Assembly (NCBI RefSeq): GCF_023715605.1
Contig: NZ_JAMBOL010000008.1
Coordinates: 1-64,000 of the forward strand
Reading direction: 5' to 3'
DNA: 64,000 bases
DNA from: Halalkalibacter oceani
GTDB lineage: Bacteria; Bacillota; Bacilli; Bacillales; Bacillaceae_D
Under the pieces are notes generated by a model, which saw only the letters and a program-made list of their open reading frames with translations, did not search any database and was not told the origin of the DNA. Shown here one piece after another: positions 1 through 64,000 of this stretch. Each line of letters opens with the position of its first letter. Position 1 is the stretch's first letter. Position numbers and translations under genes: made by a program.

Positions 1-64
1 TACGAGTCCTCCTTGGTTACTAATTTAAGGGTCCATTTTTGCTTCGAAGCTTTGGACACCTCGT

Positions 65-94
65 ATAATACCAAGAGGGCTCTTTTTTGTTCAA
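65..94 (-). promoter_or_regulatory. Sigma-A-type promoter firing leftwards out of the window
   Basis: On the minus strand a TTGAAC (-35) and TATTAT (-10) pair is separated by 18 bp. Positions 1-15 read AAGGAGG then ACTCGTA on the minus strand, a ribosome site for a start codon just left of base 1. The rest of 1-180 has no gene I can support, so this is taken as leader and promoter of the next leftward gene. Confidence 0.4.
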
Positions 95-182
95 TCCTCA
101 AATTTCTTCATTACAGGAATGCTCCTTATCAGAAGTTATTGTTATGGTGCCCTTTCATCGTTTTACGATGCCGTCACACGAG

Positions 183-230
183 AAAAAAGAGCTGGGGCCA
201 CAGGTAACATCAACCTGCTTATCCCAGCTC
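183..230 (-). terminator. Rho-independent terminator of gcvH
   Basis: Minus-strand stem GAGCTGGG (223-230) pairs with CCCAGCTC (189-196) and is followed by TTTTTTCT. It lies 13 bp past the gcvH stop. Confidence 0.75.
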
Positions 231-243
231 CATTAGCTTTCTT

Positions 244-630
244 TTAGTCCTCTGAAATCATTTCCTTGTATTGCTCCGCTGTCATCAGCTTGTCAATTTC
301 TGAAGAATCGCTTGGCTCGACAACGATCATCCACGCTTTTTCATAAGGGGATTCATTGACAAATTCAGGAGAATCATCAAGCTCTTCATTCACTTCAACA
401 ACCTTGCCGCTTATAGGAGCATAAAGCTCAGAAACCGTTTTGACCGATTCTACGCTGCCAAAAGGCTCGTCCGCTTCGATGTCGTCCCCGACTTCCGGAA
501 GCTCGACAAACACGATGTCGCCAAGCTCGGATTGAGCGAAGTCCGTAATCCCGATACGAACTTTATCTCCTTCAACTTTTACCCACTCATGCTCTTCAGA
601 ATACTTTAACTCATTTGGTAAATTGCTCAT
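244..630 (-). CDS. gcvH: Glycine cleavage system H protein
   Basis: Lipoyl-carrier protein of the glycine cleavage complex. It shuttles the aminomethyl group between the P, T and L proteins and in Firmicutes also serves lipoate transfer. The 128-residue product has the usual H-protein length. The lipoyl lysine lies in [12 protein letters not shown] (K58 from this start). The start at 630 follows GGAGGG by 6 bases; a longer frame opens at 648 but lacks a ribosome site. It is monocistronic between its own terminator and yusI, and the gcvH-yusI-fadE order matches B. subtilis. Confidence 0.95.
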
Positions 631-699
631 AAAAAATCCCTCCATCATGATCCACTGTTTTTTCTAATTATACCTACTTTTTCAATAAAACAAAATGAA

Positions 700-1056
700 T
701 TATTGCCAAACCTGTTCAAATTGTTCTTCCTTAAATCCAACGGTTACGTTCTCTCCGTCGGTTGTGAGCGGGCGCTTGATCAGCATCCCGTCAGAGGCCA
801 GAAGTTCCAGAGCCTCATCCTCTGACATTCCCGCAAGCTTGTCCTTTAAACCTAATTCGCGATACTTTTGCCCGCTTGTGTTAAAGAACTTCTTTAATTC
901 CAATCCACTCTTCTTCCACATTGTTTCCAGTTCATTTTTTGTCGGCGGATGATCGACAATATGTATGTCTTTCACGGCAATCCCATGCTCGTCCAGCCAT
1001 TTTTTGGCTTTTCGGCAAGTCCCACATTTTGGATAGTGGTAGAAGCTAATCGTCAT
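700..1056 (-). CDS. yusI: ArsC/Spx-family thioredoxin-like protein YusI
   Basis: A 118-residue protein with the ArsC-family fold. An N-terminal thioredoxin-like strand leads into a CxxC motif (YPKCGTCRKAKKW, about residues 8-20), and an RPL motif lies near the C-terminus (LIKRPLTTDG). The family includes arsenate reductases and Spx regulators; the YusI branch has no firmly known substrate. The start at 1056 was chosen because AAGGAGGGG lies 5-7 bases upstream; the ATG one codon earlier is also possible. The place between gcvH and fadE is conserved with B. subtilis. Confidence 0.85.
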   Translation of the reverse strand: MTISFYHYPKCGTCRKAKKWLDEHGIAVKDIHIVDHPPTKNELETMWKKSGLELKKFFNTSGQKYRELGLKDKLAGMSEDEALELLASDGMLIKRPLTTDGENVTVGFKEEQFEQVWQ

Positions 1057-1216
1057 CATACCCCTCCTTTCCATACGCCTGCTTTCATTATTGCCGATCT
1101 GCTTTTTTTGTACAATGATTTTGCCTATCATTTTCTTTCAATCTTATGACAACTCTTTTTCGCCACATCCTCATTGTCCCACTTTCCTGCTATTTCATAC
1201 TTTGGAACTGTCTTTT

Positions 1217-1272
1217 AAAAAAACTGAAGGGGGAGCGGGAAGGTTGATTTGTCACCTTTTGCCCAGCCCCAC
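1217..1272 (-). terminator. Terminator downstream of fadE
   Basis: On the minus strand, GGGGCTGGGCAAAAGGT pairs imperfectly with ACCTTCCCGCTCCCC, followed by CTTCAGTTTTTTT. The GGGCAAAAGGT stem recurs at other gene ends in the window. Confidence 0.6.
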
Positions 1273-1288
1273 CCTCTTTTCAAATCTC

Positions 1289-3067
1289 CTAGCTGATATA
1301 GCCGCTCTCCTCGAGAACCGCAGCGGCAATCAGCCGTTTTTTCTTTACCACATCAATCGCTTCGTGCCGTGTCAGCTTGCGCAAAATACCGAGCAGCATC
1401 CGCCGCTGATCGCCCTCCTCCATCATAATCAGAGATTCCTTTGCGTTGGCCTCAATCCGCTGAAACGCTTCCTGGCAGAAGATTTGCGTCATGATAAGCT
1501 TCCGGTCCCCTTTGTCGTTCGCCCCGCTTCGTGCCTTTTCCGTCCGTAAAATAGCTGACTCCATCTGATAAATATCATTGACAATATCGGCGACATTGGC
1601 AAGCAGCTCCTGCTCCTGCTGCAATGCTTCGCCGTATGTTCGAACGCCCAGACCCGCAACAAAAAGAAAGATCTTCTTCGCCATTGAAAGCAGCTGCTTT
1701 TCCTGTTCGAGCGGCCCTGACCCGACCTCGGCCGGAAGCAGCTGAACAAGCTCCTCTTGCAGCGCTCCCGCTTTTTCCAAAAGGGGAAGCTCGCCTTTCA
1801 TCGCTTTGCGCAGCAATGTGCCGGGGACGATCAGCCGGTTGATTTCATTCGTCCCTTCAAAAATCCGGTTAATTCGTGAATCACGATACATCCGTTCCAC
1901 TTCATATTCCGCCATATACCCATAGCCGCCATGGATTTGCACCGCCTCATCGACAACAAAATCAAGCAGCTCTGAGCCGGCAATTTTATTCAGTGAGCAC
2001 TCAATCGCATATTCGGCGATCGCCCCTGCGACAGCGCGCCCGCTTTTCTGCTCCTCCTCTGTTAAGCTGCCGAAGCGTTGCTCGATTAATCCCCCGGTCC
2101 GATAGACCGCGCTTTCTGTCGCGTATGTCGCGACCGCCATTTCCGCCAGCTTCTCCTGAATTAAGCGAAATTGTCCGATCGGCGTGTTGAATTGTTTACG
2201 CTCATTTGCATAGCCGGCCGCCAGCTCAATCGCCCGTTTGGCGCTGCCTACACAGCCGACTCCAAGCTTAAATCGTCCAATGTTCAAAATGTTGAAGGCG
2301 ATCAGATGACCTTTCCCCGCTTCTCCAAGCAAATTCTCCTTCGGCACCTGGGCATTTTCCAAAATAACAGTCCGAGTCGAAGAGCCTTTAATGCCCATCT
2401 TCTTCTCTTCTATCCCTGTCTTCACACCTTCGAAATCCCGCTCAACGATAAAGGCGGAGAATGCCTTGCCATCGATTTGCGCATAAACAATAAAAAGATC
2501 CGCAAAAGCTGAATTGGTAATCCATTGCTTTTCCCCGTTTACTACATAATGTGTCCCCGCTTCATTCAACACCGCCGTCGTTTTCGCACTGAGCGCATCC
2601 GATCCCGAGCTCGGTTCAGTTAATGCGTAAGCGGCAATCCGTTCTCCTGTCGCCAAGGAAGGGAGATACTTTTTCTTTTGCTGTTCATTTCCGAAAAAGA
2701 CAATCGGCAAAGAGCCGATGCCGACATGCGCGCCATGGCTTAAGGCAAAGGAGCCTCCACGCGCCAGTTTTTCGGCGATCAAGGTCGAGCTGATTTTATC
2801 AAGCCCGAGGCCGCCATATTCCTCAGGAATGTCAGCGCCGAGCAGGCCAAGCTCGCCTGCCTGTTTCAGGAGCTGAATGGTATGCGAGAATTCATGCTGC
2901 TCAATCTTATCGAGCAGCGGTACGACTTCATTGACGGTAAAATCAGCCGTCAGCTTGGCGATCATTTTTTGTTCATCAGTGAAATCCTCCGGAGTGAAAC
3001 TATCTGCTGCCGCATCCTCAATTAAAAAGCTGCCGCCTTTCACGGTCCGATCCGACGTTTGCCCCAT
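1289..3067 (-). CDS. fadE: Acyl-CoA dehydrogenase FadE (YusJ type)
   Basis: FAD-dependent first oxidation step of beta-oxidation, acyl-CoA to trans-2-enoyl-CoA. The ACAD core fills residues 25-415, with the FAD/substrate signatures AYALTEPSSGSDA (about 145-157) and QIHGGYGYMAEYEVER. The catalytic glutamate is E404 in RIFEGTNEINRL. A further 180 residues follow the core, giving 592 in all, close to the long B. subtilis YusJ form rather than a 380-residue ACAD. The start is placed after GGAGGAG. It is the last gene of fadN-fadA-fadE, 28 bp after fadA. Confidence 0.95.
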   Translation of the reverse strand: MGQTSDRTVKGGSFLIEDAAADSFTPEDFTDEQKMIAKLTADFTVNEVVPLLDKIEQHEFSHTIQLLKQAGELGLLGADIPEEYGGLGLDKISSTLIAEKLARGGSFALSHGAHVGIGSLPIVFFGNEQQKKKYLPSLATGERIAAYALTEPSSGSDALSAKTTAVLNEAGTHYVVNGEKQWITNSAFADLFIVYAQIDGKAFSAFIVERDFEGVKTGIEEKKMGIKGSSTRTVILENAQVPKENLLGEAGKGHLIAFNILNIGRFKLGVGCVGSAKRAIELAAGYANERKQFNTPIGQFRLIQEKLAEMAVATYATESAVYRTGGLIEQRFGSLTEEEQKSGRAVAGAIAEYAIECSLNKIAGSELLDFVVDEAVQIHGGYGYMAEYEVERMYRDSRINRIFEGTNEINRLIVPGTLLRKAMKGELPLLEKAGALQEELVQLLPAEVGSGPLEQEKQLLSMAKKIFLFVAGLGVRTYGEALQQEQELLANVADIVNDIYQMESAILRTEKARSGANDKGDRKLIMTQIFCQEAFQRIEANAKESLIMMEEGDQRRMLLGILRKLTRHEAIDVVKKKRLIAAAVLEESGYIS

Positions 3068-3095
3068 CGTTTTCTCCTCCTTTTTTCGCTACCAG

Positions 3096-4274
3096 TTAGC
3101 CGATTAATTCAAATACGCCGGCTGCTCCCATCCCGCCGCCAATACACATCGTCACAACACCAAACTGCTGCCCGCGCCGCTTCATCTCATGCATTAACGT
3201 CAGCGTCAGCTTTGTTCCCGTACAACCGAGCGGATGGCCGAGAGCAATCGCCCCGCCGTTGACATTGACCTTTTCTTCATCAAGCTTCAGCTCGCGAATG
3301 ACTTGAAGTGCCTGAGCGGCAAACGCCTCGTTCAACTCGAACAGCCCAATGTCCTCCAGCTGCAAACCGGCCATTCTTACCGCCTTCGGAATTGCCTCTA
3401 CCGGGCCAATGCCCATGATTTCCGGGGCAACACCCGCCACGGCAAAGGAACGAAACTTTACGACAGGACTCAGCCCTCTGGCAACGGCCTGATTTTTCTC
3501 CATCACCAGGACCGCCGCCGCTCCATCACTCATTTGCGAAGCATTGCCGGCTGTTACAGTCCCTTTTGGATGAAATACCGGTTTGAGCTGCTTGAGCACC
3601 TCAACAGTCGTCTCCCGCCTTACCCCTTCATCAACCGCAAAGGTAAACGGTTCCTCGACGAGCTGCTCCTGATCAACGGCTCGTTTAACACCCTCAACGG
3701 CGATGATTTCCTCGTTAAACCGCCCCGCTTCCTGGGCAGCGCCGGCGCGTTTATGACTTTCAGCAGCAAACGCATCCTGATCCTCGCGCGAAACACCAAA
3801 GCGGCGCGCGACTTCTTCCGCCGTATGTCCCATTGTCATATAATACTCAGGCTGTTCGCTGATCAGACGGGGGTTGGCGGCAATCACATGACCGCCCATC
3901 GGAATCATGCTCATCGACTCGACTCCTCCCGCGATGATCGCATTCGCCTGACCGAGCATAATTTTTTCCGCCGCAAACGCAATGCTTTGCAGGCCGGATG
4001 AGCAATAACGATTCACGGTGATCGCCGGCACGCGATGCGGCATTCCGGCCAGCATCGCGATCGTGCGCGCGACATTCATCCCCTGCTCGGCCTCAGGCAT
4101 CGCGCAGCCGATGATCAGATCATCAATGTCAGCGGCATCGAAATGATTTGCCCGCTTTAACGTCTCCTCGACGGTTAAGGCGCCTAAGTCATCGGGCCGT
4201 ACAGCGGCAAGGCTCCCGCGCTTTGCTTTTCCGACCGGCGTCCGTGCACCGGCAACAATAACTGCCTCTTTCAT
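3096..4274 (-). CDS. fadA: 3-ketoacyl-CoA thiolase FadA (YusK type)
   Basis: Catalyses thiolytic cleavage of 3-ketoacyl-CoA, the last beta-oxidation step. The 392 residues are typical of thiolases. Visible catalytic elements are the nucleophile C91 in [10 protein letters not shown], the GHPLGCTG histidine loop near residue 348, and the second cysteine in [11 protein letters not shown] near 378. AAGGAAGGATGG precedes the ATG. It is the middle gene of the FadR-type operon, 21 bp after fadN. Confidence 0.95.
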
Positions 4275-4295
4275 ATGCCATCCTTCCTTTCTCCT

Positions 4296-6656
4296 TTAAT
4301 TGCGAAGCGGTTTTCTTTTCAGTAGCATATGCTGCATCCGCTGCTGTGTCTTCGGTTCTCCGATCAGGCTTAGGAAAGCCTCGCGTTCAAGGTCAAGCAA
4401 ATATTGTTCATCGACATACGCGCCTTTTGCCACCCGTCCTCCGGCGATGACAAAGGCAAGCTTATCGGCAATTTTTACATCATGCTCAGAAATTCTCCCG
4501 CCGGTTTTCAGCGCTTTGGCACCGAGCAGCATCGTCGCGTAGCCGGTTTCCCCGACGACGGGGATCGGCCGCTTTTGCGGAGGGCGGTAGCCTTTTTCAG
4601 CCAGATGAATGGCCTGCCGCTTCGCTTCGGCAATGATGAAGGCCTGATTGGCAATCCAATCATCACGTTCGCTGAAAAATCCGATCTCTCTTGCTTCCTC
4701 GGCCGAGGTGGATACTTTCGCCATCGCGACCGTTTCAAAAACAGCATTGGCGATTGGCTGCAGATCGAGCTTCACTCCTGACGGGAGCCGTTCCAGCTGA
4801 CGAAGATACAGCTCCTTATTTCCACCGCCTCCCGGAATCAGGCCGACACCGACTTCGACTAAGCCGATATACGTTTCCAATGCGGCTTGAATGCTCGCTG
4901 ACGGAAGGCATATTTCAGCACCACCGCCAAGCGTCATCCCGTACGGCGCCGTCACAACTGGAACAGCGGCATAGCGAATCGCCGCGGATGCCTGCTGAAA
5001 TTGCCGGACGACATAATCAATCTCCGGATAGTTGTCATCCTGTGCTTCCATCAGCAGCAGCATCAAATTCGCGCCAACACAAAAGTTTTTGCCGTAATTG
5101 CCGATCACAAGCCCCTGATAGTTCTGTTCTACCTCGACAATCGACTTGCGGATCATCTGAATGGCATCAAGCCCGATTGAATTGGTCTCAGAGTGAAATT
5201 CCAGCAAGGCGACCCCGTCGCCAATATCATGAAGCGACGCTCCGGCATTTTTCATAATCAGCTTATCCGCTTTTGACAGATGAATGATTTTTTCTGATAC
5301 AGCCGGTAGCTCATACTGTCCCTGATTGTAAAAGCTGTCCTCATGATAAAAACGATCAAAACCTTTATCGAGCATCTCCTTGATCCAATCGGGTACCGTT
5401 TCGCCTTCCTTCTCCATCCGCGTCACAGTTTCGGCGACACCGAGGGCATCCCAAATCTCAAAAGGACCCAGCTCCCAGCCGAACCCCCATTTCATCGCCT
5501 GATCAATTGATTGAATCTCATTGGCGATTTCATCAACCTTTTCCGCCGAAAATAACAGCAAAGGCTTGAGAATGGCCCAGACGAGCCGTCCGGCGCGATC
5601 CTCGGCAGCCGCCATCATCTTTATCTTTTCCCGTGCGTTTTTTGCTTTCTTTGCCTGCTCAACAGACGGAGCCTGCAGCTTTTTTCGTCGTTCGTATTCA
5701 AGCGTATGAGGGTTAATTTCAAGAATGCCGTCCGGCTGTTTTTTGTAAAAGCCTTGCCCAGCCTTAGCGCCGATCCAGCCCTTGTCAACCATCTCCCGGA
5801 TAAAAGCGGGCGGTGTCATAACTTCGCGTTCTCTGCCGCTGGCGACCTTTGTAACGTTTTGCGCCACATGCAAAAACGTATCGAGGCCGACAACATCGAG
5901 CGTGCGAAAGGTCGCGCTTTTCGGTCTACCAAGCAGAGGCCCGGTAACAGAATCGACTTCCCCAATCGAATATCCATTGGCAAGCATCTCGTTGACGGTG
6001 CTGAGCAGTGAAAATGTCCCGATCCGGTTAGCGATAAAATTGGGCGTATCTTTACATAACACAACCCCTTTTCCGAGTGTCGTTTCAGCAAACGCTTTCA
6101 TAAAAGTCGTGATTTCGTCATTTGTGCGTGATGTTGGAATGAGTTCTAGTAAAGGTAAGTATCTGGGGGGATTGAAAAAATGAGCACCAAGAAAATGGGC
6201 AGAAAACTCGTCAGAACAGCCGGCTGCTATTTCCTCAATTGAAATTCCGGATGTATTCGAGGTAACAATTGCATCTTGCTTCCGCACCGGCTCAATCATC
6301 CGCATGATCTCTTTTTTAACATCAATATTTTCGACGACGGCTTCAATAATCCAGTCAACGGTTTTCAGCTTATGCAAATCATCTTCGAGGTTCCCTGGTT
6401 CGATGTAGGATAGACGTTGTTTACTGACAAGAGGGGCCGGTTTTTGTCCTTGCAGTTTGTTGATTGCTTCAAGGCTGTAGCGATTACGCACGCTTTGATC
6501 AGCAAGTGTGGCGCCATGCTTCTTCTCCATTGGTGTCAGTTCTTCTGGAACAATATCGAGCAGAATCGACGGAATTCCAATGTTGGCTAAATGGGCGGCA
6601 ATTCCCGAGCCCATAACACCAGAGCCGATCACTGCGGCTTTACGAATACGACGCAT
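4296..6656 (-). CDS. fadN: 3-hydroxyacyl-CoA dehydrogenase / enoyl-CoA hydratase FadN
   Basis: Bifunctional beta-oxidation enzyme. The order is NAD-binding dehydrogenase first (AAVIGSGVMGSGIAAHLAN at the N-terminus), dehydrogenase C-domains in the middle, and a crotonase-type hydratase domain after about residue 470. This is the reverse of E. coli FadB and matches Bacillus YusL. Three ATGs run together (6662, 6659, 6656); AGGAGG ends only 2 bp before the first, so the third gives the best spacing and 786 residues. It is first gene of fadN-fadA-fadE and is directly preceded by a FadR box. Confidence 0.93.
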   Translation of the reverse strand: MRRIRKAAVIGSGVMGSGIAAHLANIGIPSILLDIVPEELTPMEKKHGATLADQSVRNRYSLEAINKLQGQKPAPLVSKQRLSYIEPGNLEDDLHKLKTVDWIIEAVVENIDVKKEIMRMIEPVRKQDAIVTSNTSGISIEEIAAGCSDEFSAHFLGAHFFNPPRYLPLLELIPTSRTNDEITTFMKAFAETTLGKGVVLCKDTPNFIANRIGTFSLLSTVNEMLANGYSIGEVDSVTGPLLGRPKSATFRTLDVVGLDTFLHVAQNVTKVASGREREVMTPPAFIREMVDKGWIGAKAGQGFYKKQPDGILEINPHTLEYERRKKLQAPSVEQAKKAKNAREKIKMMAAAEDRAGRLVWAILKPLLLFSAEKVDEIANEIQSIDQAMKWGFGWELGPFEIWDALGVAETVTRMEKEGETVPDWIKEMLDKGFDRFYHEDSFYNQGQYELPAVSEKIIHLSKADKLIMKNAGASLHDIGDGVALLEFHSETNSIGLDAIQMIRKSIVEVEQNYQGLVIGNYGKNFCVGANLMLLLMEAQDDNYPEIDYVVRQFQQASAAIRYAAVPVVTAPYGMTLGGGAEICLPSASIQAALETYIGLVEVGVGLIPGGGGNKELYLRQLERLPSGVKLDLQPIANAVFETVAMAKVSTSAEEAREIGFFSERDDWIANQAFIIAEAKRQAIHLAEKGYRPPQKRPIPVVGETGYATMLLGAKALKTGGRISEHDVKIADKLAFVIAGGRVAKGAYVDEQYLLDLEREAFLSLIGEPKTQQRMQHMLLKRKPLRN

Positions 6657-6691
6657 CATCATATCCTCCTTTTGAGCAGGCTAGATCGGAT

Positions 6692-6709
6692 TGAATGAAT
6701 ATTCATTCA
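6692..6709 (-). promoter_or_regulatory. FadR operator
   Basis: TGAATGAATATTCATTCA is a perfect 18-bp palindrome and matches the B. subtilis FadR consensus TGAATGANTANTCATTCA at every fixed position. It starts about 10 bp after the fadN -10 box, where a repressor would cover the transcription start. In B. subtilis FadR binding is relieved by long-chain acyl-CoA, so the same control is inferred here. Confidence 0.93.
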
Positions 6710-6718
6710 GTTTAGTTT

Positions 6719-6747
6719 AGGATACCGGAATGCTGCCCGTTTTGCAA
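6719..6747 (-). promoter_or_regulatory. Sigma-A promoter of the fadNAE operon
   Basis: TTGCAA (-35, 6742-6747) and TATCCT (-10, 6719-6724) lie 17 bp apart on the minus strand, immediately upstream of the FadR box. Confidence 0.65.
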
Positions 6748-6898
6748 GGAAGATTCTGAAAAAAATGTAATCTCCTGTTTCCTCGCTAATAACTGGAACT
6801 TACTCCTCGTACTGACTGGATAAATGTCACTCGTTTTTTTCACACTATAACATGTATCCGTCCAACGGATATGTCTTTGACAACAAAGGGGGATTCTC

Positions 6899-7177
6899 AT
6901 GCAACAGCAGCAAATGAATCAATTTCAAGCCAATCAGCAGCAACCGATTATGCCTGAGCCGCCGGCTGTTATTTCAACGAAGGATCAGCTTTATCTTACA
7001 GATATGCTGTCTTGGAACTTACTTGCGATGAAAAAAGCCCACTTCTTTGCTGAACAATGTCAGGACCAGGAAATTAAGCAGGTCCTTGATCAAGCAGGTC
7101 AAATGCACCAGCGTCATTACACAAAGATCTTGAACCATCTGCAGGCGACAAATCAGCAAGCTGCATCGCTTCAATAA
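6899..7177 (+). CDS. Coat F-like spore protein (YusN-like), first of two
   Basis: A 92-residue Gln-rich protein. A low-complexity N-terminus (MQQQQMNQFQANQQQP) is followed by a helical CotF-type segment (STKDQLYLTDMLSWNLLAMKKAHFFAEQCQD, given here in part) seen in spore-coat proteins. Similar proteins assemble on the spore surface; the exact role is unknown. AAAGGGGGA precedes the ATG. It is divergent from fadN and 29 bp ahead of a second CotF-like gene, so the two are probably one sporulation operon. Confidence 0.75.
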   Translation: MQQQQMNQFQANQQQPIMPEPPAVISTKDQLYLTDMLSWNLLAMKKAHFFAEQCQDQEIKQVLDQAGQMHQRHYTKILNHLQATNQQAASLQ

Positions 7178-7206
7178 TTTTTCACTATTCGTGAGGAGGC
7201 TATTCC

Positions 7207-7533
7207 ATGAATCAACAGCAAAAGATTCAAAATCCGGAAATGCAAGTTCCAAAAACCCCGCAAATGTCAGAGCGCGACTTTCTCAACGACCAACTGTCGA
7301 CTGAGAAATATATGACTTCCGGCTACGGCATTTTTTTAAATGAAGCCAGCCATCAACAGCTGTATCAGGATATTGCAGGCATTTTCCAGGAAACCCAGGA
7401 CTGCCAGCGCCAGCTCTATACTACGATGTTCCGTAAAGGGTTCTATGCGCTTGAAGCAGCCGACCAGCAAAAGCTGTCTCAGGAGTACCAACAGTTTTCT
7501 GGATATAGCAACCAATTTCCTTATCAGCAGTAG
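7207..7533 (+). CDS. Coat F-like spore protein, second of two
   Basis: A 108-residue CotF-family protein. The core SERDFLNDQLSTEKYMTSGY leads into a helical segment with FLNEASHQQLYQDI, which is typical of the family, and the C-terminus is Gln/Tyr-rich. GAGGAGG lies 8 bases before the ATG. It pairs with the gene 29 bp upstream. Expression in the mother cell during sporulation is expected from the family; I could not identify a convincing SigE or SigK promoter by eye. Confidence 0.8.
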   Translation: MNQQQKIQNPEMQVPKTPQMSERDFLNDQLSTEKYMTSGYGIFLNEASHQQLYQDIAGIFQETQDCQRQLYTTMFRKGFYALEAADQQKLSQEYQQFSGYSNQFPYQQ

Positions 7534-7553
7534 AGAAAAGGACTAAGATGAAA

Positions 7554-7597
7554 AGCCTGGGTCAGAAAGGTGAAAATCAGCCTTTCTGGCCCAGGCT
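7554..7597. terminator. Strong intergenic hairpin after the coat genes
   Basis: AGCCTGGGTCAGAAAGG (7554-7570) pairs almost perfectly with CCTTTCTGGCCCAGGCT (7581-7597). There is no T-run on the plus side; on the minus side it is followed by TTTTC. It separates the coat genes from larC2. Confidence 0.55.
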
Positions 7598-7648
7598 CAT
7601 GCTATACTAAGGGCAAAAAGATGAACGCTACGAAAGGAATGTGACACA

Positions 7649-8131
7649 TTGCGCTTAGACTTTTCCCATAAAGATGAACATATCGATGAGCATATGATCA
7701 AGCTGGAAGTTAATCTTGATGATATGTCGCCCGAATGGCTTGGTCATTTGCTTGATAAACTGCTCGAAAAAGGGGCAAACGATGTCTTTTACATACCGAT
7801 CTACATGAAAAAAAACCGGCCGGGTGTGATGCTGCAGCTTCTTTGTGCCGCGAATAAGCTGGACGAGCTTAAGACGCTTATTTTCGCCGAAACGACGACG
7901 CTCGGCGTCCGCTACTACCCGCTCCACGTTCACCGGCTTGAACGGCGCTTTCGCCAGGTCGAGACTCCCTGGGGCGCTGTGACGATCAAGGAAGGACTCC
8001 ATAACGGCCAGGTCGTCCAGGCCGCGCCGGAGTATGACGATTGCAAGCGTCTGGCCGAAGAAGCGGCGATTCCGCTCAAGCATGTGTTTCAGGCTGTTTG
8101 GAAGGAGTTACCGCGCTATCAGCGCGATTGA
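7649..8131 (+). CDS. larC2: LarC C-terminal domain as a separate protein (LarC2)
   Basis: A 160-residue protein equal to the C-terminal half of LarC, the CTP-dependent nickel insertase that completes the nickel-pincer nucleotide cofactor. It has the conserved block LEVNLDDMSPEWLGHLLDKL (19-38), then GANDVFYIP and MKKNRPGVMLQLLC (53-66). TTG start with AAAGGA about 10 bases upstream; a TATACT -10-like box lies at 7603-7608. LarC is normally one protein, or two co-directional overlapping frames read by programmed frameshift as in Lactiplantibacillus plantarum. Here the C-domain is on the opposite strand and its last 13 bp overlap the end of larC1. Together the halves make 404 residues, close to a full LarC. 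Confidence 0.88.
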   Translation: MRLDFSHKDEHIDEHMIKLEVNLDDMSPEWLGHLLDKLLEKGANDVFYIPIYMKKNRPGVMLQLLCAANKLDELKTLIFAETTTLGVRYYPLHVHRLERRFRQVETPWGAVTIKEGLHNGQVVQAAPEYDDCKRLAEEAAIPLKHVFQAVWKELPRYQRD

Positions 8132-8853
8132 CCTAATACGACACGAAGGACATTTGGGTGGTGCGGGAAATCCTTTTCTCCCGCCCCATAACCGATTTTT
8201 TCCACGGTCATGCTCGGCATCGGCCCAAATTCTGAGACAATCCCTTTTAAAATTCCCGCGCCTGTCGGTGTCGTCAGTTCGCCACGGATCGTCGTGCTTT
8301 CGACAGGGATCTCCGTCAGCATTTCCAATGTGGCCGGTGCAGGAATCGGATAGACGCCATGATCGATATGGATCGTCCCGGAACCGACAACGACCGGCGC
8401 GGCGACTATTTTTTCGACCTCCAGCTGTTCCAGCGCGAGTGCCGTCCCGACAATATCGACAATGGAGTCAACCGCGCCGACTTCATGAAAGTGAACCTTT
8501 TCCAACGAAGAATGATGAATCTTCGCTTCCGCCTCGGCGATCGGTTGAAAAATTTGCAGGCTCAGCTGCTTGACATTGTCAGAAAGCGCTTCACATTCTT
8601 CGATCATTTTTTTAATCGTAGAGAAGTGACGATGATTTGTCGCGCGCTCGTCTTCCTTTTCAATCACTTTAAATTGCTGGGCGTAGATGCCTTTTTTGAT
8701 GACGCCCTCAGCCTTTATCGTAAATGGCTCAATCGGCAGGCTCGACAGCTTTGCTTCAATCTCGGCCACATCGGCGCCAAGATCGATTAACGCTCCCATC
8801 GTCATATCCCCGCTAATGCCGGACAGGCTGCAATCGATATATAACGTTTTCAT
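8119..8853 (-). CDS. larC1: LarC N-terminal domain (LarC1), nickel insertion protein
   Basis: A 244-residue N-terminal half of LarC. Family blocks are YIDCSLSGISGDMTMGAL (5-22), the HFHEVGAVDSIVDIVG motif (about 121-136), GVYPIPAPATLE and TPTGAGIL. It ends in PNVLRVVLGQSR, just where fused LarC proteins cross into the C-domain, so this is a clean domain boundary. It follows larB by 11 bp with AGGAGTACAGCAA before the ATG, in the leftward larE-larB-larC1 operon. Its missing domain is encoded convergently by larC2; I infer that the two polypeptides work together. Confidence 0.92.
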   Translation of the reverse strand: MKTLYIDCSLSGISGDMTMGALIDLGADVAEIEAKLSSLPIEPFTIKAEGVIKKGIYAQQFKVIEKEDERATNHRHFSTIKKMIEECEALSDNVKQLSLQIFQPIAEAEAKIHHSSLEKVHFHEVGAVDSIVDIVGTALALEQLEVEKIVAAPVVVGSGTIHIDHGVYPIPAPATLEMLTEIPVESTTIRGELTTPTGAGILKGIVSEFGPMPSMTVEKIGYGAGEKDFPHHPNVLRVVLGQSR

Positions 8854-8864
8854 TTGCTGTACTC

Positions 8865-9614
8865 CTATTCTTTTTTTATTCGTGAAATGAGCGCAGCCTG
8901 ATACGCCGCACCAAATCCATTATCTATGTTCACAACCGAGACGCCGGACGCGCATGAATTAAGCATCGTCAAAAGAGCGGCGACCCCATGAAAGCTCGCC
9001 CCGTAGCCAATGCTTGTCGGCACTGCTAAGATCGGCTGCTGGACAAGTCCGCCGACTACGCTGACCAGCGCTCCTTCCATTCCGGCAACGACAATTAATA
9101 CATCACATGTGCGAATTTGCTCAAGCTGATCAAAAAGACGGTGGATGCCAGCGACGCCGATATCATAAAAGCGGGCGATTTCAAGCCCCATTGCCTGGGC
9201 CGTTATCGCCGCTTCTTCGGCGACAGGCAGATCACTCGTCCCGGCGCAAAGCACGCCAACTTTGCCATAGCTGCGGAAGCTTTTTCGCTCGTCATAGAGC
9301 AGCGTTCGGGAACATTCATCATAGGTCACATGGACAAGCTGTGGCACTAATTGTTCAGCCTTCTCCTTTGATATTCTCGTCGCTAAAACGGTTTCATGAT
9401 GGGTCATTAAACGGGAGAAGATCGCTTGAATTTGCTCCGCTGTTTTTCCTTCCCCATAAATCACCTCGGGAAAGCCTTTACGCTTTACCCGCTGGACATC
9501 GATCTTGGCAAAGCCGTCAATATCCTCATAGCCTTTTATTTGTTCATAGGCTTCCTCTGCCCGAAGCTCTCCAGCTTCGACCTTTTTCAGCCATTCCTTG
9601 ATTTCATTGCTCAT
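8865..9614 (-). CDS. larB: LarB, pyridinium-3,5-biscarboxylate mononucleotide synthase
   Basis: Carboxylates and hydrolyses nicotinic acid adenine dinucleotide in the first step of nickel-pincer cofactor synthesis. The 249 residues include a C-terminal PurE/AIR-carboxylase-like domain (about 115-240; VLCAGTSDLPVAEEA, DIGVAGIHRL, AVPTSIGYGASFHG). C221 in NSCASGVSVV has the same number as the L. plantarum cysteine reported to form the substrate adduct, and NIDNGFGAA follows. Its ATG overlaps the larE stop (ATGA), so the two are translationally coupled. Confidence 0.93.
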   Translation of the reverse strand: MSNEIKEWLKKVEAGELRAEEAYEQIKGYEDIDGFAKIDVQRVKRKGFPEVIYGEGKTAEQIQAIFSRLMTHHETVLATRISKEKAEQLVPQLVHVTYDECSRTLLYDERKSFRSYGKVGVLCAGTSDLPVAEEAAITAQAMGLEIARFYDIGVAGIHRLFDQLEQIRTCDVLIVVAGMEGALVSVVGGLVQQPILAVPTSIGYGASFHGVAALLTMLNSCASGVSVVNIDNGFGAAYQAALISRIKKE

Positions 9615-10447
9615 GCATTCTGCTCCTTACTACCTGCTGCCAGTACTTCATTCATGCTTCCGGTACGATACCCTTGAAGGTCAAGTGTCACATACTGAAA
9701 GCCGATTTCTTTAAAACGTTTATGAATCGTTTCATGATAATCAATCACTTTTTGCAATTCATTCGGCATCACTTCAATTCTCGCCAGCTTCTCATGATGG
9801 CGGACACGCACCTGATAAAAGCCAAGCTTTAATAAAAAGTCTTCCGCGAGGTCGAGCTGATCAATCGCTTCCTGTGTAATTCGTTTACCGTAAGGGATTC
9901 GCGAAGACAGGCAGGCGAATGACGGTTTGTTCCACGTTCGCAGATTCATTTCTTTTGAAAGATCTCTAATCTCCTGCTTCGTTAACCCGGCTTCAAGCAA
10001 CGGGCTTCTCACCCCTTGCGAGCGGGCCGCCTTCATCCCCGGACGATAGTCACCGACATCATCACGGTTTGCGCCGTCAAGAATAAATGGATACCCTTCC
10101 TTTTGCGCCAGCTCATTTAAATGCTGATACAAGCCGTCTTTGCAGTGGAAGCAGCGGTCCGGTTCGTTTTTCACAAAGTTCTCGTTCGCCAGCTCACTTA
10201 CCTCGGTTTTCATATATTTAACGCCCATCTCTTGCGCAAGGGCAATCGCTTCATTGAATTCACGTGTCGGGAACGTTTCTGAAGCTGCTGTTACAGCAAT
10301 AACTTGATCCCCCAATACTTCTTTGGCACGCGCTAATAAAAACGTACTATCTACTCCTCCGGAAAAGGCCACCAGCACGCGCTCCATGGAACGTAAAATG
10401 TCATCGAGATGCGCAAGCTTTTCTGCTGTTGAATGGGTTTGTTCCAT
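9611..10447 (-). CDS. larE: LarE, sulfur transferase for nickel-pincer cofactor (three-Cys type)
   Basis: Adenylates and thiolates the pyridinium carboxylates of the LarB product. The 278 residues carry a PP-loop SGGVDST (29-35) and DGANRDDVGDYRPG. In L. plantarum a single cysteine (C176) is sacrificed; its counterpart here is C179 in SFACLSSRIPYG. This protein also has C99 and C102 (DRCFHCKDG), where the L. plantarum protein has none. That three-cysteine pattern is known from LarE enzymes that bind a [4Fe-4S] cluster, so catalytic rather than sacrificial sulfur transfer is likely. First gene of larE-larB-larC1, downstream of a hairpin that ends the catabolic operon. Confidence 0.92.
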   Translation of the reverse strand: MEQTHSTAEKLAHLDDILRSMERVLVAFSGGVDSTFLLARAKEVLGDQVIAVTAASETFPTREFNEAIALAQEMGVKYMKTEVSELANENFVKNEPDRCFHCKDGLYQHLNELAQKEGYPFILDGANRDDVGDYRPGMKAARSQGVRSPLLEAGLTKQEIRDLSKEMNLRTWNKPSFACLSSRIPYGKRITQEAIDQLDLAEDFLLKLGFYQVRVRHHEKLARIEVMPNELQKVIDYHETIHKRFKEIGFQYVTLDLQGYRTGSMNEVLAAGSKEQNA

Positions 10448-10491
10448 CTATCCTACACTCTCCTTTTTCACTCTCTTATGTTTGTATAGGC

Positions 10492-10520
10492 AAGAGCCTC
10501 TTTATACCAAAGAGGCTCTT
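10492..10520. terminator. Perfect 12-bp hairpin between the tetronate genes and larE
   Basis: AAGAGCCTCTTT (10492-10503) pairs perfectly with AAAGAGGCTCTT (10509-10520) around a 5-base loop. Neither side has a clean T-run, so it could be a leaky terminator or an RNA-processing stem allowing partial read-through into larE. Confidence 0.55.
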
Positions 10521-10579
10521 ATCATACGTTATCTTTATTTTAACATAAGTACGGGATAGAACGGGAATTGAAAGATTGC

Positions 10580-11560
10580 TTATTTACCATTTCCATAGAT
10601 CTCATCATTCACAATATGAGTCAGCCGCTCCCCCGCCAAGCCTTTTTCAATATTTTCGATCGCCAGGGTGGCCATTTTCATTCTTGTTTCGACATTCGCA
10701 CTTCCAATATGAGGAAGAGCGATCACATTGTGAAGCGTCAGCAAAGGATGATCGTTTGAAATTGGTTCTGTTTCAAAAACATCCAGACCGGCAGCAAAGA
10801 TTTTTTCTTCTTTTAACGCCTGATACAATGCTTCTTCGTCAACATTCGTGCCGCGTGATGTATTAATAAAAACAGCGGTCTTCTTCATCATCTCAAATTG
10901 CTCATGAGAAATCATGTTTTTCGTTTCCGGAGTCGACGGGGCCAGCAGTACGACGTAATCCGACTGTCGCAGCAGCTCCTCAATGGAACAATACACAGCG
11001 CCCAATTCAGCCTCGGCCTCCGGCTTGCGCGAACGGTTATGGTAAAGAATGTTCATATCGAACCCTTTGGCGCGTCTTGCCACACCTTGTCCGATTCTTC
11101 CCATGCCGATGATGCCGATTGTCGCTTTGTAAAGGCTTTGCCCTGTTAGCAAAAACGGGCCCCAGCTCTGCCACTCATTGCGCCGGATTACATCCATTCC
11201 TTCCACAATTCGCCGGCTCGTCGCGACCAAAAGGGTAAAGGTTAAATCGGCTGTCGCTTCCGTTAACACACCGGGAGTGTGTCCGACCGCAATGCCGCGC
11301 GCCGTCGCCGCTTCCATATCAATATTGTCATAGCCAACCGCCATTGTACTGATCACTTTCAACGAAGGTGACTGCTCAATAAGCTGCTTATCAATACGGT
11401 CGGCAACATTTGTAAACACCGCGTCAGCATCCTTCATCTCCTGAAGCAGGCGTTCATAAGGCATCGGCTCATTTTCCCGATCCCACATGAAAATATCATA
11501 TTTTTCTTTCAGAGGCTCTACTAATTCAGTCGGAATCTTTCTCGTAAATACAATCTTCAC
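10580..11560 (-). CDS. D-isomer-specific 2-hydroxyacid dehydrogenase (glyoxylate/hydroxypyruvate reductase type)
   Basis: NAD(P)-dependent interconversion of a 2-hydroxyacid and its 2-oxoacid. The 326-residue protein has the Rossmann motif GIIGMGRIGQGVARRA (about 148-163) and the catalytic Arg in INTSRGTNVDEEAL. The catalytic Glu lies in DVFETEPI and the His in LPHIGSANVETR. Sequence style and length fit D-glycerate/hydroxypyruvate/glyoxylate reductases. GTG start behind AAGGAGG. Last catabolic gene of the operon, 23 bp after the PdxA2-like gene; it could recycle glyoxylate or hydroxypyruvate, or act on the pathway acid. Substrate not provable from sequence. Confidence 0.88.
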   Translation of the reverse strand: MKIVFTRKIPTELVEPLKEKYDIFMWDRENEPMPYERLLQEMKDADAVFTNVADRIDKQLIEQSPSLKVISTMAVGYDNIDMEAATARGIAVGHTPGVLTEATADLTFTLLVATSRRIVEGMDVIRRNEWQSWGPFLLTGQSLYKATIGIIGMGRIGQGVARRAKGFDMNILYHNRSRKPEAEAELGAVYCSIEELLRQSDYVVLLAPSTPETKNMISHEQFEMMKKTAVFINTSRGTNVDEEALYQALKEEKIFAAGLDVFETEPISNDHPLLTLHNVIALPHIGSANVETRMKMATLAIENIEKGLAGERLTHIVNDEIYGNGK

Positions 11561-11583
11561 AGCTCCAGTTCCTCCTTCGTCCC

Positions 11584-12582
11584 TTACCCGCGTTTTGGCG
11601 CTAAATCAATTGCTTGACGCATCGCTTCGATCAAGCTTTGTTCGCTCGCAATTCCTTTTCCGGCAATATCAAAGGCAGTTCCGTGATCGACACTTGTACG
11701 AATGATCGGCAGCCCAACTGTAATGTTGACGCCAGCTTCTAAGCCAAGCACTTTGATCGGTCCGTGTCCTTGGTCATGATACATCGCAACCACAATATCA
11801 AAGTCGCCACGGTTCGCGCGGAAGAACAGTGTATCAGCCGGAAGTGGACCGACAACGTCGATTCCTTCCTCTTGCGCTTTTTCCACAGCCGGTACAATCT
11901 TTTCTTCCTCTTCTCCGTAGCCGAAAAGCCCGTTTTCGCCAGCGTGAGGGTTGATTCCACAGACGGCGATCTTAGGCGCCTTAATTCCGGCACGCTTCAA
12001 TGTTTCATCGGCAAGCTTAATCACTTTATACGTTCGTTCTGGATTGATCAGCTTCACTGCATCAAGCAGCCCGACATGTGTCGTAACATGAATCACTCGC
12101 AATGTCGGCGAGGAAAGCATCATCGCAAAGTCCTTTGTTCCCGTCAGCTCAGCCAAAATTTCCGTATGGCCGGGGAAAATATGTCCCCCTTTATGAAGAG
12201 CCTCCTTGTTTAAAGGCGCGGTACAAATTCCTTCAATCTCTCCATTGTTAGCCAGGGCAATCGCCTTTTCCAAGAAACGGAAGGAACCATCACCGGCAAC
12301 AGCGGAAATTTCACCAAACGGCAAATCAGCAGGGAGTAAATCTAAATCGATACAATCGACTGTGCCATATTCAAATGCAGCCTCTTCGACTGATTGAATC
12401 GAACGAACCGTCAAGTTTGTCTTAACGACCTCATTCGCCCGCTTGAGGATTTTCGCATCTCCTACGACGAAAGGAGCACAGCTCTCATAGAGCGATTGAT
12501 CGGCCAGGGATCTCATAATGATTTCAGGTCCGACCCCCGCTCCATCCCCCATCGTAATGGCAATTCTTGGTTTTTCACTCAT
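11584..12582 (-). CDS. PdxA2-like 4-phospho-tetronate dehydrogenase
   Basis: A PdxA-family NAD-dependent oxidative decarboxylase, about 332 residues. Visible are the N-terminal IAITMGDGAGVGPEI, TAPLNKEALHKGGHIFPGHTE (in part), the metal-binding GINPHAGENG, and YHDQGHGPIK with SVDHGTAFDIAGKG. In PdxA2 enzymes the substrate is D-threonate or D-erythronate 4-phosphate and the product is dihydroxyacetone phosphate plus CO2. The DUF1537 kinase in the same operon strongly favours this role over pyridoxine synthesis. The third codon ATG (12582) was chosen for spacing from AAGGTGG; 12588 is the alternative. Confidence 0.9.
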   Translation of the reverse strand: MSEKPRIAITMGDGAGVGPEIIMRSLADQSLYESCAPFVVGDAKILKRANEVVKTNLTVRSIQSVEEAAFEYGTVDCIDLDLLPADLPFGEISAVAGDGSFRFLEKAIALANNGEIEGICTAPLNKEALHKGGHIFPGHTEILAELTGTKDFAMMLSSPTLRVIHVTTHVGLLDAVKLINPERTYKVIKLADETLKRAGIKAPKIAVCGINPHAGENGLFGYGEEEEKIVPAVEKAQEEGIDVVGPLPADTLFFRANRGDFDIVVAMYHDQGHGPIKVLGLEAGVNITVGLPIIRTSVDHGTAFDIAGKGIASEQSLIEAMRQAIDLAPKRG

Positions 12583-12603
12583 GTCCATTCCACCTTCACA
12601 CTA

Positions 12604-13809
12604 TTAATAAGCTTGCTTTAACAATTCAACCAGGCTGGCTTGATTCGGAACGCGTGGGTTGTTACGCACTAAACGCTCGATTGGCAATGCTTTTTCAGCA
12701 ATGCTTTCAAGATCTTCTTCTTTCACGCCGATCTCGGACAGCTTCGTCGGAAGGTTAATATCTTTTAGAAGCTGAAGAACCGCTTCTGAGGCTGCTTCTG
12801 CGTATTCTCTTGTTGTTTTTGAGCCTTGTTCGATACCGAATGCCTGAGCAATTTTGACCATTTTGTCTTGCTCTGTAGCTGTATTATACTTCATTACATA
12901 AGGAAGTAGTAGTCCTGTCAGCTCACCATGAGGGGATTTTGCTTTTCCGCCAATCGGGTACGCAAGGGCGTGCGCTAAAGCTGTTCCGGCATTCGAGAAC
13001 GCTAAACCGGCAAGCAGGCTTCCAAGCAGCATATTGCCGCGCGCTTCTAAATTACTTCCCTGTTGAACCGCGACCGCCAAGTTACCGGCAATAAGCTCGA
13101 TCGCTTGAAGCGCAAGCGCATCTGTAATTGGCAAAGAGCCTTGGAACAGAAGCTTTTCTTTTGATTGAATATAACGGAAATCTTTTGCTGTATATGCTTC
13201 TACAGCGTGAGAAAGCGCGTCGATTCCTGAACATGCCGTTACATAAGGAGGCAATCCTACCGTTAATTCCGGATCAAGCAAGGCGACTGCCGGACGAAGG
13301 AAGTTATCGGAAATCCCTACTTTGATATTGTTTTCCGTATCGGTAACAACCGCTACTGACGTTACTTCCGAACCAGTACCAGCCGTTGTTGGGATCGCGA
13401 TTAACGGCGCAATCGGTCCAGGTACGAGGTTTTCGCCGCCGAAATAATCTGTCGGGTGTCCGCCGTATTCCATTAACAGGGCCACAACCTTCGCCAAGTC
13501 GATACTGCTTCCCCCGCCAAGTCCAATGATGACATCTGTCTTCATTTGTGATTTTGCAAATTCATACGCTTCGACAACACTTTCAATCGGCGGCTCCGGA
13601 ATCGCTTTATCATACACAACCGTCTGGTAACCATGCAAATCCAATTGCTCAGTCACTTTCGCTAAAATGCCCGCCTGAGCAACTCCTCTGTCTGTGATGA
13701 CGAAAACATTTTTAGCCTTTAATCGCTTTAACGCTCCATCAAGTCGAGTAATGGCTCCATTTCCAAAAATAATATTCTCAGTTGAAAAATATTCCCATGT
13801 GTTTCTCAT
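12604..13809 (-). CDS. Iron-containing alcohol dehydrogenase
   Basis: A group III (Fe-ADH) NAD(P)-dependent alcohol dehydrogenase, 401 residues. The nucleotide-binding loop is IGLGGGSSIDLAK (about 95-107) followed by PTTAGTGSEVT. Metal ligands lie in SGIDALSHAVEAY, ALAHALAYPIGG and SPHGELTGLLLPY. Likely substrates in this operon are a polyol or a hydroxyaldehyde feeding the neighbouring aldehyde dehydrogenase. Its ribosome site (GAAGGG) is about 10 bases upstream, and a strong hairpin separates it from the aldehyde dehydrogenase gene. Confidence 0.9.
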   Translation of the reverse strand: MRNTWEYFSTENIIFGNGAITRLDGALKRLKAKNVFVITDRGVAQAGILAKVTEQLDLHGYQTVVYDKAIPEPPIESVVEAYEFAKSQMKTDVIIGLGGGSSIDLAKVVALLMEYGGHPTDYFGGENLVPGPIAPLIAIPTTAGTGSEVTSVAVVTDTENNIKVGISDNFLRPAVALLDPELTVGLPPYVTACSGIDALSHAVEAYTAKDFRYIQSKEKLLFQGSLPITDALALQAIELIAGNLAVAVQQGSNLEARGNMLLGSLLAGLAFSNAGTALAHALAYPIGGKAKSPHGELTGLLLPYVMKYNTATEQDKMVKIAQAFGIEQGSKTTREYAEAASEAVLQLLKDINLPTKLSEIGVKEEDLESIAEKALPIERLVRNNPRVPNQASLVELLKQAY

Positions 13810-13870
13810 TCTCGCTCATCCCTTCAGGTTTGTTTGTCTTTTCCTTTTCTATCGAAGCTGTATGTAGGTT

Positions 13871-13902
13871 TGATCCGGAAGGCATTCCTCCCCTCCGGAT
13901 CA
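13871..13902. other. Hairpin between aldehyde and alcohol dehydrogenase genes
   Basis: TGATCCGGA (13871-13879) pairs with TCCGGATCA (13894-13902). There is no T-run, so an RNA stability or processing element within the operon is more likely than a terminator. Confidence 0.5.
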
Positions 13903-13935
13903 GAAAGAAAGCGACAGCTCCAACCTACCACGCTC

Positions 13936-15378
13936 TTAAAGCTGGATTGTAATTAACTTCTCGTCTGTCATTTCTTCCACCGCGCTGCGTGGACCTTCTT
14001 TGCCGACACCGCTGTCCTTCACGCCGCCATATGGCAAAATATCAACGCGGAAAGTGGAGACATCATTGATGTTAACACCACCGAATTCAAGCACTTGAGC
14101 AGCCTTCATCGCAAGCTCCAGATTTGACGTGAAGAAGCCGGCCTGCAAGCCGAATTTCGAATCGTTCGCCGCAGCGAATGTTTCATAAATATCATCATAA
14201 GGAATGATGCTGACAATCGGCGCAAAGACCTCTTCACACATAACCTTCATTTCTTCTTTTACATCCGTCAATACAGTCGGCTGGAATAACGCTCCATCGC
14301 GCTTGCCGCCCGTAATGATGCGCGCTCCATGCTCAGCCGCTTCCTGCACCCATTTCTCGGCACGTTCTGCTTCGTTGATACTGATCATTGGTCCGATGTT
14401 CGTTGCTTCGTCCTCCGGATTACCAACGACAAATGCTTCTGCGACTTTTTTCGCTTTTTCGAGTACCTCTTCGTAAATATCACGGTGAACATAAATGCGC
14501 TGAACTGAAATACAAGCTTGCCCGGAGTTTACATACCCTCGTGATACACAAAGCTCGACAGCACGGTCAAGATCAGCAACATCATGATGAATAATATTCG
14601 GGGAGTTATTTCCTAATTCAAGAGTCACCTTACGAATCCCTGTCTGACTCTTAATCATTTTTCCAACAGTCGGACTGCCGGTGAACGTGTACATCGCAAT
14701 GCGCTCGTCTTCAAGCAAAAGTGGCCCTACTTCATGACCGAAACCATTGACGACATTTAAGAAGCCTTTAGGCAAGCCGGCTTCCAGGAGGATTTCTGCC
14801 ATCTTGATTGCGGATACCGGCGTTTTTTCAGCAGGCTTCAACACAACCGTATTGCCAGCTGCGATCGCAGGAGCAACTTTGTGAGCAGTTAAATTAAAAG
14901 GGAAGTTAAATGGGGTAATCGCACAGACAACACCAACAGGAACGCGGATAGAAAACGCCATTTTCTCTTCGTTGCCCGGTTGACCGTGAATCGGCATTCC
15001 TTGACCGGTAATCCGTTTTGCTTCCTCGGCGGATGCGATAAATGTCGCGATTCCGCGATCTACTTCACCGCGTGCATCTTTAATCGTCTTACCTACTTCG
15101 CGCGTAATCGCCAGGGCAATATCCTCTTTCCGCTCTTCGAAAAGCTGAGCCGCCTTCATTAAAATTTCGTAGCGCTTTGTCGCAGGAAGCTTGACAGAGT
15201 TAAATGTCTCTTTCGCATTCGCGACCGCTTTATCAACTAATGCTTTATCTGCTTTTGCAATTTCTGCATAAGGCTCATGAGTGTATTTGTTTTCGACCGT
15301 AAATGTCTCAGTTCCTTCGATCCATTGACCATCTACCAGGTTTCCGTAGGTAACCACCTTGTCTGTTTGTGTATTCAT
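13936..15378 (-). CDS. NAD(P)-dependent aldehyde dehydrogenase
   Basis: ALDH superfamily, 480 residues. Seen are the substrate/cofactor motif AITPFNFPFNLTAHK, the FTGSPTVGK loop, the Glu motif as LELGNNSPN (Glu before GN rather than the usual GGK) and the catalytic cysteine in NSGQACISVQR. The closest families by style are lactaldehyde, succinate-semialdehyde and non-phosphorylating glyceraldehyde-3-phosphate dehydrogenases. In this operon it could oxidise a tetrose or glycolaldehyde to the acid used by the DUF1537 kinase. GAGGAGG precedes the ATG, but a 217-bp structured gap separates it from the gene upstream. Confidence 0.9.
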   Translation of the reverse strand: MNTQTDKVVTYGNLVDGQWIEGTETFTVENKYTHEPYAEIAKADKALVDKAVANAKETFNSVKLPATKRYEILMKAAQLFEERKEDIALAITREVGKTIKDARGEVDRGIATFIASAEEAKRITGQGMPIHGQPGNEEKMAFSIRVPVGVVCAITPFNFPFNLTAHKVAPAIAAGNTVVLKPAEKTPVSAIKMAEILLEAGLPKGFLNVVNGFGHEVGPLLLEDERIAMYTFTGSPTVGKMIKSQTGIRKVTLELGNNSPNIIHHDVADLDRAVELCVSRGYVNSGQACISVQRIYVHRDIYEEVLEKAKKVAEAFVVGNPEDEATNIGPMISINEAERAEKWVQEAAEHGARIITGGKRDGALFQPTVLTDVKEEMKVMCEEVFAPIVSIIPYDDIYETFAAANDSKFGLQAGFFTSNLELAMKAAQVLEFGGVNINDVSTFRVDILPYGGVKDSGVGKEGPRSAVEEMTDEKLITIQL

Positions 15379-15399
15379 TTGTTCGTCCTCCTCATGATT

Positions 15400-15590
15400 T
15401 GGTTTAAGAAAACCGCGTAGCGGCTTTTCTTAGAAGCGGCGTGCGAAGCGTTACATCTTTTAAGAATGGCTGAAAACGAGCTTGTTTCCAGCCATCCGCG
15501 TAACGTGCGAAGCCGACGCCCTTCCTCGAATCTACCCGCAAGGTAGACTTTCTTATGAACTCTCCTGTCGGTTGACATGATAAGCCCGAA
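15400..15590. other. Hairpin-rich intergenic element upstream of the aldehyde dehydrogenase gene
   Basis: This 217-bp gap within the operon has no credible gene. It holds AATGGCTGAAAAC paired with GTTTCCAGCCAT around 15466-15500, a smaller stem AAGAAAACCGC/GCGGCTTTTCTT around 15408-15432, and two copies of GTGCGAAGC flanking the larger stem. It could be a dispersed repeat or an mRNA structure; short frames inside it look spurious. Confidence 0.5.
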
Positions 15591-15595
15591 ATCAA

Positions 15596-16846
15596 TTAAA
15601 ATCCGTTAAAATAACCTTCTCCGTCAAATTCCATCTCTTTCAATTGCCCGATTACTTCTACATTATCAAGCTTCTCAACTTCAGGCAATAACGATTCTGA
15701 AACATAAAGCTCTTCGAGATGAAGGGTATTCGGAATTCTCATAAAACGGATTTCCTCCGCCTTCTTTCCCCAGCTTCCCCGCAGAGCCGTTTCGATTGCT
15801 GCGCGATCGCTTTCCAGAACAATCGGCACGCTTGCCCGCTTCAAAAATGTGCTCGTAATGACATTCTCGTTCATCTTCTTGTAATCAATTTTGTCGAAGA
15901 AGCGTTTTGTCGTCAAATCGGCGAGCCCGATTCCGAGTGCATTTCCGTGCGAAGCCTCGCTCAAATCCGAAGTAATAATATAGTCGATTTGCGGTGTTTC
16001 AGGCTCCTTCGTATTCAAAATGCGAAGGCGGCCGATCACATTCGTATCCATCCCGGTTCCACTATAGTTTTTGCCGATCTCATCAACGAAAAGAACGTCA
16101 ATCTTATCGACTGGAAGCTTCGGCATTAACGACTTCGAAAAATTCAATAACGCTTCTTCGCGCTCCTTGATCTTTTCCACCGGAATGACTTCAATTTCAG
16201 CCGTATCTTCAAAAGCATTCTCGACGATTCCAATTCCCATCAGAATCTTGCCACTTTTGAAAACTTCCTCGGCGACAAGCGGCATATGATCGCGGATTCC
16301 GACGACACCAAGCGTGTGGATCGCCTGCGCCTGCTTATGATTACCAAGACCGATTGAAGCTACTTTCATCAAGCCGCTCTCAATGTTCGCAGAGAAATCA
16401 GTATGAGCTTTAATCCGGTTGACGAGGATTACGCCGTCCGACTCGTAGGCGATTTTGTCCATGTACACTTTGATGCCAGCTTCTGTCACGCCAATTTCCT
16501 CTACTTCCATCGAAGAGCGGATTTCAGCACCACAATATTCTTCCGTCACACCAAGACTTTCCAAGACTTCAATTTGTCCTTCAGCCGTCGCCCCGCCATG
16601 GCTTCCCATGGACGGCACAATAAAGGGATGACCGCCGCGCTTTTTCACTTCATCAGCTGCCGCACGAATAATCTTCGCGATATTGGCAATTCCTCGGCTG
16701 CCTGCCGTAATGGCAATGCTCATTCCTGGCTTTACTCGCTCAGCAATTTCCATTTTTGCAAACTCTTCCGCTACTTTCTCATCAATATTCGCAACGGACG
16801 GTCCGGTAAAATGCTGTTTGATCTTGACGATTTTAGGTAAACTCAT
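15596..16846 (-). CDS. LarA-family nickel-pincer racemase/epimerase homologue in the tetronate operon
   Basis: A 416-residue protein of the lactate racemase (DUF2088) superfamily, but of a different branch from the LarA at 25 kb. Candidate catalytic and cofactor residues are H83 in SMGSHGG, H148 in RIKAHTDF, K161 in GLMKVASIGLGNH (the place of the lysine that tethers the pincer cofactor in LarA) and H170 or H177. LarA enzymes invert the C2 carbon of 2-hydroxyacids using a nickel-pincer cofactor. Genes for making that cofactor lie in the same run, and the flanking kinase and PdxA2-like enzyme use tetronates. I infer C2 epimerisation of a tetronate (erythronate/threonate type). GAAGGTGA precedes the ATG. 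Confidence 0.85.
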   Translation of the reverse strand: MSLPKIVKIKQHFTGPSVANIDEKVAEEFAKMEIAERVKPGMSIAITAGSRGIANIAKIIRAAADEVKKRGGHPFIVPSMGSHGGATAEGQIEVLESLGVTEEYCGAEIRSSMEVEEIGVTEAGIKVYMDKIAYESDGVILVNRIKAHTDFSANIESGLMKVASIGLGNHKQAQAIHTLGVVGIRDHMPLVAEEVFKSGKILMGIGIVENAFEDTAEIEVIPVEKIKEREEALLNFSKSLMPKLPVDKIDVLFVDEIGKNYSGTGMDTNVIGRLRILNTKEPETPQIDYIITSDLSEASHGNALGIGLADLTTKRFFDKIDYKKMNENVITSTFLKRASVPIVLESDRAAIETALRGSWGKKAEEIRFMRIPNTLHLEELYVSESLLPEVEKLDNVEVIGQLKEMEFDGEGYFNGF

Positions 16847-16881
16847 TCACCTTCACTCCATTCTTTTTCTTTCATCTTGAA

Positions 16882-18156
16882 CTATTTAAAGACATCCAGC
16901 AAGATTGTAGAAATTTTCGGAATAAAGCTGATCATCAGAACGTTAATAATCAACAACGCGATAAATGGCAGCACAGCCCGCGATATCTTCTCTAACGAAG
17001 TACCGGCTATCGGCGCAGCAACGAACAAGTTAACCCCAACTGGTGGCGTTACCATCCCAATCGCCAGGTTCACGACCATAATAATCCCGAAATGCACCGG
17101 ATCAATTCCAACCATAACGGCAATCGGCGCTAAAATTGGCGCAAGAATAATAATCGCCGCTGATGTTTCAAATATCATACCGACAAATAAAAGCAACAGA
17201 TTAATGAGCAGCAGGAAAATAATCGGGCTTTCTGTGTAGTTCAAAAATGATTCTGCCACCATTTGCGGCACACGCTCGCGGGTAAGCAGCCAACCGAACA
17301 CGCCAGCATTAGCAATAATAATCATAATAATGGAAGTCGTGACAGCGGATTGGGAAAAGATTCCCATTACACTTTTCCACGTAATTTCACGATAAACGAA
17401 TTTTCCAACGACAAAGGCATAGACAACTGCGACAACTGCTGCCTCTGTCGGTGTAAAGATTCCTCCGTAAATACCCCCAAGTATAATAACTGGCATAAGT
17501 AGAGCAAGTAAGGCTTCTCTAAACGCAACTAGCTTCTGCTTTGTTGTACTGGATTCTGTACCCTGATAGCCTTTCTTTCGCGAAAGGAAATACACCAAAA
17601 TTAGTAAAGATAAGGATACAAGAAGTCCCGGTACAATCCCGGCAATAAAAAGATCACCGACAGATACCTCTGCTGTGACACCATAAAGAATAATCGGAAT
17701 ACTTGGCGGAATGATGACTCCAAGTCCACCGGATGTCGCTTGCACAGCCGCGGCAAAATCACGGTGATAGCCACGGGCGACCATCGCCGGGATCAAAATT
17801 GAACCAATCGCGGCAACTGTAGCTGGACTTGAACCAGAAATAGCAGCAAAAAACATGGAGGTAACAACCGCAACAGCCGCAAGGCCGCCTTTCATTTCCC
17901 CAACGAGCGCACTGGCAAAGTTAATCAGACGCTTGGAAATTCCCCCTGTTTCCATGAGACTCCCTGCTAAAATAAAGAATGGAATCGCCATGAGCGGGAA
18001 CATGTCGACTGAGTTAAACATCCGCTGGACAATCGCCAAAACAGGCATTTCACCAGTCCAGATAACAGCAAGCGCTGTCGCTGACCCGAGCGCAATTGCG
18101 ATCGGTGTACTAATTGCAAAAAGGATTACAAGCGAAATAAGTAAAATCCAAATCAT
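16882..18156 (-). CDS. dctM: TRAP transporter large permease DctM
   Basis: The large membrane subunit of a tripartite ATP-independent transporter, 424 residues with about 12 hydrophobic segments. Family signatures are MFPLMAIPFFILAGSLMETGG, SGSSPATVAAIGSI and MVTPPVGVNLFVAAPIAG (in part). It uses the sodium or proton gradient with DctQ and the lipoprotein DctP to import an organic acid. Its ATG overlaps the dctQ stop (ATGA). Transport of a sugar acid is inferred from the operon. Confidence 0.93.
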   Translation of the reverse strand: MIWILLISLVILFAISTPIAIALGSATALAVIWTGEMPVLAIVQRMFNSVDMFPLMAIPFFILAGSLMETGGISKRLINFASALVGEMKGGLAAVAVVTSMFFAAISGSSPATVAAIGSILIPAMVARGYHRDFAAAVQATSGGLGVIIPPSIPIILYGVTAEVSVGDLFIAGIVPGLLVSLSLLILVYFLSRKKGYQGTESSTTKQKLVAFREALLALLMPVIILGGIYGGIFTPTEAAVVAVVYAFVVGKFVYREITWKSVMGIFSQSAVTTSIIMIIIANAGVFGWLLTRERVPQMVAESFLNYTESPIIFLLLINLLLLFVGMIFETSAAIIILAPILAPIAVMVGIDPVHFGIIMVVNLAIGMVTPPVGVNLFVAAPIAGTSLEKISRAVLPFIALLIINVLMISFIPKISTILLDVFK

Positions 18157-18635
18157 TTTTCTCCATCCTTTCTAAATAACTCGATAGCTACTACGATGGA
18201 GTTTAGCGCCATTAGAACCCCACTTACCGGTATGGAAGCATAGACATATGTCATCGGAATGCGCATAGCAGGAGAACGTTGATTTTCTACCACCTGAACC
18301 ATTTCAATTCCTTTAACAATTAAAAAAATGCTGAACGCGATGCATACGATGCATACGAGCAATTTCAACACTTTTTTAATGCTGTCAGATGAAAGATCGA
18401 CAATTGCTTCTACTCCGATTAATTCACCTTTTCGGATTGCAAGGGCAGCACCCATAAACACAACCCAAGCCATTAAATACCGAGCGAGTTCCTCTGACCA
18501 TGACAACGATGCACCTAGCGTGAAGCGCGAAAATACTTGATACGCAATCGTAGCCGACATCACAATCAACATGATTCCAATGAAATAAAAAATTACTTTG
18601 TTTAAACGGTCGATGTTTTTAATTAACGTGAGCAT
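18153..18635 (-). CDS. dctQ: TRAP transporter small permease DctQ
   Basis: A 160-residue four-helix membrane protein of the DctQ family, with the family region SWSEELARYLMAWVVFMGAAL (in part) near residues 40-60. It pairs with DctM, to which it is coupled by a 4-bp overlap. GGAAGGGAG lies 8 bases before the ATG. A long hairpin lies between dctP and this gene, probably giving more binding protein than permease. Confidence 0.9.
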   Translation of the reverse strand: MLTLIKNIDRLNKVIFYFIGIMLIVMSATIAYQVFSRFTLGASLSWSEELARYLMAWVVFMGAALAIRKGELIGVEAIVDLSSDSIKKVLKLLVCIVCIAFSIFLIVKGIEMVQVVENQRSPAMRIPMTYVYASIPVSGVLMALNSIVVAIELFRKDGEK

Positions 18636-18660
18636 AGTTGTTCTCCCTTCCTATGAGGAG

Positions 18661-18747
18661 GAGGGTGACTCTAAAAGCTGGCTGGACACTGGTCTATTCC
18701 GAGCGGAAACACCAATTTCAGAAGCTTTTGTTAGATTAGCCACCCTC
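18661..18747 (-). other. Inter-cistronic hairpin between dctP and dctQ
   Basis: GAGGGTG-ACT-CTAAAAG at 18661-18677 pairs with CTTTTGTTAG and CCACCCTC at 18724-18747. There is no T-run after it. Such stems after binding-protein genes usually protect the upstream message, making DctP more abundant than DctQM. Confidence 0.55.
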
Positions 18748-18761
18748 AACATTGTTTCAAA

Positions 18762-19781
18762 TTACTGGTTTTTAATTGAATCAATTAACTCTTGTCCAAA
18801 TACTTCACTATATTGGTCATAAACTGGTTGAACTGCTTCAATAAATGGTTCTACATCAATTTCACGAATAACTTCCATCCCTTGTTCTTCTAATTCATTA
18901 AGGTATTCTTCATCCATACGTTGAACGACTTCACGCTCAAAGATTCCAGCTTCAACGGCTGCTTCTTGAAGAGCTGTTTGCAGTTCAGGCTCAAGATTGT
19001 TAAAGAAGCTGTTTGATGTTAGCAAGATTGACGGGTTATAGAAATGACGAGTCATTGTCAAATAATCCTGTACTTCGTAAAAACGTGAGCTGTAGATGAC
19101 CGGAATAGGATTTTCGTTACCATCTACTACCCCTTGTTGCATCGCTGTGAAAAGCTCAGTAAATGCCATTGGTGTCGGATCTGCTCCCAGCTCGCGGAAA
19201 GCAGCCATGTGAATGTCATTTTCCATTGTACGAAGCTTTAATCCTTGAAGATCTTCCGGCTTTTCAACAGGACGAGTATTGTTCGTTACGTTACGGAAGC
19301 CGTTTTCCCACCAAGCAAGACCTTTCAAATCAATACCTTCCAATTTAGCAAGAAGATCCTGCCCAACTTCTCCATCAAGAACAGTGTGAGCATGTTCTGC
19401 ATCACGGAACAAGAACGGTAAATCAACAACTGTAATTTCTTCAACGAAACCACTCATTGGACCAGTTGACGTTAGAACTAAATCAACACTTCCAATTTGC
19501 AGACCTTCCACCATATCACGTTCTCCGCCAAGAGATCCGTTCGGGAAGATTTCAACATCCATACGGCCATCTGTTTTCTCAGCAAGAATTTCCTTGAAAT
19601 ATTCAAGTCCTTCTTGATAGTGAGATGTGTCAGCCAATGTGTGACCTACTTTTAGCGTAATTGTTTCTCCGCTGCTTTCTTCACCTGATGTGTCAGTGCC
19701 TTCTGAGTCTGAGCCGCCACCGCATGCTGCTACGATCGCAACCATCATTGCCAGCATTGCTAGCATAAGTAACTTCTTCAT
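18762..19781 (-). CDS. dctP: TRAP transporter substrate-binding lipoprotein DctP
   Basis: Extracytoplasmic acid-binding protein, 339 residues. A type II signal peptide with lipobox VAAC at residues 17-20 is followed by GGGSDSEGTDTSGEESSG, a flexible acidic/Ser tether. The DctP domain includes GLKLRTMEND, whose Arg normally pairs with the substrate carboxylate, and VDGNENP. It delivers a carboxylated substrate to DctQM. Second gene of the operon, 11 bp after the kinase. Tetronate or a related hydroxyacid is the inferred ligand. Confidence 0.93.
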   Translation of the reverse strand: MKKLLMLAMLAMMVAIVAACGGGSDSEGTDTSGEESSGETITLKVGHTLADTSHYQEGLEYFKEILAEKTDGRMDVEIFPNGSLGGERDMVEGLQIGSVDLVLTSTGPMSGFVEEITVVDLPFLFRDAEHAHTVLDGEVGQDLLAKLEGIDLKGLAWWENGFRNVTNNTRPVEKPEDLQGLKLRTMENDIHMAAFRELGADPTPMAFTELFTAMQQGVVDGNENPIPVIYSSRFYEVQDYLTMTRHFYNPSILLTSNSFFNNLEPELQTALQEAAVEAGIFEREVVQRMDEEYLNELEEQGMEVIREIDVEPFIEAVQPVYDQYSEVFGQELIDSIKNQ

Positions 19782-19792
19782 GATAGTTCCCC

Positions 19793-21067
19793 CTATATAT
19801 GTGTGTTTTTTATAATATCCATTGCATGATGCAATGAAGATTCCTGACCAAATGCGCCTGCCTTTGTGACGATAGCTGTGTCAGCATAAGGACCTCCGAC
19901 GACTTTCGAGAGTGGAATACCCTCTTCAATTTCTTTCATGACTTCAAGCGCATGAATATCAAGCTTGAGACAGGTTTGATAGGCAATATCGCCACCGGTT
20001 AGGATCAGCCCGCTTACTTTCACTTCTTTAATCAGCCTGCTCGCAAATGCGCCAAGCGTCGAAGCAATCTGATTGCCAAGCTCAAGCTTATCGATTCCCG
20101 CTTCAGCGATATACGCTTCCAATTCAACCGCTACCTCCGGCGTGAAAACAGTCGTGATCACAAGATCCTTTTTGTTTCCAATGATCCGCTTTGCTTCGTC
20201 AAACCAGGTGTTTAATACTTCTTGATCGTTTTTCAGCAAATGAAGCGGATGAATCGCTTGCACAAAAGCACCCTTTTCCTTTTGAAAGGCAATCTGCTTC
20301 CTCGTGACAGTGCTTACACTTCCGGCAACAGTTAATGTCGGCAATGGTTTTTCAACTTGCTCCTCAGCATCAGAAGTAAGCTTTTGTGCCTGTTCACTTG
20401 TAAATGCTTGCGCCAATCCGGCAGACCCGACCCATAATACCTTTTCTTGGGTTTTCAGGAAATCAGTAACCGTTTTCAAATCGGCATCAATAGCGCTGTC
20501 AAAAACAATTACCTCTACCCCGCGAGCAAGAAGTGCATCGACTTCTTCTGCCAGCTTGCCCCTACGCAATGTTTTCACACCGATCAACCCCACACTGCGC
20601 TTAGTCTGCCCAGCCAATAGATCAGGTATGAAAGATTCCGTCATCGGGAATTTTACATCGTTTGCAAGTTCACTGTCCTCAAGTAATGTGCCGTGAACTA
20701 AATGATAGCCTCCAATCGTCAACCTTCCATTTTGCGGATATGCAGGCACCACCGCACAAAACGAAAACGACAATTCATCCATCAGGCCATCAATTTCTTG
20801 ACCGATATTTCCTCTTAAAGTGGAATCAACCTTTTTATAAATAAAAGGTTGCTGATCACCCTTCATCTTCTTCGCAAGCTCTCGGTTGCGTTTATATGCT
20901 TCATCTGGAGACAAGGAACGGGAATCGGTGTTGATAACGTTTACTTTCTCAGTCTCCGTAAGTGATTCAATGAAAGAAGTCAAATGAACAATCGTCGGCT
21001 TTCCTTGTTTCACAAACTGAACACCCGTATCATTAGCTCCCGTTAAATCATCTGCGATGACTATCAT
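19793..21067 (-). CDS. Four-carbon acid sugar kinase (DUF1537)
   Basis: ATP-dependent kinase for acid sugars, 424 residues. The N-terminal sugar-binding domain carries MIVIADDLTGANDTG and KKVDSTLRGNIG (78-89). The C-terminal nucleotide-binding domain carries LILTGGDIA, GGPYADTAIVTKAGAFG and GQESSL. Family members phosphorylate D-threonate, D- or L-erythronate or 3-oxo-tetronates at O4. With PdxA2 the product is split to dihydroxyacetone phosphate and CO2. It is first gene after a sigma-A-type promoter and ahead of the TRAP genes. The stereoisomer used cannot be read from sequence. Confidence 0.93.
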   Translation of the reverse strand: MIVIADDLTGANDTGVQFVKQGKPTIVHLTSFIESLTETEKVNVINTDSRSLSPDEAYKRNRELAKKMKGDQQPFIYKKVDSTLRGNIGQEIDGLMDELSFSFCAVVPAYPQNGRLTIGGYHLVHGTLLEDSELANDVKFPMTESFIPDLLAGQTKRSVGLIGVKTLRRGKLAEEVDALLARGVEVIVFDSAIDADLKTVTDFLKTQEKVLWVGSAGLAQAFTSEQAQKLTSDAEEQVEKPLPTLTVAGSVSTVTRKQIAFQKEKGAFVQAIHPLHLLKNDQEVLNTWFDEAKRIIGNKKDLVITTVFTPEVAVELEAYIAEAGIDKLELGNQIASTLGAFASRLIKEVKVSGLILTGGDIAYQTCLKLDIHALEVMKEIEEGIPLSKVVGGPYADTAIVTKAGAFGQESSLHHAMDIIKNTHI

Positions 21068-21125
21068 TTTTATTCACCTCAAGCCTAATTGATAATTGTG
21101 ATCATTTTTCAACATTTCCTACTTG

Positions 21126-21155
21126 ATTATAGACCATGACTGTTTAAAAATACAA
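21126..21155 (-). promoter_or_regulatory. Sigma-A promoter of the tetronate operon
   Basis: TTGTAT (21150-21155) and TATAAT (21126-21131) are 18 bp apart on the minus strand, about 60 bp before the kinase start. I found no GG-N10-GC sigma-54 promoter in this gap. Confidence 0.6.
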
Positions 21156-21162
21156 TACAATA

Positions 21163-21203
21163 AGAAACAGAAAATGTCGCATTTTGCAACGTTTTCTGTT
21201 TCT
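21163..21203 (-). terminator. Terminator of the PrpR-type regulator gene
   Basis: A perfect 12-bp stem, AGAAACAGAAAA with TTTTCTGTTTCT, is followed on the minus strand by TTATTGTATTGTATTTTT. Its loop contains GTTGCAA (21184-21190), which resembles the half-sites found at the regulator promoter. Confidence 0.7.
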
Positions 21204-23058
21204 ACTCCGAAATATGTTTAATTTTCCGCCATAATGTCGAACGATTGATTCCAAGTCTTCTTGCCGCCTTCGATTGATTGTATTCCTCCTGCTTCAAAAC
21301 AGCCAAAATCACTTCCTGCTCAATCTCATGCAATGTTTTATTGGCAAGCTGCAGCCCAGTCGGTTCCCGCACTTTTTCGGTTTCTTGTTCTCTCAGCTTA
21401 TGCAGAAGAGCCTGAACTTCTTTTTTCTCGATAAAAGGTCCGTCACTCATCAAACACATTTGCTCAATAACATGCTTCAACTGCCGGATGTTCCCAGGCC
21501 ACATAAATGTCTTCAATTCATTCAAGACGTTCTCGCGCAGCCCGGAGATTTGTTTCCCCATCGTCGTATTACAGGCAGCGATGAAGATTCTGATCAAATC
21601 GTCAAGATCATCCATCCGCTCTCGTAATGGCGGTACTTTCAACGTAAAGCCGTTTAAAGCATGATAGAAATCATCGCGAAAACGTCCGTCACGCAAATAG
21701 GTTTCCAATGGCTGGCGGTGGGCTGCGATAAAGCGGATATCAACTGGAAACGATTCTGTCTCCTGGAAACGATTCATCCGCCCGGAAATTAAGACAAGCA
21801 GCAGCTTGCTTTGAATGCTAGGCGGCATCGAACCAATCGCATCGATAAAGATCGTTCCTTTGTGCGCCGTTTCGAGCGCCCCTTTATGGCCGTTTACTCC
21901 TGAGGTACCAAAGAGCTCTCTTTCCAGCTGTCCTTCCGAATATGCCTCACAATTAATGAACACATATGGCGCCTGCGCGCGCTCACTATTATTATGAATC
22001 GCCTGGGCAAGACTATCCTTTCCGACCCCCGGTTCCCCGTAAATAATAACCGGCAAGTCAGAGCGACTGATTTTCTTCGCTACTGTAATCAACTGATGCA
22101 TACTTTCCGAACGGGCAACGAGAGAGCTGAAATGAAAGTATGCTGAATGGTCTTGCTTCTGTTCGGTCAGCTTCCGTTTTTCTTCCTTCATAAGTAACGC
22201 GAATCCATCAGAAGGACCTTCGGTGGGCAACTCAACCTTTTTCCACTTGATCCAACTATTTTCGAATTCCTCATATACTTCATTAACCGCTTCATCATTT
22301 GTCTCCATAAGCTCCTTCAGCTTCGGCACAAGCCCACTTAACGTGTTCACATCCAACAGGCCCGGCTCCTCCACCAGTCGAAAGCGCTTTCTGGCAATTT
22401 CATTTAAAAAGATACATTGCCCCTCTTCATCAAACACAAGAACTCCATCATCAAGGTAATGAAAAATCTGTTCGATCTTTTTCAATTTTTCTTTTTGCTT
22501 TTCCATATAGTAAACGGTTTGCTCCGCATTCGTAATCGTTTCGAGCACGGCTTCTTTCCCGGAGGAGATTAAAATGCCTTGTATGCCAAATTTTGCAGCA
22601 GTTGTTGTCGAAATGACATCGCCAATAATAACTTGTACCCCTTCGTTGGAAGCCCTTTCAATTTCCCCTTCAATTTCTCCTTCTTCCAGAATCGGATAAA
22701 AGGTTAAATCCATATTAAGCAGCTTCCCGATCATATTCGCGCCAGGAATTTTGTTTAAATAGGTCATCATCCCGATTTTTCCAGCATAGCCATTCAGCAA
22801 TGTGAGCGTTCGCAAAATATCATAGCCCGTCATCTGCACTTCCAACACAGGGATGGAAAAATGCTTGCGCAAAAGCTTCGCTGTCGCTCCCCGGCTAATA
22901 ATCGCATCATACTGGCGGTGTTCAACCGAACGGGCAATCGCCAGACCATCATATAAATTCCCGACGAACACGTCTAAATCTTTTTTCAGCTCCTTATTTA
23001 CTTCAAGAAAGAGATCCTTCAATCCGCCATATGGTGAAATCACTAAGATTTTACACAA
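21202..23058 (-). CDS. PrpR-type regulator with degenerate AAA+ domain
   Basis: A 618-residue protein of NtrC/PrpR architecture. Residues 1-190 are a PrpR_N ligand-sensing domain (SRGATAKLLRKHFSIPVLEV), about 195-290 PAS, 315-545 AAA+, and 575-618 a Fis-type HTH (SKAARRLGINRSTLWRKI). It keeps a P-loop-like GEPGVGKD (341-348). It lacks GAFTGA: after ELFG the sequence runs GTSGVNGHKGALETA. Walker B is GTIFIDAIG with Ala407 in place of the catalytic Glu, and the arginine-finger region reads RFRDDFYHAL. Like TyrR, it probably acts with sigma-A rather than sigma-54. TTG start, GGGGGAG upstream. It lies just upstream of the operon it presumably controls. Confidence 0.88.
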   Translation of the reverse strand: MCKILVISPYGGLKDLFLEVNKELKKDLDVFVGNLYDGLAIARSVEHRQYDAIISRGATAKLLRKHFSIPVLEVQMTGYDILRTLTLLNGYAGKIGMMTYLNKIPGANMIGKLLNMDLTFYPILEEGEIEGEIERASNEGVQVIIGDVISTTTAAKFGIQGILISSGKEAVLETITNAEQTVYYMEKQKEKLKKIEQIFHYLDDGVLVFDEEGQCIFLNEIARKRFRLVEEPGLLDVNTLSGLVPKLKELMETNDEAVNEVYEEFENSWIKWKKVELPTEGPSDGFALLMKEEKRKLTEQKQDHSAYFHFSSLVARSESMHQLITVAKKISRSDLPVIIYGEPGVGKDSLAQAIHNNSERAQAPYVFINCEAYSEGQLERELFGTSGVNGHKGALETAHKGTIFIDAIGSMPPSIQSKLLLVLISGRMNRFQETESFPVDIRFIAAHRQPLETYLRDGRFRDDFYHALNGFTLKVPPLRERMDDLDDLIRIFIAACNTTMGKQISGLRENVLNELKTFMWPGNIRQLKHVIEQMCLMSDGPFIEKKEVQALLHKLREQETEKVREPTGLQLANKTLHEIEQEVILAVLKQEEYNQSKAARRLGINRSTLWRKIKHISE

Positions 23059-23075
23059 CCTAACTCCCCCAATCT

Positions 23076-23124
23076 TGTTGCAATATTAATCAGATTGTAT
23101 AGAATAATTTCATTTATTGCAACA
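23076..23124 (-). promoter_or_regulatory. Promoter and inverted-repeat operator of the regulator gene
   Basis: TGTTGCAATA (23076-23085) and TATTGCAACA (23115-23124) are perfect 10-bp inverted arms 29 bp apart. A sigma-A promoter is built into them: -35 TTGCAA (23117-23122) inside one arm, -10 TACAAT (23094-23099), spacer 17. The other arm falls near +10. This layout suggests autoregulation by the regulator itself. Confidence 0.6.
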
Positions 23125-23173
23125 CTATCTGGGAAATTTCTCTCAAGTAAGCGCCGGTAGAAGGAAAGGAGCA

Positions 23174-23205
23174 CGGGCAAAAGGTTATCTAATCCCGTTT
23201 GCCCG
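23174..23205 (-). terminator. Hairpin downstream of the anti-sigma factor gene
   Basis: CGGGCAAA (23174-23181) pairs with TTTGCCCG (23198-23205), a member of the recurring GGGCAAAAGG-type gene-end hairpins. It has no strong T-run. Confidence 0.4.
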
Positions 23206-23282
23206 GCCCCTATGCATTCTCACATTCTTCTGCGTGCTGCAACTTGAAATGAACATGCCAAGTTCCTCACTGAACCTTTTTT

Positions 23283-24440
23283 CTAGCGATTTTCCCAGTT
23301 CCAAAATGCGACTTCATCTATTTCTAATTCTGTGATCCATGCTTCATCCCGCAGCTGTAATATCTCCTTTGTCGGCCCCGTGATAACCGCTCCATAGTGA
23401 TGAAATCCATTTTCATTTAGATACTCAATCCGTTCAGCCAGTCGAAGCCTGTCAAACACTAAATTGTTTGCTTTACGCTCATGCCGCTCCAGAAAAGCTA
23501 ATGTCTTCATAAATTGCTGCTGGAGCACGCTTTGATCCCCAGCCTCATACTCTGGTGAAGACGCACTTTCTGATACAATGCTTCCTCCGAACCATCCACC
23601 TGCTTCTTCTTTTCTCTCCGTGACAATAAAATCATCATCATGCCAGATCGGAAATTTCGGAAAACCAATCGGCTCAAAAATAACTCCTTCAGTAAGTTCA
23701 TTTAATTCAATTCCGGTATCAACTGCAAGCCATAGCAGATCCATGTTTCTCCCTTCAAATGAATCGAGTACTTCTTTTGTTTCCAGCAGCTCGGAAAAAG
23801 AGACATAAGCAGAAATGACAGTTCCTTCAGGCAGCTCCTCCAGCTGTGCCCAATCGGACATCCCTCTGGAGCCTGTACCGGGATAAGTAAATGCCGGCCA
23901 ATCCTGCGATACTCTTCCGTACTTCTGCTCCTCCGGCATAGCCATTAATGAAAAGAGGAAATTCACTTTCATTTCTCCGACAATCATTCGATCATGACCT
24001 ACCATTTTATTTAGATCTCTTGTCGCCTCTAAGCCAAAGTAAGCCTTTGTGCTCGTACTTGTTCTTCCGAGATAGCCATACGGATTTGTAACCGTAAGCG
24101 TGTGATCAATAATATTACGGAACACATCAATTCGGTCGGGCTTTCCCCACGAGTAATAAACCGACGTGAAAATTCCAGACAAGATAGTGAACACGATAAA
24201 CAATGAGAGCGCCACTAACGCTGTTTGAATTCTCGCTTTCCATTTTCCACGTCTTAAAATTTTCTTTTGCCTTTTATCATGTGCGGCATCGGTTTTTGTG
24301 CCTATTTGCTCGTCAGTCGCCTGCAAAAATTCCTGGTATGTTTCCAGCTTATCCAATTCACTTTCAAATTCGTCCACTTCCGCTTCAGGTAATTCTCCTT
24401 TTTCATATGCTTCAAGCTTTCGTTTAAATTCATCGTTCAT
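23283..24440 (-). CDS. Membrane anti-sigma factor (Sigma_reg_N/Sigma_reg_C type)
   Basis: A 385-residue protein. The acidic cytoplasmic N-terminus (MNDEFKRKLEAYEKGELPEAE) is followed by a Lys/Arg-rich stretch, one transmembrane helix (about residues 70-92) and a large extracytoplasmic domain. This is the arrangement of the anti-sigma partners of SigM-like ECF factors (YhdL type). The start at 24440 has GGCGGGAG upstream; the longer frame to 24620 runs back through the sigma gene and is not used. It overlaps the sigma factor end by 11 bp, so both are co-translated. Confidence 0.85.
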   Translation of the reverse strand: MNDEFKRKLEAYEKGELPEAEVDEFESELDKLETYQEFLQATDEQIGTKTDAAHDKRQKKILRRGKWKARIQTALVALSLFIVFTILSGIFTSVYYSWGKPDRIDVFRNIIDHTLTVTNPYGYLGRTSTSTKAYFGLEATRDLNKMVGHDRMIVGEMKVNFLFSLMAMPEEQKYGRVSQDWPAFTYPGTGSRGMSDWAQLEELPEGTVISAYVSFSELLETKEVLDSFEGRNMDLLWLAVDTGIELNELTEGVIFEPIGFPKFPIWHDDDFIVTERKEEAGGWFGGSIVSESASSPEYEAGDQSVLQQQFMKTLAFLERHERKANNLVFDRLRLAERIEYLNENGFHHYGAVITGPTKEILQLRDEAWITELEIDEVAFWNWENR

Positions 24441-24930
24441 GGTCTCCCGCCTTTCTGCGCCTGATCGCCTGTCTTCCTCTGAATAACAATACTTTGAAAT
24501 GACTTTTTTGAATGTGCATAATCTCCGCAGCCTCAGCTTGTGATAACCCGTGGAAATCGTGGAGGAGCACCGAGGTTTTATGCTTCTCCGGTAAGCTGTC
24601 CAGCAGCGTAATGATCTCATTCATTTCTTCTTTCGTAATGATAGACTCCAATAAGGCTTTTTTAGAATCAAAGACGGTTGAGAAAAAACCTTGCTCCTTG
24701 ATCACCACTCGTTTCTGTTTCCGGTAATAGTCGATATAGGCTCGATAAGCAACAGAAAACAACCAGGATTTAACAGTTTCCCCATCATAATGCTCAAGAT
24801 GAAGATAAGCCCGGAAAAAAGTTTCCTGCACCAGATCTTCTGCTGTGTAATGATCATAGCTAAGGGAGAACAGAAATCGGTAAATATCTTGAAAATAATG
24901 TTGATAAAGACGATCGATAGATTCTTTCAT
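24430..24930 (-). CDS. ECF RNA polymerase sigma factor (SigM-like)
   Basis: A 166-residue ECF sigma factor. Region 2 is IYRFLFSLSYDHYTAEDLVQET (in part, about 17-38) with RAYIDYYRKQKR. Region 4 is LPEKHKTSVLLHDFHGLSQAEAAEIM (in part), ending in LLFRGRQAIRRR. AAGGGGGAG lies 3-4 bases before this ATG; an earlier Met 22 codons upstream lacks a site. It is paired with a membrane anti-sigma factor and preceded by an ECF-like promoter, so autoregulation under envelope stress is inferred. Confidence 0.88.
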   Translation of the reverse strand: MKESIDRLYQHYFQDIYRFLFSLSYDHYTAEDLVQETFFRAYLHLEHYDGETVKSWLFSVAYRAYIDYYRKQKRVVIKEQGFFSTVFDSKKALLESIITKEEMNEIITLLDSLPEKHKTSVLLHDFHGLSQAEAAEIMHIQKSHFKVLLFRGRQAIRRRKAGDHER

Positions 24931-25013
24931 TGTCTCCCCCTTCATCATTAAAACGAATAAAAGACCAAACGGTAACAGGAAATATAAAAAAGCCATCCAA
25001 TACTCTTCTCATC

Positions 25014-25040
25014 ATAACGGATCACATGTCTTTATTTTCA
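25014..25040 (-). promoter_or_regulatory. Candidate ECF-type autoregulated promoter
   Basis: TGAAAA (25035-25040), 15 bp, then CGTTAT (25014-25019), about 85 bp before the sigma gene. It resembles the TGAAAC/CGTC elements of Bacillus ECF factors but is not a perfect match. Confidence 0.4.
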
Positions 25041-25066
25041 TTTCTGCCATGATCGAGCTTTGCACA

Positions 25067-25118
25067 TAAAAAAGAAGCCGGCCGCGAAAGGTGCTTCTCT
25101 CACCTTCGCGACCGACTT
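25067..25118 (-). terminator. Terminator of the larA/kdgT/glycerate kinase operon
   Basis: On the minus strand AAGTCGGTCGCGAAGGTG pairs with CACCTTTCGCGGCCGGCTT and is followed by CTTTTTTA. Confidence 0.8.
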
Positions 25119-25123
25119 GCAAT

Positions 25124-26386
25124 TTATTCATTCACATATGGAATCGTTAATGGGCCGAGCGGGAGGACGGCGACCGTCATCTGCTCTCCGTATTTTTGCT
25201 TTAGTTGCTCGAGCGTTTGTTCAATGCTATTGGTCGGCGTGAGCATCGCGTCGGCCACATCCTGCTCGGACAGCGTCGAATAGACATAAACATCGGCCCA
25301 TACTTGGATCACGGCCTGCTTTTGCACTTGCCATTGGTCAAACATTTTAAACTCGGGATCATTAATCATATCAAGAATTTCCTGCGGGCTTTTGCGCATC
25401 TTCAAAATCTCGCCGAAGTTGCCGTGATTCGGCAGCCCGTCCGCGCATTCCGACGCGCAAATAATCGTCCCGCCTTTCTTGACAATTTTATGAGCAGCAC
25501 TCATCCCTTTTACAGCCTGATAAAGATTCTGATCGAGCGGATAGCCGGAATTTGAGGTAATGACTACATCAAAACGCTCCGGACATTCAATCATCGTATG
25601 CTCCTTCACGTACGCACATCCGGCGTCATGGGCTTCATACAATTCACCGGCAAACACATTCGTAATTTCCTTTTCTTTATTTAACGTGACATTAAGCATA
25701 AAGTCAGGCTTACAGAAGCTGTTCACCTCGCGCGTCATATCCTGGACAGGGTTATTTGTCATGTTCCCCCATGTTGAAAGCGGATCACCGATCATTCTCG
25801 CGTTATGGAAGGTCATGATCGTTTCAATTCCGGCGATACCCGGCATAATCCCTTTTGGTCCACCTGAGAAACCGGCAAAAAAGTGCGGCTCAATAAAGCC
25901 GGTGACAATTTTGAAATCAGCCTCGACGTATTCCTTGTTTAAATACACATCACAGCCAAAGCGGCTTTCTCCGACCTTTTTCAAGCTCTCTTTATCATGA
26001 CAATGGTTGTTAATGATCCGGATGTTATCAACGACCCATTGCCCAAGCATTTGGACGAACTCTTCCTCTGTTTGGTCGCGGTGCGTGCCTGTGCCATTAA
26101 TCACAACAAAGTTCTCAAGCGGCACATGGGACAGCTCTTTAATCAGCCACGGGACGAGCTTCTCATTAGGTGTCGGGCGTGTAATATCGCTAATGACGAT
26201 CGCCACTTTATCCGTTTCTTTGACCATCTCACGAAGCGGCGCCGTCCCGATCGGATTGCGTAAGGCTGACAAAACAGCGGCCTCATCATCCTCGAGCTTA
26301 GGTATATCCTTCGGCTCCACGATTGTTGCTTCATCGGGCACAGTGATAGTCAACCCTTGTTTTCCGTACAATAATGTCGTTTCCAT
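25124..26386 (-). CDS. larA: Nickel-dependent LarA-family 2-hydroxyacid racemase
   Basis: A 420-residue close LarA homologue. The catalytic and metal residues of L. plantarum LarA (H108, H174, K184, H200) are all present with a constant offset of six. They are H102 in GTGTHRD, H168 in EPHFFAGFSGG, K178 in GGPKGIMPGIAG and H194 in TFHNAR. SDITRP (66-71) is the substrate-binding Asp/Arg motif. It should invert C2 of a hydroxyacid using the cofactor made by LarB, LarE and LarC encoded 15 kb away. It is the last gene after a KdgT-type permease and glycerate kinase, so glycerate is the inferred substrate rather than lactate. GCGAGGGG precedes the ATG. Confidence 0.9.
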   Translation of the reverse strand: METTLLYGKQGLTITVPDEATIVEPKDIPKLEDDEAAVLSALRNPIGTAPLREMVKETDKVAIVISDITRPTPNEKLVPWLIKELSHVPLENFVVINGTGTHRDQTEEEFVQMLGQWVVDNIRIINNHCHDKESLKKVGESRFGCDVYLNKEYVEADFKIVTGFIEPHFFAGFSGGPKGIMPGIAGIETIMTFHNARMIGDPLSTWGNMTNNPVQDMTREVNSFCKPDFMLNVTLNKEKEITNVFAGELYEAHDAGCAYVKEHTMIECPERFDVVITSNSGYPLDQNLYQAVKGMSAAHKIVKKGGTIICASECADGLPNHGNFGEILKMRKSPQEILDMINDPEFKMFDQWQVQKQAVIQVWADVYVYSTLSEQDVADAMLTPTNSIEQTLEQLKQKYGEQMTVAVLPLGPLTIPYVNE

Positions 26387-26442
26387 GAAAAAACCCCTCG
26401 CTTTTCATTACTTTGTTCGTTTCTTCCTTCATATGGCGAAAT

Positions 26443-26469
26443 CCCCTGAAGTCGCCTACACCTCAGGGG
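26443..26469 (-). other. Inter-cistronic hairpin between kdgT and larA
   Basis: CCCCTGA (26443-26449) pairs with TCAGGGG (26463-26469). No T-run follows, so it may tune larA expression rather than end the transcript. Confidence 0.45.
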
Positions 26470-26509
26470 TCGCTCATGTAAAGAGACCGTCATCCATTAC
26501 CTTGCCATT

Positions 26510-27595
26510 CTACTTCTCATTATACTCTATTTTAGCATCAATACCTTTTCTCCGTTGATATTTATCCATGAGGATTACAGCAATCGGACAAAGAATCGCA
26601 GTTGTCAACGTTGATAAGGAAATTTGCGCCGTCGCAATGTTGACGATGTCATGATAGCTTTGCGCTTCCTCCGCCGTCATCATGCCGGAATTGGCCGCGA
26701 CCGTCGCTGCAGCCGCAATCGCCGCCGGTGTCGCTGCGGCATTCCCCGATGTCGAGGCTTCCGCCACCGGAGCAATTTGGCTCTTCTCTTTAAACAATTT
26801 AAAGACGAGTATGCCGACTCCCCCTGTGAGGACGACCGTCATCAAACCAAGCAGGACTCCCGCGCCGACAACATCCGGATTAAAGAAGTTTGCCAGATTC
26901 ATCCCTGCTCCTAAAGCAAAAGCAAAGAATGGGACCGGCAGCAATTCTCCCGGACGTAAGAAATCACGAATTTCAGAATCAAGGTTCCCAAGCAGCATGC
27001 CAATCCCGATTGGCAATAACACGGCGATGAAAGCGATAACAGGGAAGCTTGAGCCCATCAATCCAAGCGCGATTAATGTCAGGAACGGTCCATCATTTAA
27101 GGAAAGAACAGAAACTGCACCGACGTCTGAACGGTTTCCGTATTGGCCTGCCAAAGCGGCATACATTCCACCATTCCCGTTTGTCATCGCCGCGATAATC
27201 GCGATCGTCGATAAGCCGAGCAGCCCATCCATCGGATCAAAGAAATAGCCAAAGGTCAGACCGACGGCAAGACCCGTTAAATACTTTGACAGCATGAGCA
27301 ATGTCCCTTTTTTCAATGCTCTTCCGCCGACGCGCAAGTCCATTTGGCTTCCGGCGCAGAACAGGAAGAGACCGATCAGCGTCAGCGCCCCAGTTTTAAA
27401 CAGTTCTTCGGCAAAGCCGCCGATCATCAGCATTTCATAGTTACCATCCGCATTCGGCGCAGCGCCCAATGCTTGAAGAATATTCATGATAAACGGGATA
27501 TGCATCTGGTCAATTGTATTAATGAGTGCTCCGAGCATGAGTGGAACAACCATCAGCCCACCCGGTACTTTTTCAATCGATTGTTTAATTCTCAT
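26510..27595 (-). CDS. kdgT: KdgT-family 2-keto-3-deoxygluconate-type permease
   Basis: A 361-residue membrane protein of the KdgT family, with about ten hydrophobic segments and the signatures VPGGLMVVPLMLGALINT, FLFCAGSQMD and GNGGMYAALAGQYG. An Ala/Thr/Asn-rich loop occupies about 285-310. KdgT imports 2-keto-3-deoxygluconate with protons. The glycerate kinase and CdaR-type regulator here suggest that this member carries glycerate or a related acid. The ATG at 27595 follows AGGAG by 8 bases; a GTG three codons earlier is less well placed. Confidence 0.85.
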   Translation of the reverse strand: MRIKQSIEKVPGGLMVVPLMLGALINTIDQMHIPFIMNILQALGAAPNADGNYEMLMIGGFAEELFKTGALTLIGLFLFCAGSQMDLRVGGRALKKGTLLMLSKYLTGLAVGLTFGYFFDPMDGLLGLSTIAIIAAMTNGNGGMYAALAGQYGNRSDVGAVSVLSLNDGPFLTLIALGLMGSSFPVIAFIAVLLPIGIGMLLGNLDSEIRDFLRPGELLPVPFFAFALGAGMNLANFFNPDVVGAGVLLGLMTVVLTGGVGILVFKLFKEKSQIAPVAEASTSGNAAATPAAIAAAATVAANSGMMTAEEAQSYHDIVNIATAQISLSTLTTAILCPIAVILMDKYQRRKGIDAKIEYNEK

Positions 27596-27617
27596 CTTTC
27601 TCACTCCTGTCTTCTTA

Positions 27618-28751
27618 TTATTGATTGAGATACATCGTCCGTATCACTTGCTCCGCTTTTTGCTGGAGCAGCTGTTCAGCCTTGTTCATCGCATCAGCCA
27701 GTGACATCGGTCCATTGACGATACTGTGCACGCTTTGAATCCCGTACTGGTAAAGCTCCTCGATGCCTTTTCCAATTGAACCGGCAAAGGCAACTGTCGG
27801 AATCCCGTGCTTCTGCGCCGCCTGGGCGACCCCCATCGGTGTTTTCCCTGAGGCTGTCTGATAATCAATCTGCCCTTCGCCAGTTATCACGACATCGGCT
27901 CCGGCAAGCGCTTCCTCTAGTCCGGTATATTCAATGACAATGTCGATTCCCCGTCTCATTTCCGCGGAAAAGAACGCCTGAAACGCTCCGCCAATCCCGC
28001 CTGCCGCTCCTGCACCGGCCTTGTTATGAAGGGCGATCCCTGTTTGGGCTTCGACAAGATCAGCCCAGTGAGACAGCTTTTTATCGAGAATCTCCACCAT
28101 CTCAGGTGTCGCTCCTTTTTGCGGGCCAAATATGTGAGACGCTCCCGTTGGACCAATGAGCGGATTCTGAACATCACAGGCCAGCAGAAAAGTTGAATCT
28201 GTAATTCGCCCGTCAAACTCCCGGTCGTCTATCGTAGCAATTTGATCAAGCTCGCCACCGCCAAAACCGACCTCATGACCATCCTTCGTTAAAAGCTTCA
28301 TCCCGAGCGCCTGCAGCATGCCACTACCGCCATCATTCGTCGCGCTTCCTCCCACTGCTAAAATAAATTCACGGCAGCCGGCATCGAGCGCAGCTTTAAT
28401 GAGCTGACCCGTGCCGAATGTAGTCGCTTTCATCGGATCCCTTCGTTCGGGAGGGATAAGATATAAACCGGACGCATCGGCCATTTCAATGACACATGTC
28501 CTTCCGTCCCCAAGCTGACCGTACGCGGCGCGGACTGGATCTCCTAAAGGCCCTGTTACTTCAAGCTCAACTTTTTTTCCACCTGTGGCCGCGACAAGGC
28601 TGTCCATCGTGCCCTCTCCTCCATCGGCGACAGGAATTAATACAGTTTCCGCCTCCGGGAGATACTGTTTAATGCCTTTTTCAATTGCTTTGGCGGCTCC
28701 CATCGCGGAAACGCTGCCTTTAAATGAATCCGGCGCGACAATGACTTTCAT
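27618..28751 (-). CDS. Glycerate kinase (GlxK/GarK family)
   Basis: ATP-dependent phosphorylation of D-glycerate, giving phosphoglycerate for glycolysis. The 377 residues carry the family start KVIVAPDSFKGSVSA, VADGGEGTMDSL, the AVGGSATNDGGSGML motif, and VITGEGQIDYQTASGK near 280. It is first gene of the operon with kdgT and larA, behind GGGGGTGGAG. As the kinase should prefer one isomer, a co-encoded LarA would let the cell use the other. Confidence 0.93.
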   Translation of the reverse strand: MKVIVAPDSFKGSVSAMGAAKAIEKGIKQYLPEAETVLIPVADGGEGTMDSLVAATGGKKVELEVTGPLGDPVRAAYGQLGDGRTCVIEMADASGLYLIPPERRDPMKATTFGTGQLIKAALDAGCREFILAVGGSATNDGGSGMLQALGMKLLTKDGHEVGFGGGELDQIATIDDREFDGRITDSTFLLACDVQNPLIGPTGASHIFGPQKGATPEMVEILDKKLSHWADLVEAQTGIALHNKAGAGAAGGIGGAFQAFFSAEMRRGIDIVIEYTGLEEALAGADVVITGEGQIDYQTASGKTPMGVAQAAQKHGIPTVAFAGSIGKGIEELYQYGIQSVHSIVNGPMSLADAMNKAEQLLQQKAEQVIRTMYLNQ

Positions 28752-28828
28752 CTCTCCACCCCCACAGAAGATAACGCTTTCAAAGATTTGACTTTATATT
28801 CAAATTACTTTCCTCTTGATTAGTTTTC

Positions 28829-28846
28829 ATTATACAGCGTTTACAT
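28829..28846 (-). promoter_or_regulatory. -10 box with overlapping cre-like site, glycerate operon
   Basis: TATAAT (28829-28834, minus strand) overlaps ATGTAAACGCTGTAT (28832-28846), which fits the Bacillus cre consensus WTGNAANCGNWNNCW at all but one fixed position. The -35 is weak, as expected for a promoter needing an activator such as the neighbouring CdaR-type protein. Confidence 0.5.
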
Positions 28847-28942
28847 GAATAAATCTTCGTGTTCTATGCACAAAAAAAAGTCGTTTTTTGTTGTCTTTTT
28901 TAGGCGAAACACCTAAAATGAAATGGCTAGAAACATCCGAGG

Positions 28943-29108
28943 CCATAGAAAAACTTCCTTTTTCGCAATTTAAAGAAGAGTAATGGCTCCGCGTTGCGCC
29001 TTGCTTCGACAAACCCATTCGTAGCCAGGCTTTCAAAATCAGGCAACGGCTACGCTCATTACGAAAAAACTGCTGCAAAAGTGAAAATCGTACTTTTTCA
29101 GCAGCTTT
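28943..29108 (-). repeat. MITE-like repeat, copy A, flanked by 13-bp direct repeats
   Basis: In minus orientation it starts AAAGCTGCTGAAAAAG, contains the hairpin ending CAGCAG, then TTTTTTCGTAATGAGCG, and ends near GTTTTTCTATGGCC. It aligns over its length with copies B and C. The 13-mer GAAACATCCGAGG occurs immediately on both sides (28930-28942 and 29109-29121), as expected of a target-site duplication. The right-hand copy supplies part of the ribosome site of the CdaR-type gene. With the promoter at 28829 it fills the 378-bp gap here; no gene is present. Confidence 0.7.
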
Positions 29109-29129
29109 GAAACATCCGAGGTGGTTACT

Positions 29130-30230
29130 GTGCTAACAAAGGAAATCGCAGAAGAAATCGTTAAAGAAACGATGAATCGTTTAAAGCGGAACATTAACAT
29201 CATTGATCCTGATGGTATCATTATCGCTTCGGGAGACCCAAGCCGGGTTGGTCTTTTCCACGCCGGCGGTCTACAGGTGATTAAAACCGGACAGCCATTG
29301 GTCATTACAGCGGAAAATGAAAAAAACCTTCCCGGCAGTAAAACCGGCATTAATCTCCCGATCGAATTCCAGCACGCTATCGTCGGGGCGATCGGCATTA
29401 CCGGGCAAAAAGAGGATGTCGAGGAATTTGGTGATTTAGTAAAAATGACAACCGAGCTGATGATCAAACAGGCTTCGATGGCCTCAAAACAGGAATGGCA
29501 GCAGCGCTTGAAGGAAGACACCTTCACCGCCCTGCTCAATCCTCCAATAAATGCGGAGCAGATCGAGCAACAGCTTAAGCAATTAGCGATTCAGCTTCAC
29601 GCGCCGTACCATGTTTTTTTGATTGACTTGCAGCAGGAGAAGCTGGCTGATACAACTATTTTGAAGCAGATTGAGCAAATCATCTATCCGGATCGTTCAC
29701 TCGTCGGCTTCCATGAGGGGAGCAAAATATTCGCGCTTACCTCGGGCTATACGCCGCAGCGCTTACGAAAAAAGCTGCAAGCCGTGAAGGAGATGCTGAC
29801 AAAAGCCAATGTACGCTGCCAGATCGGCTACGGCACACCTGCTGAGCAACTTGAAGCGGTCGCAATTTCCTTCAAAGAAGCAGAGCTTGCCCTCCGGATT
29901 CGCACGGGCTCCAAAACATTCGTCTCCTATGAGGACATTGAAACAGAGGCGCTGATCTACCAGCTCGATCAGCTGACAAAATCCCGTTTTCTGACGCGGG
30001 TGTTTCCGCAACTCACGCCAAAAACGAAGGAAACATTGCAAACGTTCTTTCAATACAATATGAATATAACCGAAACAGCGCAAGCCCTCTTCGTTCACCG
30101 CAACACGCTGATGTATCGGCTAAAGCGAATAAAAGAAAAAACAGACTACGATCCACAGCTATTTGCCGATGCCGTTACGCTGCAAATCGCGATTTGGATC
30201 GCCGCTCATCTCGAAGAAGAAAAGATGTAA
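29130..30230 (+). CDS. CdaR-type sugar diacid/glycerate regulator
   Basis: A 366-residue transcription factor. The N-terminal diacid-recognition domain (about 1-135; INIIDPDGIIIASGDPSRVG, PIEFQHAIVGAIGITG) is followed by a middle GGDEF-like region and a C-terminal PucR-type HTH (TAQALFVHRNTLMYRLKRI near 335). CdaR of E. coli responds to glycerate, galactarate and glucarate. It is divergent from the glycerate kinase/kdgT/larA operon, which it probably activates. GTG start at 29130 with GAGGTGG upstream; 29121 is in frame but inside that site. Confidence 0.88.
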   Translation: MLTKEIAEEIVKETMNRLKRNINIIDPDGIIIASGDPSRVGLFHAGGLQVIKTGQPLVITAENEKNLPGSKTGINLPIEFQHAIVGAIGITGQKEDVEEFGDLVKMTTELMIKQASMASKQEWQQRLKEDTFTALLNPPINAEQIEQQLKQLAIQLHAPYHVFLIDLQQEKLADTTILKQIEQIIYPDRSLVGFHEGSKIFALTSGYTPQRLRKKLQAVKEMLTKANVRCQIGYGTPAEQLEAVAISFKEAELALRIRTGSKTFVSYEDIETEALIYQLDQLTKSRFLTRVFPQLTPKTKETLQTFFQYNMNITETAQALFVHRNTLMYRLKRIKEKTDYDPQLFADAVTLQIAIWIAAHLEEEKM

Positions 30231-30240
30231 CGATGCGAAT

Positions 30241-30279
30241 ACGAGTGGATAGCCAAACGGCGACCCACTCGTTATTTTA
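30241..30279 (+). terminator. Terminator of the CdaR-type gene
   Basis: ACGAGTGG (30241-30248) pairs with CCACTCGT (30265-30272), followed by TATTTTATG. It also lies at the end of the convergent membrane-protein gene. Confidence 0.6.
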
Positions 30280-30591
30280 TGCTTTCTTCCCCCGCTTCAA
30301 AATGAGGCTGATGAGATAAAGAACAGGCGGAAGAAAAAAGAGTTTGAATATCGCTCCGTTCCCCACCAGCAAAATGTAAAGACAAAGCGGTAAAGAAAGC
30401 AAGAACGCCGCCAGCATCAGGTTTCCATTCCCTTTTATCGTTCCATACAACCCGCCAAAGCCTGGCAATAACAGAAACAACACGACATTTCTAACAAAGC
30501 TTCCATCATCATGCCGCAGCCCGCTGACCAGCAAGAACAGTGAAAGACCTATCAAAACGAGCGAAGCGACAACGCCAAACCGTTTAAACAT
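30277..30591 (-). CDS. Small membrane protein of unknown function
   Basis: A 104-residue protein not recognised. Four hydrophobic segments can be seen (MFKRFGVVASLVLIGLSLFL, FVRNVVLFLLLPGFGGLYG, LMLAAFLLSLPLCLYILLV and LFFLPPVLYLISLIL), and it ends KRGKKA. The start is set at 30591 because GGGGGAG lies 6 bases upstream; the frame continues to 30717 without a site. Convergent with the CdaR-type gene and divergent from the alcohol dehydrogenase. Confidence 0.7.
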   Translation of the reverse strand: MFKRFGVVASLVLIGLSLFLLVSGLRHDDGSFVRNVVLFLLLPGFGGLYGTIKGNGNLMLAAFLLSLPLCLYILLVGNGAIFKLFFLPPVLYLISLILKRGKKA

Positions 30592-30701
30592 TATTCTCCC
30601 CCTTGCTTTCATCTTCAGGCTCTCATTTTCACTTTCCCGTTTAACCGGATGGGAATACGGGCATGTAAATACTAATTTCCGAGAGAAGGAGTGTCGATCA
30701 A

Positions 30702-31826
30702 ATGCTGGCCTTAACAAATCAGGGAAAAGGGAAAGTTGATGTAAAAAAAGTAGATGATCCTGCTATTGAAAAGCCGGATGATATGATTATTAAAATAACG
30801 TCAACGTCGATTTGTGGATCTGATCTTCATTTATATCATAGCACGATTCCATTGAGCAAAGATTATATTATCGGTCATGAACCGATGGGAATTGTCGAAG
30901 AAGTCGGACCGGACGTGAAGAACGTTAAAAAAGGGGATCGGGTCGTGATCCCGTTTAATGTAAGCTGCGGCGAATGTCATTTTTGCCAAAATCAAATGGA
31001 AAGTCAATGTGATCATTCGAATCCGCACAAAGATAGCGGCGCCTACTTCGGCTATTCCGAGATATTTGGAAATTATCCGGGCGGGCAGGCGGAATACATG
31101 CGCGTTCCTTATGCCGACTTTACTTCATTTGTTGTGCCGGAGAGCAGTGAGCTCGAAGATGAAAGCCTGCTTTTTATCTCGGACGTGATGCCTACCGCCT
31201 ATTGGAGCGTCGAGGATGTCAAGCCCGGAGACACGGTGATTATCCTCGGAAGCGGGCCGATTGGCCTGATGACCCAGAAGTTCGCCTGGCTGAAAGGAGC
31301 GAAGCGGGTCATTGCCGTCGACCATGTTTCCTACCGGCTTGAGCACGCCAAACGAACAAACAATGTCGAGACTTATAACTTCAAAGACTATAAAGATATC
31401 GGCAAGCACCTGCACGAGATCACGAAAGGGGGAGCCGAAGTCGTGATCGACTGTGTCGGGATGGACGGCGATGTTTCGCTGAAGGAACATTTAAAAACGC
31501 TTACCGGACAGGTCGGTTCGATTGATCCGATTATTACCGCCGCCCACTCGGTGAAAAAATTCGGTACGATCCAACTGACCGGCGTTTACGGGGCTCCGGC
31601 CACAGCATATCCGCTGCACTCGATCTTTTCACGCAATATTACAGTAAAAGCAGGGCAGGCCCCGGTGATCCATTACATGCCGGAGCTCTATCAAATGGTT
31701 GAAAAAGGCACAATCGATCCGACCGACATTATTACCCATAAAGAAAGCCTAAAAGATGCCGCTGCTGCTTACGACATCTTCGATAAGAAAAAAGATAACT
31801 GTATTAAAGTTGTGTTAAAGCCTTAA
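30702..31826 (+). CDS. Zinc-dependent alcohol dehydrogenase
   Basis: Medium-chain dehydrogenase, 374 residues. Catalytic zinc ligands are seen in SICGSDLHLYH and GHEPMGIVEEVG. The structural-zinc cysteines are in CGECHFCQNQMESQC (about 87-101), and the NAD-binding motif is ILGSGPIGLM (about 183-192). It belongs near the formaldehyde dehydrogenase-like/threonine dehydrogenase branch common in Bacillus. The substrate is unknown and it stands alone with its own terminator. GAGAAGGAG precedes the ATG. Confidence 0.88.
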   Translation: MLALTNQGKGKVDVKKVDDPAIEKPDDMIIKITSTSICGSDLHLYHSTIPLSKDYIIGHEPMGIVEEVGPDVKNVKKGDRVVIPFNVSCGECHFCQNQMESQCDHSNPHKDSGAYFGYSEIFGNYPGGQAEYMRVPYADFTSFVVPESSELEDESLLFISDVMPTAYWSVEDVKPGDTVIILGSGPIGLMTQKFAWLKGAKRVIAVDHVSYRLEHAKRTNNVETYNFKDYKDIGKHLHEITKGGAEVVIDCVGMDGDVSLKEHLKTLTGQVGSIDPIITAAHSVKKFGTIQLTGVYGAPATAYPLHSIFSRNITVKAGQAPVIHYMPELYQMVEKGTIDPTDIITHKESLKDAAAAYDIFDKKKDNCIKVVLKP

Positions 31827-31840
31827 TTCACTCACAAAAA

Positions 31841-31882
31841 ACCTGTCTCAAAAGGGCGAACCGCCATGAGACAGGTTTTTTT
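31841..31882 (+). terminator. Terminator of the zinc alcohol dehydrogenase gene
   Basis: ACCTGTCTCA (31841-31850) pairs with TGAGACAGGT (31866-31875), followed by TTTTTTTG. Confidence 0.9.
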
Positions 31883-31947
31883 GTGCTGGATAAAATCCGC
31901 CAAGTTGAAAAAAATAGTAGTAACACTTTTTTAGGAGGATCAAAGCG

Positions 31948-32088
31948 ATGGAAGAACAATGCTTTTATTGTGATGATACATTTGAAGACAGCTATCATCA
32001 TGGCTTATTCATTTACCAGAACGAGCATGTCGACAAAGCTCTTTGCCCCCACTGCTACAGCGAATGGCTGGAAGGAATCAAGGAGTAA
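31948..32088 (+). CDS. Small zinc-ribbon protein, 46 residues
   Basis: A short gene. AGGAGG (31933-31938) is well placed before ATG 31948, and the frame is open to TAA at 32086. The product begins MEEQCFYCDDTFEDSYHHG and ends CPHCYSEWLEGIKE. Two CxxC pairs 28 residues apart (C5/C8 and C33/C36) with nearby histidines form a rubredoxin-like or zinc-ribbon knuckle. No function is recognised. It follows the alcohol dehydrogenase terminator and is convergent with the deacetylase gene, so it is probably expressed alone. Confidence 0.75.
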   Translation: MEEQCFYCDDTFEDSYHHGLFIYQNEHVDKALCPHCYSEWLEGIKE

Positions 32089-32122
32089 CCAACTCGATAC
32101 GATGAGTAGCCGCTTTTCCTTT

Positions 32123-32731
32123 TTAAACGATGAAATCAAATCCTTTTTTCCGGACTTCATCAATGATATCCGGTAACACGGCAGCTGTTTGCGGCAGTTC
32201 ATGGAGTAAAATGATCGAGCCATCCTTTATATGGCTGACGACGTTGTCGATTATCTTCTTAGGCTGCTCCTTAAGCTGCCAGTCATAGGAGCTGATTTCC
32301 CACATGACTGGAAGCAAGCTAAGCTCCTCAAGGATGTCCATCATATCTTCGTTAAACTGTCCGAATGGCGGGCGAAAATGCCTGATTTTTTCCCCGGTGA
32401 CCGCTTCAAGCTGATTGACGCTCGTTTTGATTTGCTTGTATTGCTGCTCTCTCGTTAATTTGCACAGGTTCTGATGCTTATGCGAATGGGAGCCGATGAT
32501 GTGACCTTCTTCGATTACCCTCCTCCACGGTCTAGCCTCGTAGAACGTCCGCGTTAGCCAAAAGAACATCGCCGGAGCTTGCCGTTCCGCTAAAATATCC
32601 AATATTCTTATGAGATGGCGACCTGGACCGTCATCAAAGGTCAGAACCACTTTTTTCCTTGTCGGAGTCAGTTGATTTCGATTTGTCAGCCACCTGTCAT
32701 CCTGCAGATCGTACACGACCTGATCTGTCAC
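32123..32731 (-). CDS. Polysaccharide deacetylase (NodB domain)
   Basis: Removes acetyl groups from peptidoglycan or chitin-like sugars. The 202 residues are nearly all NodB domain: TFDDGP with D33 and D34, the metal histidines H82 and H86 in SHSHKH, RPPFGQF, and the final LHELPQT. No signal peptide is visible. The start is odd. The only in-frame start is a GTG at 32731 with a stop two codons before it and no ribosome site. A four-codon mini-frame (32735-32749), which does have GAGAGGTGG upstream, ends 3 bp ahead of it. Translation by reinitiation, or a small start-region lesion, is possible. Confidence 0.8.
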   Translation of the reverse strand: MTDQVVYDLQDDRWLTNRNQLTPTRKKVVLTFDDGPGRHLIRILDILAERQAPAMFFWLTRTFYEARPWRRVIEEGHIIGSHSHKHQNLCKLTREQQYKQIKTSVNQLEAVTGEKIRHFRPPFGQFNEDMMDILEELSLLPVMWEISSYDWQLKEQPKKIIDNVVSHIKDGSIILLHELPQTAAVLPDIIDEVRKKGFDFIV

Positions 32732-32883
32732 TACTCATGGTGTACACATCGTTTACCACCTCTCGTCTTTTCTCTTTATTATACAGCAAGTATCCCTTAA
32801 TCATCCTGCCTTCCCCCTTTTTATCCGGCGTTATTTTTGCTTAAATAAAGAGAAAGAAACAGTAGAGAGAAAGGATGAAGAAG

Positions 32884-33285
32884 ATGCAAGCCACATTTCA
32901 ACTGAAGACAACAGCCCGCGATCAAATGATTGATATCACTGACCGAATCAGTGAATGGCTGCGTGACAACAATGTAAAGGAAGGAATCGTCGTCGTCTCC
33001 TCGCTCCACACGACAGCCGGAATCACCGTCAACGAGAATGCCGATCCCGATGTCAAAACAGATATGCTGCGCCGCTTTGACGAAATCTACCCGTGGCACC
33101 ACCCCAAGGATCGCCACGCCGAAGGAAACACCGCCGCCCACCTAAAAACGAGCACGGTCGGTCACGCCCAAACATTGATTCTCTCCCAAGGCCGGCTCCT
33201 CCTCGGCACATGGCAGGGCGTCTACTTCTGCGAATTCGACGGACCAAGAACGCGCTCCTTTGTCGTTAAGGTGATTGCTGGATAA
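32884..33285 (+). CDS. YjbQ/UPF0047 family protein
   Basis: A 133-residue protein of the YjbQ family. The conserved [19 protein letters not shown] (in part), [17 protein letters not shown] and [38 protein letters not shown] are visible as sub-blocks. Its histidines are grouped as in family members with weak thiamine phosphate synthase activity; the physiological role is not settled. The ATG at 32884 sits 8 bases after AAAGGA, while the earlier ATG at 32875 overlaps that site. Confidence 0.88.
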
Positions 33286-33381
33286 ATGCGGAGCGGAGAC
33301 ATCTTTACAATTTTTCTAAAGAATGAATTCCACCCTTTTATTTGATTTATCAAGAGTACGCGAGTAAGACGTTCAAAAATC

Positions 33382-33419
33382 AATAAGAGAGGCAACCTTC
33401 CGTAGGCTCCTCTCTTATT
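33382..33419. terminator. Bidirectional terminator between yjbQ-like and ACAD-like genes
   Basis: AATAAGAGAGG (33382-33392) pairs with CCTCTCTTATT (33409-33419); A- and T-rich runs flank both sides. It serves the convergent genes on either side. Confidence 0.75.
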
Positions 33420-33432
33420 TTCGGCTATTGTC

Positions 33433-34476
33433 TTATACCGTCAGCATCTTCTCTAAATGCTTAATTGTCGGCGTCAAATTAATCAGGAAATAGGCTTCCC
33501 GCAGACGGCGGGCCTCCGGACTGTTGCTCAGGTAGGCCGCTCCACCGCCATGAAGCATCGCTGTATGAACCGCCTCGATCGTTAAAGTGGCGGTTCGTTT
33601 GCGGAGCGGGAGCAGCGCCTCCCAGCTTAGACCGCGGGAAGCCAAGTGGGTGACCTCCGTTTGCAGCTCTTCCAGCTCGACCCGAATCGCTTCCGGCTGC
33701 AGCGGCAAAAACTGATTGCAGCCTCCCTGCCGGGTCCGGTAGCGCTCAATCGAAGCAAGAGCGGCCTTCGTTACGCCGAAGCCAAGCGGAATTTGATAGG
33801 CGAGAAAGTCCGGCCGAATCTGTTTAATAAACGAATCGGCGTCCTCTGCGAGAACATCCTCCTCCGAAATAAACACGTCATCAAAGTGGCAGGCATAGGT
33901 ACCGCTGCCGTTAATGCCGAGATAATTTGTTTTCGCTTTTCGTGTCAGACCATCAGCCGCACATGAGACAAACAGCATCACCCTTTGATCCGCGTTCACT
34001 TCAGCAATCGCCCCGAACCAATGCGTCTGATCGAGATTGGAAACCGATGGCAACGTTCCATTGACGACATAGCCGCCCTCAACCTTTGCCGCCTGCAAAT
34101 GCAGCGTCTCCAGCCCGGCATAATATTTCATCGGATTGGAAAGTCCCGTGCCGGCAAGCGTGCTGCCATTTTCCAGACGCGACAGCATTCTCTTTTTCAG
34201 CTTATCATTTTCGCTCTTTCGCATATAGGTGAGCGCAGCTAAATGGCACCAAATCAGAAAGCCTGTCGTCATGCAAAAGCGCGATGCTTCGGCTACGACG
34301 TCAAGCTCTCGCTGAAGATAAGCGGAGGAAGCTGCTCCTTCCGAAGAAAAATACCCCTCCTCACCCAATCGCGTTAACAGCTCCTTTGGATAAAAACCGG
34401 CATCAATTGACCGGACCTGAGGTTTAAGCTCCTTCTCGAACAAATCGGTAAGGCGTTGCTGAATGTTTGTCATCAC
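33433..34476 (-). CDS. Acyl-CoA dehydrogenase-like flavoprotein lacking the catalytic Glu
   Basis: A 347-residue protein with the ACAD fold: GTGLSNPMK (middle beta-domain), GINGSGTYACHFDDVF, and a helical C-domain ending GGGAAYLSNSPEARRLREAY. Where true dehydrogenases have the catalytic Glu (EGT), this one reads LINLTPTIKHLEK. This is the pattern of flavin-dependent monooxygenases related to DszC and SfnB. Together with the SsuABC-like transporter 1-4 kb away it may help release sulfur or nitrogen from an imported compound; this is inference. It is 23 bp after the DUF4242 gene, in one operon. Confidence 0.75.
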   Translation of the reverse strand: MMTNIQQRLTDLFEKELKPQVRSIDAGFYPKELLTRLGEEGYFSSEGAASSAYLQRELDVVAEASRFCMTTGFLIWCHLAALTYMRKSENDKLKKRMLSRLENGSTLAGTGLSNPMKYYAGLETLHLQAAKVEGGYVVNGTLPSVSNLDQTHWFGAIAEVNADQRVMLFVSCAADGLTRKAKTNYLGINGSGTYACHFDDVFISEEDVLAEDADSFIKQIRPDFLAYQIPLGFGVTKAALASIERYRTRQGGCNQFLPLQPEAIRVELEELQTEVTHLASRGLSWEALLPLRKRTATLTIEAVHTAMLHGGGAAYLSNSPEARRLREAYFLINLTPTIKHLEKMLTV

Positions 34477-34499
34477 GGCTTCCTGGTCCTCCTTTAATT

Positions 34500-35030
34500 T
34501 TACTGATCTGAGGCGATTTCCGTTATCGCGTCAATCGGTGCCTTAACGGCTTGACGCGCTCTTTTTACAGCCTCATCATCCGGTGCATCATAGAAGCAAA
34601 GGCATTTTGTCATATCCTCGCATACATACGTTCTTGAAAAGGACACCTCCGGAACTTCCGCATAATGAACGGAATTCGCTTTTTTACGGGCCAAATACCC
34701 TTCCATTGTCAAGTTCTCCGGCAAGTTCCATTCCACTAAATAATTGATTTTGTCCTTTTGCTTTTTCACTTCTTCCAAGTCCTGGCCGACGATTCGCACT
34801 TCTTTGACAAGTGACGGAACGATGCCGGCATCGCTCAAGTTTTTTGTAAGCGCACCTTCCTCCGCCGCTTCAAAAATAAAGAATGCTCTGTTGAAGTCCT
34901 TGGCGACTTGAACTTCAATTAGCTCCTGCCCGCTATCGTCTTCTCTCAATGCCTCTACTTTCCCTTCAAAAGCCGCCTTATTTTGCAGCTCCTCACTCAA
35001 CTGTGATTCCACTAAATATAACGCCATCAT
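34500..35030 (-). CDS. DUF4242 domain protein
   Basis: A 176-residue protein. Its C-terminal half has the DUF4242 (SCO4226-like) pattern: SFSRTYVCEDMTKCLCFYDAP, then DDEAVKRARQAVKAPIDAI. The N-terminal half (MMALYLVESQLSEEL) looks like a second, diverged copy of the fold. SCO4226 is described as nickel-binding, but no nickel ligands can be assigned here. The start at 35030 follows GGGAGG; the frame to 35060 has no ribosome site. It is co-transcribed with the ACAD-like gene and divergent from the HxlR regulator. Confidence 0.75.
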   Translation of the reverse strand: MMALYLVESQLSEELQNKAAFEGKVEALREDDSGQELIEVQVAKDFNRAFFIFEAAEEGALTKNLSDAGIVPSLVKEVRIVGQDLEEVKKQKDKINYLVEWNLPENLTMEGYLARKKANSVHYAEVPEVSFSRTYVCEDMTKCLCFYDAPDDEAVKRARQAVKAPIDAITEIASDQ

Positions 35031-35192
35031 CCAGTCCTCCCTTGAAAGATTGATAGTCATTCGATCGCATCGAACGCTAATGTAATTTTATTATACTAAG
35101 TACTAAAAAACAACTTACTTGATTGTGTGGTATACTAGGACTGCTTCTCATAAGAAAAACGTCCAAGATGTCAACTTTAGCAAAGGAGTCTG

Positions 35193-35654
35193 ATGAAAGT
35201 GAAAGAGCGTTATAAATTACCTTGCAACATCGCGCAAACATTAAATATTGTCGGCGACCGCTGGACACTGCTTGTCATTCATGAGATCCTCATCGGTCAT
35301 TCCACCTTTAATGAAATCAAGAAAAACCTTGAAGGCATCTCCTCCAACCTCCTGTCAGACCGGCTGAAGCATTTAGAGGAGGTCGGCCTAATTGAGTCAA
35401 CCGTCTATTCCAAGCATCCGCCCCGTTACCAGTATACCTTGACTGAAAGCGGACAGGATTTGGAGGATGTCTTTCACGCTTTCGTCCTCTGGGGCAGCAA
35501 GCATCTTGAAACCTGTTATAAAAAACTGGTTCACACACGCTGCCAGCATGAAGTCGAACTGCTTTATTACTGTCCTTCATGCAAGCAGCATGTCGACAAA
35601 GACGAACTCCAGGCAGTGCCAATTGAACCGGAAAGCCAGGCAAATCAGGCTTAG
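35193..35654 (+). CDS. HxlR-family transcription regulator
   Basis: A 153-residue winged-helix regulator with the HxlR hallmark LNIVGDRWTLLVIHEILIG (in part, about 16-34), FNEIKKNLEGISSNLLSDRL and PPRYQYTLTESG. Its C-terminus carries C-x2-H and CPSCKQH, a possible zinc knuckle. AAAGGAG precedes the ATG. It is divergent from the DUF4242/ACAD-like operon, and its end overlaps the convergent permease gene by 4 bp. It most likely senses a small reactive or aromatic compound; the ligand is unknown. Confidence 0.9.
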   Translation: MKVKERYKLPCNIAQTLNIVGDRWTLLVIHEILIGHSTFNEIKKNLEGISSNLLSDRLKHLEEVGLIESTVYSKHPPRYQYTLTESGQDLEDVFHAFVLWGSKHLETCYKKLVHTRCQHEVELLYYCPSCKQHVDKDELQAVPIEPESQANQA

Positions 35655-36403
35655 CCTTGTACGCCCCATTGTCTGCCAACCCAGCGTTCAAACAAGCCAA
35701 TCGCTTTATCAAGCAGCAGACCGAGCACGCCGATGAAAATAATCCCGGCGAGCACGAGGTCAAGATCAAGCGCATTGCGTGAATCAATGATGAGGTAGCC
35801 AAGCCCTGACTGCGCGCCGATCATTTCTCCAGCGACAAGAAAAATCCACGCCGTCCCAACGGCGATATGCAGTCCATTGGCAATGTACGGAAATGCCGCC
35901 GGAAAAATGATTTTAAACAGCTGGGCCGGCTGCTTCATCTCCAAATTCTCGGCAATCTTTAAATAAGTCGGGTCGATTTTTTTCACGGCGGACACCGTTG
36001 AAAGCAGCACCGGAAAGAAGGCGGCGATAAAAATAATGACAATCGCCGGCATATTCCCAATCCCGAACCAGAGCACGATGAACGGCGCCCAGGCAACCGG
36101 AGCGACAGGACGGAGCACCTGGATGACCGGATCGACAATCGCCCACACCTTTGGTGAACGGCCAAGGATTAATCCGAGAACGACAGCGACCACGACCGCC
36201 GTCAAATACCCGCTCAAAAAGCGGAACATGCTGATTTGGACATGGGTGAATAATGTTCCATCGCTAACCAAGGCGACGATCCCTTTGCCGACTGCCAGTG
36301 GCGGTGGCAATAATGCTTCAGGGTAGCCACCGATCCAAATGACCAGCTGCCAAACGACAAGCACGAGAATAAACGCTATCGTAAAATGCTTCACCGTCTT
36401 CAT
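35651..36403 (-). CDS. ABC transporter permease (SsuC/TauC type)
   Basis: A 250-residue inner-membrane permease with six predicted helices and the EAA-type loop IAENLEMKQPAQLFKIIFPA (in part, about 162-181). GEMIGAQSGLGYLI is typical of sulfonate/taurine/nitrate-class permeases. The ATG at 36403 is preferred over the GTG at 36412. Its stop overlaps the HxlR gene tail-to-tail. Third gene of the ATPase-binding protein-permease operon. Confidence 0.9.
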   Translation of the reverse strand: MKTVKHFTIAFILVLVVWQLVIWIGGYPEALLPPPLAVGKGIVALVSDGTLFTHVQISMFRFLSGYLTAVVVAVVLGLILGRSPKVWAIVDPVIQVLRPVAPVAWAPFIVLWFGIGNMPAIVIIFIAAFFPVLLSTVSAVKKIDPTYLKIAENLEMKQPAQLFKIIFPAAFPYIANGLHIAVGTAWIFLVAGEMIGAQSGLGYLIIDSRNALDLDLVLAGIIFIGVLGLLLDKAIGLFERWVGRQWGVQG

Positions 36404-36408
36404 CGCTC

Positions 36409-37380
36409 TCACCTTCTCTCCAACGCTTCTTCAAAAAATGACTGATCAACAAACTCCTCATATGCCGGCGGGTTCTCAGACAGTCCCATCTCAACTAAAC
36501 GCTGGCGCAAATACTCGTAATCTTCCTGTTCGATTCGCAGATTATCATAAGAAATCCAGCCAAGTGACAGCGTCAATACGTCCTCATCGACATTTAAAAA
36601 CTGCTTAAACGGGTCTTCATGCTCGTCATGGGTATGCACATCATAAGCTTCTGCTTTCTTCCCGGCTTCAATGTAGCCTGTCACAAAGGTTTGCGCAAAT
36701 TCAGGCTGCTGTTCGATAAAGTCACTGCGAAGCACAAGCACGCAGCACAACGAATTGGCCCGGATTTCATTTGACTGAAAAAGCACCTTCCCTGTGTTCA
36801 GACTGACGCCAAGCGCGCCGAACGGCTCAGCGACAATATAGCTCTGGATTCGCCCTTCCGATAGAGCTGCCGGCATCTCGGCCGGCGGCATTTCAACCGG
36901 ATTCACATCCTCATACGTTAAGCCGGCGTTTTGCAGCATTTCATCAAGCAAGAGATTATGAGCGGACAGCGTATGAGGAATCGCGACCGTAGCCCCTTTC
37001 AAATCAGCGACCTCCTCGACATCGTGCGAGACCACAACAGCGTTCCCGTCACGATGACCGAGCGCGACAGCCTTTAAATCAATCCCTTTTTCACGCGCCT
37101 TCATCGCCAGCTCGAACAAAACCGAAGCGCCGTCAATCCGTCCGGTATTTAAAGCGTCCATCAATTCAATCCACGAACCGAAGCGAATCAGCTCAATTCG
37201 CCCGCCGTTCAAATACTGATCCTCAAACTGCTTTTCAAAATAAAGAGGTGCCGCATGCGTAATCGGCAAATAGCCGATCCGGATCACCTTCTCCTCAGGC
37301 GGTGCTCCGCCCCCGCAAGAGGAAAGGATCACAGTCAAAGCGAGCATCAGGCTCGCCCACGTTCTTCTCTCCCGATTCAT
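36409..37380 (-). CDS. ABC transporter substrate-binding lipoprotein (SsuA/NMT1-like)
   Basis: A 323-residue lipoprotein. The signal peptide ends in LSSCGGG, and the mature part has the NMT1/SsuA pattern (IRIGYLPITHAAPLYFEK; GRIDGASVLFELAMKA; MPPAEMPAALSEGRI). An unusual His/Asp-rich stretch, DVHTHDEHEDPF, occurs near residue 265 and could bind metal. The start at 37380 was selected because TGGAGTGTGAG lies just before it. The ligand class (sulfonate, nitrate, pyrimidine) is uncertain. Confidence 0.88.
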   Translation of the reverse strand: MNRERRTWASLMLALTVILSSCGGGAPPEEKVIRIGYLPITHAAPLYFEKQFEDQYLNGGRIELIRFGSWIELMDALNTGRIDGASVLFELAMKAREKGIDLKAVALGHRDGNAVVVSHDVEEVADLKGATVAIPHTLSAHNLLLDEMLQNAGLTYEDVNPVEMPPAEMPAALSEGRIQSYIVAEPFGALGVSLNTGKVLFQSNEIRANSLCCVLVLRSDFIEQQPEFAQTFVTGYIEAGKKAEAYDVHTHDEHEDPFKQFLNVDEDVLTLSLGWISYDNLRIEQEDYEYLRQRLVEMGLSENPPAYEEFVDQSFFEEALERR

Positions 37381-37397
37381 GTTCTCACACTCCACAT

Positions 37398-38192
37398 TTA
37401 AATATTAAATTCCAAGGTTGCCCCGTCCTTTGAAAAATGAAAGGAATCCAAAATCAGCTTGCGGTAATACTGAAAGTCACTATGACTCCGGTCACGCGGG
37501 GAAGGCAGATTAATTTCAAGGGTTTGCTTAATTCGGCCGGGATGAGCATCCATAATCAGAATGCGGTCCGACAAATAAATCGCTTCATCAATGTCATGTG
37601 TAACAAGCACAATATTGTTTTTCTCCTGCTCACGGATATGCAGCAGCTCATCCTGCAAATAATAGCGGTTAAACGTATCCAAAGCGGCAAACGGCTCATC
37701 CATCAGGATCAGCTCCGGCCGGATCGCCAACGCCCTGGCAATTGCCACGCGCTGCTGCATCCCGCCGGACAGCTGCGCCGGAAAACGATCCTTGCTCTCC
37801 TCAAGACCTACGAGCTTAATAGAATCAAGGGCGCGCTCCCTTCTTTCTGCCGTTGAAAGAGACTTTTCCGGCTCCAGCCCAAGCTCGACATTTTTCAGAA
37901 CCGTGCGCCACGGCAAAAGTCCATAGTGCTGAAAAAGCATGATCGCCCTGCGGCTCGGCTTTTTCACCTCTTCCCCGTCAAAATAGACACTGCCTTCAGA
38001 CGGGCTGTCAAAGCCGCCGATCAAGTTAAGCAATGTACTTTTTCCGCACCCGCTTTTCCCGAGTACAGATACAAATTCGCCTTTCTTCATCGTAAAGGAG
38101 ATATTTGAGAGCACTCTGATCGTCTTTCCCTGAGCAGAAAATTCCTTCCCAACCTCGTTAAGCTCGACAAACGCCTCTGCCTTCACTGTCAC
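37398..38192 (-). CDS. ABC transporter ATP-binding protein (SsuB/TauB type)
   Basis: A 264-residue ATPase with Walker A GKSGCGKSTLLN (about 44-55), signature LSGGMQQRVAIARALA, Walker B LILMDEPFAALD and the switch histidine in LVTHDIDEAI. It powers the importer formed with the next two genes. The GTG start at 38192 or the GTG two codons later both lie near AGAGAGGGG. Upstream (38215-38230, minus) is TATAGGAATT, resembling part of the CymR sulfur-control motif, though only one half fits. Confidence 0.92.
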   Translation of the reverse strand: MTVKAEAFVELNEVGKEFSAQGKTIRVLSNISFTMKKGEFVSVLGKSGCGKSTLLNLIGGFDSPSEGSVYFDGEEVKKPSRRAIMLFQHYGLLPWRTVLKNVELGLEPEKSLSTAERRERALDSIKLVGLEESKDRFPAQLSGGMQQRVAIARALAIRPELILMDEPFAALDTFNRYYLQDELLHIREQEKNNIVLVTHDIDEAIYLSDRILIMDAHPGRIKQTLEINLPSPRDRSHSDFQYYRKLILDSFHFSKDGATLEFNI

Positions 38193-38460
38193 TAACCCCT
38201 CTCTTCACGCTATATAGGTTAATTCCTATAAAAATAATATGAATAATAAGTTTATTTTAGTATACAAAGTGGAAAAAATCAATCTAATTATCAAAAAGAA
38301 AAAAGCTTGTTTCGCCAATAAAAAAGCCGCTGCCATGCCGGCTGCGGCGTGAGTTATTTTTATCTTTTAAGACTTTACGTCGACTTAAATAAAAAGAAGG
38401 GCCGTAGATAAAACAGATCACCTGTCTTTATTTGAGGAGAAGCAAGCTCCCTTTTTCCCA

Positions 38461-38600
38461 CTAGAAAAAGCGGACGGGAGGGGCGGGAAGCGCAGGTTGA
38501 CATCCACCGGCGCAGCCGGTTAGTTCAACGCCCGCCTGCGGAAAGCGTTTCCCCATCCCACAAGCGAGGTCGAAGAGTAAAAAAAACCTATTCGACGTAA
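38461..38600 (-). repeat. Structured GC-rich intergenic sequence, probably a dispersed Bacillaceae repeat
   Basis: The minus strand reads CGCTTTCCGCAGGCGGGCG, then GTTGAACTAACCGGC-TGC-GCCGGTGG with a strong stem around 38508-38522. Such sequences recur between genes in Bacillaceae. A 64-codon frame crossing it (38461-38655, minus) has no ribosome site and looks spurious. The rest of 38193-38460 shows only the ABC operon promoter region and A/T-rich sequence. Confidence 0.4.
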
Positions 38601-38651
38601 AATCGTACAGTTTCTCCCTCTTCTGCTTTAAAAGTCGGTCACGTCCATTTT

Positions 38652-38920
38652 TCATTCCACTATTTTTTCAAACTTACTAAATCCCGCTTGCCCCGGATCA
38701 CTATATAAAACTCTCCCGTCTTTGAACCATACCCTAAGATGTTGATTTACGTTTATCTCTTCGATTGGAAAATTTGAAACCCAGACCGCAGCGTCACGAT
38801 TTTCGATTAAAATTGAACCACTCGTGTTATCTCTCTTTACATAATTAAAACAAGCTTAATATCAGCATAATTATCGAACCGATTTTCCTCATGCGCTGTC
38901 ATTGAAAAAGTCAAAACACC
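38652..38920 (-). pseudogene. Decayed gene fragment, DUF3221-like, truncated and frameshifted
   Basis: Minus-strand reading gives VLTFSMTAHEENRFDNYADI (about 38918-38859), then after a frame change near 38840 NTSGSILIENRDAAVWVSNF followed by PIEEINVNQHLRVWFKDGRV and LYSDPGQAGFSKFEKIVE, ending in TGA at 38652. The C-terminal pattern (VWVSN, LRVWFKDG, SDPGQA) resembles DUF3221 proteins of Bacillus. There is no proper start. The fragment begins just next to repeat copy B, suggesting that the element or a deletion removed its 5' end. An intact copy elsewhere would confirm it. Confidence 0.55.
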
Positions 38921-38929
38921 TTATTTATC

Positions 38930-39103
38930 GAAGCTGCTGAAAAAGGACGATTTACACTTTTTCAGCAGCTTTTTCGTAATGAGCGTAGCCGTTGCCTGAT
39001 TTTGAAAGCCTTGATACGAGCGGGTTTCTCGAAGTGAGGCGTGCAACGCGCGGAGCCATTACTCTTCTTCGAGTTACGAAAAAGGACGGTTTTCAGTGGG
39101 CTC
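38930..39103 (+). repeat. MITE-like repeat, copy B
   Basis: It starts GAAGCTGCTGAAAAAGG, forms the hairpin with CTTTTTCAGCAGC (38957-38969), continues TTTTTCGTAATGAGCG, and ends GTTACGAAAAAGGACGG then TTTTCAGTGGGCTC. The ends are imperfect inverted repeats sharing CTGAAAA. TATTTATC occurs on both sides (38922-38929 and 39104-39111), a possible 8-bp target duplication. It encodes no protein. Confidence 0.7.
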
Positions 39104-39147
39104 TATTTATCAGTATTTCTTCTCACTTTTACGTTCCTTCACTTTAA

Positions 39148-39192
39148 TTTAACACCACCTTAACCAACTTTATATGAAACTAGTTTAATATA
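39148..39192 (+). promoter_or_regulatory. Promoter and palindromic operator of the LacI-type gene
   Basis: TTTAAC (39148-39153) and TATATG (39171-39176) are 17 bp apart. The -10 is the left edge of a 22-bp palindrome at 39171-39192, core AAACTAGTTT with arms TATAT/ATATA and one mismatch pair. It lies just ahead of the ribosome site, a natural place for autoregulation by the LacI-family product. Confidence 0.6.
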
Positions 39193-39212
39193 AGCCCCAA
39201 GGAGTGATGCAC

Positions 39213-40235
39213 ATGGTGACGATGAATGATGTTGCCAAACAAGCTGGTGTCTCCAAGAGCACAGTATCCAATGTTTTCAGTAAAAAACGACCGATCAGCA
39301 AGGAGGTGAGCGAACACGTTTTACAAGTAGCCAGACAGTTGAACTATAAGCCGAATTATTTCGCGAGGAGCTTAACGACACGGGAAACAAGAATTATCGG
39401 TTTAAATATGCGCGGCGAAAAGGCGAAATTCAGCCAATTCCATTTATCCCTGATCAACGGCGTGCTGCGCCAGTGCTACGAGCGCGGCTACCGGCTGTTA
39501 ATCAACACGTTGGCGGAAAAATATGCAAACCGGGTCGAATTTCAATCATCCGACCCCGTTGACGGCGAGATTTTGCTTGATCCGATTGAGAAGGACCCAA
39601 GAATTGAGGAATGCCTTGAAAAAAACCTTCCGATGGTCGTCATCGGCCGGACAGCACGGGAATACAGCGCCAAAGTAGCGACCGTCGATAACGATAATGT
39701 CGAAGCGGCCGCACTCGTGACCGAGCATTTAGTGGGTCTCGGTCATCGCCATATTCTGTTTCTGAATGCCGCCAAAAAACGCACGGTTTCGATTGACCGT
39801 GAAGCCGGCTTCCAAAAAATTATCCGCGCTACATATCAGGACATCGACCAGCCTTTCATCGCCTACAAGGCGGAAGAGGAGACGGCAATCGACTACGGCT
39901 ACGAGCGGACGTTGGACATGCTGCGGCATAACCCGGCGATCTCGGCCGTGATCGCCGATACTGACAAAGTCGCGCTCGGGGTGTATAAAGCGGCAGCTGA
40001 ATTAGGGCGAGTGATTCCCGACGATTTATCGGTGATGGCCTTCAGTGATGAGCCTGTCTTCTTATCGGAGTTTTCCCCGGCGCTTTCAAGCATGAAGCTC
40101 AATTCCGAGTTACTGGGAATGGAAGCGGCCAATACGTTGATTGACCAAATTGAAGCCGACTCTCCTTCCGTTAAAAGGACGACGATTGCAACTGATCTGA
40201 TCCTGCGCGCTTCCACCGAAAAAAATAAACGATAA
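39213..40235 (+). CDS. LacI-family transcription regulator
   Basis: A 340-residue regulator. The N-terminal HTH and hinge (MNDVAKQAGVSKSTVSNVFS, RQLNYKPNYFARSL) are followed by a periplasmic-binding-like sensor domain (VVIGRTAREYSAKVATVDNDN; GLGHRHILFLN; PDDLSVMAFSDEP). It controls the downstream transporter/PHP genes, 17 bp away. ATG at 39213 follows AAGGAG by 8 bases; the frame also opens at 39204, inside that site. The ligand is unknown. Confidence 0.92.
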   Translation: MVTMNDVAKQAGVSKSTVSNVFSKKRPISKEVSEHVLQVARQLNYKPNYFARSLTTRETRIIGLNMRGEKAKFSQFHLSLINGVLRQCYERGYRLLINTLAEKYANRVEFQSSDPVDGEILLDPIEKDPRIEECLEKNLPMVVIGRTAREYSAKVATVDNDNVEAAALVTEHLVGLGHRHILFLNAAKKRTVSIDREAGFQKIIRATYQDIDQPFIAYKAEEETAIDYGYERTLDMLRHNPAISAVIADTDKVALGVYKAAAELGRVIPDDLSVMAFSDEPVFLSEFSPALSSMKLNSELLGMEAANTLIDQIEADSPSVKRTTIATDLILRASTEKNKR

Positions 40236-40252
40236 CACGATAGGAGGACCCT

Positions 40253-41665
40253 ATGAAAAAGTTAATGGTAAAACTATTGCTTGCCGCATTGTTAATGACG
40301 TTGCTGGCGGCATGTCAGCAAACGTCGACTGCCGATGAGTCAGGAGAAGAAACGGACGCCGACCAGGAAGAAAAAACATTACGCATCCTGACGAGTGTCG
40401 TTGGCGGAAAAACGCCTGAGGAACACGCTGAATTTGAAAAGGAAATTGAACGTTTGACAGGGATTAGCGTCACCATTGAAAAAGTACCGACTGATTACGA
40501 CCAGCGTCTGCTTACCTCGATGTCGGCCGGTGAACAATATGACCTTGTGTATATGACAAAGCCAATGATGGATGTGCTCGTTGACCAAGGGGCGCTGACA
40601 GAGCTCACTCAATCGATCCAGGATTCCGAGATTCTCTCCGACCCGGCGGTCATTCCAACGGAAGAATGGGAGCTAATTACGTACGACGACGGTAAAATCT
40701 ATAGTGTTTTCAACAAGTTTGAAGGCGGAACGATGCCGCTTATCCGCCAGGACTGGCTGGAAGCTTTGGGGCTTGAGGAGCCGTCAACGCTTGATGACTA
40801 CTATCACGTGCTGAAGGCTTTTGCCGAGCAGGATCCGAACGGGACCGGACAGGACGACACGTATGGCTTAACGACGGCCGGCCTTTACGACATTCAAGGG
40901 TTTATGAGCGCGGCGGGCGTGAAGGCGCGTTATGTGATCGAGGATGACGGATCGCGGACAATTCCGTACGCAACGGAGGCGGCGATTCCGGTGTATGAAT
41001 GGTTTGCCAAGCTTTACGCGGAAGGAATTCTCGACCCGAACTTCGCGACAAATGACAGTGGTAACATGCAGGAGCTGTTCCTCTCCGACCGTGTTGGCGT
41101 CGTCACATATTGGGATGCCTGGGTCGGGCTCTTTAACAACATCCGTTTGAACGATGACCCGAATACGAGCTTTATGGCCAAAGGACTGCCTGGTGTGCCT
41201 GATGAAAATGGGGAATTTATGCTGCGCCGTGGTGACCCGAGTGTATGGGCGATCCCAGTTAACGCCGAGCATCCGGAAACAGCACTTGAGTTTCTTGAGT
41301 TCTGGCATACTCCAGAGGGTAATACGGTCAGTACGTTGGGCGTTAAAGACCTGCATTACACAGTCGATGAAAACGGGGAATATGAATTAACTGAATTAGG
41401 CGAGATCGCCAATATGGATCACGGGGTTGTCTTCCCGAATAACACGAATTGGGAAAACCCGTTCGGCACACTGCCCGGCGTTGAAGAGGCGCAGGCGGTC
41501 ATTATCGAGCATGCCCAGCCGGAAGTCTCAACTGCCGATTGGCCGCAGGCCGAGAAAATCGTCGAGCGCTACGTGTTTGCAGCGATTACCGGCGACATGC
41601 CGGCCGCAGAAGCAGTGGAAAGAATGCATGGCGAGCTGCTCGCTGCTGATCTGATTGACAACTAA
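40253..41665 (+). CDS. ABC transporter substrate-binding lipoprotein (family 1, LplA-like)
   Basis: A 470-residue extracellular solute-binding lipoprotein. The signal peptide ends LLAACQQ (Cys21), followed by an acidic tether, then a family 1 binding domain (YDLVYMTKPMMDVLVDQGAL; GKIYSVFNKFEGGTMPLIRQ; WAIPVNAEHPETALEFLEFW). It resembles LplA/oligosaccharide or glycerophosphate-type binding proteins. TAGGAGGACCCT precedes the ATG. It is followed by a stem-loop and then two permease genes; no ATPase is encoded here, so a shared MsmX-like ATPase is expected. Confidence 0.9.
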   Translation: MKKLMVKLLLAALLMTLLAACQQTSTADESGEETDADQEEKTLRILTSVVGGKTPEEHAEFEKEIERLTGISVTIEKVPTDYDQRLLTSMSAGEQYDLVYMTKPMMDVLVDQGALTELTQSIQDSEILSDPAVIPTEEWELITYDDGKIYSVFNKFEGGTMPLIRQDWLEALGLEEPSTLDDYYHVLKAFAEQDPNGTGQDDTYGLTTAGLYDIQGFMSAAGVKARYVIEDDGSRTIPYATEAAIPVYEWFAKLYAEGILDPNFATNDSGNMQELFLSDRVGVVTYWDAWVGLFNNIRLNDDPNTSFMAKGLPGVPDENGEFMLRRGDPSVWAIPVNAEHPETALEFLEFWHTPEGNTVSTLGVKDLHYTVDENGEYELTELGEIANMDHGVVFPNNTNWENPFGTLPGVEEAQAVIIEHAQPEVSTADWPQAEKIVERYVFAAITGDMPAAEAVERMHGELLAADLIDN

Positions 41666-41716
41666 ACAGCTATGAAATGAAACGAACCAAACAGCAGTAC
41701 GGCCCTGTCGTAAATG

Positions 41717-41757
41717 AGCAGCCGGAAGTGCTTTTCATCATGCCGCTTCCGGCTGCT
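41717..41757 (+). other. Inter-cistronic hairpin after the binding-protein gene
   Basis: AGCAGCCGGAAG (41717-41728) pairs perfectly with CTTCCGGCTGCT (41746-41757). With no long T-run it probably stabilises the upstream message or partly terminates, giving excess binding protein over permeases. Confidence 0.65.
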
Positions 41758-41794
41758 GTTCCTGCTGTTATTCAAATGCAGGAGGACGATTGGC

Positions 41795-42667
41795 ATGCTT
41801 TTTAAACGTCATTTTACTCTTTATATCATGATGATTCCGATCTTTATCTATTTTCTTTTATTTGCATATTACCCGCTGGTTCGCGGATTTTTGATCAGCT
41901 TGCAGGATTTCAGGCTGATCGGCGACCGACCCTTTATCGGCTTCCAGAATTACGTCACCGTGCTGCAGGACCCACAATTCTGGCTCGTAATGAAAAACAC
42001 CGTTCTGATCGGCGGTGGCATCTTAATCATCGGCTTTGCGTTCCCAATCATTGTCGCGATCGCGATTAATGAACTGACGAAACAATTCCTGAAAAAGTTT
42101 ACGCAAACGATCATCTATCTCCCCCATTTGTTTTCCTGGGTCATCGTCGGCGGCATTTGGATCTTTATCCTTTCACCGGACGGGGGGCTTGTCAATGAAT
42201 TATTAAAATGGTTTCAGCTGGAGCCGGTGCAGTTTTTAACCCAGGAGCAATACGCCCGTCCAGTGATGATCTTCACCGCCATCTGGAAGGAAATGGGCTA
42301 CATCTGCATCATCTATTTAGCGGCGATCGTCGGCATCAATCCGTCGCTTTATGAATCAGCGCGAATCGACGGGGCTAATTTCTGGCATGAAACCCGCTAT
42401 ATTACGCTGCCGCAGCTTATACCGACGATGAAAATCGTCCTGATGCTGAACATTATGTCCGTGCTGAAAATCTTTGATCAAATTTTTATGATGAGCAATC
42501 CGGCGATTGCCCACAAGGTGGATGTCATTATGATGTACACCTATGAAAAAGGAATTTTGCAATTTCAAATGGGTGTCGCCTCGGCTGCTGCTTATTTAGT
42601 CATCTTAGCAACATTTCTACTAACGATTGTCACGCGTATTCTCATTCGCTATGACAAGGAGGATTGA
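41795..42667 (+). CDS. ABC sugar-type transporter permease (LplB-like)
   Basis: A 290-residue permease with six predicted helices and the EAA loop as LYESARIDGANFWHETRYIT (in part, about 185-204). The start at 41795 has GGAGGACG upstream; the frame back to 41714 lies over the hairpin and is not used. It pairs with the next gene to form the membrane channel. Hydrophobic family features FAYYPLVRGFLISLQDF and IYLPHLFSWVIVGGIW are clear. Confidence 0.9.
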   Translation: MLFKRHFTLYIMMIPIFIYFLLFAYYPLVRGFLISLQDFRLIGDRPFIGFQNYVTVLQDPQFWLVMKNTVLIGGGILIIGFAFPIIVAIAINELTKQFLKKFTQTIIYLPHLFSWVIVGGIWIFILSPDGGLVNELLKWFQLEPVQFLTQEQYARPVMIFTAIWKEMGYICIIYLAAIVGINPSLYESARIDGANFWHETRYITLPQLIPTMKIVLMLNIMSVLKIFDQIFMMSNPAIAHKVDVIMMYTYEKGILQFQMGVASAAAYLVILATFLLTIVTRILIRYDKED

Positions 42668-42672
42668 GCTTC

Positions 42673-43518
42673 TTGAATCGAGGAATAGCTTTTCGACTTA
42701 TCAATGGAATTTTTTTAACCGTGCTTGTCCTGACGATGCTGCTGCCGGTCCTGAATACGCTGGCGATTTCGCTGTCCACCAGCCTGGCATCGATGTCCCC
42801 CGGCGTGAAGCTCTGGCCGCGCGAGTTCAGCCTTGAAGGCTATACGACCGTCTGGAGCCGAATCGAGCTGTGGCGCCCTTTTCTAAACAACTCGATTGTG
42901 ACAATTTTCGGTACGTTTTTTCACGTCTTCTTGGCGGCGATTGCCGGCTATGTCCTGATTCAGCATGACTTGCCGGGAAGAAAGCTGATGACGACCTTCA
43001 TTATTGTGACGATGATTATCCCGGCTGAGGCGATTATGATTCCGCTGTATATCGTCAATCGTGACCTCGGCCTTTTAAATACACTGGCCTCCCTCGTGAT
43101 CTCTGGTCTCGTTTCCGGTTTCAGCATTCTTTTAATGAGAAATTACTTCCTCAGTGTGCCGAAATCGTTGGCGGAAGCGGCCAATATTGATGGAGCCGGT
43201 CATATTCGCATCCTGTTTTTGATTTACTTGCCTTTGTCCTTACCGGGACTGGCGACGGTGACCTTGTTTGAATTCGTGAGCAGATGGAATCAATTTCTTC
43301 CGGCGCTCCTTTATATTACGGACTCAAGCAAATATACATTGCAGGTTGCCTTGCGTTCGCTCATTTTGCAAGCGGACTCCTCATCAAGCAGCTATTTTTT
43401 AACGCCGAATATTCGCATGGCCGGAATTATGATCGCGCTCATTCCGTTGCTGATCATCTACCCGTTCATCCAGAAATATTTCGTCAAAGGGATTATGTCA
43501 GGTTCAACGAAAGAATAG
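42673..43518 (+). CDS. ABC sugar-type transporter permease (LplC-like)
   Basis: A 281-residue second permease. The EAA loop is SLAEAANIDGAGHIRILFLI (in part), and the C-terminus YPFIQKYFVKGIMSGSTKE matches the LplC/YtcP type. Two TTG starts are possible. 42664 overlaps the end of the first permease but sits 1 base from AAGGAGG; 42673 has 10-base spacing and is preferred. Six transmembrane helices. It completes the importer with the preceding permease and binding protein. Confidence 0.88.
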   Translation: MNRGIAFRLINGIFLTVLVLTMLLPVLNTLAISLSTSLASMSPGVKLWPREFSLEGYTTVWSRIELWRPFLNNSIVTIFGTFFHVFLAAIAGYVLIQHDLPGRKLMTTFIIVTMIIPAEAIMIPLYIVNRDLGLLNTLASLVISGLVSGFSILLMRNYFLSVPKSLAEAANIDGAGHIRILFLIYLPLSLPGLATVTLFEFVSRWNQFLPALLYITDSSKYTLQVALRSLILQADSSSSSYFLTPNIRMAGIMIALIPLLIIYPFIQKYFVKGIMSGSTKE

Positions 43519-43530
43519 GAGGACGACGCG

Positions 43531-44799
43531 TTGAAACAAAAACAACTCACACTTACGAGAATGATTATGCCCGAAGAACAACATCAGTACATTGAGCTTT
43601 CCTTCCCCGTCCCGCCCCGGACAGCAAGCATTCAGGCCGACTTTCACGTTGAGGAAAATGAGTGCGTAATCGACCTCGGTGTCCGGGACACGGAACAGGT
43701 TCGCGGCTGGAGCGGCGGCGCCCGCTCGTCTTTTACAATTGAGGAAACGACGGCGACTCCGGGCTATCGGGCCGGCAGCATCCCCGCGGGAGAATGGGCG
43801 ATCATCCTCGGTGCCTACCGCGTGCCAAAGCCGTGCAACGTCACGGTAACAGTGATACTTACCGAAATGGAATCCGTCTGGCTAAAGGGCGATCTTCATA
43901 TGCATTCCGTTCACAGCGACGGCTCGTACACGCTTGATGAAATCGTGGAGCTTTGCGAGCAAAAGGGCTTGGATTTTATCGCGACGACCGACCATAATAC
44001 AACAAGCCAAAATCAGTTTATTCATAAAGAAAGCCCGCTTACGATCATACCGGGGATGGAATTAACGACCAACTTCGGTCATTGTAATTTTTTCGGCGTC
44101 GCTGACCCGGTGCGTGATTTCCGGGCGATCACCGGCGACCAGGTCAGAGAACGGCTTACCGAGGCGAAGTCGGCCGGCGCTACAATAAGCCTCAACCACC
44201 CCCATTGTCCGCAGTGCGGCTGGCACTGGGCTTGGGATCTCGACTATGACTTTGTCGAGGTCTGGAACGGCCCTTGGCGCGAGGCAAATGCAAAAACAGT
44301 TGACTGGTGGCATCAGCAGCTTTGCCAGGGGAAACGAATTCCTGCCATTGGCGGCAGTGATACGCACCGGCCGCACCGCTATATCCAGCACGGTTCGCCG
44401 ACAGTGTGGGTGTACAGCGACTCCCGCTCCGGCGAAAGCATCTTACGGGCGATCGAACAGCGGAGAGTGTCGTTAAGCTATTTACCGGAGGGACCGTTTG
44501 TCAGCCTGTCGTGCGAGCACTATACAACGGGCGATGTCGTCTCGCTTCCGTCTCCTGCACAGACCACCGTTCGGTTTGAGAGGCTGTCGCGCGGGGACCG
44601 AATCAAGATTATTTCCAATGATCAGGTGGAAAGCGAATCGATTCATCAGTCTGACGAGGGGCAGCTGCAAATTCCAGTCGAAGTGAACGGGCAATTATTT
44701 GTCAGAGTTGAGGTATGGCGGTATATGGAAGAGGCGGGACAGGAGATGATGGCGGCGATGAGCAACCCACTGTACTTTGAAGGAAAGCCGGGCCGTTGA
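43531..44799 (+). CDS. PHP-domain metallohydrolase (CehA/McbA-like)
   Basis: A 422-residue protein. An N-terminal beta-sandwich (1-115) leads into a PHP phosphoesterase domain. Metal residues are H123 and H125 in GDLHMHSVHSDGSYT, D154/H155 in TTDHN, H223 in LNHPH and D277/H279 in GGSDTHRP. A C-terminal beta-domain follows. The family hydrolyses phosphodiesters or carbamate esters. No signal peptide, so it should act on a substrate brought in by the importer. TTG start after TAGGAGG. Overlaps the next gene by 4 bp. Confidence 0.85.
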   Translation: MKQKQLTLTRMIMPEEQHQYIELSFPVPPRTASIQADFHVEENECVIDLGVRDTEQVRGWSGGARSSFTIEETTATPGYRAGSIPAGEWAIILGAYRVPKPCNVTVTVILTEMESVWLKGDLHMHSVHSDGSYTLDEIVELCEQKGLDFIATTDHNTTSQNQFIHKESPLTIIPGMELTTNFGHCNFFGVADPVRDFRAITGDQVRERLTEAKSAGATISLNHPHCPQCGWHWAWDLDYDFVEVWNGPWREANAKTVDWWHQQLCQGKRIPAIGGSDTHRPHRYIQHGSPTVWVYSDSRSGESILRAIEQRRVSLSYLPEGPFVSLSCEHYTTGDVVSLPSPAQTTVRFERLSRGDRIKIISNDQVESESIHQSDEGQLQIPVEVNGQLFVRVEVWRYMEEAGQEMMAAMSNPLYFEGKPGR

Positions 44800-46010
44800 A
44801 CGAACTCTCCTTGCAGCATGAAGCAGTCCTTCCCCGGGAGACGAAGCTGCTTCTGGCCATTATCAGCATCAATGCTCTGGCAAACAGTTTATCGAATGTG
44901 TTTGTGAATGTCTTTCTCTTTCGTCTGTCTGACAATATTTACGAGGTGGCTCTCTTTAATTTCATCGCCTATGTCACCTGGCTGCCGGCCTTCGTCTTTG
45001 CCGGCTGGCTCTGTAAAAAGAAGGATCGGAAAATCGGCCTGATCATCGGCGGCTGCTTGCAGCTGCTGTTTTATCTCGCTATTTTAGCGTTAGCAGAGCA
45101 GGCGATCGACTGGGTGCCGTTGCTAGGTTTTGTTTTCGGAGTCGGCTCAGGCTTTTACTGGCTTTCGATTAATGTTCTCTCCGTTGATTTAACGAGTGAG
45201 CATAACCGGCTTTGGTTTAACGGAGTCAACGGGTTGTTCGGCTCTCTTTCGCAAATGCTCGGTCCTTTTATCGCCGGGCTGATCGTGACTTTCCTGCCTG
45301 ATTTTTACGGCTATCAGCTGATTTTTTTCCTGTCTCTCCTCTTGTTCGCCAATACAATCTGGCTCACAACGCTATTGCCGGCCTACAAGCTGGAAGAACG
45401 GTTTCGCTGGCGAAAAATCATCGACGTTCATCGCAACCGTGAATGGAAACTGCTCTCCCTCGCCTTTGTCGGGCTATCTTTCCGGGACGGGGTAATCTCC
45501 TTTGTGATTGTCGTCTGGGTGTTCATGGTAACCGGCAGTGAATCGGTGTTGGGTAATTTCGTCTTCGTCACGACGCTTCTGTCGGTCATCACTTATTACG
45601 TCGTCGGAAAATGCAAAATGAGTCTCTCGCAGCAGGCATTGCTCATTACAGGCAATCTTGGTTTAAGCAGCGCGCTCAGCCTGTTCCTTTTCGATGTCAA
45701 CTGGGTGATTCTCATCGCGTACGGGATTGTGGCGGCGATCAGCATTCCGCTGTTTGAGGTGCCGTTTAACACAATGTCGCTGAATAATATTGCCGAGCTG
45801 GATGACCAAGGGGCTACAAGAGTTGAATTGGTCATCTCTCGTGAAATCGCCTTAAGCGCCGGACGGGTGACAAGTGTCGGATTACTCGCGGCCGTTTACA
45901 GCTCCAGCTTGACGGAATCCTACCTCCCGGCCTTTTTAGCATTGCTGATCGCCGTTGGCATGACCCCGCTTCTTCTCGTAAGGAAGTTGAAGCTGGCGGG
46001 AAAAGTGTGA
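44796..46010 (+). CDS. Major facilitator superfamily transporter
   Basis: A 404-residue membrane protein with about 12 hydrophobic segments and MFS-like loops (GWLCKKKDRKIGLIIGG after helix 2; GFVFGVGSGFYWLS). TTG start overlapping the PHP-gene stop (TTGA), so translation is coupled. Similar MFS proteins occur beside CehA-like enzymes; it may export a product or provide a second uptake route. Substrate unknown. Repeat copy C lies directly downstream and its hairpin could end the transcript. Confidence 0.85.
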   Translation: MNELSLQHEAVLPRETKLLLAIISINALANSLSNVFVNVFLFRLSDNIYEVALFNFIAYVTWLPAFVFAGWLCKKKDRKIGLIIGGCLQLLFYLAILALAEQAIDWVPLLGFVFGVGSGFYWLSINVLSVDLTSEHNRLWFNGVNGLFGSLSQMLGPFIAGLIVTFLPDFYGYQLIFFLSLLLFANTIWLTTLLPAYKLEERFRWRKIIDVHRNREWKLLSLAFVGLSFRDGVISFVIVVWVFMVTGSESVLGNFVFVTTLLSVITYYVVGKCKMSLSQQALLITGNLGLSSALSLFLFDVNWVILIAYGIVAAISIPLFEVPFNTMSLNNIAELDDQGATRVELVISREIALSAGRVTSVGLLAAVYSSSLTESYLPAFLALLIAVGMTPLLLVRKLKLAGKV

Positions 46011-46021
46011 GTAGATAACAT

Positions 46022-46180
46022 GAAGCTGCTAAAAAAGTGAAAATCGTACTTTTTCAGCAGCTTTTTCGTAATGAGCGTAGCCGTTGCCTGATTTTGAAAG
46101 CCTTGCTACGAGTGGGTTTCTCGAAGCAAGGCGCGCAACGTGCGGAGTCATTACTCTTCTTCGAGTTACGAAAAAGGACG
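46022..46180 (+). repeat. MITE-like repeat, copy C
   Basis: It begins GAAGCTGCTAAAAAAGTG, has the CTTTTTCAGCAGC stem and TTTTTCGTAATGAGCGTAGC, and then matches copies A and B to GTTACGAAAAAGGACGG. After that it diverges (46181 on), so the right end is altered. The left hairpin may terminate the MFS gene. Small frames within it are spurious. Confidence 0.7.
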
Positions 46181-46198
46181 GGATCGTGGCGGTTACGC

Positions 46199-46780
46199 TC
46201 ATGGCTTCGGACTTGTATAGGTCATGAGGAAGTGGAGGACGGTTATTTCTGAGGTGGGATTTTGGTAGGCGTGCACTTTGTCTCCGTTGAAGGTGATCGA
46301 GTCATATTGGTTTAACTCGTAGTGCTCCTCTTCGATTTGTATTCTTAAACGGCCTGACATCACTGTGACGTATTCTGTCACGCCCTGCTGATGCGCGCCG
46401 GGACGATACTCGCTATGCGGTTGAAGAAACGCCCGATGAATCTCGCTAGATCCGTAGCTGGACACTTCAAACATCGGTTCGAGCGTGCACGCTTCATTGG
46501 CGCTGACTACTTTATTTCCTTCATGGCAGCGCGAAATTTGAATATCCTTTTGTTCATTTAGCAGAACGGAAAGCGGCACTGCCAGCCCATTCGCGATTTT
46601 CCAAATGACGGCCAGCGACGGATTCGCTTCCCCCCGCTCGATATTGCCAAGAGTCAGCTTGCTGACGGTGGTGATCTCCGCTAGCTCCTGCAGGCTCATT
46701 TTCCGCTCCTGTCTTAGCTTCCGCAATGTCGCACCAAGATGTTTAGCCAATGCTTCTGCATCGTTCATATGCGAATTCAT
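46199..46780 (-). CDS. XRE-family regulator with cupin domain
   Basis: A 193-residue protein. An N-terminal HTH (LRKLRQERKMSLQELAEITT, VSKLTLGNIERGEANPSL, about 19-57) is followed by a C-terminal cupin_2 domain (PGAHQQGVTEYVTVMSGRLR; HAYQNPTSEITVLHFL). It is divergent from an EmrE-family exporter gene, which it likely represses through the palindrome between them. AGGAGG lies upstream of the ATG. The small-molecule ligand is unknown. Confidence 0.88.
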   Translation of the reverse strand: MNSHMNDAEALAKHLGATLRKLRQERKMSLQELAEITTVSKLTLGNIERGEANPSLAVIWKIANGLAVPLSVLLNEQKDIQISRCHEGNKVVSANEACTLEPMFEVSSYGSSEIHRAFLQPHSEYRPGAHQQGVTEYVTVMSGRLRIQIEEEHYELNQYDSITFNGDKVHAYQNPTSEITVLHFLMTYTSPKP

Positions 46781-46843
46781 CAGCAGACCTCCTTTTTTAG
46801 TAGTTTTTTCACTCGAAAGGTAGTATATTATAGTTTATCAACA

Positions 46844-46859
46844 GTATATTTTAATATAC
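46844..46859 (+). promoter_or_regulatory. Palindromic operator between the XRE gene and the exporter
   Basis: GTATATTTTAATATAC has perfect 7-bp arms around TT. A half-site GTATATTA lies at 46823-46830. It lies about 20 bp before the exporter start in the divergent promoter region. Confidence 0.5.
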
Positions 46860-46879
46860 AAAATGAAAAAGGTGAGTCG

Positions 46880-47848
46880 ATGAAAGAAATTCTTATCGGA
46901 ATCATTGCATCCATGTTTTTTGCCGTGACCTTTATTTTAAACCGTTCGATGGAAGTAACGGGGGGAAGCTGGATTTGGAGCTCGTCGTTGCGCTTTATTT
47001 TCATGTTTCCTTTTTTTCTTCTTATTGTACTTGCAAGAAAGAATATGAAACAAGTTTTATTTGAAATAAAGAGCCGTCCGCTGCCGTGGATTGGCTGGAG
47101 CTTTGTCGGCTTCGTGCTCTTTTACGCGCCGATCACCTATGCCGCCGCCTATGGACCGGGCTGGCTCGTCGCCGGCACCTGGCAGCTGACGATTGTCGCC
47201 GGCGTACTGCTGACCCCTTTCTTTTTCCATGAAGTAAAAACTACGACGGGTCCGAAGCGAATAAAAAACAGCTTGCCGCTCAAGTCACTGGCGATCTCTT
47301 TTATCATCCTTGCGGGTGTCATGCTGATCCAGCTCCAGCACGCGACGACGGTTTCAATTCAAGTTGTGCTGTTCAGTACACTCCCTGTCATTGTCGCGGC
47401 GTTTGCTTACCCTTTAGGCAACCGCAAAATGATGGAGCTGTGCGGCGGGCGGCTCGATACATTCCAACGGGTGTTTGGCATGACAGTGGCCAGCCTTCCG
47501 TTTTGGCTTGTACTGGCAAGCTATGGCTTGATCACAGTTGGTCCTCCCTCTTCAAGCCAGCTGCTGCAAGCGTTTATCGTTGCCGTCAGCTCCGGCGTCA
47601 TTGCCACGACGCTGTTTTTTATCGCGACCGACCGCGTTCATGAAAACCCTGATCGTTTAGCTGGCGTGGAAGCGACCCAGTCAGCCCAGGTTTTATTCGT
47701 CCTGCTCGGTGAAATGTGGCTGCTCTCAAGTCCATTCCCTTCTGCCGCGGCGATCATTGGCCTGCTGATCATTATGGGCGGCATGCTAGCCCACAGCTAT
47801 TTAACCAAGAAACCACAAAAACAAAGGACAGCCCCGTCACAGGGATAA
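46880..47848 (+). CDS. EmrE-family multidrug/metabolite exporter (DMT superfamily)
   Basis: A 322-residue membrane protein with about ten helices in two EmrE-like halves (MKEILIGIIASMFFAVTFIL; WIGWSFVGFVLFYAPITYAA; GVIATTLFFIATDRV). It matches the long multidrug-resistance efflux (PF13536-like) proteins of Bacillus. AAAGGTGAG sits before ATG 46880; the frame back to 46739 overlaps the XRE gene. Export of a compound sensed by the XRE-cupin protein is inferred. Confidence 0.85.
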   Translation: MKEILIGIIASMFFAVTFILNRSMEVTGGSWIWSSSLRFIFMFPFFLLIVLARKNMKQVLFEIKSRPLPWIGWSFVGFVLFYAPITYAAAYGPGWLVAGTWQLTIVAGVLLTPFFFHEVKTTTGPKRIKNSLPLKSLAISFIILAGVMLIQLQHATTVSIQVVLFSTLPVIVAAFAYPLGNRKMMELCGGRLDTFQRVFGMTVASLPFWLVLASYGLITVGPPSSSQLLQAFIVAVSSGVIATTLFFIATDRVHENPDRLAGVEATQSAQVLFVLLGEMWLLSSPFPSAAAIIGLLIIMGGMLAHSYLTKKPQKQRTAPSQG

Positions 47849-48024
47849 AAAATCCACGTGGCGGCTTTTTCTTTGCAAACGATGTGCGGAGCTAAGGTCT
47901 TCCTCAATTCCTGTACTGCCTCACCATCAAAAAAACTATTTTTTCAGATAAGTTAGAAATTCGTTTTCAAATTGCGTTTTTCGGAGTATGATAGAAGTAA
48001 GCTTACAAGAAGGAGGAAACGGCT

Positions 48025-48360
48025 GTGAAACGATTTTGTGCTTTGACAATCTTGACTGCGTTTCTTCTTTCCATCTATGTCTACTTTCATGATCAGTCCA
48101 GCTATTCGACGATGCATCCGCTGGAGACAGCCGACATCACTCACTTCTATGATCATGGCAGCGGTCATGCTTTTTATGACCTTGGAGACGGTAAGCTGAA
48201 AGTGGTCGTATCGTGGGCTCTCCCGGTTGAGCAGCTCCTGCCGATACTGCTTCTTGTCTTCGCCGTACCGGTATGGTATTACTTACGGGTCTTTCTTTTA
48301 TTAAGGCCGATTATGTACCAAAGTAATTACGTTATCTCATCCCCTTCCTATAAACGTTAA
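48025..48360 (+). CDS. Small membrane protein, 111 residues, unknown
   Basis: Not recognised. An N-terminal transmembrane helix or uncleaved signal (FCALTILTAFLLSIYVYF), an exposed middle rich in His/Asp/Tyr (THFYDHGSGHAFYDLGDGK) and a second helix (QLLPILLLVFAVPVWYYL) are visible. GTG start with AAGGAGG 9 bases upstream. A still smaller membrane-protein gene follows 31 bp downstream, and both end at a strong terminator. Confidence 0.75.
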   Translation: MKRFCALTILTAFLLSIYVYFHDQSSYSTMHPLETADITHFYDHGSGHAFYDLGDGKLKVVVSWALPVEQLLPILLLVFAVPVWYYLRVFLLLRPIMYQSNYVISSPSYKR

Positions 48361-48391
48361 AAAACTAACTTACTAGGGAGGTCGTTTGATT

Positions 48392-48508
48392 ATGATGTGG
48401 ATGAGATTGGTTGTAGTTGGCATGCTGTCTGTTACTGCGGTTAGTATTTTTGCCTTTCAATTCGTGGAAAGCTTCAATGCATTTTTTGACATGTTTAAAA
48501 ACAAATAA
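48392..48508 (+). CDS. Very small single-helix membrane protein, 38 residues
   Basis: A short frame with AGGGAGG (48375-48381) about 10 bases before ATG 48392, stop TAA 48506. The product starts MMWMRLVVVGMLSVTAVSIF and ends with NAFFDMFKNK: one transmembrane helix with a short basic tail. Probably co-transcribed with the 111-residue gene. No function is recognised. Confidence 0.65.
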   Translation: MMWMRLVVVGMLSVTAVSIFAFQFVESFNAFFDMFKNK

Positions 48509-48526
48509 AACTGTTATGTAAAAAAA

Positions 48527-48562
48527 GGATGTCTCTCTCGTTCAAAACGTGCTGAGACATCC
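48527..48562. terminator. Bidirectional terminator between the small membrane genes and cydC
   Basis: GGATGTCTC (48527-48535) pairs with GAGACATCC (48554-48562). TTTCCTTTTT follows on the plus strand and TTTTTTAC on the minus. Confidence 0.85.
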
Positions 48563-48570
48563 TTTCCTTT

Positions 48571-50286
48571 TTACCCAATCACATCTTTTTCAATTTCCTT
48601 CATTTGATAAAAGTAGCCGTTCGCTTTCATTAACTCCTCAAAGCTGCCCGCTTCAACTATACGGCCATCTTCCATCACAATAATTTGATCCATCCGTTCC
48701 AAACCGGTTAGACGATGACTGACCAGCACGACAGTCGCCTCCTCAGCCTGCCGGAAAAGCTCCTGATAAAGGCGCTCTTCCGTTAAAGCATCAACAGAGG
48801 AAGTCGGCTCATCGAGCAGCCAGACACGCGCCTGTTTCAGCATCGCCCGAGCCAGCGCCAGCCGTTGTTTCTCCCCGCCGGAGAGGTTCTCTCCCTTTTC
48901 AAGCACTTGATCATCTAATGACAGATGCTCCAACGCTACCCGCTTTAGCACAGCCTTCATCTCTTGATCGTTGGCCTCAGAAGAAGCAAGCTGCAAATTG
49001 TCACGAATCGTTCCGTAAAAGAAATGATTTTCCTGAAGAACCACATTCGCCTGCTCCCATATTTTTTCTTTCGATAGCTGCCGCAGCTCACTTCCGTTCC
49101 AACGGACGACGCCCTGCTCAGGCCCGACGATTCCGAGAAGCAATTGGAGTACCGTCGACTTGCCGGAGCCGCTCGCCCCGACGATCGCCGTTTTCGAGCC
49201 TCGCTTTAGTTCAAGGTTGATGTTCGTTAGCGCCCGTCGCCCTTCCCCTGGATAGGTGTAGCTGACACGCTCAAACCGAATCTCCGGCACTTCATTCCCC
49301 GGCGACTGTAGCTCCGCTTCTGTCTCTGTCTGCGCTGGCTGCTCCACGACGGAAGCCAGGCGCCGCGCCGCACTTCGGCTATCTTCAAAATAGCTCGGGA
49401 AAGCAGCCATCGGTGTCGCGTTCTCAAAGACCGTGAGCGAGATCATGACAAGCATCGCTAAAAACAAACCGTCAAGCTCTCCTGTCGTCACCAAATAGGC
49501 GCCGAGAGCAAGCACAACCCATGAAACGAGCAGCGAGGCAGCCGTATTGACCGCTCGGCTCGCCAGAATCTGCCGTCCTTCCCTCTCCTGCTCACCAACA
49601 TATTCAGCAGCGGCCCGCGACAGCTCAGCTTCTTTATTCGCCTGCTGCTGGTAAAGCGTAAGATCTTTAAAACCGTAAAGGAACTCCGTCACTTCCGTTG
49701 ACAGCTCGCCCCGCTTGTCACGCAGATTACTATTCAGCCTGCGCTGGCGCAAAGCGAACCATGCCGGAATGAGGACACCAGTCAAAAAAAGACCGGTCAG
49801 CAGGACGAGCGCAATCGCCACTGAATAAAAAGCGGTGAAGACAATCGTCGCGAAAAAAACGAGCAACAGGACAACGAGCGGATAAAAGACCCGTAAAAAG
49901 AAATGCTGCAGGCTTTCAACATCGCCAACAATCCGCGCCAGCAGATCACCACTGCGATACGTTTGAAAAAGCGACGGCGCCAACGGTTCAAGCTTTTCAT
50001 AAAAGGAAAGGCGCAGCCGGCTCAACATCGTAAACGTAGCGCGATGCGAATAGTACCGTTCGACATAGCGTCCGAGCGCCCGCAAAAAGCCAAAGAGCTT
50101 GACGAAAGCAATCGTCACCGTCAAGGCGTACAATGGCGGCATTAGCGCCCCCTTGGAGATCAGGTAGCCGCTTGAAGCAAACAGGCCGACAGCGGCGATC
50201 CCGGCCAAAAATCCGGCGATAACCGAGTAGACAATGTCCCTTTTTTCATGAAGCATCAGTTTCATAACCGCGGCAAGTTCCTTCAT
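48571..50286 (-). CDS. cydC: Heterodimeric ABC exporter subunit CydC
   Basis: A 571-residue half-transporter. Six-helix ABC membrane domain to about 320, then ATPase with Walker A GASGSGKSTVLQ, signature LSGGEKQRLALARAML and Walker B VWLLDEPTSSVD. CydDC exports cysteine/glutathione-type thiols and is needed for cytochrome bd assembly. Its ATG overlaps the cydD stop. cydA and cydB are not next to it in this window. Confidence 0.93.
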   Translation of the reverse strand: MKELAAVMKLMLHEKRDIVYSVIAGFLAGIAAVGLFASSGYLISKGALMPPLYALTVTIAFVKLFGFLRALGRYVERYYSHRATFTMLSRLRLSFYEKLEPLAPSLFQTYRSGDLLARIVGDVESLQHFFLRVFYPLVVLLLVFFATIVFTAFYSVAIALVLLTGLFLTGVLIPAWFALRQRRLNSNLRDKRGELSTEVTEFLYGFKDLTLYQQQANKEAELSRAAAEYVGEQEREGRQILASRAVNTAASLLVSWVVLALGAYLVTTGELDGLFLAMLVMISLTVFENATPMAAFPSYFEDSRSAARRLASVVEQPAQTETEAELQSPGNEVPEIRFERVSYTYPGEGRRALTNINLELKRGSKTAIVGASGSGKSTVLQLLLGIVGPEQGVVRWNGSELRQLSKEKIWEQANVVLQENHFFYGTIRDNLQLASSEANDQEMKAVLKRVALEHLSLDDQVLEKGENLSGGEKQRLALARAMLKQARVWLLDEPTSSVDALTEERLYQELFRQAEEATVVLVSHRLTGLERMDQIIVMEDGRIVEAGSFEELMKANGYFYQMKEIEKDVIG

Positions 50287-52013
50287 CCATCTCTCCCTCC
50301 CCTCTGTATCGAGATCATCTTACGGTAGTCCTCAACACGCTCCAGCAGCTGCTCATGTGTGCCGGCTCCAATCACCTTCCCGCCCTTTAGAAAAAGGATG
50401 TGGTCAGCATGCTTAATCGTGTGCAAACGGTGCGCAACCGTGATCACTGTCGATGATTGGGCCAGCTCGGCTAGCCCCTCTGAGAGAACCCGTTCTGTGT
50501 GCAAATCAAGACCGGTCGTCGGCTCATCAAAGACAATCACCGCCGGCCGCTTTAGAAAAGCGCGTGCGAGAGCGATCCGTTGCCGTTCTCCACCTGAAAG
50601 GCCACGGCCTCCCTCGCCGATTTGCGTTTGATAACCGTCTTTCAAATTTGCGATTACCTCGGCCATCCCAGCCTGCCGGGCCGCCTCTTCAATTTCTTGC
50701 CTGCTTACATCACGGGTGCTGCCAATCGCAATATTCTCAGCGATCGTTCCGCTGAATAAGTAAGGCTGCTGGGAAATATAGCTTACCTTGGCGAACCATG
50801 CTGTTTCGTCATAGGAAGAGAGCGGCTTTCCATCCACCAGCAATTCACCTTGGGAAAGCGGCAGCAGACCACTCAGCACATTGAGAAGTGTCGTTTTCCC
50901 CGATCCACTTGGACCAACAATCGCCACTTGCGCGTACGGGGGAATATCTACGGTCACATCCGTTAAAGCAAACCCTTTTTCTTCATAACGAAAGCCGGCA
51001 TTTCGTAAGGCGATCGCCGGAGGCTGATCATCCGGCAGCGTCAGACCTCCCCATTCCAGCCTCTGTCCTTCTTTCGTCAGCTCTGCTGAAATTTTTGCCG
51101 CGGCGCCCTTGCTGCTGCGGCCGGTATGAAAGGCGCTTCCCAGTTCCTTTAACGCCAAATAAAATTCAGGAGCGAGCACGAGGACAAAGAAGGCGGAGAA
51201 AAAGCTGATCCCCTGAAAGATAATAAGCTGCAAGCTTACTTCGAGCGCGATAATCCCCATGCTGAGCATCGAAATAAATTCAAGCATCAATGAGGAAATG
51301 AAGGCAATTTTCAGTACTTCCATCGTCGCCTCGCGAAAGCCGAGACTGCTCGCGCGGATTACTTCCTTCTGGCGCTTCGCCTGGCCAAAAAGCTTAAGGG
51401 TCACGAGCCCTTGAATCGTATCAAGAAATCTACCCGAGAAGGCGGCGAGCTTCTCCAGCTGCTCCTCCGACTTTGCCTGTGTCTTCATCCCGATAATCGC
51501 CATAAAGAGCGGGATAAACGGCGCTGTCACGATCATAATAATCCCAGTCGGAATATGCTGGGAAAAGACCGCGCCGAGAATGACGAGCGGCACGACCGCT
51601 GTTTGTATCAGCTGCGGAAGATAGGTGCTGTAATAGCTGTCCAGTTCATCGACCGCATCCATCATCATGCTCACCTTCTCTCCCGACTGACGCTGAAGCG
51701 CGGCCTGAAGCGGATCATCCCGGTATTTTTCGAGCAAGGCCCGACGGACCCGCTGTTTCACGCGGGTGGCGATCCCCACGCCGATTCGGCCGTTGATGTA
51801 CGTGAGAAGCGCTCTTGCTCCAAGGACGGCGAGCAGCCCGTATAAAAATGGCAGAACTTCGGCAAAAGACTGCCCCGCTAAAAAGACCCGCTCGACAACC
51901 GTCACGAAGAAATAAGCCTGAGCGACAATCGTCGCCGCCGTCAGCACCGCAATGATGACGAGCCAAATCCGGCTCATTTTATATTCATTTGCAAATTGCT
52001 TGAGTTCCTTCAT
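50283..52013 (-). CDS. cydD: Heterodimeric ABC exporter subunit CydD
   Basis: A 576-residue half-transporter with membrane domain, then ATPase: Walker A GPSGSGKTTLLN, signature LSGGERQRIALARAFL, Walker B VIVFDEPTTGLDLHTE. Partner of CydC in the thiol exporter linked to cytochrome bd. GAGGAG precedes the ATG. A Rex-like operator lies 38 bp upstream of the start codon, suggesting induction at high NADH/NAD, as for B. subtilis cydABCD. Confidence 0.93.
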   Translation of the reverse strand: MKELKQFANEYKMSRIWLVIIAVLTAATIVAQAYFFVTVVERVFLAGQSFAEVLPFLYGLLAVLGARALLTYINGRIGVGIATRVKQRVRRALLEKYRDDPLQAALQRQSGEKVSMMMDAVDELDSYYSTYLPQLIQTAVVPLVILGAVFSQHIPTGIIMIVTAPFIPLFMAIIGMKTQAKSEEQLEKLAAFSGRFLDTIQGLVTLKLFGQAKRQKEVIRASSLGFREATMEVLKIAFISSLMLEFISMLSMGIIALEVSLQLIIFQGISFFSAFFVLVLAPEFYLALKELGSAFHTGRSSKGAAAKISAELTKEGQRLEWGGLTLPDDQPPAIALRNAGFRYEEKGFALTDVTVDIPPYAQVAIVGPSGSGKTTLLNVLSGLLPLSQGELLVDGKPLSSYDETAWFAKVSYISQQPYLFSGTIAENIAIGSTRDVSRQEIEEAARQAGMAEVIANLKDGYQTQIGEGGRGLSGGERQRIALARAFLKRPAVIVFDEPTTGLDLHTERVLSEGLAELAQSSTVITVAHRLHTIKHADHILFLKGGKVIGAGTHEQLLERVEDYRKMISIQRGGRDG

Positions 52014-52050
52014 AGTAAGAATCTCCTCACTGCAAATTATTGTTTCAATT

Positions 52051-52068
52051 TAGTGAAACATTTCACAT
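52051..52068 (-). promoter_or_regulatory. Rex-type operator upstream of cydDC
   Basis: TAGTGAAACATTTCACAT matches the Rex consensus TTGTGAAATATTTCACAA at 15 of 18 positions, with a perfect inner palindrome GTGAAA/TTTCAC. A second overlapping inverted repeat, TGTTTCA/TGAAACA, spans 52041-52060. The rest of 52070-52266 holds only A/T-rich sequence and a short G/C run; no gene seen. Confidence 0.75.
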
Positions 52069-52266
52069 ATCAACTGAAGCAAATACACCTTCGGAACATC
52101 AGAAAGACTTTGCTTCTCCTATTAGTATAGTGGAAACAGGAGAACAATGCCCGCTTTGAGAGTGACTGTTTTATGACAAAAAAAAGCCTGTCCCCCCCTG
52201 GAACAAAGCGATTAAAGAGCTTACAACGGTCCGTACTTCAGAAAACCAAGCCCATTCCAGTTCCCT

Positions 52267-52632
52267 TCACTCATAAACCATTTCTTTCAGTAAATAAATC
52301 GCAAGAAAACTACTGTATATGATTCCATCATAGACTTGTGAATTCATCATAATCAAGCTCACGATCCCAATAAAGAAAAAAAGCTTTATCACCAATGAAG
52401 AAGAAAAGGAAAATTTCTTATTAATAAAGCTGAGAATTGCTTGAAAGATCAACAAGATAATCAGAAAATACACAGAAAATACCACTATACCCAAAACCAG
52501 ATCTTGCTTTGAAAAATGGAGAAGGGTTTCTCTACTTTCACTAATAGAGATAAACATGACGGAAGTAATGAAACTATAAAAACATATAAATATGAAATTT
52601 TTAACACTGACAAACTCTCTCTCATTCTCCAT
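52267..52632 (-). CDS. Hypothetical membrane protein, 121 residues
   Basis: Not recognised. Three or four hydrophobic helices (NFIFICFYSFITSVMFISI; LGIVVFSVYFLIILLIFQAI; LVIKLFFFIGIVSLIMM) separated by short polar loops. The base composition is more A/T-rich than in neighbouring genes, and the ribosome site is weak. It may be a recently acquired or relaxed gene; it is not clearly in an operon with cydDC. Confidence 0.5.
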   Translation of the reverse strand: MENEREFVSVKNFIFICFYSFITSVMFISISESRETLLHFSKQDLVLGIVVFSVYFLIILLIFQAILSFINKKFSFSSSLVIKLFFFIGIVSLIMMNSQVYDGIIYSSFLAIYLLKEMVYE

Positions 52633-52785
52633 CAGCTTATCACACCCATATCATTACTTAGAAGTAAAGTGAACTACTTTTGACCGTCGCAAGTGGAATT
52701 AATATCGACTTATTAGTACTTATATTATCTTTTTTTGGTAATATATTCAATGTTTTTCATTCTTGGCAATGGCTTCACACGCCAC

Positions 52786-52829
52786 AAGCCCGTTGTGAGA
52801 AATCCACTCACAACGGGCTTTTAAAAAAA
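52786..52829. terminator. Perfect 14-bp hairpin terminator
   Basis: AAGCCCGTTGTGAG (52786-52799) pairs with CTCACAACGGGCTT (52807-52820), followed by TTAAAAAAAT. Its position between two leftward genes is odd, as no rightward gene precedes it. The 290-bp gap 52633-52922 holds this stem and the next one only. Confidence 0.6.
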
Positions 52830-52858
52830 TCGTGACGGTTCCGCTCATTGCTTAGAGG

Positions 52859-52893
52859 ATGGGGCAAAAGGTAAAAAACAACCTTTTATCCCG
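52859..52893 (-). terminator. Terminator of the WrbA-type gene
   Basis: GGGGCAAAAGGT (52861-52872) pairs with ACCTTTTATCCC (52881-52892). A member of the recurring GGGCAAAAGG gene-end hairpins. Confidence 0.55.
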
Positions 52894-52922
52894 GCCTTTA
52901 CTAATGTTACGGTGTTTTGCTG

Positions 52923-53585
52923 TTATTGATTTCCTTTTTTCAGCGACTCGGCTACTTGAACGGTGCGTTTCGCTTGGTACTTTGCCGCTTCTTCTACATT
53001 TTCCTGCATATTGCCTTCCTGGTCGACGGTTACACTTGTTCCGTATGGGTTTCCGCCGGAAGCAAACAGCAATGGATCTGTATAGCCAGGAGCGGCGACA
53101 ATCGCACCCCAGTGATACATTGTCGTATAGATGGAAAGAATTGTTGCTTCCTGACCGCCGTGGGCATTGCTCGCTGAAGACATCGCGCTGACAACTTTAT
53201 TCGCTAATTTGCCTGTCGCCCATAATCCGCCAGTCGTGTCAAGAAACTGCTTTACTTGCGCAGGTACGTTACCAAAGCGTGTCGGTGCGCTGAAAATAAT
53301 TGCGTCCGCCCATTCAAGATCGTCAAGCGTTACTTCCGGGACGTCTGAAGTTGCCTCAAGATGAGCCTTCCACGCCGGGTTTGAGGCAATCGCCGCTTCC
53401 GGGGCAAGCTCAGGAACTTTCAGCACTTTCACTTCAGCACCCGCTGCTTTTCCACCTTCTTCAGCCCACTTTGCCATTTGATAATTGGTTCCTGTCGAAC
53501 TGTAGTAAATCACCGCTAATTTGATTGACACATGCTCCAACTCCTTTTGATTAGATTGACCAAATAATTTCGCAAAGAAACCCAT
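52923..53585 (-). CDS. wrbA: NAD(P)H:quinone oxidoreductase, WrbA type
   Basis: FMN flavodoxin-like enzyme that reduces quinones by two electrons, avoiding semiquinones. The 220 residues include the FMN phosphate loop YYSSTGTNYQMAKWAEEG (in part), SAPTRFGNVPAQVKQFLDTTG (in part) and HWGAIVAAPGY. An extra N-terminal stretch of about 20 residues precedes the flavodoxin fold. A palindrome upstream and a MarR-family gene next door suggest control by a quinone-sensing repressor of the MhqR kind. Confidence 0.9.
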   Translation of the reverse strand: MGFFAKLFGQSNQKELEHVSIKLAVIYYSSTGTNYQMAKWAEEGGKAAGAEVKVLKVPELAPEAAIASNPAWKAHLEATSDVPEVTLDDLEWADAIIFSAPTRFGNVPAQVKQFLDTTGGLWATGKLANKVVSAMSSASNAHGGQEATILSIYTTMYHWGAIVAAPGYTDPLLFASGGNPYGTSVTVDQEGNMQENVEEAAKYQAKRTVQVAESLKKGNQ

Positions 53586-53683
53586 TGCTATTCACCTACT
53601 TTTCCCCATTTGGGCCGTGGGTAACCTTCAATAAACGAAAAAACCGGCTCGTTTATCTCTGCTTTATATAGTACCATGTAATA

Positions 53684-53701
53684 TATTCTCAATTCAAGAT
53701 A
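53684..53701. promoter_or_regulatory. MhqR-like operator upstream of wrbA
   Basis: TATTCTCAATTCAAGATA is an imperfect palindrome resembling the B. subtilis MhqR box (ATCTCGAATTCGAGAT). It lies about 100 bp upstream of the wrbA start and 80 bp past the MarR gene end. Confidence 0.45.
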
Positions 53702-53781
53702 TTTTACTTTAATTTTGTAAGTGAATTTAGATTTCTATACTTGGTCTTTCTACATCACTAGGTTGCACATTTCGGCACTAT

Positions 53782-54267
53782 CTATCCCTCGTCTTTCGCA
53801 TCGCGCAGCTTATCGACACCTTGAGCGTAATAGCCTAACTTCTTTAACAATTCAATCAAGCTCGTTTTCTCTTCTGACTCCAGCCCGGCAAAAATCGTCA
53901 TCAGCGCTTCCTTATGGAGAGGGAAAATTTCGTCCATCCGCTCTTTACCTTTCTCTGTAATCGAGGCATGGATGATCCGGCGGTCTGTCGGACAGGGCTT
54001 TCGTCTGATCAGCTGTTTTTTTTCTAATTTATCGACGACATAAGTGATACTGCTGCTGGCAATTAACACCTTTTCGCCGATCTTCTGAATGGGCTGGTCC
54101 CCTTTATGGTAAATAAGCTCCAGCACAGCAAACTCGGTCGGATTCAACCCATAAGACCGGATATCTTCTTCCACCTTTTTTCTTACCGTCTGCACAGCAC
54201 GGGATAATACGATAAATAACTTTAACGATAGTTCCTCACCCGTTGACTCAATCTTCTCTAAAGTCAC
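53782..54267 (-). CDS. MarR-family regulator (MhqR-like)
   Basis: A 161-residue winged-helix repressor with LNPTEFAVLELIYHKGDQPI (in part), VDKLEKKQLIRRKPCPTDRR and ASITEKGKERMDEIFPLH. In the MarR family, the DRR wing and preceding helix bind DNA. The similarity in style to MhqR/YkvE and the adjacent quinone reductase suggest a thiol- or quinone-stress sensor; one Cys is present, in RRKPCPTD. GTG start with AAAGGAGGG upstream. Confidence 0.88.
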   Translation of the reverse strand: MTLEKIESTGEELSLKLFIVLSRAVQTVRKKVEEDIRSYGLNPTEFAVLELIYHKGDQPIQKIGEKVLIASSSITYVVDKLEKKQLIRRKPCPTDRRIIHASITEKGKERMDEIFPLHKEALMTIFAGLESEEKTSLIELLKKLGYYAQGVDKLRDAKDEG

Positions 54268-54331
54268 TTACTATCCCTCCTTTGAACGTAATCTTTTCTC
54301 TTTGATGTTCAACATTCCCCACAATCAAAAA

Positions 54332-54667
54332 TCACTCCCTTGATCCGCCATTACCATCTTCTTCGACTACATATTTAAGAGCCGTCATCTTATTATCCCA
54401 AAATTGCTCATAAAAGGAAAGCCACTCCTTCACCTCAAGCAGGGCCTGCGCTTCAAGCTGATAACGCCTTTCACGTCCTACCTTTTTAGCAGACACAAGC
54501 TTTGATTCTTCAAGGACGCGCAAATGCTTAGAGACCGCAACACGGCTTATTTGGAAATGCTGACTGAGCATCGTCACCGACTGGCGTTCTCCAGCAAGCA
54601 ATCGCAATAATTTCCTTCTTGTCGGATCAGCAATCGCCTGAAAAATATCAAGCTTTTCAGCTCCCAT
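54332..54667 (-). CDS. ArsR-family regulator
   Basis: A 111-residue winged-helix regulator: FQAIADPTRRKLLRLLAGER (in part), SVTMLSQHFQISRVAVSKHL (in part), RVLEESKLVSAKKVGRERRY. No metal-binding cysteine motif is seen, so it belongs with the metal-independent members that accompany SRPBCC genes. Its ATG overlaps the SRPBCC stop as TAATG. It probably autoregulates the pair. Confidence 0.9.
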   Translation of the reverse strand: MGAEKLDIFQAIADPTRRKLLRLLAGERQSVTMLSQHFQISRVAVSKHLRVLEESKLVSAKKVGRERRYQLEAQALLEVKEWLSFYEQFWDNKMTALKYVVEEDGNGGSRE

Positions 54668-55095
54668 TATGCTTCCACCACTTGTCGCAGTCTTTCTTGA
54701 ACGATAGCCTCCCAACCTTGATTCATCCGCTCGCGAATCTCTTTATTCGTTTGTCCAGGTCCTCCCGGATGAATCTCATCAGCGGCTCCCCAGCCTGAGT
54801 GAATGAGGGTAAATTCAGTTTCATCGCCTGTCTCTTTTAAAAGAAAAGTGACTTGCCAGCCCTCTTCTCCCCAGGAAAACGCCAGGCGGTTCGGGGGATC
54901 GAGTTCAAGCACTTTACACGCTGTCGGTCCAAAAGGAGAATGGATCGTAAACGAATAGCCCATCTCCGGCTTGAAATCATTTGGCATAAACCAAGCTTCC
55001 ATTCCCTCCCGTGTTGCGACTGTCTTCCATACTTTCTCAATTGAAGCGCGAAACGTCGCCTGCTTGCGAATTTCAGGTACTTCCATTTTGCTCAT
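54667..55095 (-). CDS. SRPBCC (AHSA1-like) domain protein
   Basis: A 142-residue START/SRPBCC-fold protein. The AHSA1 pattern is seen in ASIEKVWKTVATREGMEAWF, FTIHSPFGPTACKVLELDPP, NRLAFSWGEEGWQVTF and the C-terminal MNQGWEAIVQERL. Such proteins bind hydrophobic ligands; the function of this group is unknown. It is translationally coupled to an ArsR-type regulator, a pair common in Bacillus. AGGAGGGGG precedes the ATG. Confidence 0.9.
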   Translation of the reverse strand: MSKMEVPEIRKQATFRASIEKVWKTVATREGMEAWFMPNDFKPEMGYSFTIHSPFGPTACKVLELDPPNRLAFSWGEEGWQVTFLLKETGDETEFTLIHSGWGAADEIHPGGPGQTNKEIRERMNQGWEAIVQERLRQVVEA

Positions 55096-55265
55096 CTGCC
55101 CCCTCCTGTTTCAGTTGCTTTTGCATTCATCATACGAAACCTTTTGGTTACATGTCAACAAAAAAACCACAGTGCGGCTTTTTCTTATCGTCCCTTACAT
55201 TTCCACTATAATTTTGCAACATAAGGCTACACTATATGTACGAACTCAAATGAGAGGTGATAAAA

Positions 55266-55544
55266 ATGGCAAAGAAGGAAGAGGAATATACGGACTTTTC
55301 AAATGTCGAGACACAGCGCTCGTTTCTAACAGCGGAGGAATTTCCGGAAGGGTCTTACGGTACGCCGAAAGGGAAGGACGTACCCGTGGAGAATAAAAAT
55401 ACCCCGTGGCGAGAGCATCAAACATACTACAATAGCTACGGCTATGAATTTCGCAATTTGCATCAGGACCTTCCCCGCCAGTTTCCCGAGGCTCATCATA
55501 CGCATGATGAAGCCGATAAAAATGAAGAAGAGCCTTACACATAA
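55266..55544 (+). CDS. Small acidic conserved protein, 92 residues
   Basis: Not recognised by name. It is a soluble, charged protein (MAKKEEEYTDFSNVETQRSF; LTAEEFPEGSYGTPKGKDVP; WREHQTYYNSYGYEFRNLHQ) with a His/Asp/Glu-rich tail. The style is of small Bacillaceae cytosolic proteins linked to sporulation or stress, but I cannot assign it. ATG at 55266 with GAGAGGTGA upstream. It ends just before a strong terminator. Confidence 0.7.
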   Translation: MAKKEEEYTDFSNVETQRSFLTAEEFPEGSYGTPKGKDVPVENKNTPWREHQTYYNSYGYEFRNLHQDLPRQFPEAHHTHDEADKNEEEPYT

Positions 55545-55548
55545 CAAA

Positions 55549-55585
55549 GCTGCTGAAAATGTGAAAGTCGGACGTTTTCAGCAGC
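55549..55585 (+). terminator. Terminator of the 92-residue gene
   Basis: GCTGCTGAAAA (55549-55559) pairs perfectly with TTTTCAGCAGC (55575-55585), then GGCCTTTTTCCCTTTTTT. The stem is the same GCTGCTGAAAA hairpin as the left end of the MITE-like repeats. Confidence 0.8.
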
Positions 55586-55910
55586 GGCCTTTTTCCCTTT
55601 TTTGAAAAGGAATAACGTTTGAAAACTGGTAGAAGGCCTGTCGTTCTTTTTCATGTGGAATGAGGCGGTGGACATCTTCGAGCTGCGCAACTCGCCTTAA
55701 TTCCGTCAGCAGAACATCATGAAGTGACCTCGTCTCCAATTCAGCAAGCAAAACTGCGTTTAAGCTAAACCACTCGATGCTTTTCGTTTGAAACTGTTCT
55801 AGTTCATTCCAGCGTAAATAGCGGTAGGCAATCGGCGGCAATGCCGCCTCGCATGTCGGTTCCAGCAGACTTTCGCAGCATTTCTTTACAGTTTGTTGAT
55901 GTTGGTTCAT
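55578..55910 (-). CDS. Hypothetical protein, 110 residues
   Basis: Not recognised. A soluble protein with N-terminal CC motif (VKKCCESLLEPTCEAALPPI) and helical middle (LNAVLLAELETRSLHDVLLT). AAAAGGA lies about 9 bases before the ATG. Its end overlaps the terminator of the convergent gene. Nothing in its surroundings points to a function; the 290 bp upstream hold only hairpins, including GGCCGGACG-type stems near 56025-56065. Confidence 0.55.
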   Translation of the reverse strand: MNQHQQTVKKCCESLLEPTCEAALPPIAYRYLRWNELEQFQTKSIEWFSLNAVLLAELETRSLHDVLLTELRRVAQLEDVHRLIPHEKERQAFYQFSNVIPFQKREKGRC

Positions 55911-56141
55911 GAGCGCACAATCCTTTTTCCAGTCTTCCTTTCATTATATAGAGGAGCCGCCCGCATCCTCTACAATAAAATACAGGCTCCGCTTGAAGAT
56001 ATTAGCATTGAAAAAAAGGATAGGCCGGACGTAAGGTAAAAGAATCTTTGTCCAGCCTCTTTGCTCATACTCCGATTCGGCAATAGCCCGTCACAGGTTT
56101 ATTAGGAGGGGGGCTTCCCAATAACCCTTGTGCCTGAAGAA

Positions 56142-56178
56142 GCTGCTGAAAAAGGATGATTTTCACTTTTTTCAGCTT
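56142..56178 (-). terminator. Hairpin downstream of isocitrate lyase gene
   Basis: GCTGAAAAAG pairs with CTTTTTTCAGC: the GCTGCTGAAAAAG stem of the MITE-like repeats again, in a degenerate single-stem form. Confidence 0.5.
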
Positions 56179-56202
56179 TCAGCGGGCCCCTGCCCGAACG
56201 GC

Positions 56203-57489
56203 TTATTGCTGGAACTGCACTTCTTCGGTAGAGCCCGTTAAGGCAGTCGTCGAAGCTGTCCCGCCTGATACGACCTGTGCCACCTCGTCAAAATAGCCCG
56301 TGCCAACCTCACGCTGATGGCGCGTCGCGGTATACCCGTGCTCCTCCGCCGCAAATTCAGCCTGCTGAAGCTCCGTGTACGCGCCCATTCCACGCTTTTT
56401 ATAGTCTCTGGCCAACTCAAACATACTGTAATTTAAAGAGTGGAAGCCGGCTAATGTGACAAACTGGAATTTGTAGCCCATTTTACTCAATTCGATTTGA
56501 TACGTTTCAATCGCCTCGCGGTCGAGATTGGCTTGCCAGTTGAAGGAAGGAGAGCAATTATAGGCCAGCATTTTTCCAGGAAAACGAGCATGAATCGCTT
56601 CAGCGAACTGCCGTGCCTCCTCCAGACTTGGCTTCGAAGTTTCGCACCAGAGCAAATCAGCATACGGCGCATAGGCGAGACCGCGAGCAATCGCCTGATC
56701 AATTCCAGCCTTTGTCCGGTAAAAGCCCTCTGCTGTTCGCCCCCCGGTAATGAACGGGGCATCCGCCGGATCGATGTCACTCGTAATCAGGTCGGCTGCG
56801 TCGGCATCCGTCCGGGCAATAATGACAGTCGGCACACCAGAAACATCGGCCGCCAGCCGGGCGGAGACGAGGTTGCGAACCGCCGTTTGTGTTGGAATAA
56901 GAACCTTCCCACCCAGGTGGCCGCATTTCTTTTCCGAAGCGAGCTGGTCTTCAAAATGAACGCCCGCCGCCCCGGCTTCAATCATCGCTTTCATCAGCTC
57001 AAAGACATTAAGCTGTCCGCCAAAGCCGGCCTCCGCGTCAGCGACGATCGGGGCGAAATAATCAACATCCCCCTCCCCTTCCATATGCTGAATCTGATCA
57101 GCCCGGGCAAGGGCATTATTCATTCGCTTCACAACCTGAGGGACAGAGTTCGCCGGATACAAGCTTTGATCGGGATACATCTGACCGGCAAGATTGGCAT
57201 CCGCCGCGACCTGCCAGCCGCTTAAGTAAATCGCTTTCAAACCGGCCTTCACCTGCTGGACGGCCTGATTTCCTGTCAGGGCGCCAAGTGATTGAACAAA
57301 AGGTTCTTCTCTTAACAGCTTCCACAGCTTCTCCGCTCCTGCCCTCGCAAGTGTATGCTCAATCTGAATCGAGCCTCTTAGACGCATCACGTCGTCTGCT
57401 GTATACGGCCGCTCGATCCCCTGCCAGCGCGCCTCTGTTTCCCATTGCTCCTGCAGCCTTTCCGCTTCCAATCGTCCATTTTGCTTCAT
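56203..57489 (-). CDS. aceA: Isocitrate lyase
   Basis: Splits isocitrate into glyoxylate and succinate, first step of the glyoxylate bypass that lets cells grow on the acetyl-CoA from fatty acids. The 428 residues include [20 protein letters not shown], the catalytic loop [32 protein letters not shown] and [14 protein letters not shown]. The start at 57489 follows GAGGAGAG; the frame to 57546 is not supported. No malate synthase gene is adjacent. It fits with the fadNAE operon at the other end of the window. Confidence 0.95.
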
Positions 57490-57564
57490 CATACTCTCCT
57501 CATCTCCTGTCTTTATAATGTTTTGCAAAATATCTGTCGTCCCCATTTCATACTAGCAATGTAC

Positions 57565-57619
57565 TATAACAGAATATATTTTGCATTTTTATAATATAAC
57601 AGAAACGACATAAAAACAA
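57565..57619 (-). promoter_or_regulatory. aceA promoter with repeated TATAACAGAA operators
   Basis: TTGTTT (57614-57619) and TATTAT (57591-57596) are 17 bp apart on the minus strand. TATAACAGAA occurs at 57565-57574 and 57595-57604 (30 bp apart, three helical turns) and inverted as TTCTGTTATA at 57684-57693. Two copies overlap the -10 and the start region, so a repressor site is likely. Confidence 0.55.
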
Positions 57620-57701
57620 TCACTTATTTTAAAATTTTTTGACTATTTTTATGATTTGTCTTATAAATCCTCTAATTCCCCTTTTCTGTTATACATCAGA
57701 A

Positions 57702-57748
57702 CAACAAAAAAAATGCCGCCAAAGGTTGTGTTTCAACCTTGTGACAGC
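57702..57748 (-). terminator. Terminator of the mntABCD operon
   Basis: On the minus strand ATGCTGTCACAAGGTTG pairs with CAACCTTTGGCGGCAT, followed by TTTTTTTTG. Confidence 0.85.
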
Positions 57749-57758
57749 ATTCCTTTCG

Positions 57759-58628
57759 CTATGATTTTACAGCATGCAGCCGTTTAGAGACTAAGCCGTG
57801 CTTCGGTGAAAAGATAAAACTGATCAGAAACACCAGGCCTGTCGCAAAAGCCATTGAGCCGGAGATCGACGTATCGATCCAGGCTGCGAGATAATAGCCG
57901 ACGATTGCTGAAATGACGCCAAAGGAGCTGCTCAGAACAAGCATTGTCAACAGCTTATCTGTCCACAAATAGGCGGAAGCAGCCGGAGTAATCAGCATCG
58001 CCACGACCATAATCGCTCCAACAGCATCGAACGAAGCGACCGTCGTAATCGAAACGAGGCTCATAAAAAGATAATGCATCAGCAGGACCGGTATGCCTAA
58101 GCTTGCCGCCAGCGCCGGATCAAATGAGGTGATTTTCCACTCTTTATACAAAGCAATGACGAAGAAGAGGACAATCAGAAAGACAAGGGCCAGCATCGCC
58201 GTCGTTCTTGGAATTTCCCCGATGACCGGCAGCTCCATCATATTAAAAGGGACAAAGGTGATCTCGCCCATTAACGCATGCTTCACATCAAGATGAGCAT
58301 TTCCAGCTGACGTCGCAATTAAAATAACGCCAATTGAAAATAAAGTCGTAAAGACAATTCCCATTGACGCATGAAGCTCAATGTCCAATGAATGGAGCCA
58401 TTGGACGAGAAAGGCAGTCAGCAAACCGGCGAGAATCGCTCCGATTAGCATATGCGGGCCTTGGAGTTCCCGCGTGATCAAAAAAGCAATGACGATCCCG
58501 AGCAGGACGGTATGACTGATCGCATCCGACATCATCGCCATCTTTCGCAAAATAAGAAACACGCCGATCAAGCCGCAAGACAGACCAACTAAAGACGCCG
58601 TCAAAAGAATCCAGGCTGTATACGTCAT
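57759..58628 (-). CDS. mntD: Manganese ABC transporter permease MntD
   Basis: A 289-residue ABC-3-family metal permease with about eight helices (FLILRKMAMMSDAISHTVLL; FDAVGAIMVVAMLITPAASA). Its ATG overlaps the end of the preceding permease by 4 bp. Two different permease genes with an ATPase and a Glu-type binding protein is the MntABCD layout of Bacillus, as opposed to zinc systems with one permease. Confidence 0.9.
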   Translation of the reverse strand: MTYTAWILLTASLVGLSCGLIGVFLILRKMAMMSDAISHTVLLGIVIAFLITRELQGPHMLIGAILAGLLTAFLVQWLHSLDIELHASMGIVFTTLFSIGVILIATSAGNAHLDVKHALMGEITFVPFNMMELPVIGEIPRTTAMLALVFLIVLFFVIALYKEWKITSFDPALAASLGIPVLLMHYLFMSLVSITTVASFDAVGAIMVVAMLITPAASAYLWTDKLLTMLVLSSSFGVISAIVGYYLAAWIDTSISGSMAFATGLVFLISFIFSPKHGLVSKRLHAVKS

Positions 58629-59551
58629 GATCCTACCCCTTTAGTATAAAGCTGTGCCTTCTGCTGCTCCCGCTCTACTTGCTTTTTCTGAGCCTTAAAT
58701 TGCAAATGTTGGACCAATACCCCTTTTTCCTTGCCGAAAAGAAGGGAAACGACAAAGCAGGCAGCCGCGGCGACAACGATAAACGGACCTGTCGGCCAGC
58801 CGCTTCCTAACGCACTGATCGCGGTGCCGACCGAGCCAGCTATCCCGCCAACGATTGCTGATAGCAGAACCATCCATTTAAACGATTGCGTCCAGTAACG
58901 CGCGCTGACCGGCGGAATAATCAGTAAAGCGGCGATCAAGATGACGCCGACCGCTTGGATGCCGATAACGATCGTCATGACCAGCACAGCTGTATAAAGT
59001 ATATTCATCCACGTCAGCGACAAACCGAGCCCTTTGGCAAAGCCCGCATCAAACAAATAAAGCTTCCACTCCTTAAAGCCGATTACAACTACGAAGATGA
59101 CGAGAAGCGCTAAGCTGGTCATCGTATACACATCGGCGCGGACCATCGATGCTGCCTGACCGAAAATGAAGCTGTCCAGACCGCTCTGATTTCCGCCGGC
59201 TGTCCGGTTCACCACCGTTAACAGCATAATTCCGAGCCCAAAAAAGACCGAAAGCACCATGCCCATCGCTGTATCAGCGGTTACCCGTGTCGCCGATTGA
59301 ATCCATTGAATAAAGAAGGCACCGAGCAAGGCGCTGATCGCCGCTCCGATAATCATAATGAACAAATTCTTTTCTCCTAATAGGAAAAAAGCGAGCACCA
59401 CCCCGGGTAGGGAGGCGTGAGCAAGCGCATCACTCATCAGGCTCTGCTTGCGCCAATAAGCGAGGCAGCCAATCGTGCCAGCCGCAATTCCAAGAATCAT
59501 CGTACTAATCAATACCCATTGAGTGTTACTACTTAAGAGAATGGACCACAT
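58625..59551 (-). CDS. mntC: Manganese ABC transporter permease MntC
   Basis: A 308-residue ABC-3-family permease (CLAYWRKQSLMSDALAHASL; IQAVGVILIAALLIIPPVSA) with a charged C-terminal tail rich in Lys and Gln. Its beginning overlaps the ATPase gene by 23 bp. Forms the membrane pore with MntD. Confidence 0.9.
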   Translation of the reverse strand: MWSILLSSNTQWVLISTMILGIAAGTIGCLAYWRKQSLMSDALAHASLPGVVLAFFLLGEKNLFIMIIGAAISALLGAFFIQWIQSATRVTADTAMGMVLSVFFGLGIMLLTVVNRTAGGNQSGLDSFIFGQAASMVRADVYTMTSLALLVIFVVVIGFKEWKLYLFDAGFAKGLGLSLTWMNILYTAVLVMTIVIGIQAVGVILIAALLIIPPVSARYWTQSFKWMVLLSAIVGGIAGSVGTAISALGSGWPTGPFIVVAAAACFVVSLLFGKEKGVLVQHLQFKAQKKQVEREQQKAQLYTKGVGS

Positions 59552-60290
59552 GCTGCTGCTCCTCTCTTAGTAAACGCATATTTCCACCATATGCTCTCGT
59601 AATATTATCATTTGTAAAGACTTCCTTCGTTTTACCATGATCGATCACCGTGCGGTTCAGCAGCAAGACATGGTCAAAATAATCCGCAACCGTCTGCAAA
59701 TCATGGTGGACGACCATCACCGTTTTCCCGCGTGCTTTTAATTCCTTCAACGTCGTCATAATCGCCCGTTCCGTCGCGGCATCGACCCCGGCGAGCGGCT
59801 CATCCATAAAATAGAGATCAGCTTGCTGCACCAATGCCCGCGCTAAAAAGACGCGTTGCTGCTGGCCGCCTGACAGCTGGCTGATCTGCCTGTTTGCATA
59901 ATCAGCCATCCCCATTTTATCGAGCGCTTCATAAGCCTTTTTCTGATGCGAACGGGATGGCCACTTGAACCATCCGATCTGTCCATATAACCCCATCGTC
60001 ACAACATCCAAAGCATCGGTCGGAAAATCCCAATCAACCGATCCCCTTTGCGGCACATAGCCGATTCGCTTCTTCGCTTTTTTGAATGGCAGGCCGAAAT
60101 AGCGGACCGTTCCTGACAAAGCAGGATGAAGCTGCAGAATCGTTTTCAAAAACGTCGACTTTCCCGCGCCGTTCGGGCCGACAATTCCCGTCAACGAACC
60201 GGCCTCTACTTCTACATCGACATCGTGCAACACCGTTTGCTTCCGGTAAGCCGCAGCTAAATTTTCCACTTGCAGCACTGCTTCTGCCAT
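59529..60290 (-). CDS. mntB: Manganese ABC transporter ATP-binding protein MntB
   Basis: A 253-residue ATPase: Walker A GPNGAGKSTFLK, signature LSGGQQQRVFLARALV, Walker B LYFMDEPLAGVD and switch histidine MVVHHDLQTV. ATG 60290 has GGAGGAG about 10 bases upstream; the ATG at 60299 is only 2 bases from it. It overlaps both the MntA stop region and MntC. Confidence 0.92.
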   Translation of the reverse strand: MAEAVLQVENLAAAYRKQTVLHDVDVEVEAGSLTGIVGPNGAGKSTFLKTILQLHPALSGTVRYFGLPFKKAKKRIGYVPQRGSVDWDFPTDALDVVTMGLYGQIGWFKWPSRSHQKKAYEALDKMGMADYANRQISQLSGGQQQRVFLARALVQQADLYFMDEPLAGVDAATERAIMTTLKELKARGKTVMVVHHDLQTVADYFDHVLLLNRTVIDHGKTKEVFTNDNITRAYGGNMRLLREEQQHVVHSLK

Positions 60291-60291
60291 C

Positions 60292-61245
60292 TTACTCATC
60301 TCCTCCGCTTAACGCTTCATAGATCGTCTCGACATTGTGGCGGTACATCCCGATGTACGTTCCTTCCTCGGTTCCAGCTTCACCCATCGCATCCGAATAC
60401 AGCTCTCCGCCCAATTCAATCTCAACGCCCTCATTCGCCGCTCCTTCGATCACCGCCTGGATCGTCCGGGCCGGGATACTCGTTTCAACGAAAATAGCAG
60501 GAATTTGGTGCTCCTTCACAATCGCAATCGTTTCATTAATGTCAGAAACCCCCACTTCATCTTCTGTGCTTAGCCCTTGGAGACCGATAACTTCCATCTC
60601 AAACGCATTTCCGAAATAGCCAAAGGCATCATGGGCTGTGACAAGGACACGCTGCTCCTCCGGGATTCCACCAAGTTTCTCAAGCGCCTCCTGATGCAGC
60701 TCATCAAGCTCGGCGAAATACGCTGCTTTATTGGCTTCAAAATCATCAGCATAGTCAGGAGCGTAGGCTTTTAATTCCTCTACCGCCGCCTCAAGCGCCT
60801 GCTTCCAAAGACGGATGTCAAACCAGATATGAGGGTCAACCACTCCGTCCTCCTCTTTTAACAATTGATCCTCTGAAATCGTATCACCAATCGCCACAAC
60901 CGGTTTTTCCGCAGCAATTTGATTGAAAATCTCAACCATATTGACCTCTAAATCAAGACCACTGTAAAAAATCACGTCCGCTTCCTGCAATGTCGCAATA
61001 TCTCCCTGAGTGGCATTATAGAGATGAGGATCAACGGATGGTCCCATTAAACTGTTTACCTCAATATAGTCGCCGCCAATCACCGATAACGGTTCCCCGA
61101 TTTGTGCAATCGTCGTTACGACTTTTATCGTTTCTTCCGCCTCTTCCCCTTCACCACCTGTCCCGGTCTCCGCTTGATTACAAGCAGCGATCATCCAACC
61201 GAATAGGACAGCCAACACAACAAACCTCCAACTTTTCTTTTTCAT
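60292..61245 (-). CDS. mntA: Manganese-binding lipoprotein MntA
   Basis: A 317-residue cluster A-I metal-binding lipoprotein, with lipobox IAAC (Cys22). The ligands are H74 in DPHLYN, H139 in DPHIWF, E254 in IFVETSIPA and D285 in YSDAMG. A His-His-Glu-Asp set marks manganese (or iron) rather than zinc. The His-rich loop of zinc proteins is absent. First gene of the operon, downstream of an MntR-type palindrome. Confidence 0.93.
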   Translation of the reverse strand: MKKKSWRFVVLAVLFGWMIAACNQAETGTGGEGEEAEETIKVVTTIAQIGEPLSVIGGDYIEVNSLMGPSVDPHLYNATQGDIATLQEADVIFYSGLDLEVNMVEIFNQIAAEKPVVAIGDTISEDQLLKEEDGVVDPHIWFDIRLWKQALEAAVEELKAYAPDYADDFEANKAAYFAELDELHQEALEKLGGIPEEQRVLVTAHDAFGYFGNAFEMEVIGLQGLSTEDEVGVSDINETIAIVKEHQIPAIFVETSIPARTIQAVIEGAANEGVEIELGGELYSDAMGEAGTEEGTYIGMYRHNVETIYEALSGGDE

Positions 61246-61314
61246 GATTTCCCCTCCAAATTCTTACTCGATTATCCTGGTTGCAAATATGCGTACATGC
61301 ACAAACATTTTATG

Positions 61315-61334
61315 TAGACAAATATATTTGTCTA
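61315..61334. promoter_or_regulatory. 20-bp perfect palindrome in the mntA promoter
   Basis: TAGACAAATATATTTGTCTA is a perfect palindrome. On the minus strand its first arm TAGACA could serve as -35 with TAAAAT 16 bp on as -10, so a bound protein would block the promoter. Its cognate regulator is unclear. Confidence 0.6.
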
Positions 61335-61344
61335 GGTAATGTTT

Positions 61345-61360
61345 GTTTCCCTAAGGAAAC
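61345..61360. promoter_or_regulatory. MntR-type operator of mntABCD
   Basis: GTTTCCCTAAGGAAAC is a perfect-armed palindrome and closely matches the B. subtilis MntR site (TTTGCCTTAAGGAAAC). It lies upstream of the -35, about 100 bp before mntA. Repression by manganese-loaded MntR is expected. Confidence 0.75.
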
Positions 61361-61514
61361 TTTACTCCCAAAAAAAAACATTGTCAATATCTTTTTTTCC
61401 GCTGCCGATCTTTCCTAACAAAACCATGAACGTATTTTAACAAAAGAGAATGGACCAGACTGGACCATTCTCTCCCTTTATTCTATGCAATTGTATTCAT
61501 CCGGGCCACTGGGG

Positions 61515-62285
61515 TTATCCCGTTCTCTTATAACCTAAGCCTCTCGTATTCCGGGCAATAAACTGCTGAGTTTCTTCCGCAATCCGTTCCTGGTCGTAAT
61601 CGAGTGAAGCGACATGATAGGAATTTGTCAGCGTACGCACCTCTTTTTGTTCTGAGCCAATCGCACGTAAAATGAGATCGGTGCTCGCCGGCGGGACGAC
61701 ATGATCTTCAGTTGATTTGAAGCAAAAAACAGGTGTATTGATTTGGGCGAGCTTCGCTGGTGTACGGTTCATTAATGTCTGCAGCTGGTGAATCGCGGCT
61801 ACCGGTACTTTGTCATAGGTGATTTCCTGAACATCCTGGCGTTTGATGTCTGGGTTGACTTCATCGACATATGCAGGAGCTGAGACATCCCGCAAATACT
61901 CATAGCCTGGAACGCGCAAAGCGGCATTGATGAGCACCAGTCCTTTCACTTCCGGGTATTTTTCGGCCAGCCAAAGTGCCAATGTTCCTCCCATTGATTG
62001 TCCGACGACAAATACAGACGAGCATTGCTCCTTTACGTATTTGTAGCCTGCTTCGATATCAGAAAACCAATCCTGATAGGTCGCGCGCTCTAAATCCTTA
62101 TAATGTGTGCCATGTCCCTTTAAGCGGGGCGCATAAACAGTGTAGCCGTATTCCGCCAGCTTTTCCCCGAGAAATGCAACACTTTGCGGCGTACCGACAA
62201 AGCCGTGCGAGATCAAGATTCCAATGTCGTTTCCTTTCTTATAAAAGGCTTCTGCTCCTTCGATCACCGGGTAGCTTTCTTTCAT
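61515..62285 (-). CDS. Carboxylesterase (Est30-like alpha/beta hydrolase)
   Basis: A 256-residue hydrolase. The nucleophile is the Ser in VVGQSMGGTLAL, the acid lies in KSTEDHVVPP and the His in NSYHVASLDYD, the Est30/YvaK pattern of Bacillus and Geobacillus carboxylesterases. The HGFVGTPQS oxyanion region is present. ATG 62285 has AAGGAGG 9 bases upstream; the frame to 62360 lies over fbpA. It starts 13 bp after the fbpA stop, so it is probably in the same transcript. Confidence 0.9.
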   Translation of the reverse strand: MKESYPVIEGAEAFYKKGNDIGILISHGFVGTPQSVAFLGEKLAEYGYTVYAPRLKGHGTHYKDLERATYQDWFSDIEAGYKYVKEQCSSVFVVGQSMGGTLALWLAEKYPEVKGLVLINAALRVPGYEYLRDVSAPAYVDEVNPDIKRQDVQEITYDKVPVAAIHQLQTLMNRTPAKLAQINTPVFCFKSTEDHVVPPASTDLILRAIGSEQKEVRTLTNSYHVASLDYDQERIAEETQQFIARNTRGLGYKRTG

Positions 62286-62298
62286 CTCTGTTTCCTCC

Positions 62299-62478
62299 TT
62301 AGCTTTGTTCGCTTTTATGAAGCGCTCTTCGTTTCCGAACATTGTCATATTCTGTTTCAACCTCTGATAAGGTCAGCTCGTAAAGATGATGGCCATCTTT
62401 CTTATAAACGCCTAAGTGCAGTAATTTTTTAATTAATTCTTCTTTCCTCCGAAGAACTGCTTCACTTAATTGTGACAT
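62299..62478 (-). CDS. fbpA: Fur-regulated basic protein, FbpA-like, 59 residues
   Basis: A short gene. GAGGAGG lies 9 bases before ATG 62478 and the frame is open to TAA at 62299. The product starts MSQLSEAVLRRKEELIKKLL and continues HLGVYKKDGHHLYELTLSEV, the FbpA pattern, ending in a basic tail RKRRALHKSEQS. In B. subtilis FbpA works in the iron-sparing response with FsrA. A Fur box was not obvious, but neighbouring iron-type genes support the call. Confidence 0.8.
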   Translation of the reverse strand: MSQLSEAVLRRKEELIKKLLHLGVYKKDGHHLYELTLSEVETEYDNVRKRRALHKSEQS

Positions 62479-62557
62479 TTGCTTACCTCCTCAACTGATA
62501 GGTTCATGTATCAAATTGACATTGGATAAACCAGTTCCTAGCTTTCAGCTGACCTAA

Positions 62558-62594
62558 ACAAAAACGCCTAACCTTAAAGACGAAAAGGTTAGGC
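62558..62594 (-). terminator. Hairpin with T-run in the fbpA leader
   Basis: GCCTAACCTT (62566-62575) pairs perfectly with AAGGTTAGGC (62585-62594), followed by GTTTTTGTTT on the minus strand. It sits between the promoter and fbpA, so it could be an attenuator as well as a plain terminator. Confidence 0.6.
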
Positions 62595-62625
62595 CTTCGT
62601 TTGCCGATCAGCTTAAGATACACCT

Positions 62626-62655
62626 ATTATAAATCTTATTATTCCGACCTGTCAA
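62626..62655 (-). promoter_or_regulatory. Strong sigma-A promoter ahead of fbpA/esterase
   Basis: TTGACA (62650-62655) and TATAAT (62626-62631) with an 18-bp spacer on the minus strand, both perfect consensus hexamers. Confidence 0.75.
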
Positions 62656-62664
62656 CTATATTTT

Positions 62665-62722
62665 ATAACAAAAAGAAAAGCAGGGATAAGACAAAAGGGT
62701 ATTTTTATCTTTTGCCCAGCCC
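62665..62722 (-). terminator. Terminator of the methyltransferase gene
   Basis: GGGCTGGGCAAAAG pairs with CTTTTGTCTTATCCC, then TGCTTTTCTTTTTG on the minus strand. Another GGGCAAAAG-type gene-end hairpin. Confidence 0.65.
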
Positions 62723-62762
62723 TTACCGAAAAAACAAATAATAACGTAGATATGGGGTGACT

Positions 62763-63458
62763 TCAATCTGAAGCCGCCGGCAGCGAAAACCTGAATACAT
62801 AGGCTTGCTCGTATTGCGCCTTCACCTGATCCTGAACCGACTGAAAGTATTCACTCTCTCCAGAAATGTCGATAAAGCTGCCAGGTCTTTTTCTCATCAA
62901 CTGGACATGGAAGCCTTCATTCGTAAAAGCCGAGGCAATCTGATCAAGCGTATGGACATTCGCCTTTAAATGACTGTACTGTTCAATCGTCTTTTGAAAA
63001 TGAGCGGCGCTCGGGTTATCACTCAGGTCGGTATACGTTACATAATATACGCCACCCGGCTTCAATGCCTGCTTGATTTTACGCGCATGTGTTTTCAAAT
63101 CGTCGATTAAATAAATAACCGACAAAGCGAAGGCTAGATCAAACGTTTGCTCCAGCTGTTCAGGAGAGCCTGTCGCCACATAGCTAAGCGGCAGATCCCG
63201 CTTTCTTTCATTGGCGAGCTTGACCGACTCCACCCCGCGATCAATGCCGACGCCTGCCTTAAATGGCTTCACGCTGTACAAATAGCGTAAAAAACCGCCG
63301 CGGTTGCAGCCGAAATCAAGCACCGAATAAGTGGAAAGATCCTCTTCCTTCATATACGAAACAATCTCTTTCCATCCATCAATATGCTGCGCTTCCATGT
63401 TTTCTTCCTCTGCGGCATGATCCCACCAAACATCGTAAAGCTGCTCATTCTTACTCAT
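62763..63458 (-). CDS. Class I SAM-dependent methyltransferase
   Basis: A 231-residue Rossmann methyltransferase: motif I VLDFGCNRGGFLRYL (about 46-60), acidic motif GVGIDRGVESV, LKPGGVYYVTYTD. The substrate is unknown. It follows an iron-siderophore-type binding-protein gene by 23 bp and so is probably part of that transport operon; a role in modifying a siderophore or its product is speculative. GAAGGAGTGGC precedes the ATG. Confidence 0.85.
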   Translation of the reverse strand: MSKNEQLYDVWWDHAAEEENMEAQHIDGWKEIVSYMKEEDLSTYSVLDFGCNRGGFLRYLYSVKPFKAGVGIDRGVESVKLANERKRDLPLSYVATGSPEQLEQTFDLAFALSVIYLIDDLKTHARKIKQALKPGGVYYVTYTDLSDNPSAAHFQKTIEQYSHLKANVHTLDQIASAFTNEGFHVQLMRKRPGSFIDISGESEYFQSVQDQVKAQYEQAYVFRFSLPAASD

Positions 63459-63481
63459 TGCTGTGCCACTCCTTCTCTATT

Positions 63482-64000
63482 TTAGTTAAACAGGTTCGGA
63501 TAAAAGCCTTGCGCTAAAGTTTCCACCGTATAGGCCATCCGGTTTCCAGGAAGAACACTTTCGAGCGTAATTGCGACAAAACGTTCATTTTGTACGGCTT
63601 CCAGTTGCGAAAGCGCCGGATCATTTTTAATATCCTCTATTTTCTGCTCCAATGACGGCGAATCGTAATCGTGAACGACGATCACGTCTGGGTCTCGCGC
63701 CAGCACTTCCTCGTAGCTTACGGTCGTCCACTGCTGGTCGGTAATATCATCGAATACATTCCTTCCGCCGGCATATTCAATCAGTAACGTTTCAAAATTC
63801 GTCCCTCCGGCTGTGAAGACGCCATCGCCACCACTGTCATAAACAAGGACCTTCACCGGTTCTTCGCCGGAAATTGTCTCCTCTACAGCGGCAATCCGCG
63901 CTTCCTGATCGGCAACATACGCTTCCGCCGCCTCTTCAATCTCGAAAATTTTTCCGATATCGCGAATTTCCTGATACATTTCTTCAAGAGACGTTGCGCT
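63482..64000 (-). CDS. Iron-siderophore/FecB-like ABC binding protein, C-terminal part
   Basis: Partial gene running off the right edge of the window. The visible 172 or so residues are the C-terminal lobe of a helical-backbone binding protein (KVLVYDSGGDGVFTAGGTNF; DVIVVHDYDSPSLEQKIEDI; VLPGNRMAYTVETLAQGFYP). It belongs to the FecB/FhuD/BtuF class, which binds ferric siderophores or corrinoids. The frame is open through base 64000, so the true start is outside. FbpA nearby supports iron. Confidence 0.85.
   Translation of the reverse strand, partial: SATSLEEMYQEIRDIGKIFEIEEAAEAYVADQEARIAAVEETISGEEPVKVLVYDSGGDGVFTAGGTNFETLLIEYAGGRNVFDDITDQQWTTVSYEEVLARDPDVIVVHDYDSPSLEQKIEDIKNDPALSQLEAVQNERFVAITLESVLPGNRMAYTVETLAQGFYPNLFN

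Follow-up and report, generated by a model that had tools for sequence, protein, structure and literature searches.

The window, by which we mean the whole stretch of 64,000 nucleotides that was analysed, carries the two halves of the nickel insertase LarC as separate genes on opposite strands, at the tail of a minus-strand row of lar genes. The genes and signals considered here are as follows.

6899-7177 and 7207-7533, plus strand: two small genes that mark the chromosomal place of larC2, the second coat-F-like
7554-7597, plus strand: hairpin of 18 pairs between the coat gene and larC2, from an RNA fold
7600-7608, plus strand: TGcTATACT, an extended -10-like candidate promoter element of larC2, read from the sequence
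7632-7639, plus strand: ribosome-site-like GAAAGGAA, 9 nt before the TTG of larC2 and identical in the relative G007
7649-8131, plus strand: larC2, the C-terminal half of LarC as a gene of its own, TTG start, 160 aa
8119-8131: tail-to-tail overlap of larC1 and larC2, 13 bp, from the ends of the open reading frames
8119-8853, minus strand: larC1, the N-terminal half of LarC and last gene of the lar row, ATG start, 244 aa
8865-9614, minus strand: larB, adjoining larC1 (NF033503, over cut-off)
9611-10447, minus strand: larE (TIGR00268, over cut-off)
15596-16846, minus strand: LarA homologue, NPN-dependent isomerase group 22 (NF052515, 540.5 bits, cut-off 400)
25124-26386, minus strand: LarA, nickel-dependent lactate racemase model (NF033504, 556.9 bits, cut-off 460)

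In a profile search of the window's open reading frames, LarC1 matched positions 1-235 of the Pfam family Ni_insertion (PF01969; 305.8 bits) and LarC2 positions 236-374 (173.4 bits; profile length 375). The two proteins together cover the profile without a gap, the split falling between neighbouring positions, which confirms the statement of the first-pass annotation that LarC1 ends at the usual domain boundary. Both proteins also score over the cut-offs of the NCBIfam models for LarC1 (TIGR00299) and LarC2 (NF052512). The whole genome, 99.95% complete by the tool's figure, contains no further PF01969 match at E 0.001; the two separate frames are its sole LarC matches, and no single open frame holds both domains. 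The same annotation had described larC2 as an intact plus-strand gene with a TTG start and a ribosome site, overlapping larC1 by 13 bp, and it had named a second larC, or an interrupted LarC2 frame, as findings that would speak against its reading. The description held: the frame is open, with GAAAGGAA upstream, and is intact in both the window and G007, and the PF01969 search of the genome revealed no second larC. As the frames lie on opposite strands, joining by a one-slip frameshift does not apply to this pair, and no single chain can be made from it. G007 has the same layout, with LarC1 and LarC2 each 98% identical to those of the window; an assembly error in a single genome therefore does not explain the layout.

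The start of larC2 is likely the TTG at 7649, judging from the sequence. It is the first possible start of the frame, and the eight codons that separate it from an upstream TGA (7622-7624) include no ATG, GTG or TTG; an alternative ATG occurs at codon 16. DNA similarity to the larC2 gene of G010, another genome of the genus, begins at the aligned TTG, which is preceded there by CAGGGGG; in the frame of G010, a further possible start precedes this TTG by 30 bp. An own promoter for larC2 is plausible, the -10-like sequence at 7600-7608 being a candidate element. The column of G010 aligned to it reads CTATATT in a spacer otherwise poorly alignable, and a sigma-70 scan did not include the candidate among its listed sites. 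The hairpin at 7554-7597 stands between the coat gene and this element. The fold of 7536-7625 reaches -38.5 kcal/mol (z -6.34, 0 of 200 shuffles as good); on the plus strand no T-run follows the hairpin, and the terminator scan did not list it. It is perhaps the terminator of the coat gene. The window also codes for an activator with a sigma-54 interaction domain (21202-23058). A sigma-54 promoter pattern matched 18 times in the window against 17.4 matches expected by chance, which is no evidence for such promoters.

Comparison with the relatives of the same genus bears on how larC2 came to face larC1. The coat-like gene at 7207-7533 has a Coat_F domain and a homologue in all 13 genomes of the genus, and its neighbour at 6899-7177 has only a sub-threshold match to DUF3231. 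larC2 stands beside the coat genes in three of these genomes (the window's, G007 and G010) and not in the other 10. In G010, fatty-acid genes, the two coat-like genes and larC2 (80.5% identity) occur in the order, place and strand of the window, and ABC-transporter genes follow larC2 in place of larC1. The larC1, larB and larE genes of G010 (48, 56 and 52% identity to those of the window) are found on another contig in other surroundings; no larC2 lies behind that larC1, and the genome has no other PF01969 match. Since larC1 and larC2 are 12.8 and 164 kb, respectively, from the nearest contig ends, they are truly unlinked. The coat genes of G004 are 91 and 94% identical to those of G010 and its next transporter genes 93 and 95% identical; no larC2 lies between them, and the larC2 of G004 is found behind its own larC1. 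In G003 and G008, the coat genes are directly followed by a homologue of the window gene at 32875-33285, so that, compared with these two genomes, the window has about 25 kb extra, reaching from larC2 to that gene.

The LarC2 tree of 28 rows places the window, G007 and G010 in one starred clade (99/94). Topology tests were performed on groups picked after quick trees had been seen, and with that proviso they rejected the grouping of G010 LarC2 with G004, G006 and G012 (p-AU 2.6e-05) and, in the 28-row tree, that of G010 LarC1 with the window and G007 (p-AU 6e-87). The LarC1 of G010 falls with G004, G006 and G012, with a support of 60/91 (unstarred). Thus, G010 seems to combine LarC1 and LarC2 from different lineages, a mixture that fits subunits meeting after translation. 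Together, the G010 locus and the trees argue that larC2 is an independent, exchangeable gene. The convergent layout is probably an incidental by-product.

A different history, compatible with this explanation, could well apply even though we hold it to be somewhat short of probable: the convergent pair may long have existed as a unit and have come in together with the lar island, of which G010 kept larC2 only. G020, a member of another genus, has a convergent pair elsewhere in its genome (72% identity for LarC1, 66% for LarC2), and the LarC1 proteins of the window, G007 and G020 form a starred clade. Furthermore, positions 6880-30949 share 91.5% DNA identity with G007, against 97-99% for the flanks, and hence this stretch behaves as one block. 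The larB and larE genes of G020, however, are on another contig and its larC pair is in other surroundings, and G010 has no other island gene at the coat-gene place.

The lar/hydroxy-acid island at 6880-30949 diverges from G007 as its own block, the identity being 98.7% over 1270-6886 and 97.1% over 30941-33890. One minus-strand row within it (10580-21067) codes for a TRAP transporter, a kinase, a PdxA-like protein, iron-alcohol and aldehyde dehydrogenases and the group 22 NPN isomerase. The nearest model of the kinase is that of D-threonate kinase, with a score below the cut-off. From its predicted products, the row appears to encode a pathway for four-carbon hydroxy acids that includes a racemase of its own.

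We then considered the overlap of the two 3' ends, which the first-pass annotation had suggested could couple the levels of the two genes through antisense transcripts. Among the 22 convergent loci examined, stop codons overlap in only three, namely the window and G007 (13 bp each) and G443 (33 bp). In two more, the stop codons abut or nearly do so (G503, 0 bp; G610, 2 bp), and in the remaining 17 they are 46 to 8112 bp apart, including a gap of 100 bp in G020. The G443 locus (L172, family f69) is a second, unrelated-looking convergent larC1/larC2 pair with overlapping ends. That the overlap is a regulatory device by which convergent transcripts tune each other appears unlikely. Its recurrence in another family and the near-contact of the stops in G503 and G610 would suit such a device. 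So would the terminator scan, which found two sites in the stretch, fewer than the 3.8 expected by chance; no site was listed at the junction and one weak plus-strand site (8679-8692) lies inside larC1, so read-through antisense RNA is plausible. In contrast, 19 of the 22 convergent loci have no overlap of stops (gaps of 0 to 8112 bp), and the 13 bp of G007 cannot prove constraint, as this relative is too close (98% protein identity). Overlap is therefore no rule, and antisense control finds little comparative support.

To place the window among its relatives, we surveyed larC layouts in class Bacilli. PF01969 was searched in 41 genomes at the family, 397 at the order and 398 at the class level, in overlapping sets, and matched in at least 9, at least 91 and at least 110 genomes, respectively. 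The layout count, which is one of genomes and not of events, took in 93 genomes, namely those with both halves among the matches listed and five relatives added separately. It was restricted to matches of up to 300 profile positions, which excluded fused genes as well as neighbouring pairs reported as a single match (e.g. G006). Among the matches listed, larC1 precedes larC2 on one strand with the matches within 150 bp in 27 of the 93 genomes and further apart in 18; the reverse order occurs in 4. Convergent halves were found in 26 genomes, divergent ones in 4 and halves on different contigs in 14, again among the matches listed. In two of the contig-separated genomes (G488 and G661), each half lies no more than about 1.3 kb from a contig end, and the two might therefore be neighbours; in two others (G400 and G361) the distance between the halves is possibly as little as about 11 kb. 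In G468, counted as convergent, LarC1 is in two overlapping frames. Fifteen genomes for which one half was missing from the list were kept out of the count and later re-listed with nine others. Of those set aside, G433, G451 and G335 (halves 18 kb apart) proved convergent, G139 divergent, and G166 and G368 same-strand. G245, G348, G614 and G701 have a full-length LarC match plus a separate LarC1. So do G091 and G291, but their full-length match is interrupted by stops and represents an adjacent pair. G473, G496 and G561 have one LarC match each.

Separate, often unlinked larC1 and larC2 genes are thus common in class Bacilli. The earlier claim that known LarC is only fused or frameshifted does not stand, the more so as NCBI has models for both halves. 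The comparison of larC loci across relatives that the first-pass annotation had suggested showed that the convergent layout recurs, for instance in G007, with 26 convergent genomes in the count above. In 10 rows, larB lies between larC1 and larC2, which makes assembly in trans necessary. Among named strains, larB has this position in loci of Oceanobacillus, Compostibacillus and Perspicuibacillus (L032, L046, L047, L049, L052 and L059), and this too excludes a single chain. For close same-strand pairs, frameshifting or stop read-through was rejected as a general rule. In 54 such loci, drawn from overlapping named and unnamed sets so that some strains are counted twice, 25 have a LarC2 frame that is already open ahead of the LarC1 stop; the other 29 do not, and in 14 of these, reading through just one in-frame stop would suffice. 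Joining of LarC1 to LarC2 is hence conceivable in many same-strand loci and excluded in others.

In trees of 116 rows, the convergent label requires at least six changes for LarC2 and at least five for LarC1, and the starred branches alone force three and two, respectively. These trees keep 18 fused rows as a sample. They were built without L003 and L054 (second copies of G006 and G016), without L005 and L045 (dropped by hand) and without loci missing a half or having short halves, among them L174 (G468). As the layout changes may be losses or gains, more than one convergent origin is likely, though not proved.

The first-pass annotation had attributed the convergent layout to an inversion that separated the domains; in a larC that was fused, or whose halves shared a strand, the 3' part would have been turned round. 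Same-strand pairs within 150 bp are the commonest single layout (27 of 93, among the matches listed), and given how common they are, inversion of a ready-made larC2 gene would need few steps. We nevertheless regard this as improbable, because separate genes are carried by relatives and halves occur in every relative position across the surveyed genomes. In addition, larC2 of G010 has the position and strand of the window's, with shared surroundings on one side but without larC1 next to it; in G004, a close relative of G010, that site has no larC2. No relative with larC2 reversed at the coat-gene place was found among those compared, and a search for inverted repeats at 7500-8900 (seed 9, minimum 12) returned two weak pairs, neither of which flanks larC2.

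The survey yielded several unusual proteins. Two genomes, G614 and G701, have LarC2 genes with a much diverged but clearly LarC1-related N-terminal domain (L265:6135-7343 and L266:6284-7501, respectively; best about 1e-19) and, near them, a well-conserved separate LarC1 gene. From these sequences, duplication and complementary decay of larC is possible. In family f68, LarC2 proteins of convergent loci carry an N-terminal stretch of about 160-240 aa (L173, L175, L177-L181 and L184-L188) with weak, collinear similarity to LarC1. A profile comparison did not establish its origin as a decayed LarC1 (probability 8.7%, P 0.0038 against P 0.024 for the unrelated LarC2-LarC1 pair used as control), and the N-terminal parts of the LarC2 proteins of G450, G508 and G528 gave no LarC1 match. 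At L182:2144-3268 (G625, family f76), the LarC2 frame continues into a long C-terminal stretch, DinB-like by eye. Finally, a partial LarB match and a LarC2 match overlap on one strand at G435:C64:70565-71302, both in 337-aa frames; perhaps a deletion fused two genes.

Both halves of the window's LarC look functional and under purifying selection from their sequences. Between the window and G007, dN/dS is 0.035 for larC2 (3 nonsynonymous and 21 synonymous changes) and 0.027 for larC1 (5.5 and 49.5). Among columns with at least 95% conservation across 112 other rows of the respective half, the window LarC1 keeps all 52 and LarC2 all 21. The partners of the pathway are present as well: larB and larE are adjacent to larC1, the group 22 LarA homologue shares their gene row, and the genome (G000) has six LarA-type matches, two of them inside the window. 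Among 60 genomes, the window's own included, the same 14 are positive for PF01969 and for LarA. A LarA match was found in 39 of the 44 genomes with convergent (26), divergent (4) or contig-separated (14) halves among the matches listed, the five without being G488, G514, G602, G744 and G768. Users of NPN other than LarA are suspected, according to passages of PMC11796402.

Single halves are informative in this respect. Ten class-level genomes have a single partial LarC match, not counting G499 and G678, which miss less of the profile. Eight of the ten have no LarB over the cut-off, which suggests decayed pathways and is expected if the loss of a half accompanies that of the pathway. In the remaining two, LarC is cut at a contig end (G580) or the partial match lies in a very long frame (G561). 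Three genomes of one genus (G490, G524 and G554) have LarC2 without LarC1, and none has LarB over the cut-off; LarC2 may have another use there or be a relic. That the window's LarC2 is likewise a decaying leftover, with the chemistry done by LarC1 alone, is the least probable reading, as these three genomes show that one half can persist alone but the dN/dS of larC2, its full set of 21 conserved columns and the absence of LarB over the cut-off from eight of the ten single-match genomes all argue against it.

We consider it probable, with good confidence, that the LarC of the window is a two-subunit CTP-dependent nickel insertase assembled in trans, its assembly and activity being deduced from gene content and conservation. 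LarC1 would be the product of the last gene in the minus-strand lar row and LarC2 that of a short plus-strand gene; once translated, the two proteins would associate and, using CTP, jointly insert nickel into the LarE product. The resulting nickel-pincer nucleotide would be used by the LarA-type isomerases of the genome. Here, larC2 would be an independent gene whose neighbours are the two small coat-like genes on one side and the tail of a lar operon or island on the other. The earlier proposal that LarC1 and LarC2 assemble in trans from two promoters thus survives in part: as both halves are intact and under purifying selection, they should work in trans from two transcripts, whereas the promoter of larC2 is no more than plausible. 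More tentatively, LarC may be a two-subunit enzyme in much of the Bacilli, with LarC2 exchangeable, so that a species such as G010 could do without the larC2 of its own operon, once lost, by using that of another lineage, and with some pairs derived by duplication of a full-length larC and complementary decay, as in G614 and G701.

The layout is real and conserved, yet it is not unique as a gene order, and its explanation is less special than first proposed. What is useful is the finding that many Bacilli have LarC as a two-gene enzyme whose parts are apparently exchangeable. Loci that bar a single-chain LarC offer a ready-made test of whether the domains need linking and of which half binds CTP, the substrate and nickel. 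Surveys that seek a single full-length larC gene will count the pathway wrongly in Bacilli.

Among known systems, passages of PMC11796402, PMC7583248 and PMC11770544 describe LarC as a CTP-dependent nickel insertase and the LarC proteins of M. thermoacetica and Synechocystis as active in E. coli. For other LarC proteins, CTP-dependent insertion of nickel into P2TMN is described in PMC11796402. A figure legend in PMC3496567 names separate larC1 and larC2 of L. plantarum and L. casei. PMC7702098 names larC1 and larC2 of Anaerobutyricum as two genes (EHLA_1342 and EHLA_1341) and reports both in the proteome; the EC number that it assigns to larC2 carries the label of a synthase. Word searches of the literature revealed no description of unlinked or convergent larC1 and larC2 in titles or abstract openings.

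Solved structures cover both halves of the window's LarC. The full-length LarC of PDB 12bi-12bl is one chain of 414 aa, in contrast to the two genes of the window; residues 1-242 of the window LarC1 align to 19-254 of that chain and residues 13-150 of LarC2 to 263-404. A LarC2-sized chain of PDB 6bwo, 6bwq and 6bwr, presumably from L. plantarum, matches the window LarC2. In Lactiplantibacillus plantarum, larC1 and larC2 are joined by a ribosomal frameshift. Its LarC has the same two domains as that of the window, but from consecutive frames on one strand instead of frames on opposite strands. On an L. paracasei plasmid, two frames are annotated apart on one strand, a UPF0272 protein, which we take to belong to the LarC family, followed by larC2. 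Paenibacillus cellulositrophicus (NZ_CP045296) has separate larC1 and larC2 genes as in the window, annotated as 'LarC family nickel insertion protein' and 'nickel insertion protein', but on the same strand with larE and larB upstream. The same layout is found in the convergent loci of families f54, f59, f68, f69 and f76 of the class, whose larC genes stand tail to tail like those of the window, most of them with a gap; many LarC2 proteins of f68 differ from that of the window by their additional N-terminal stretch.
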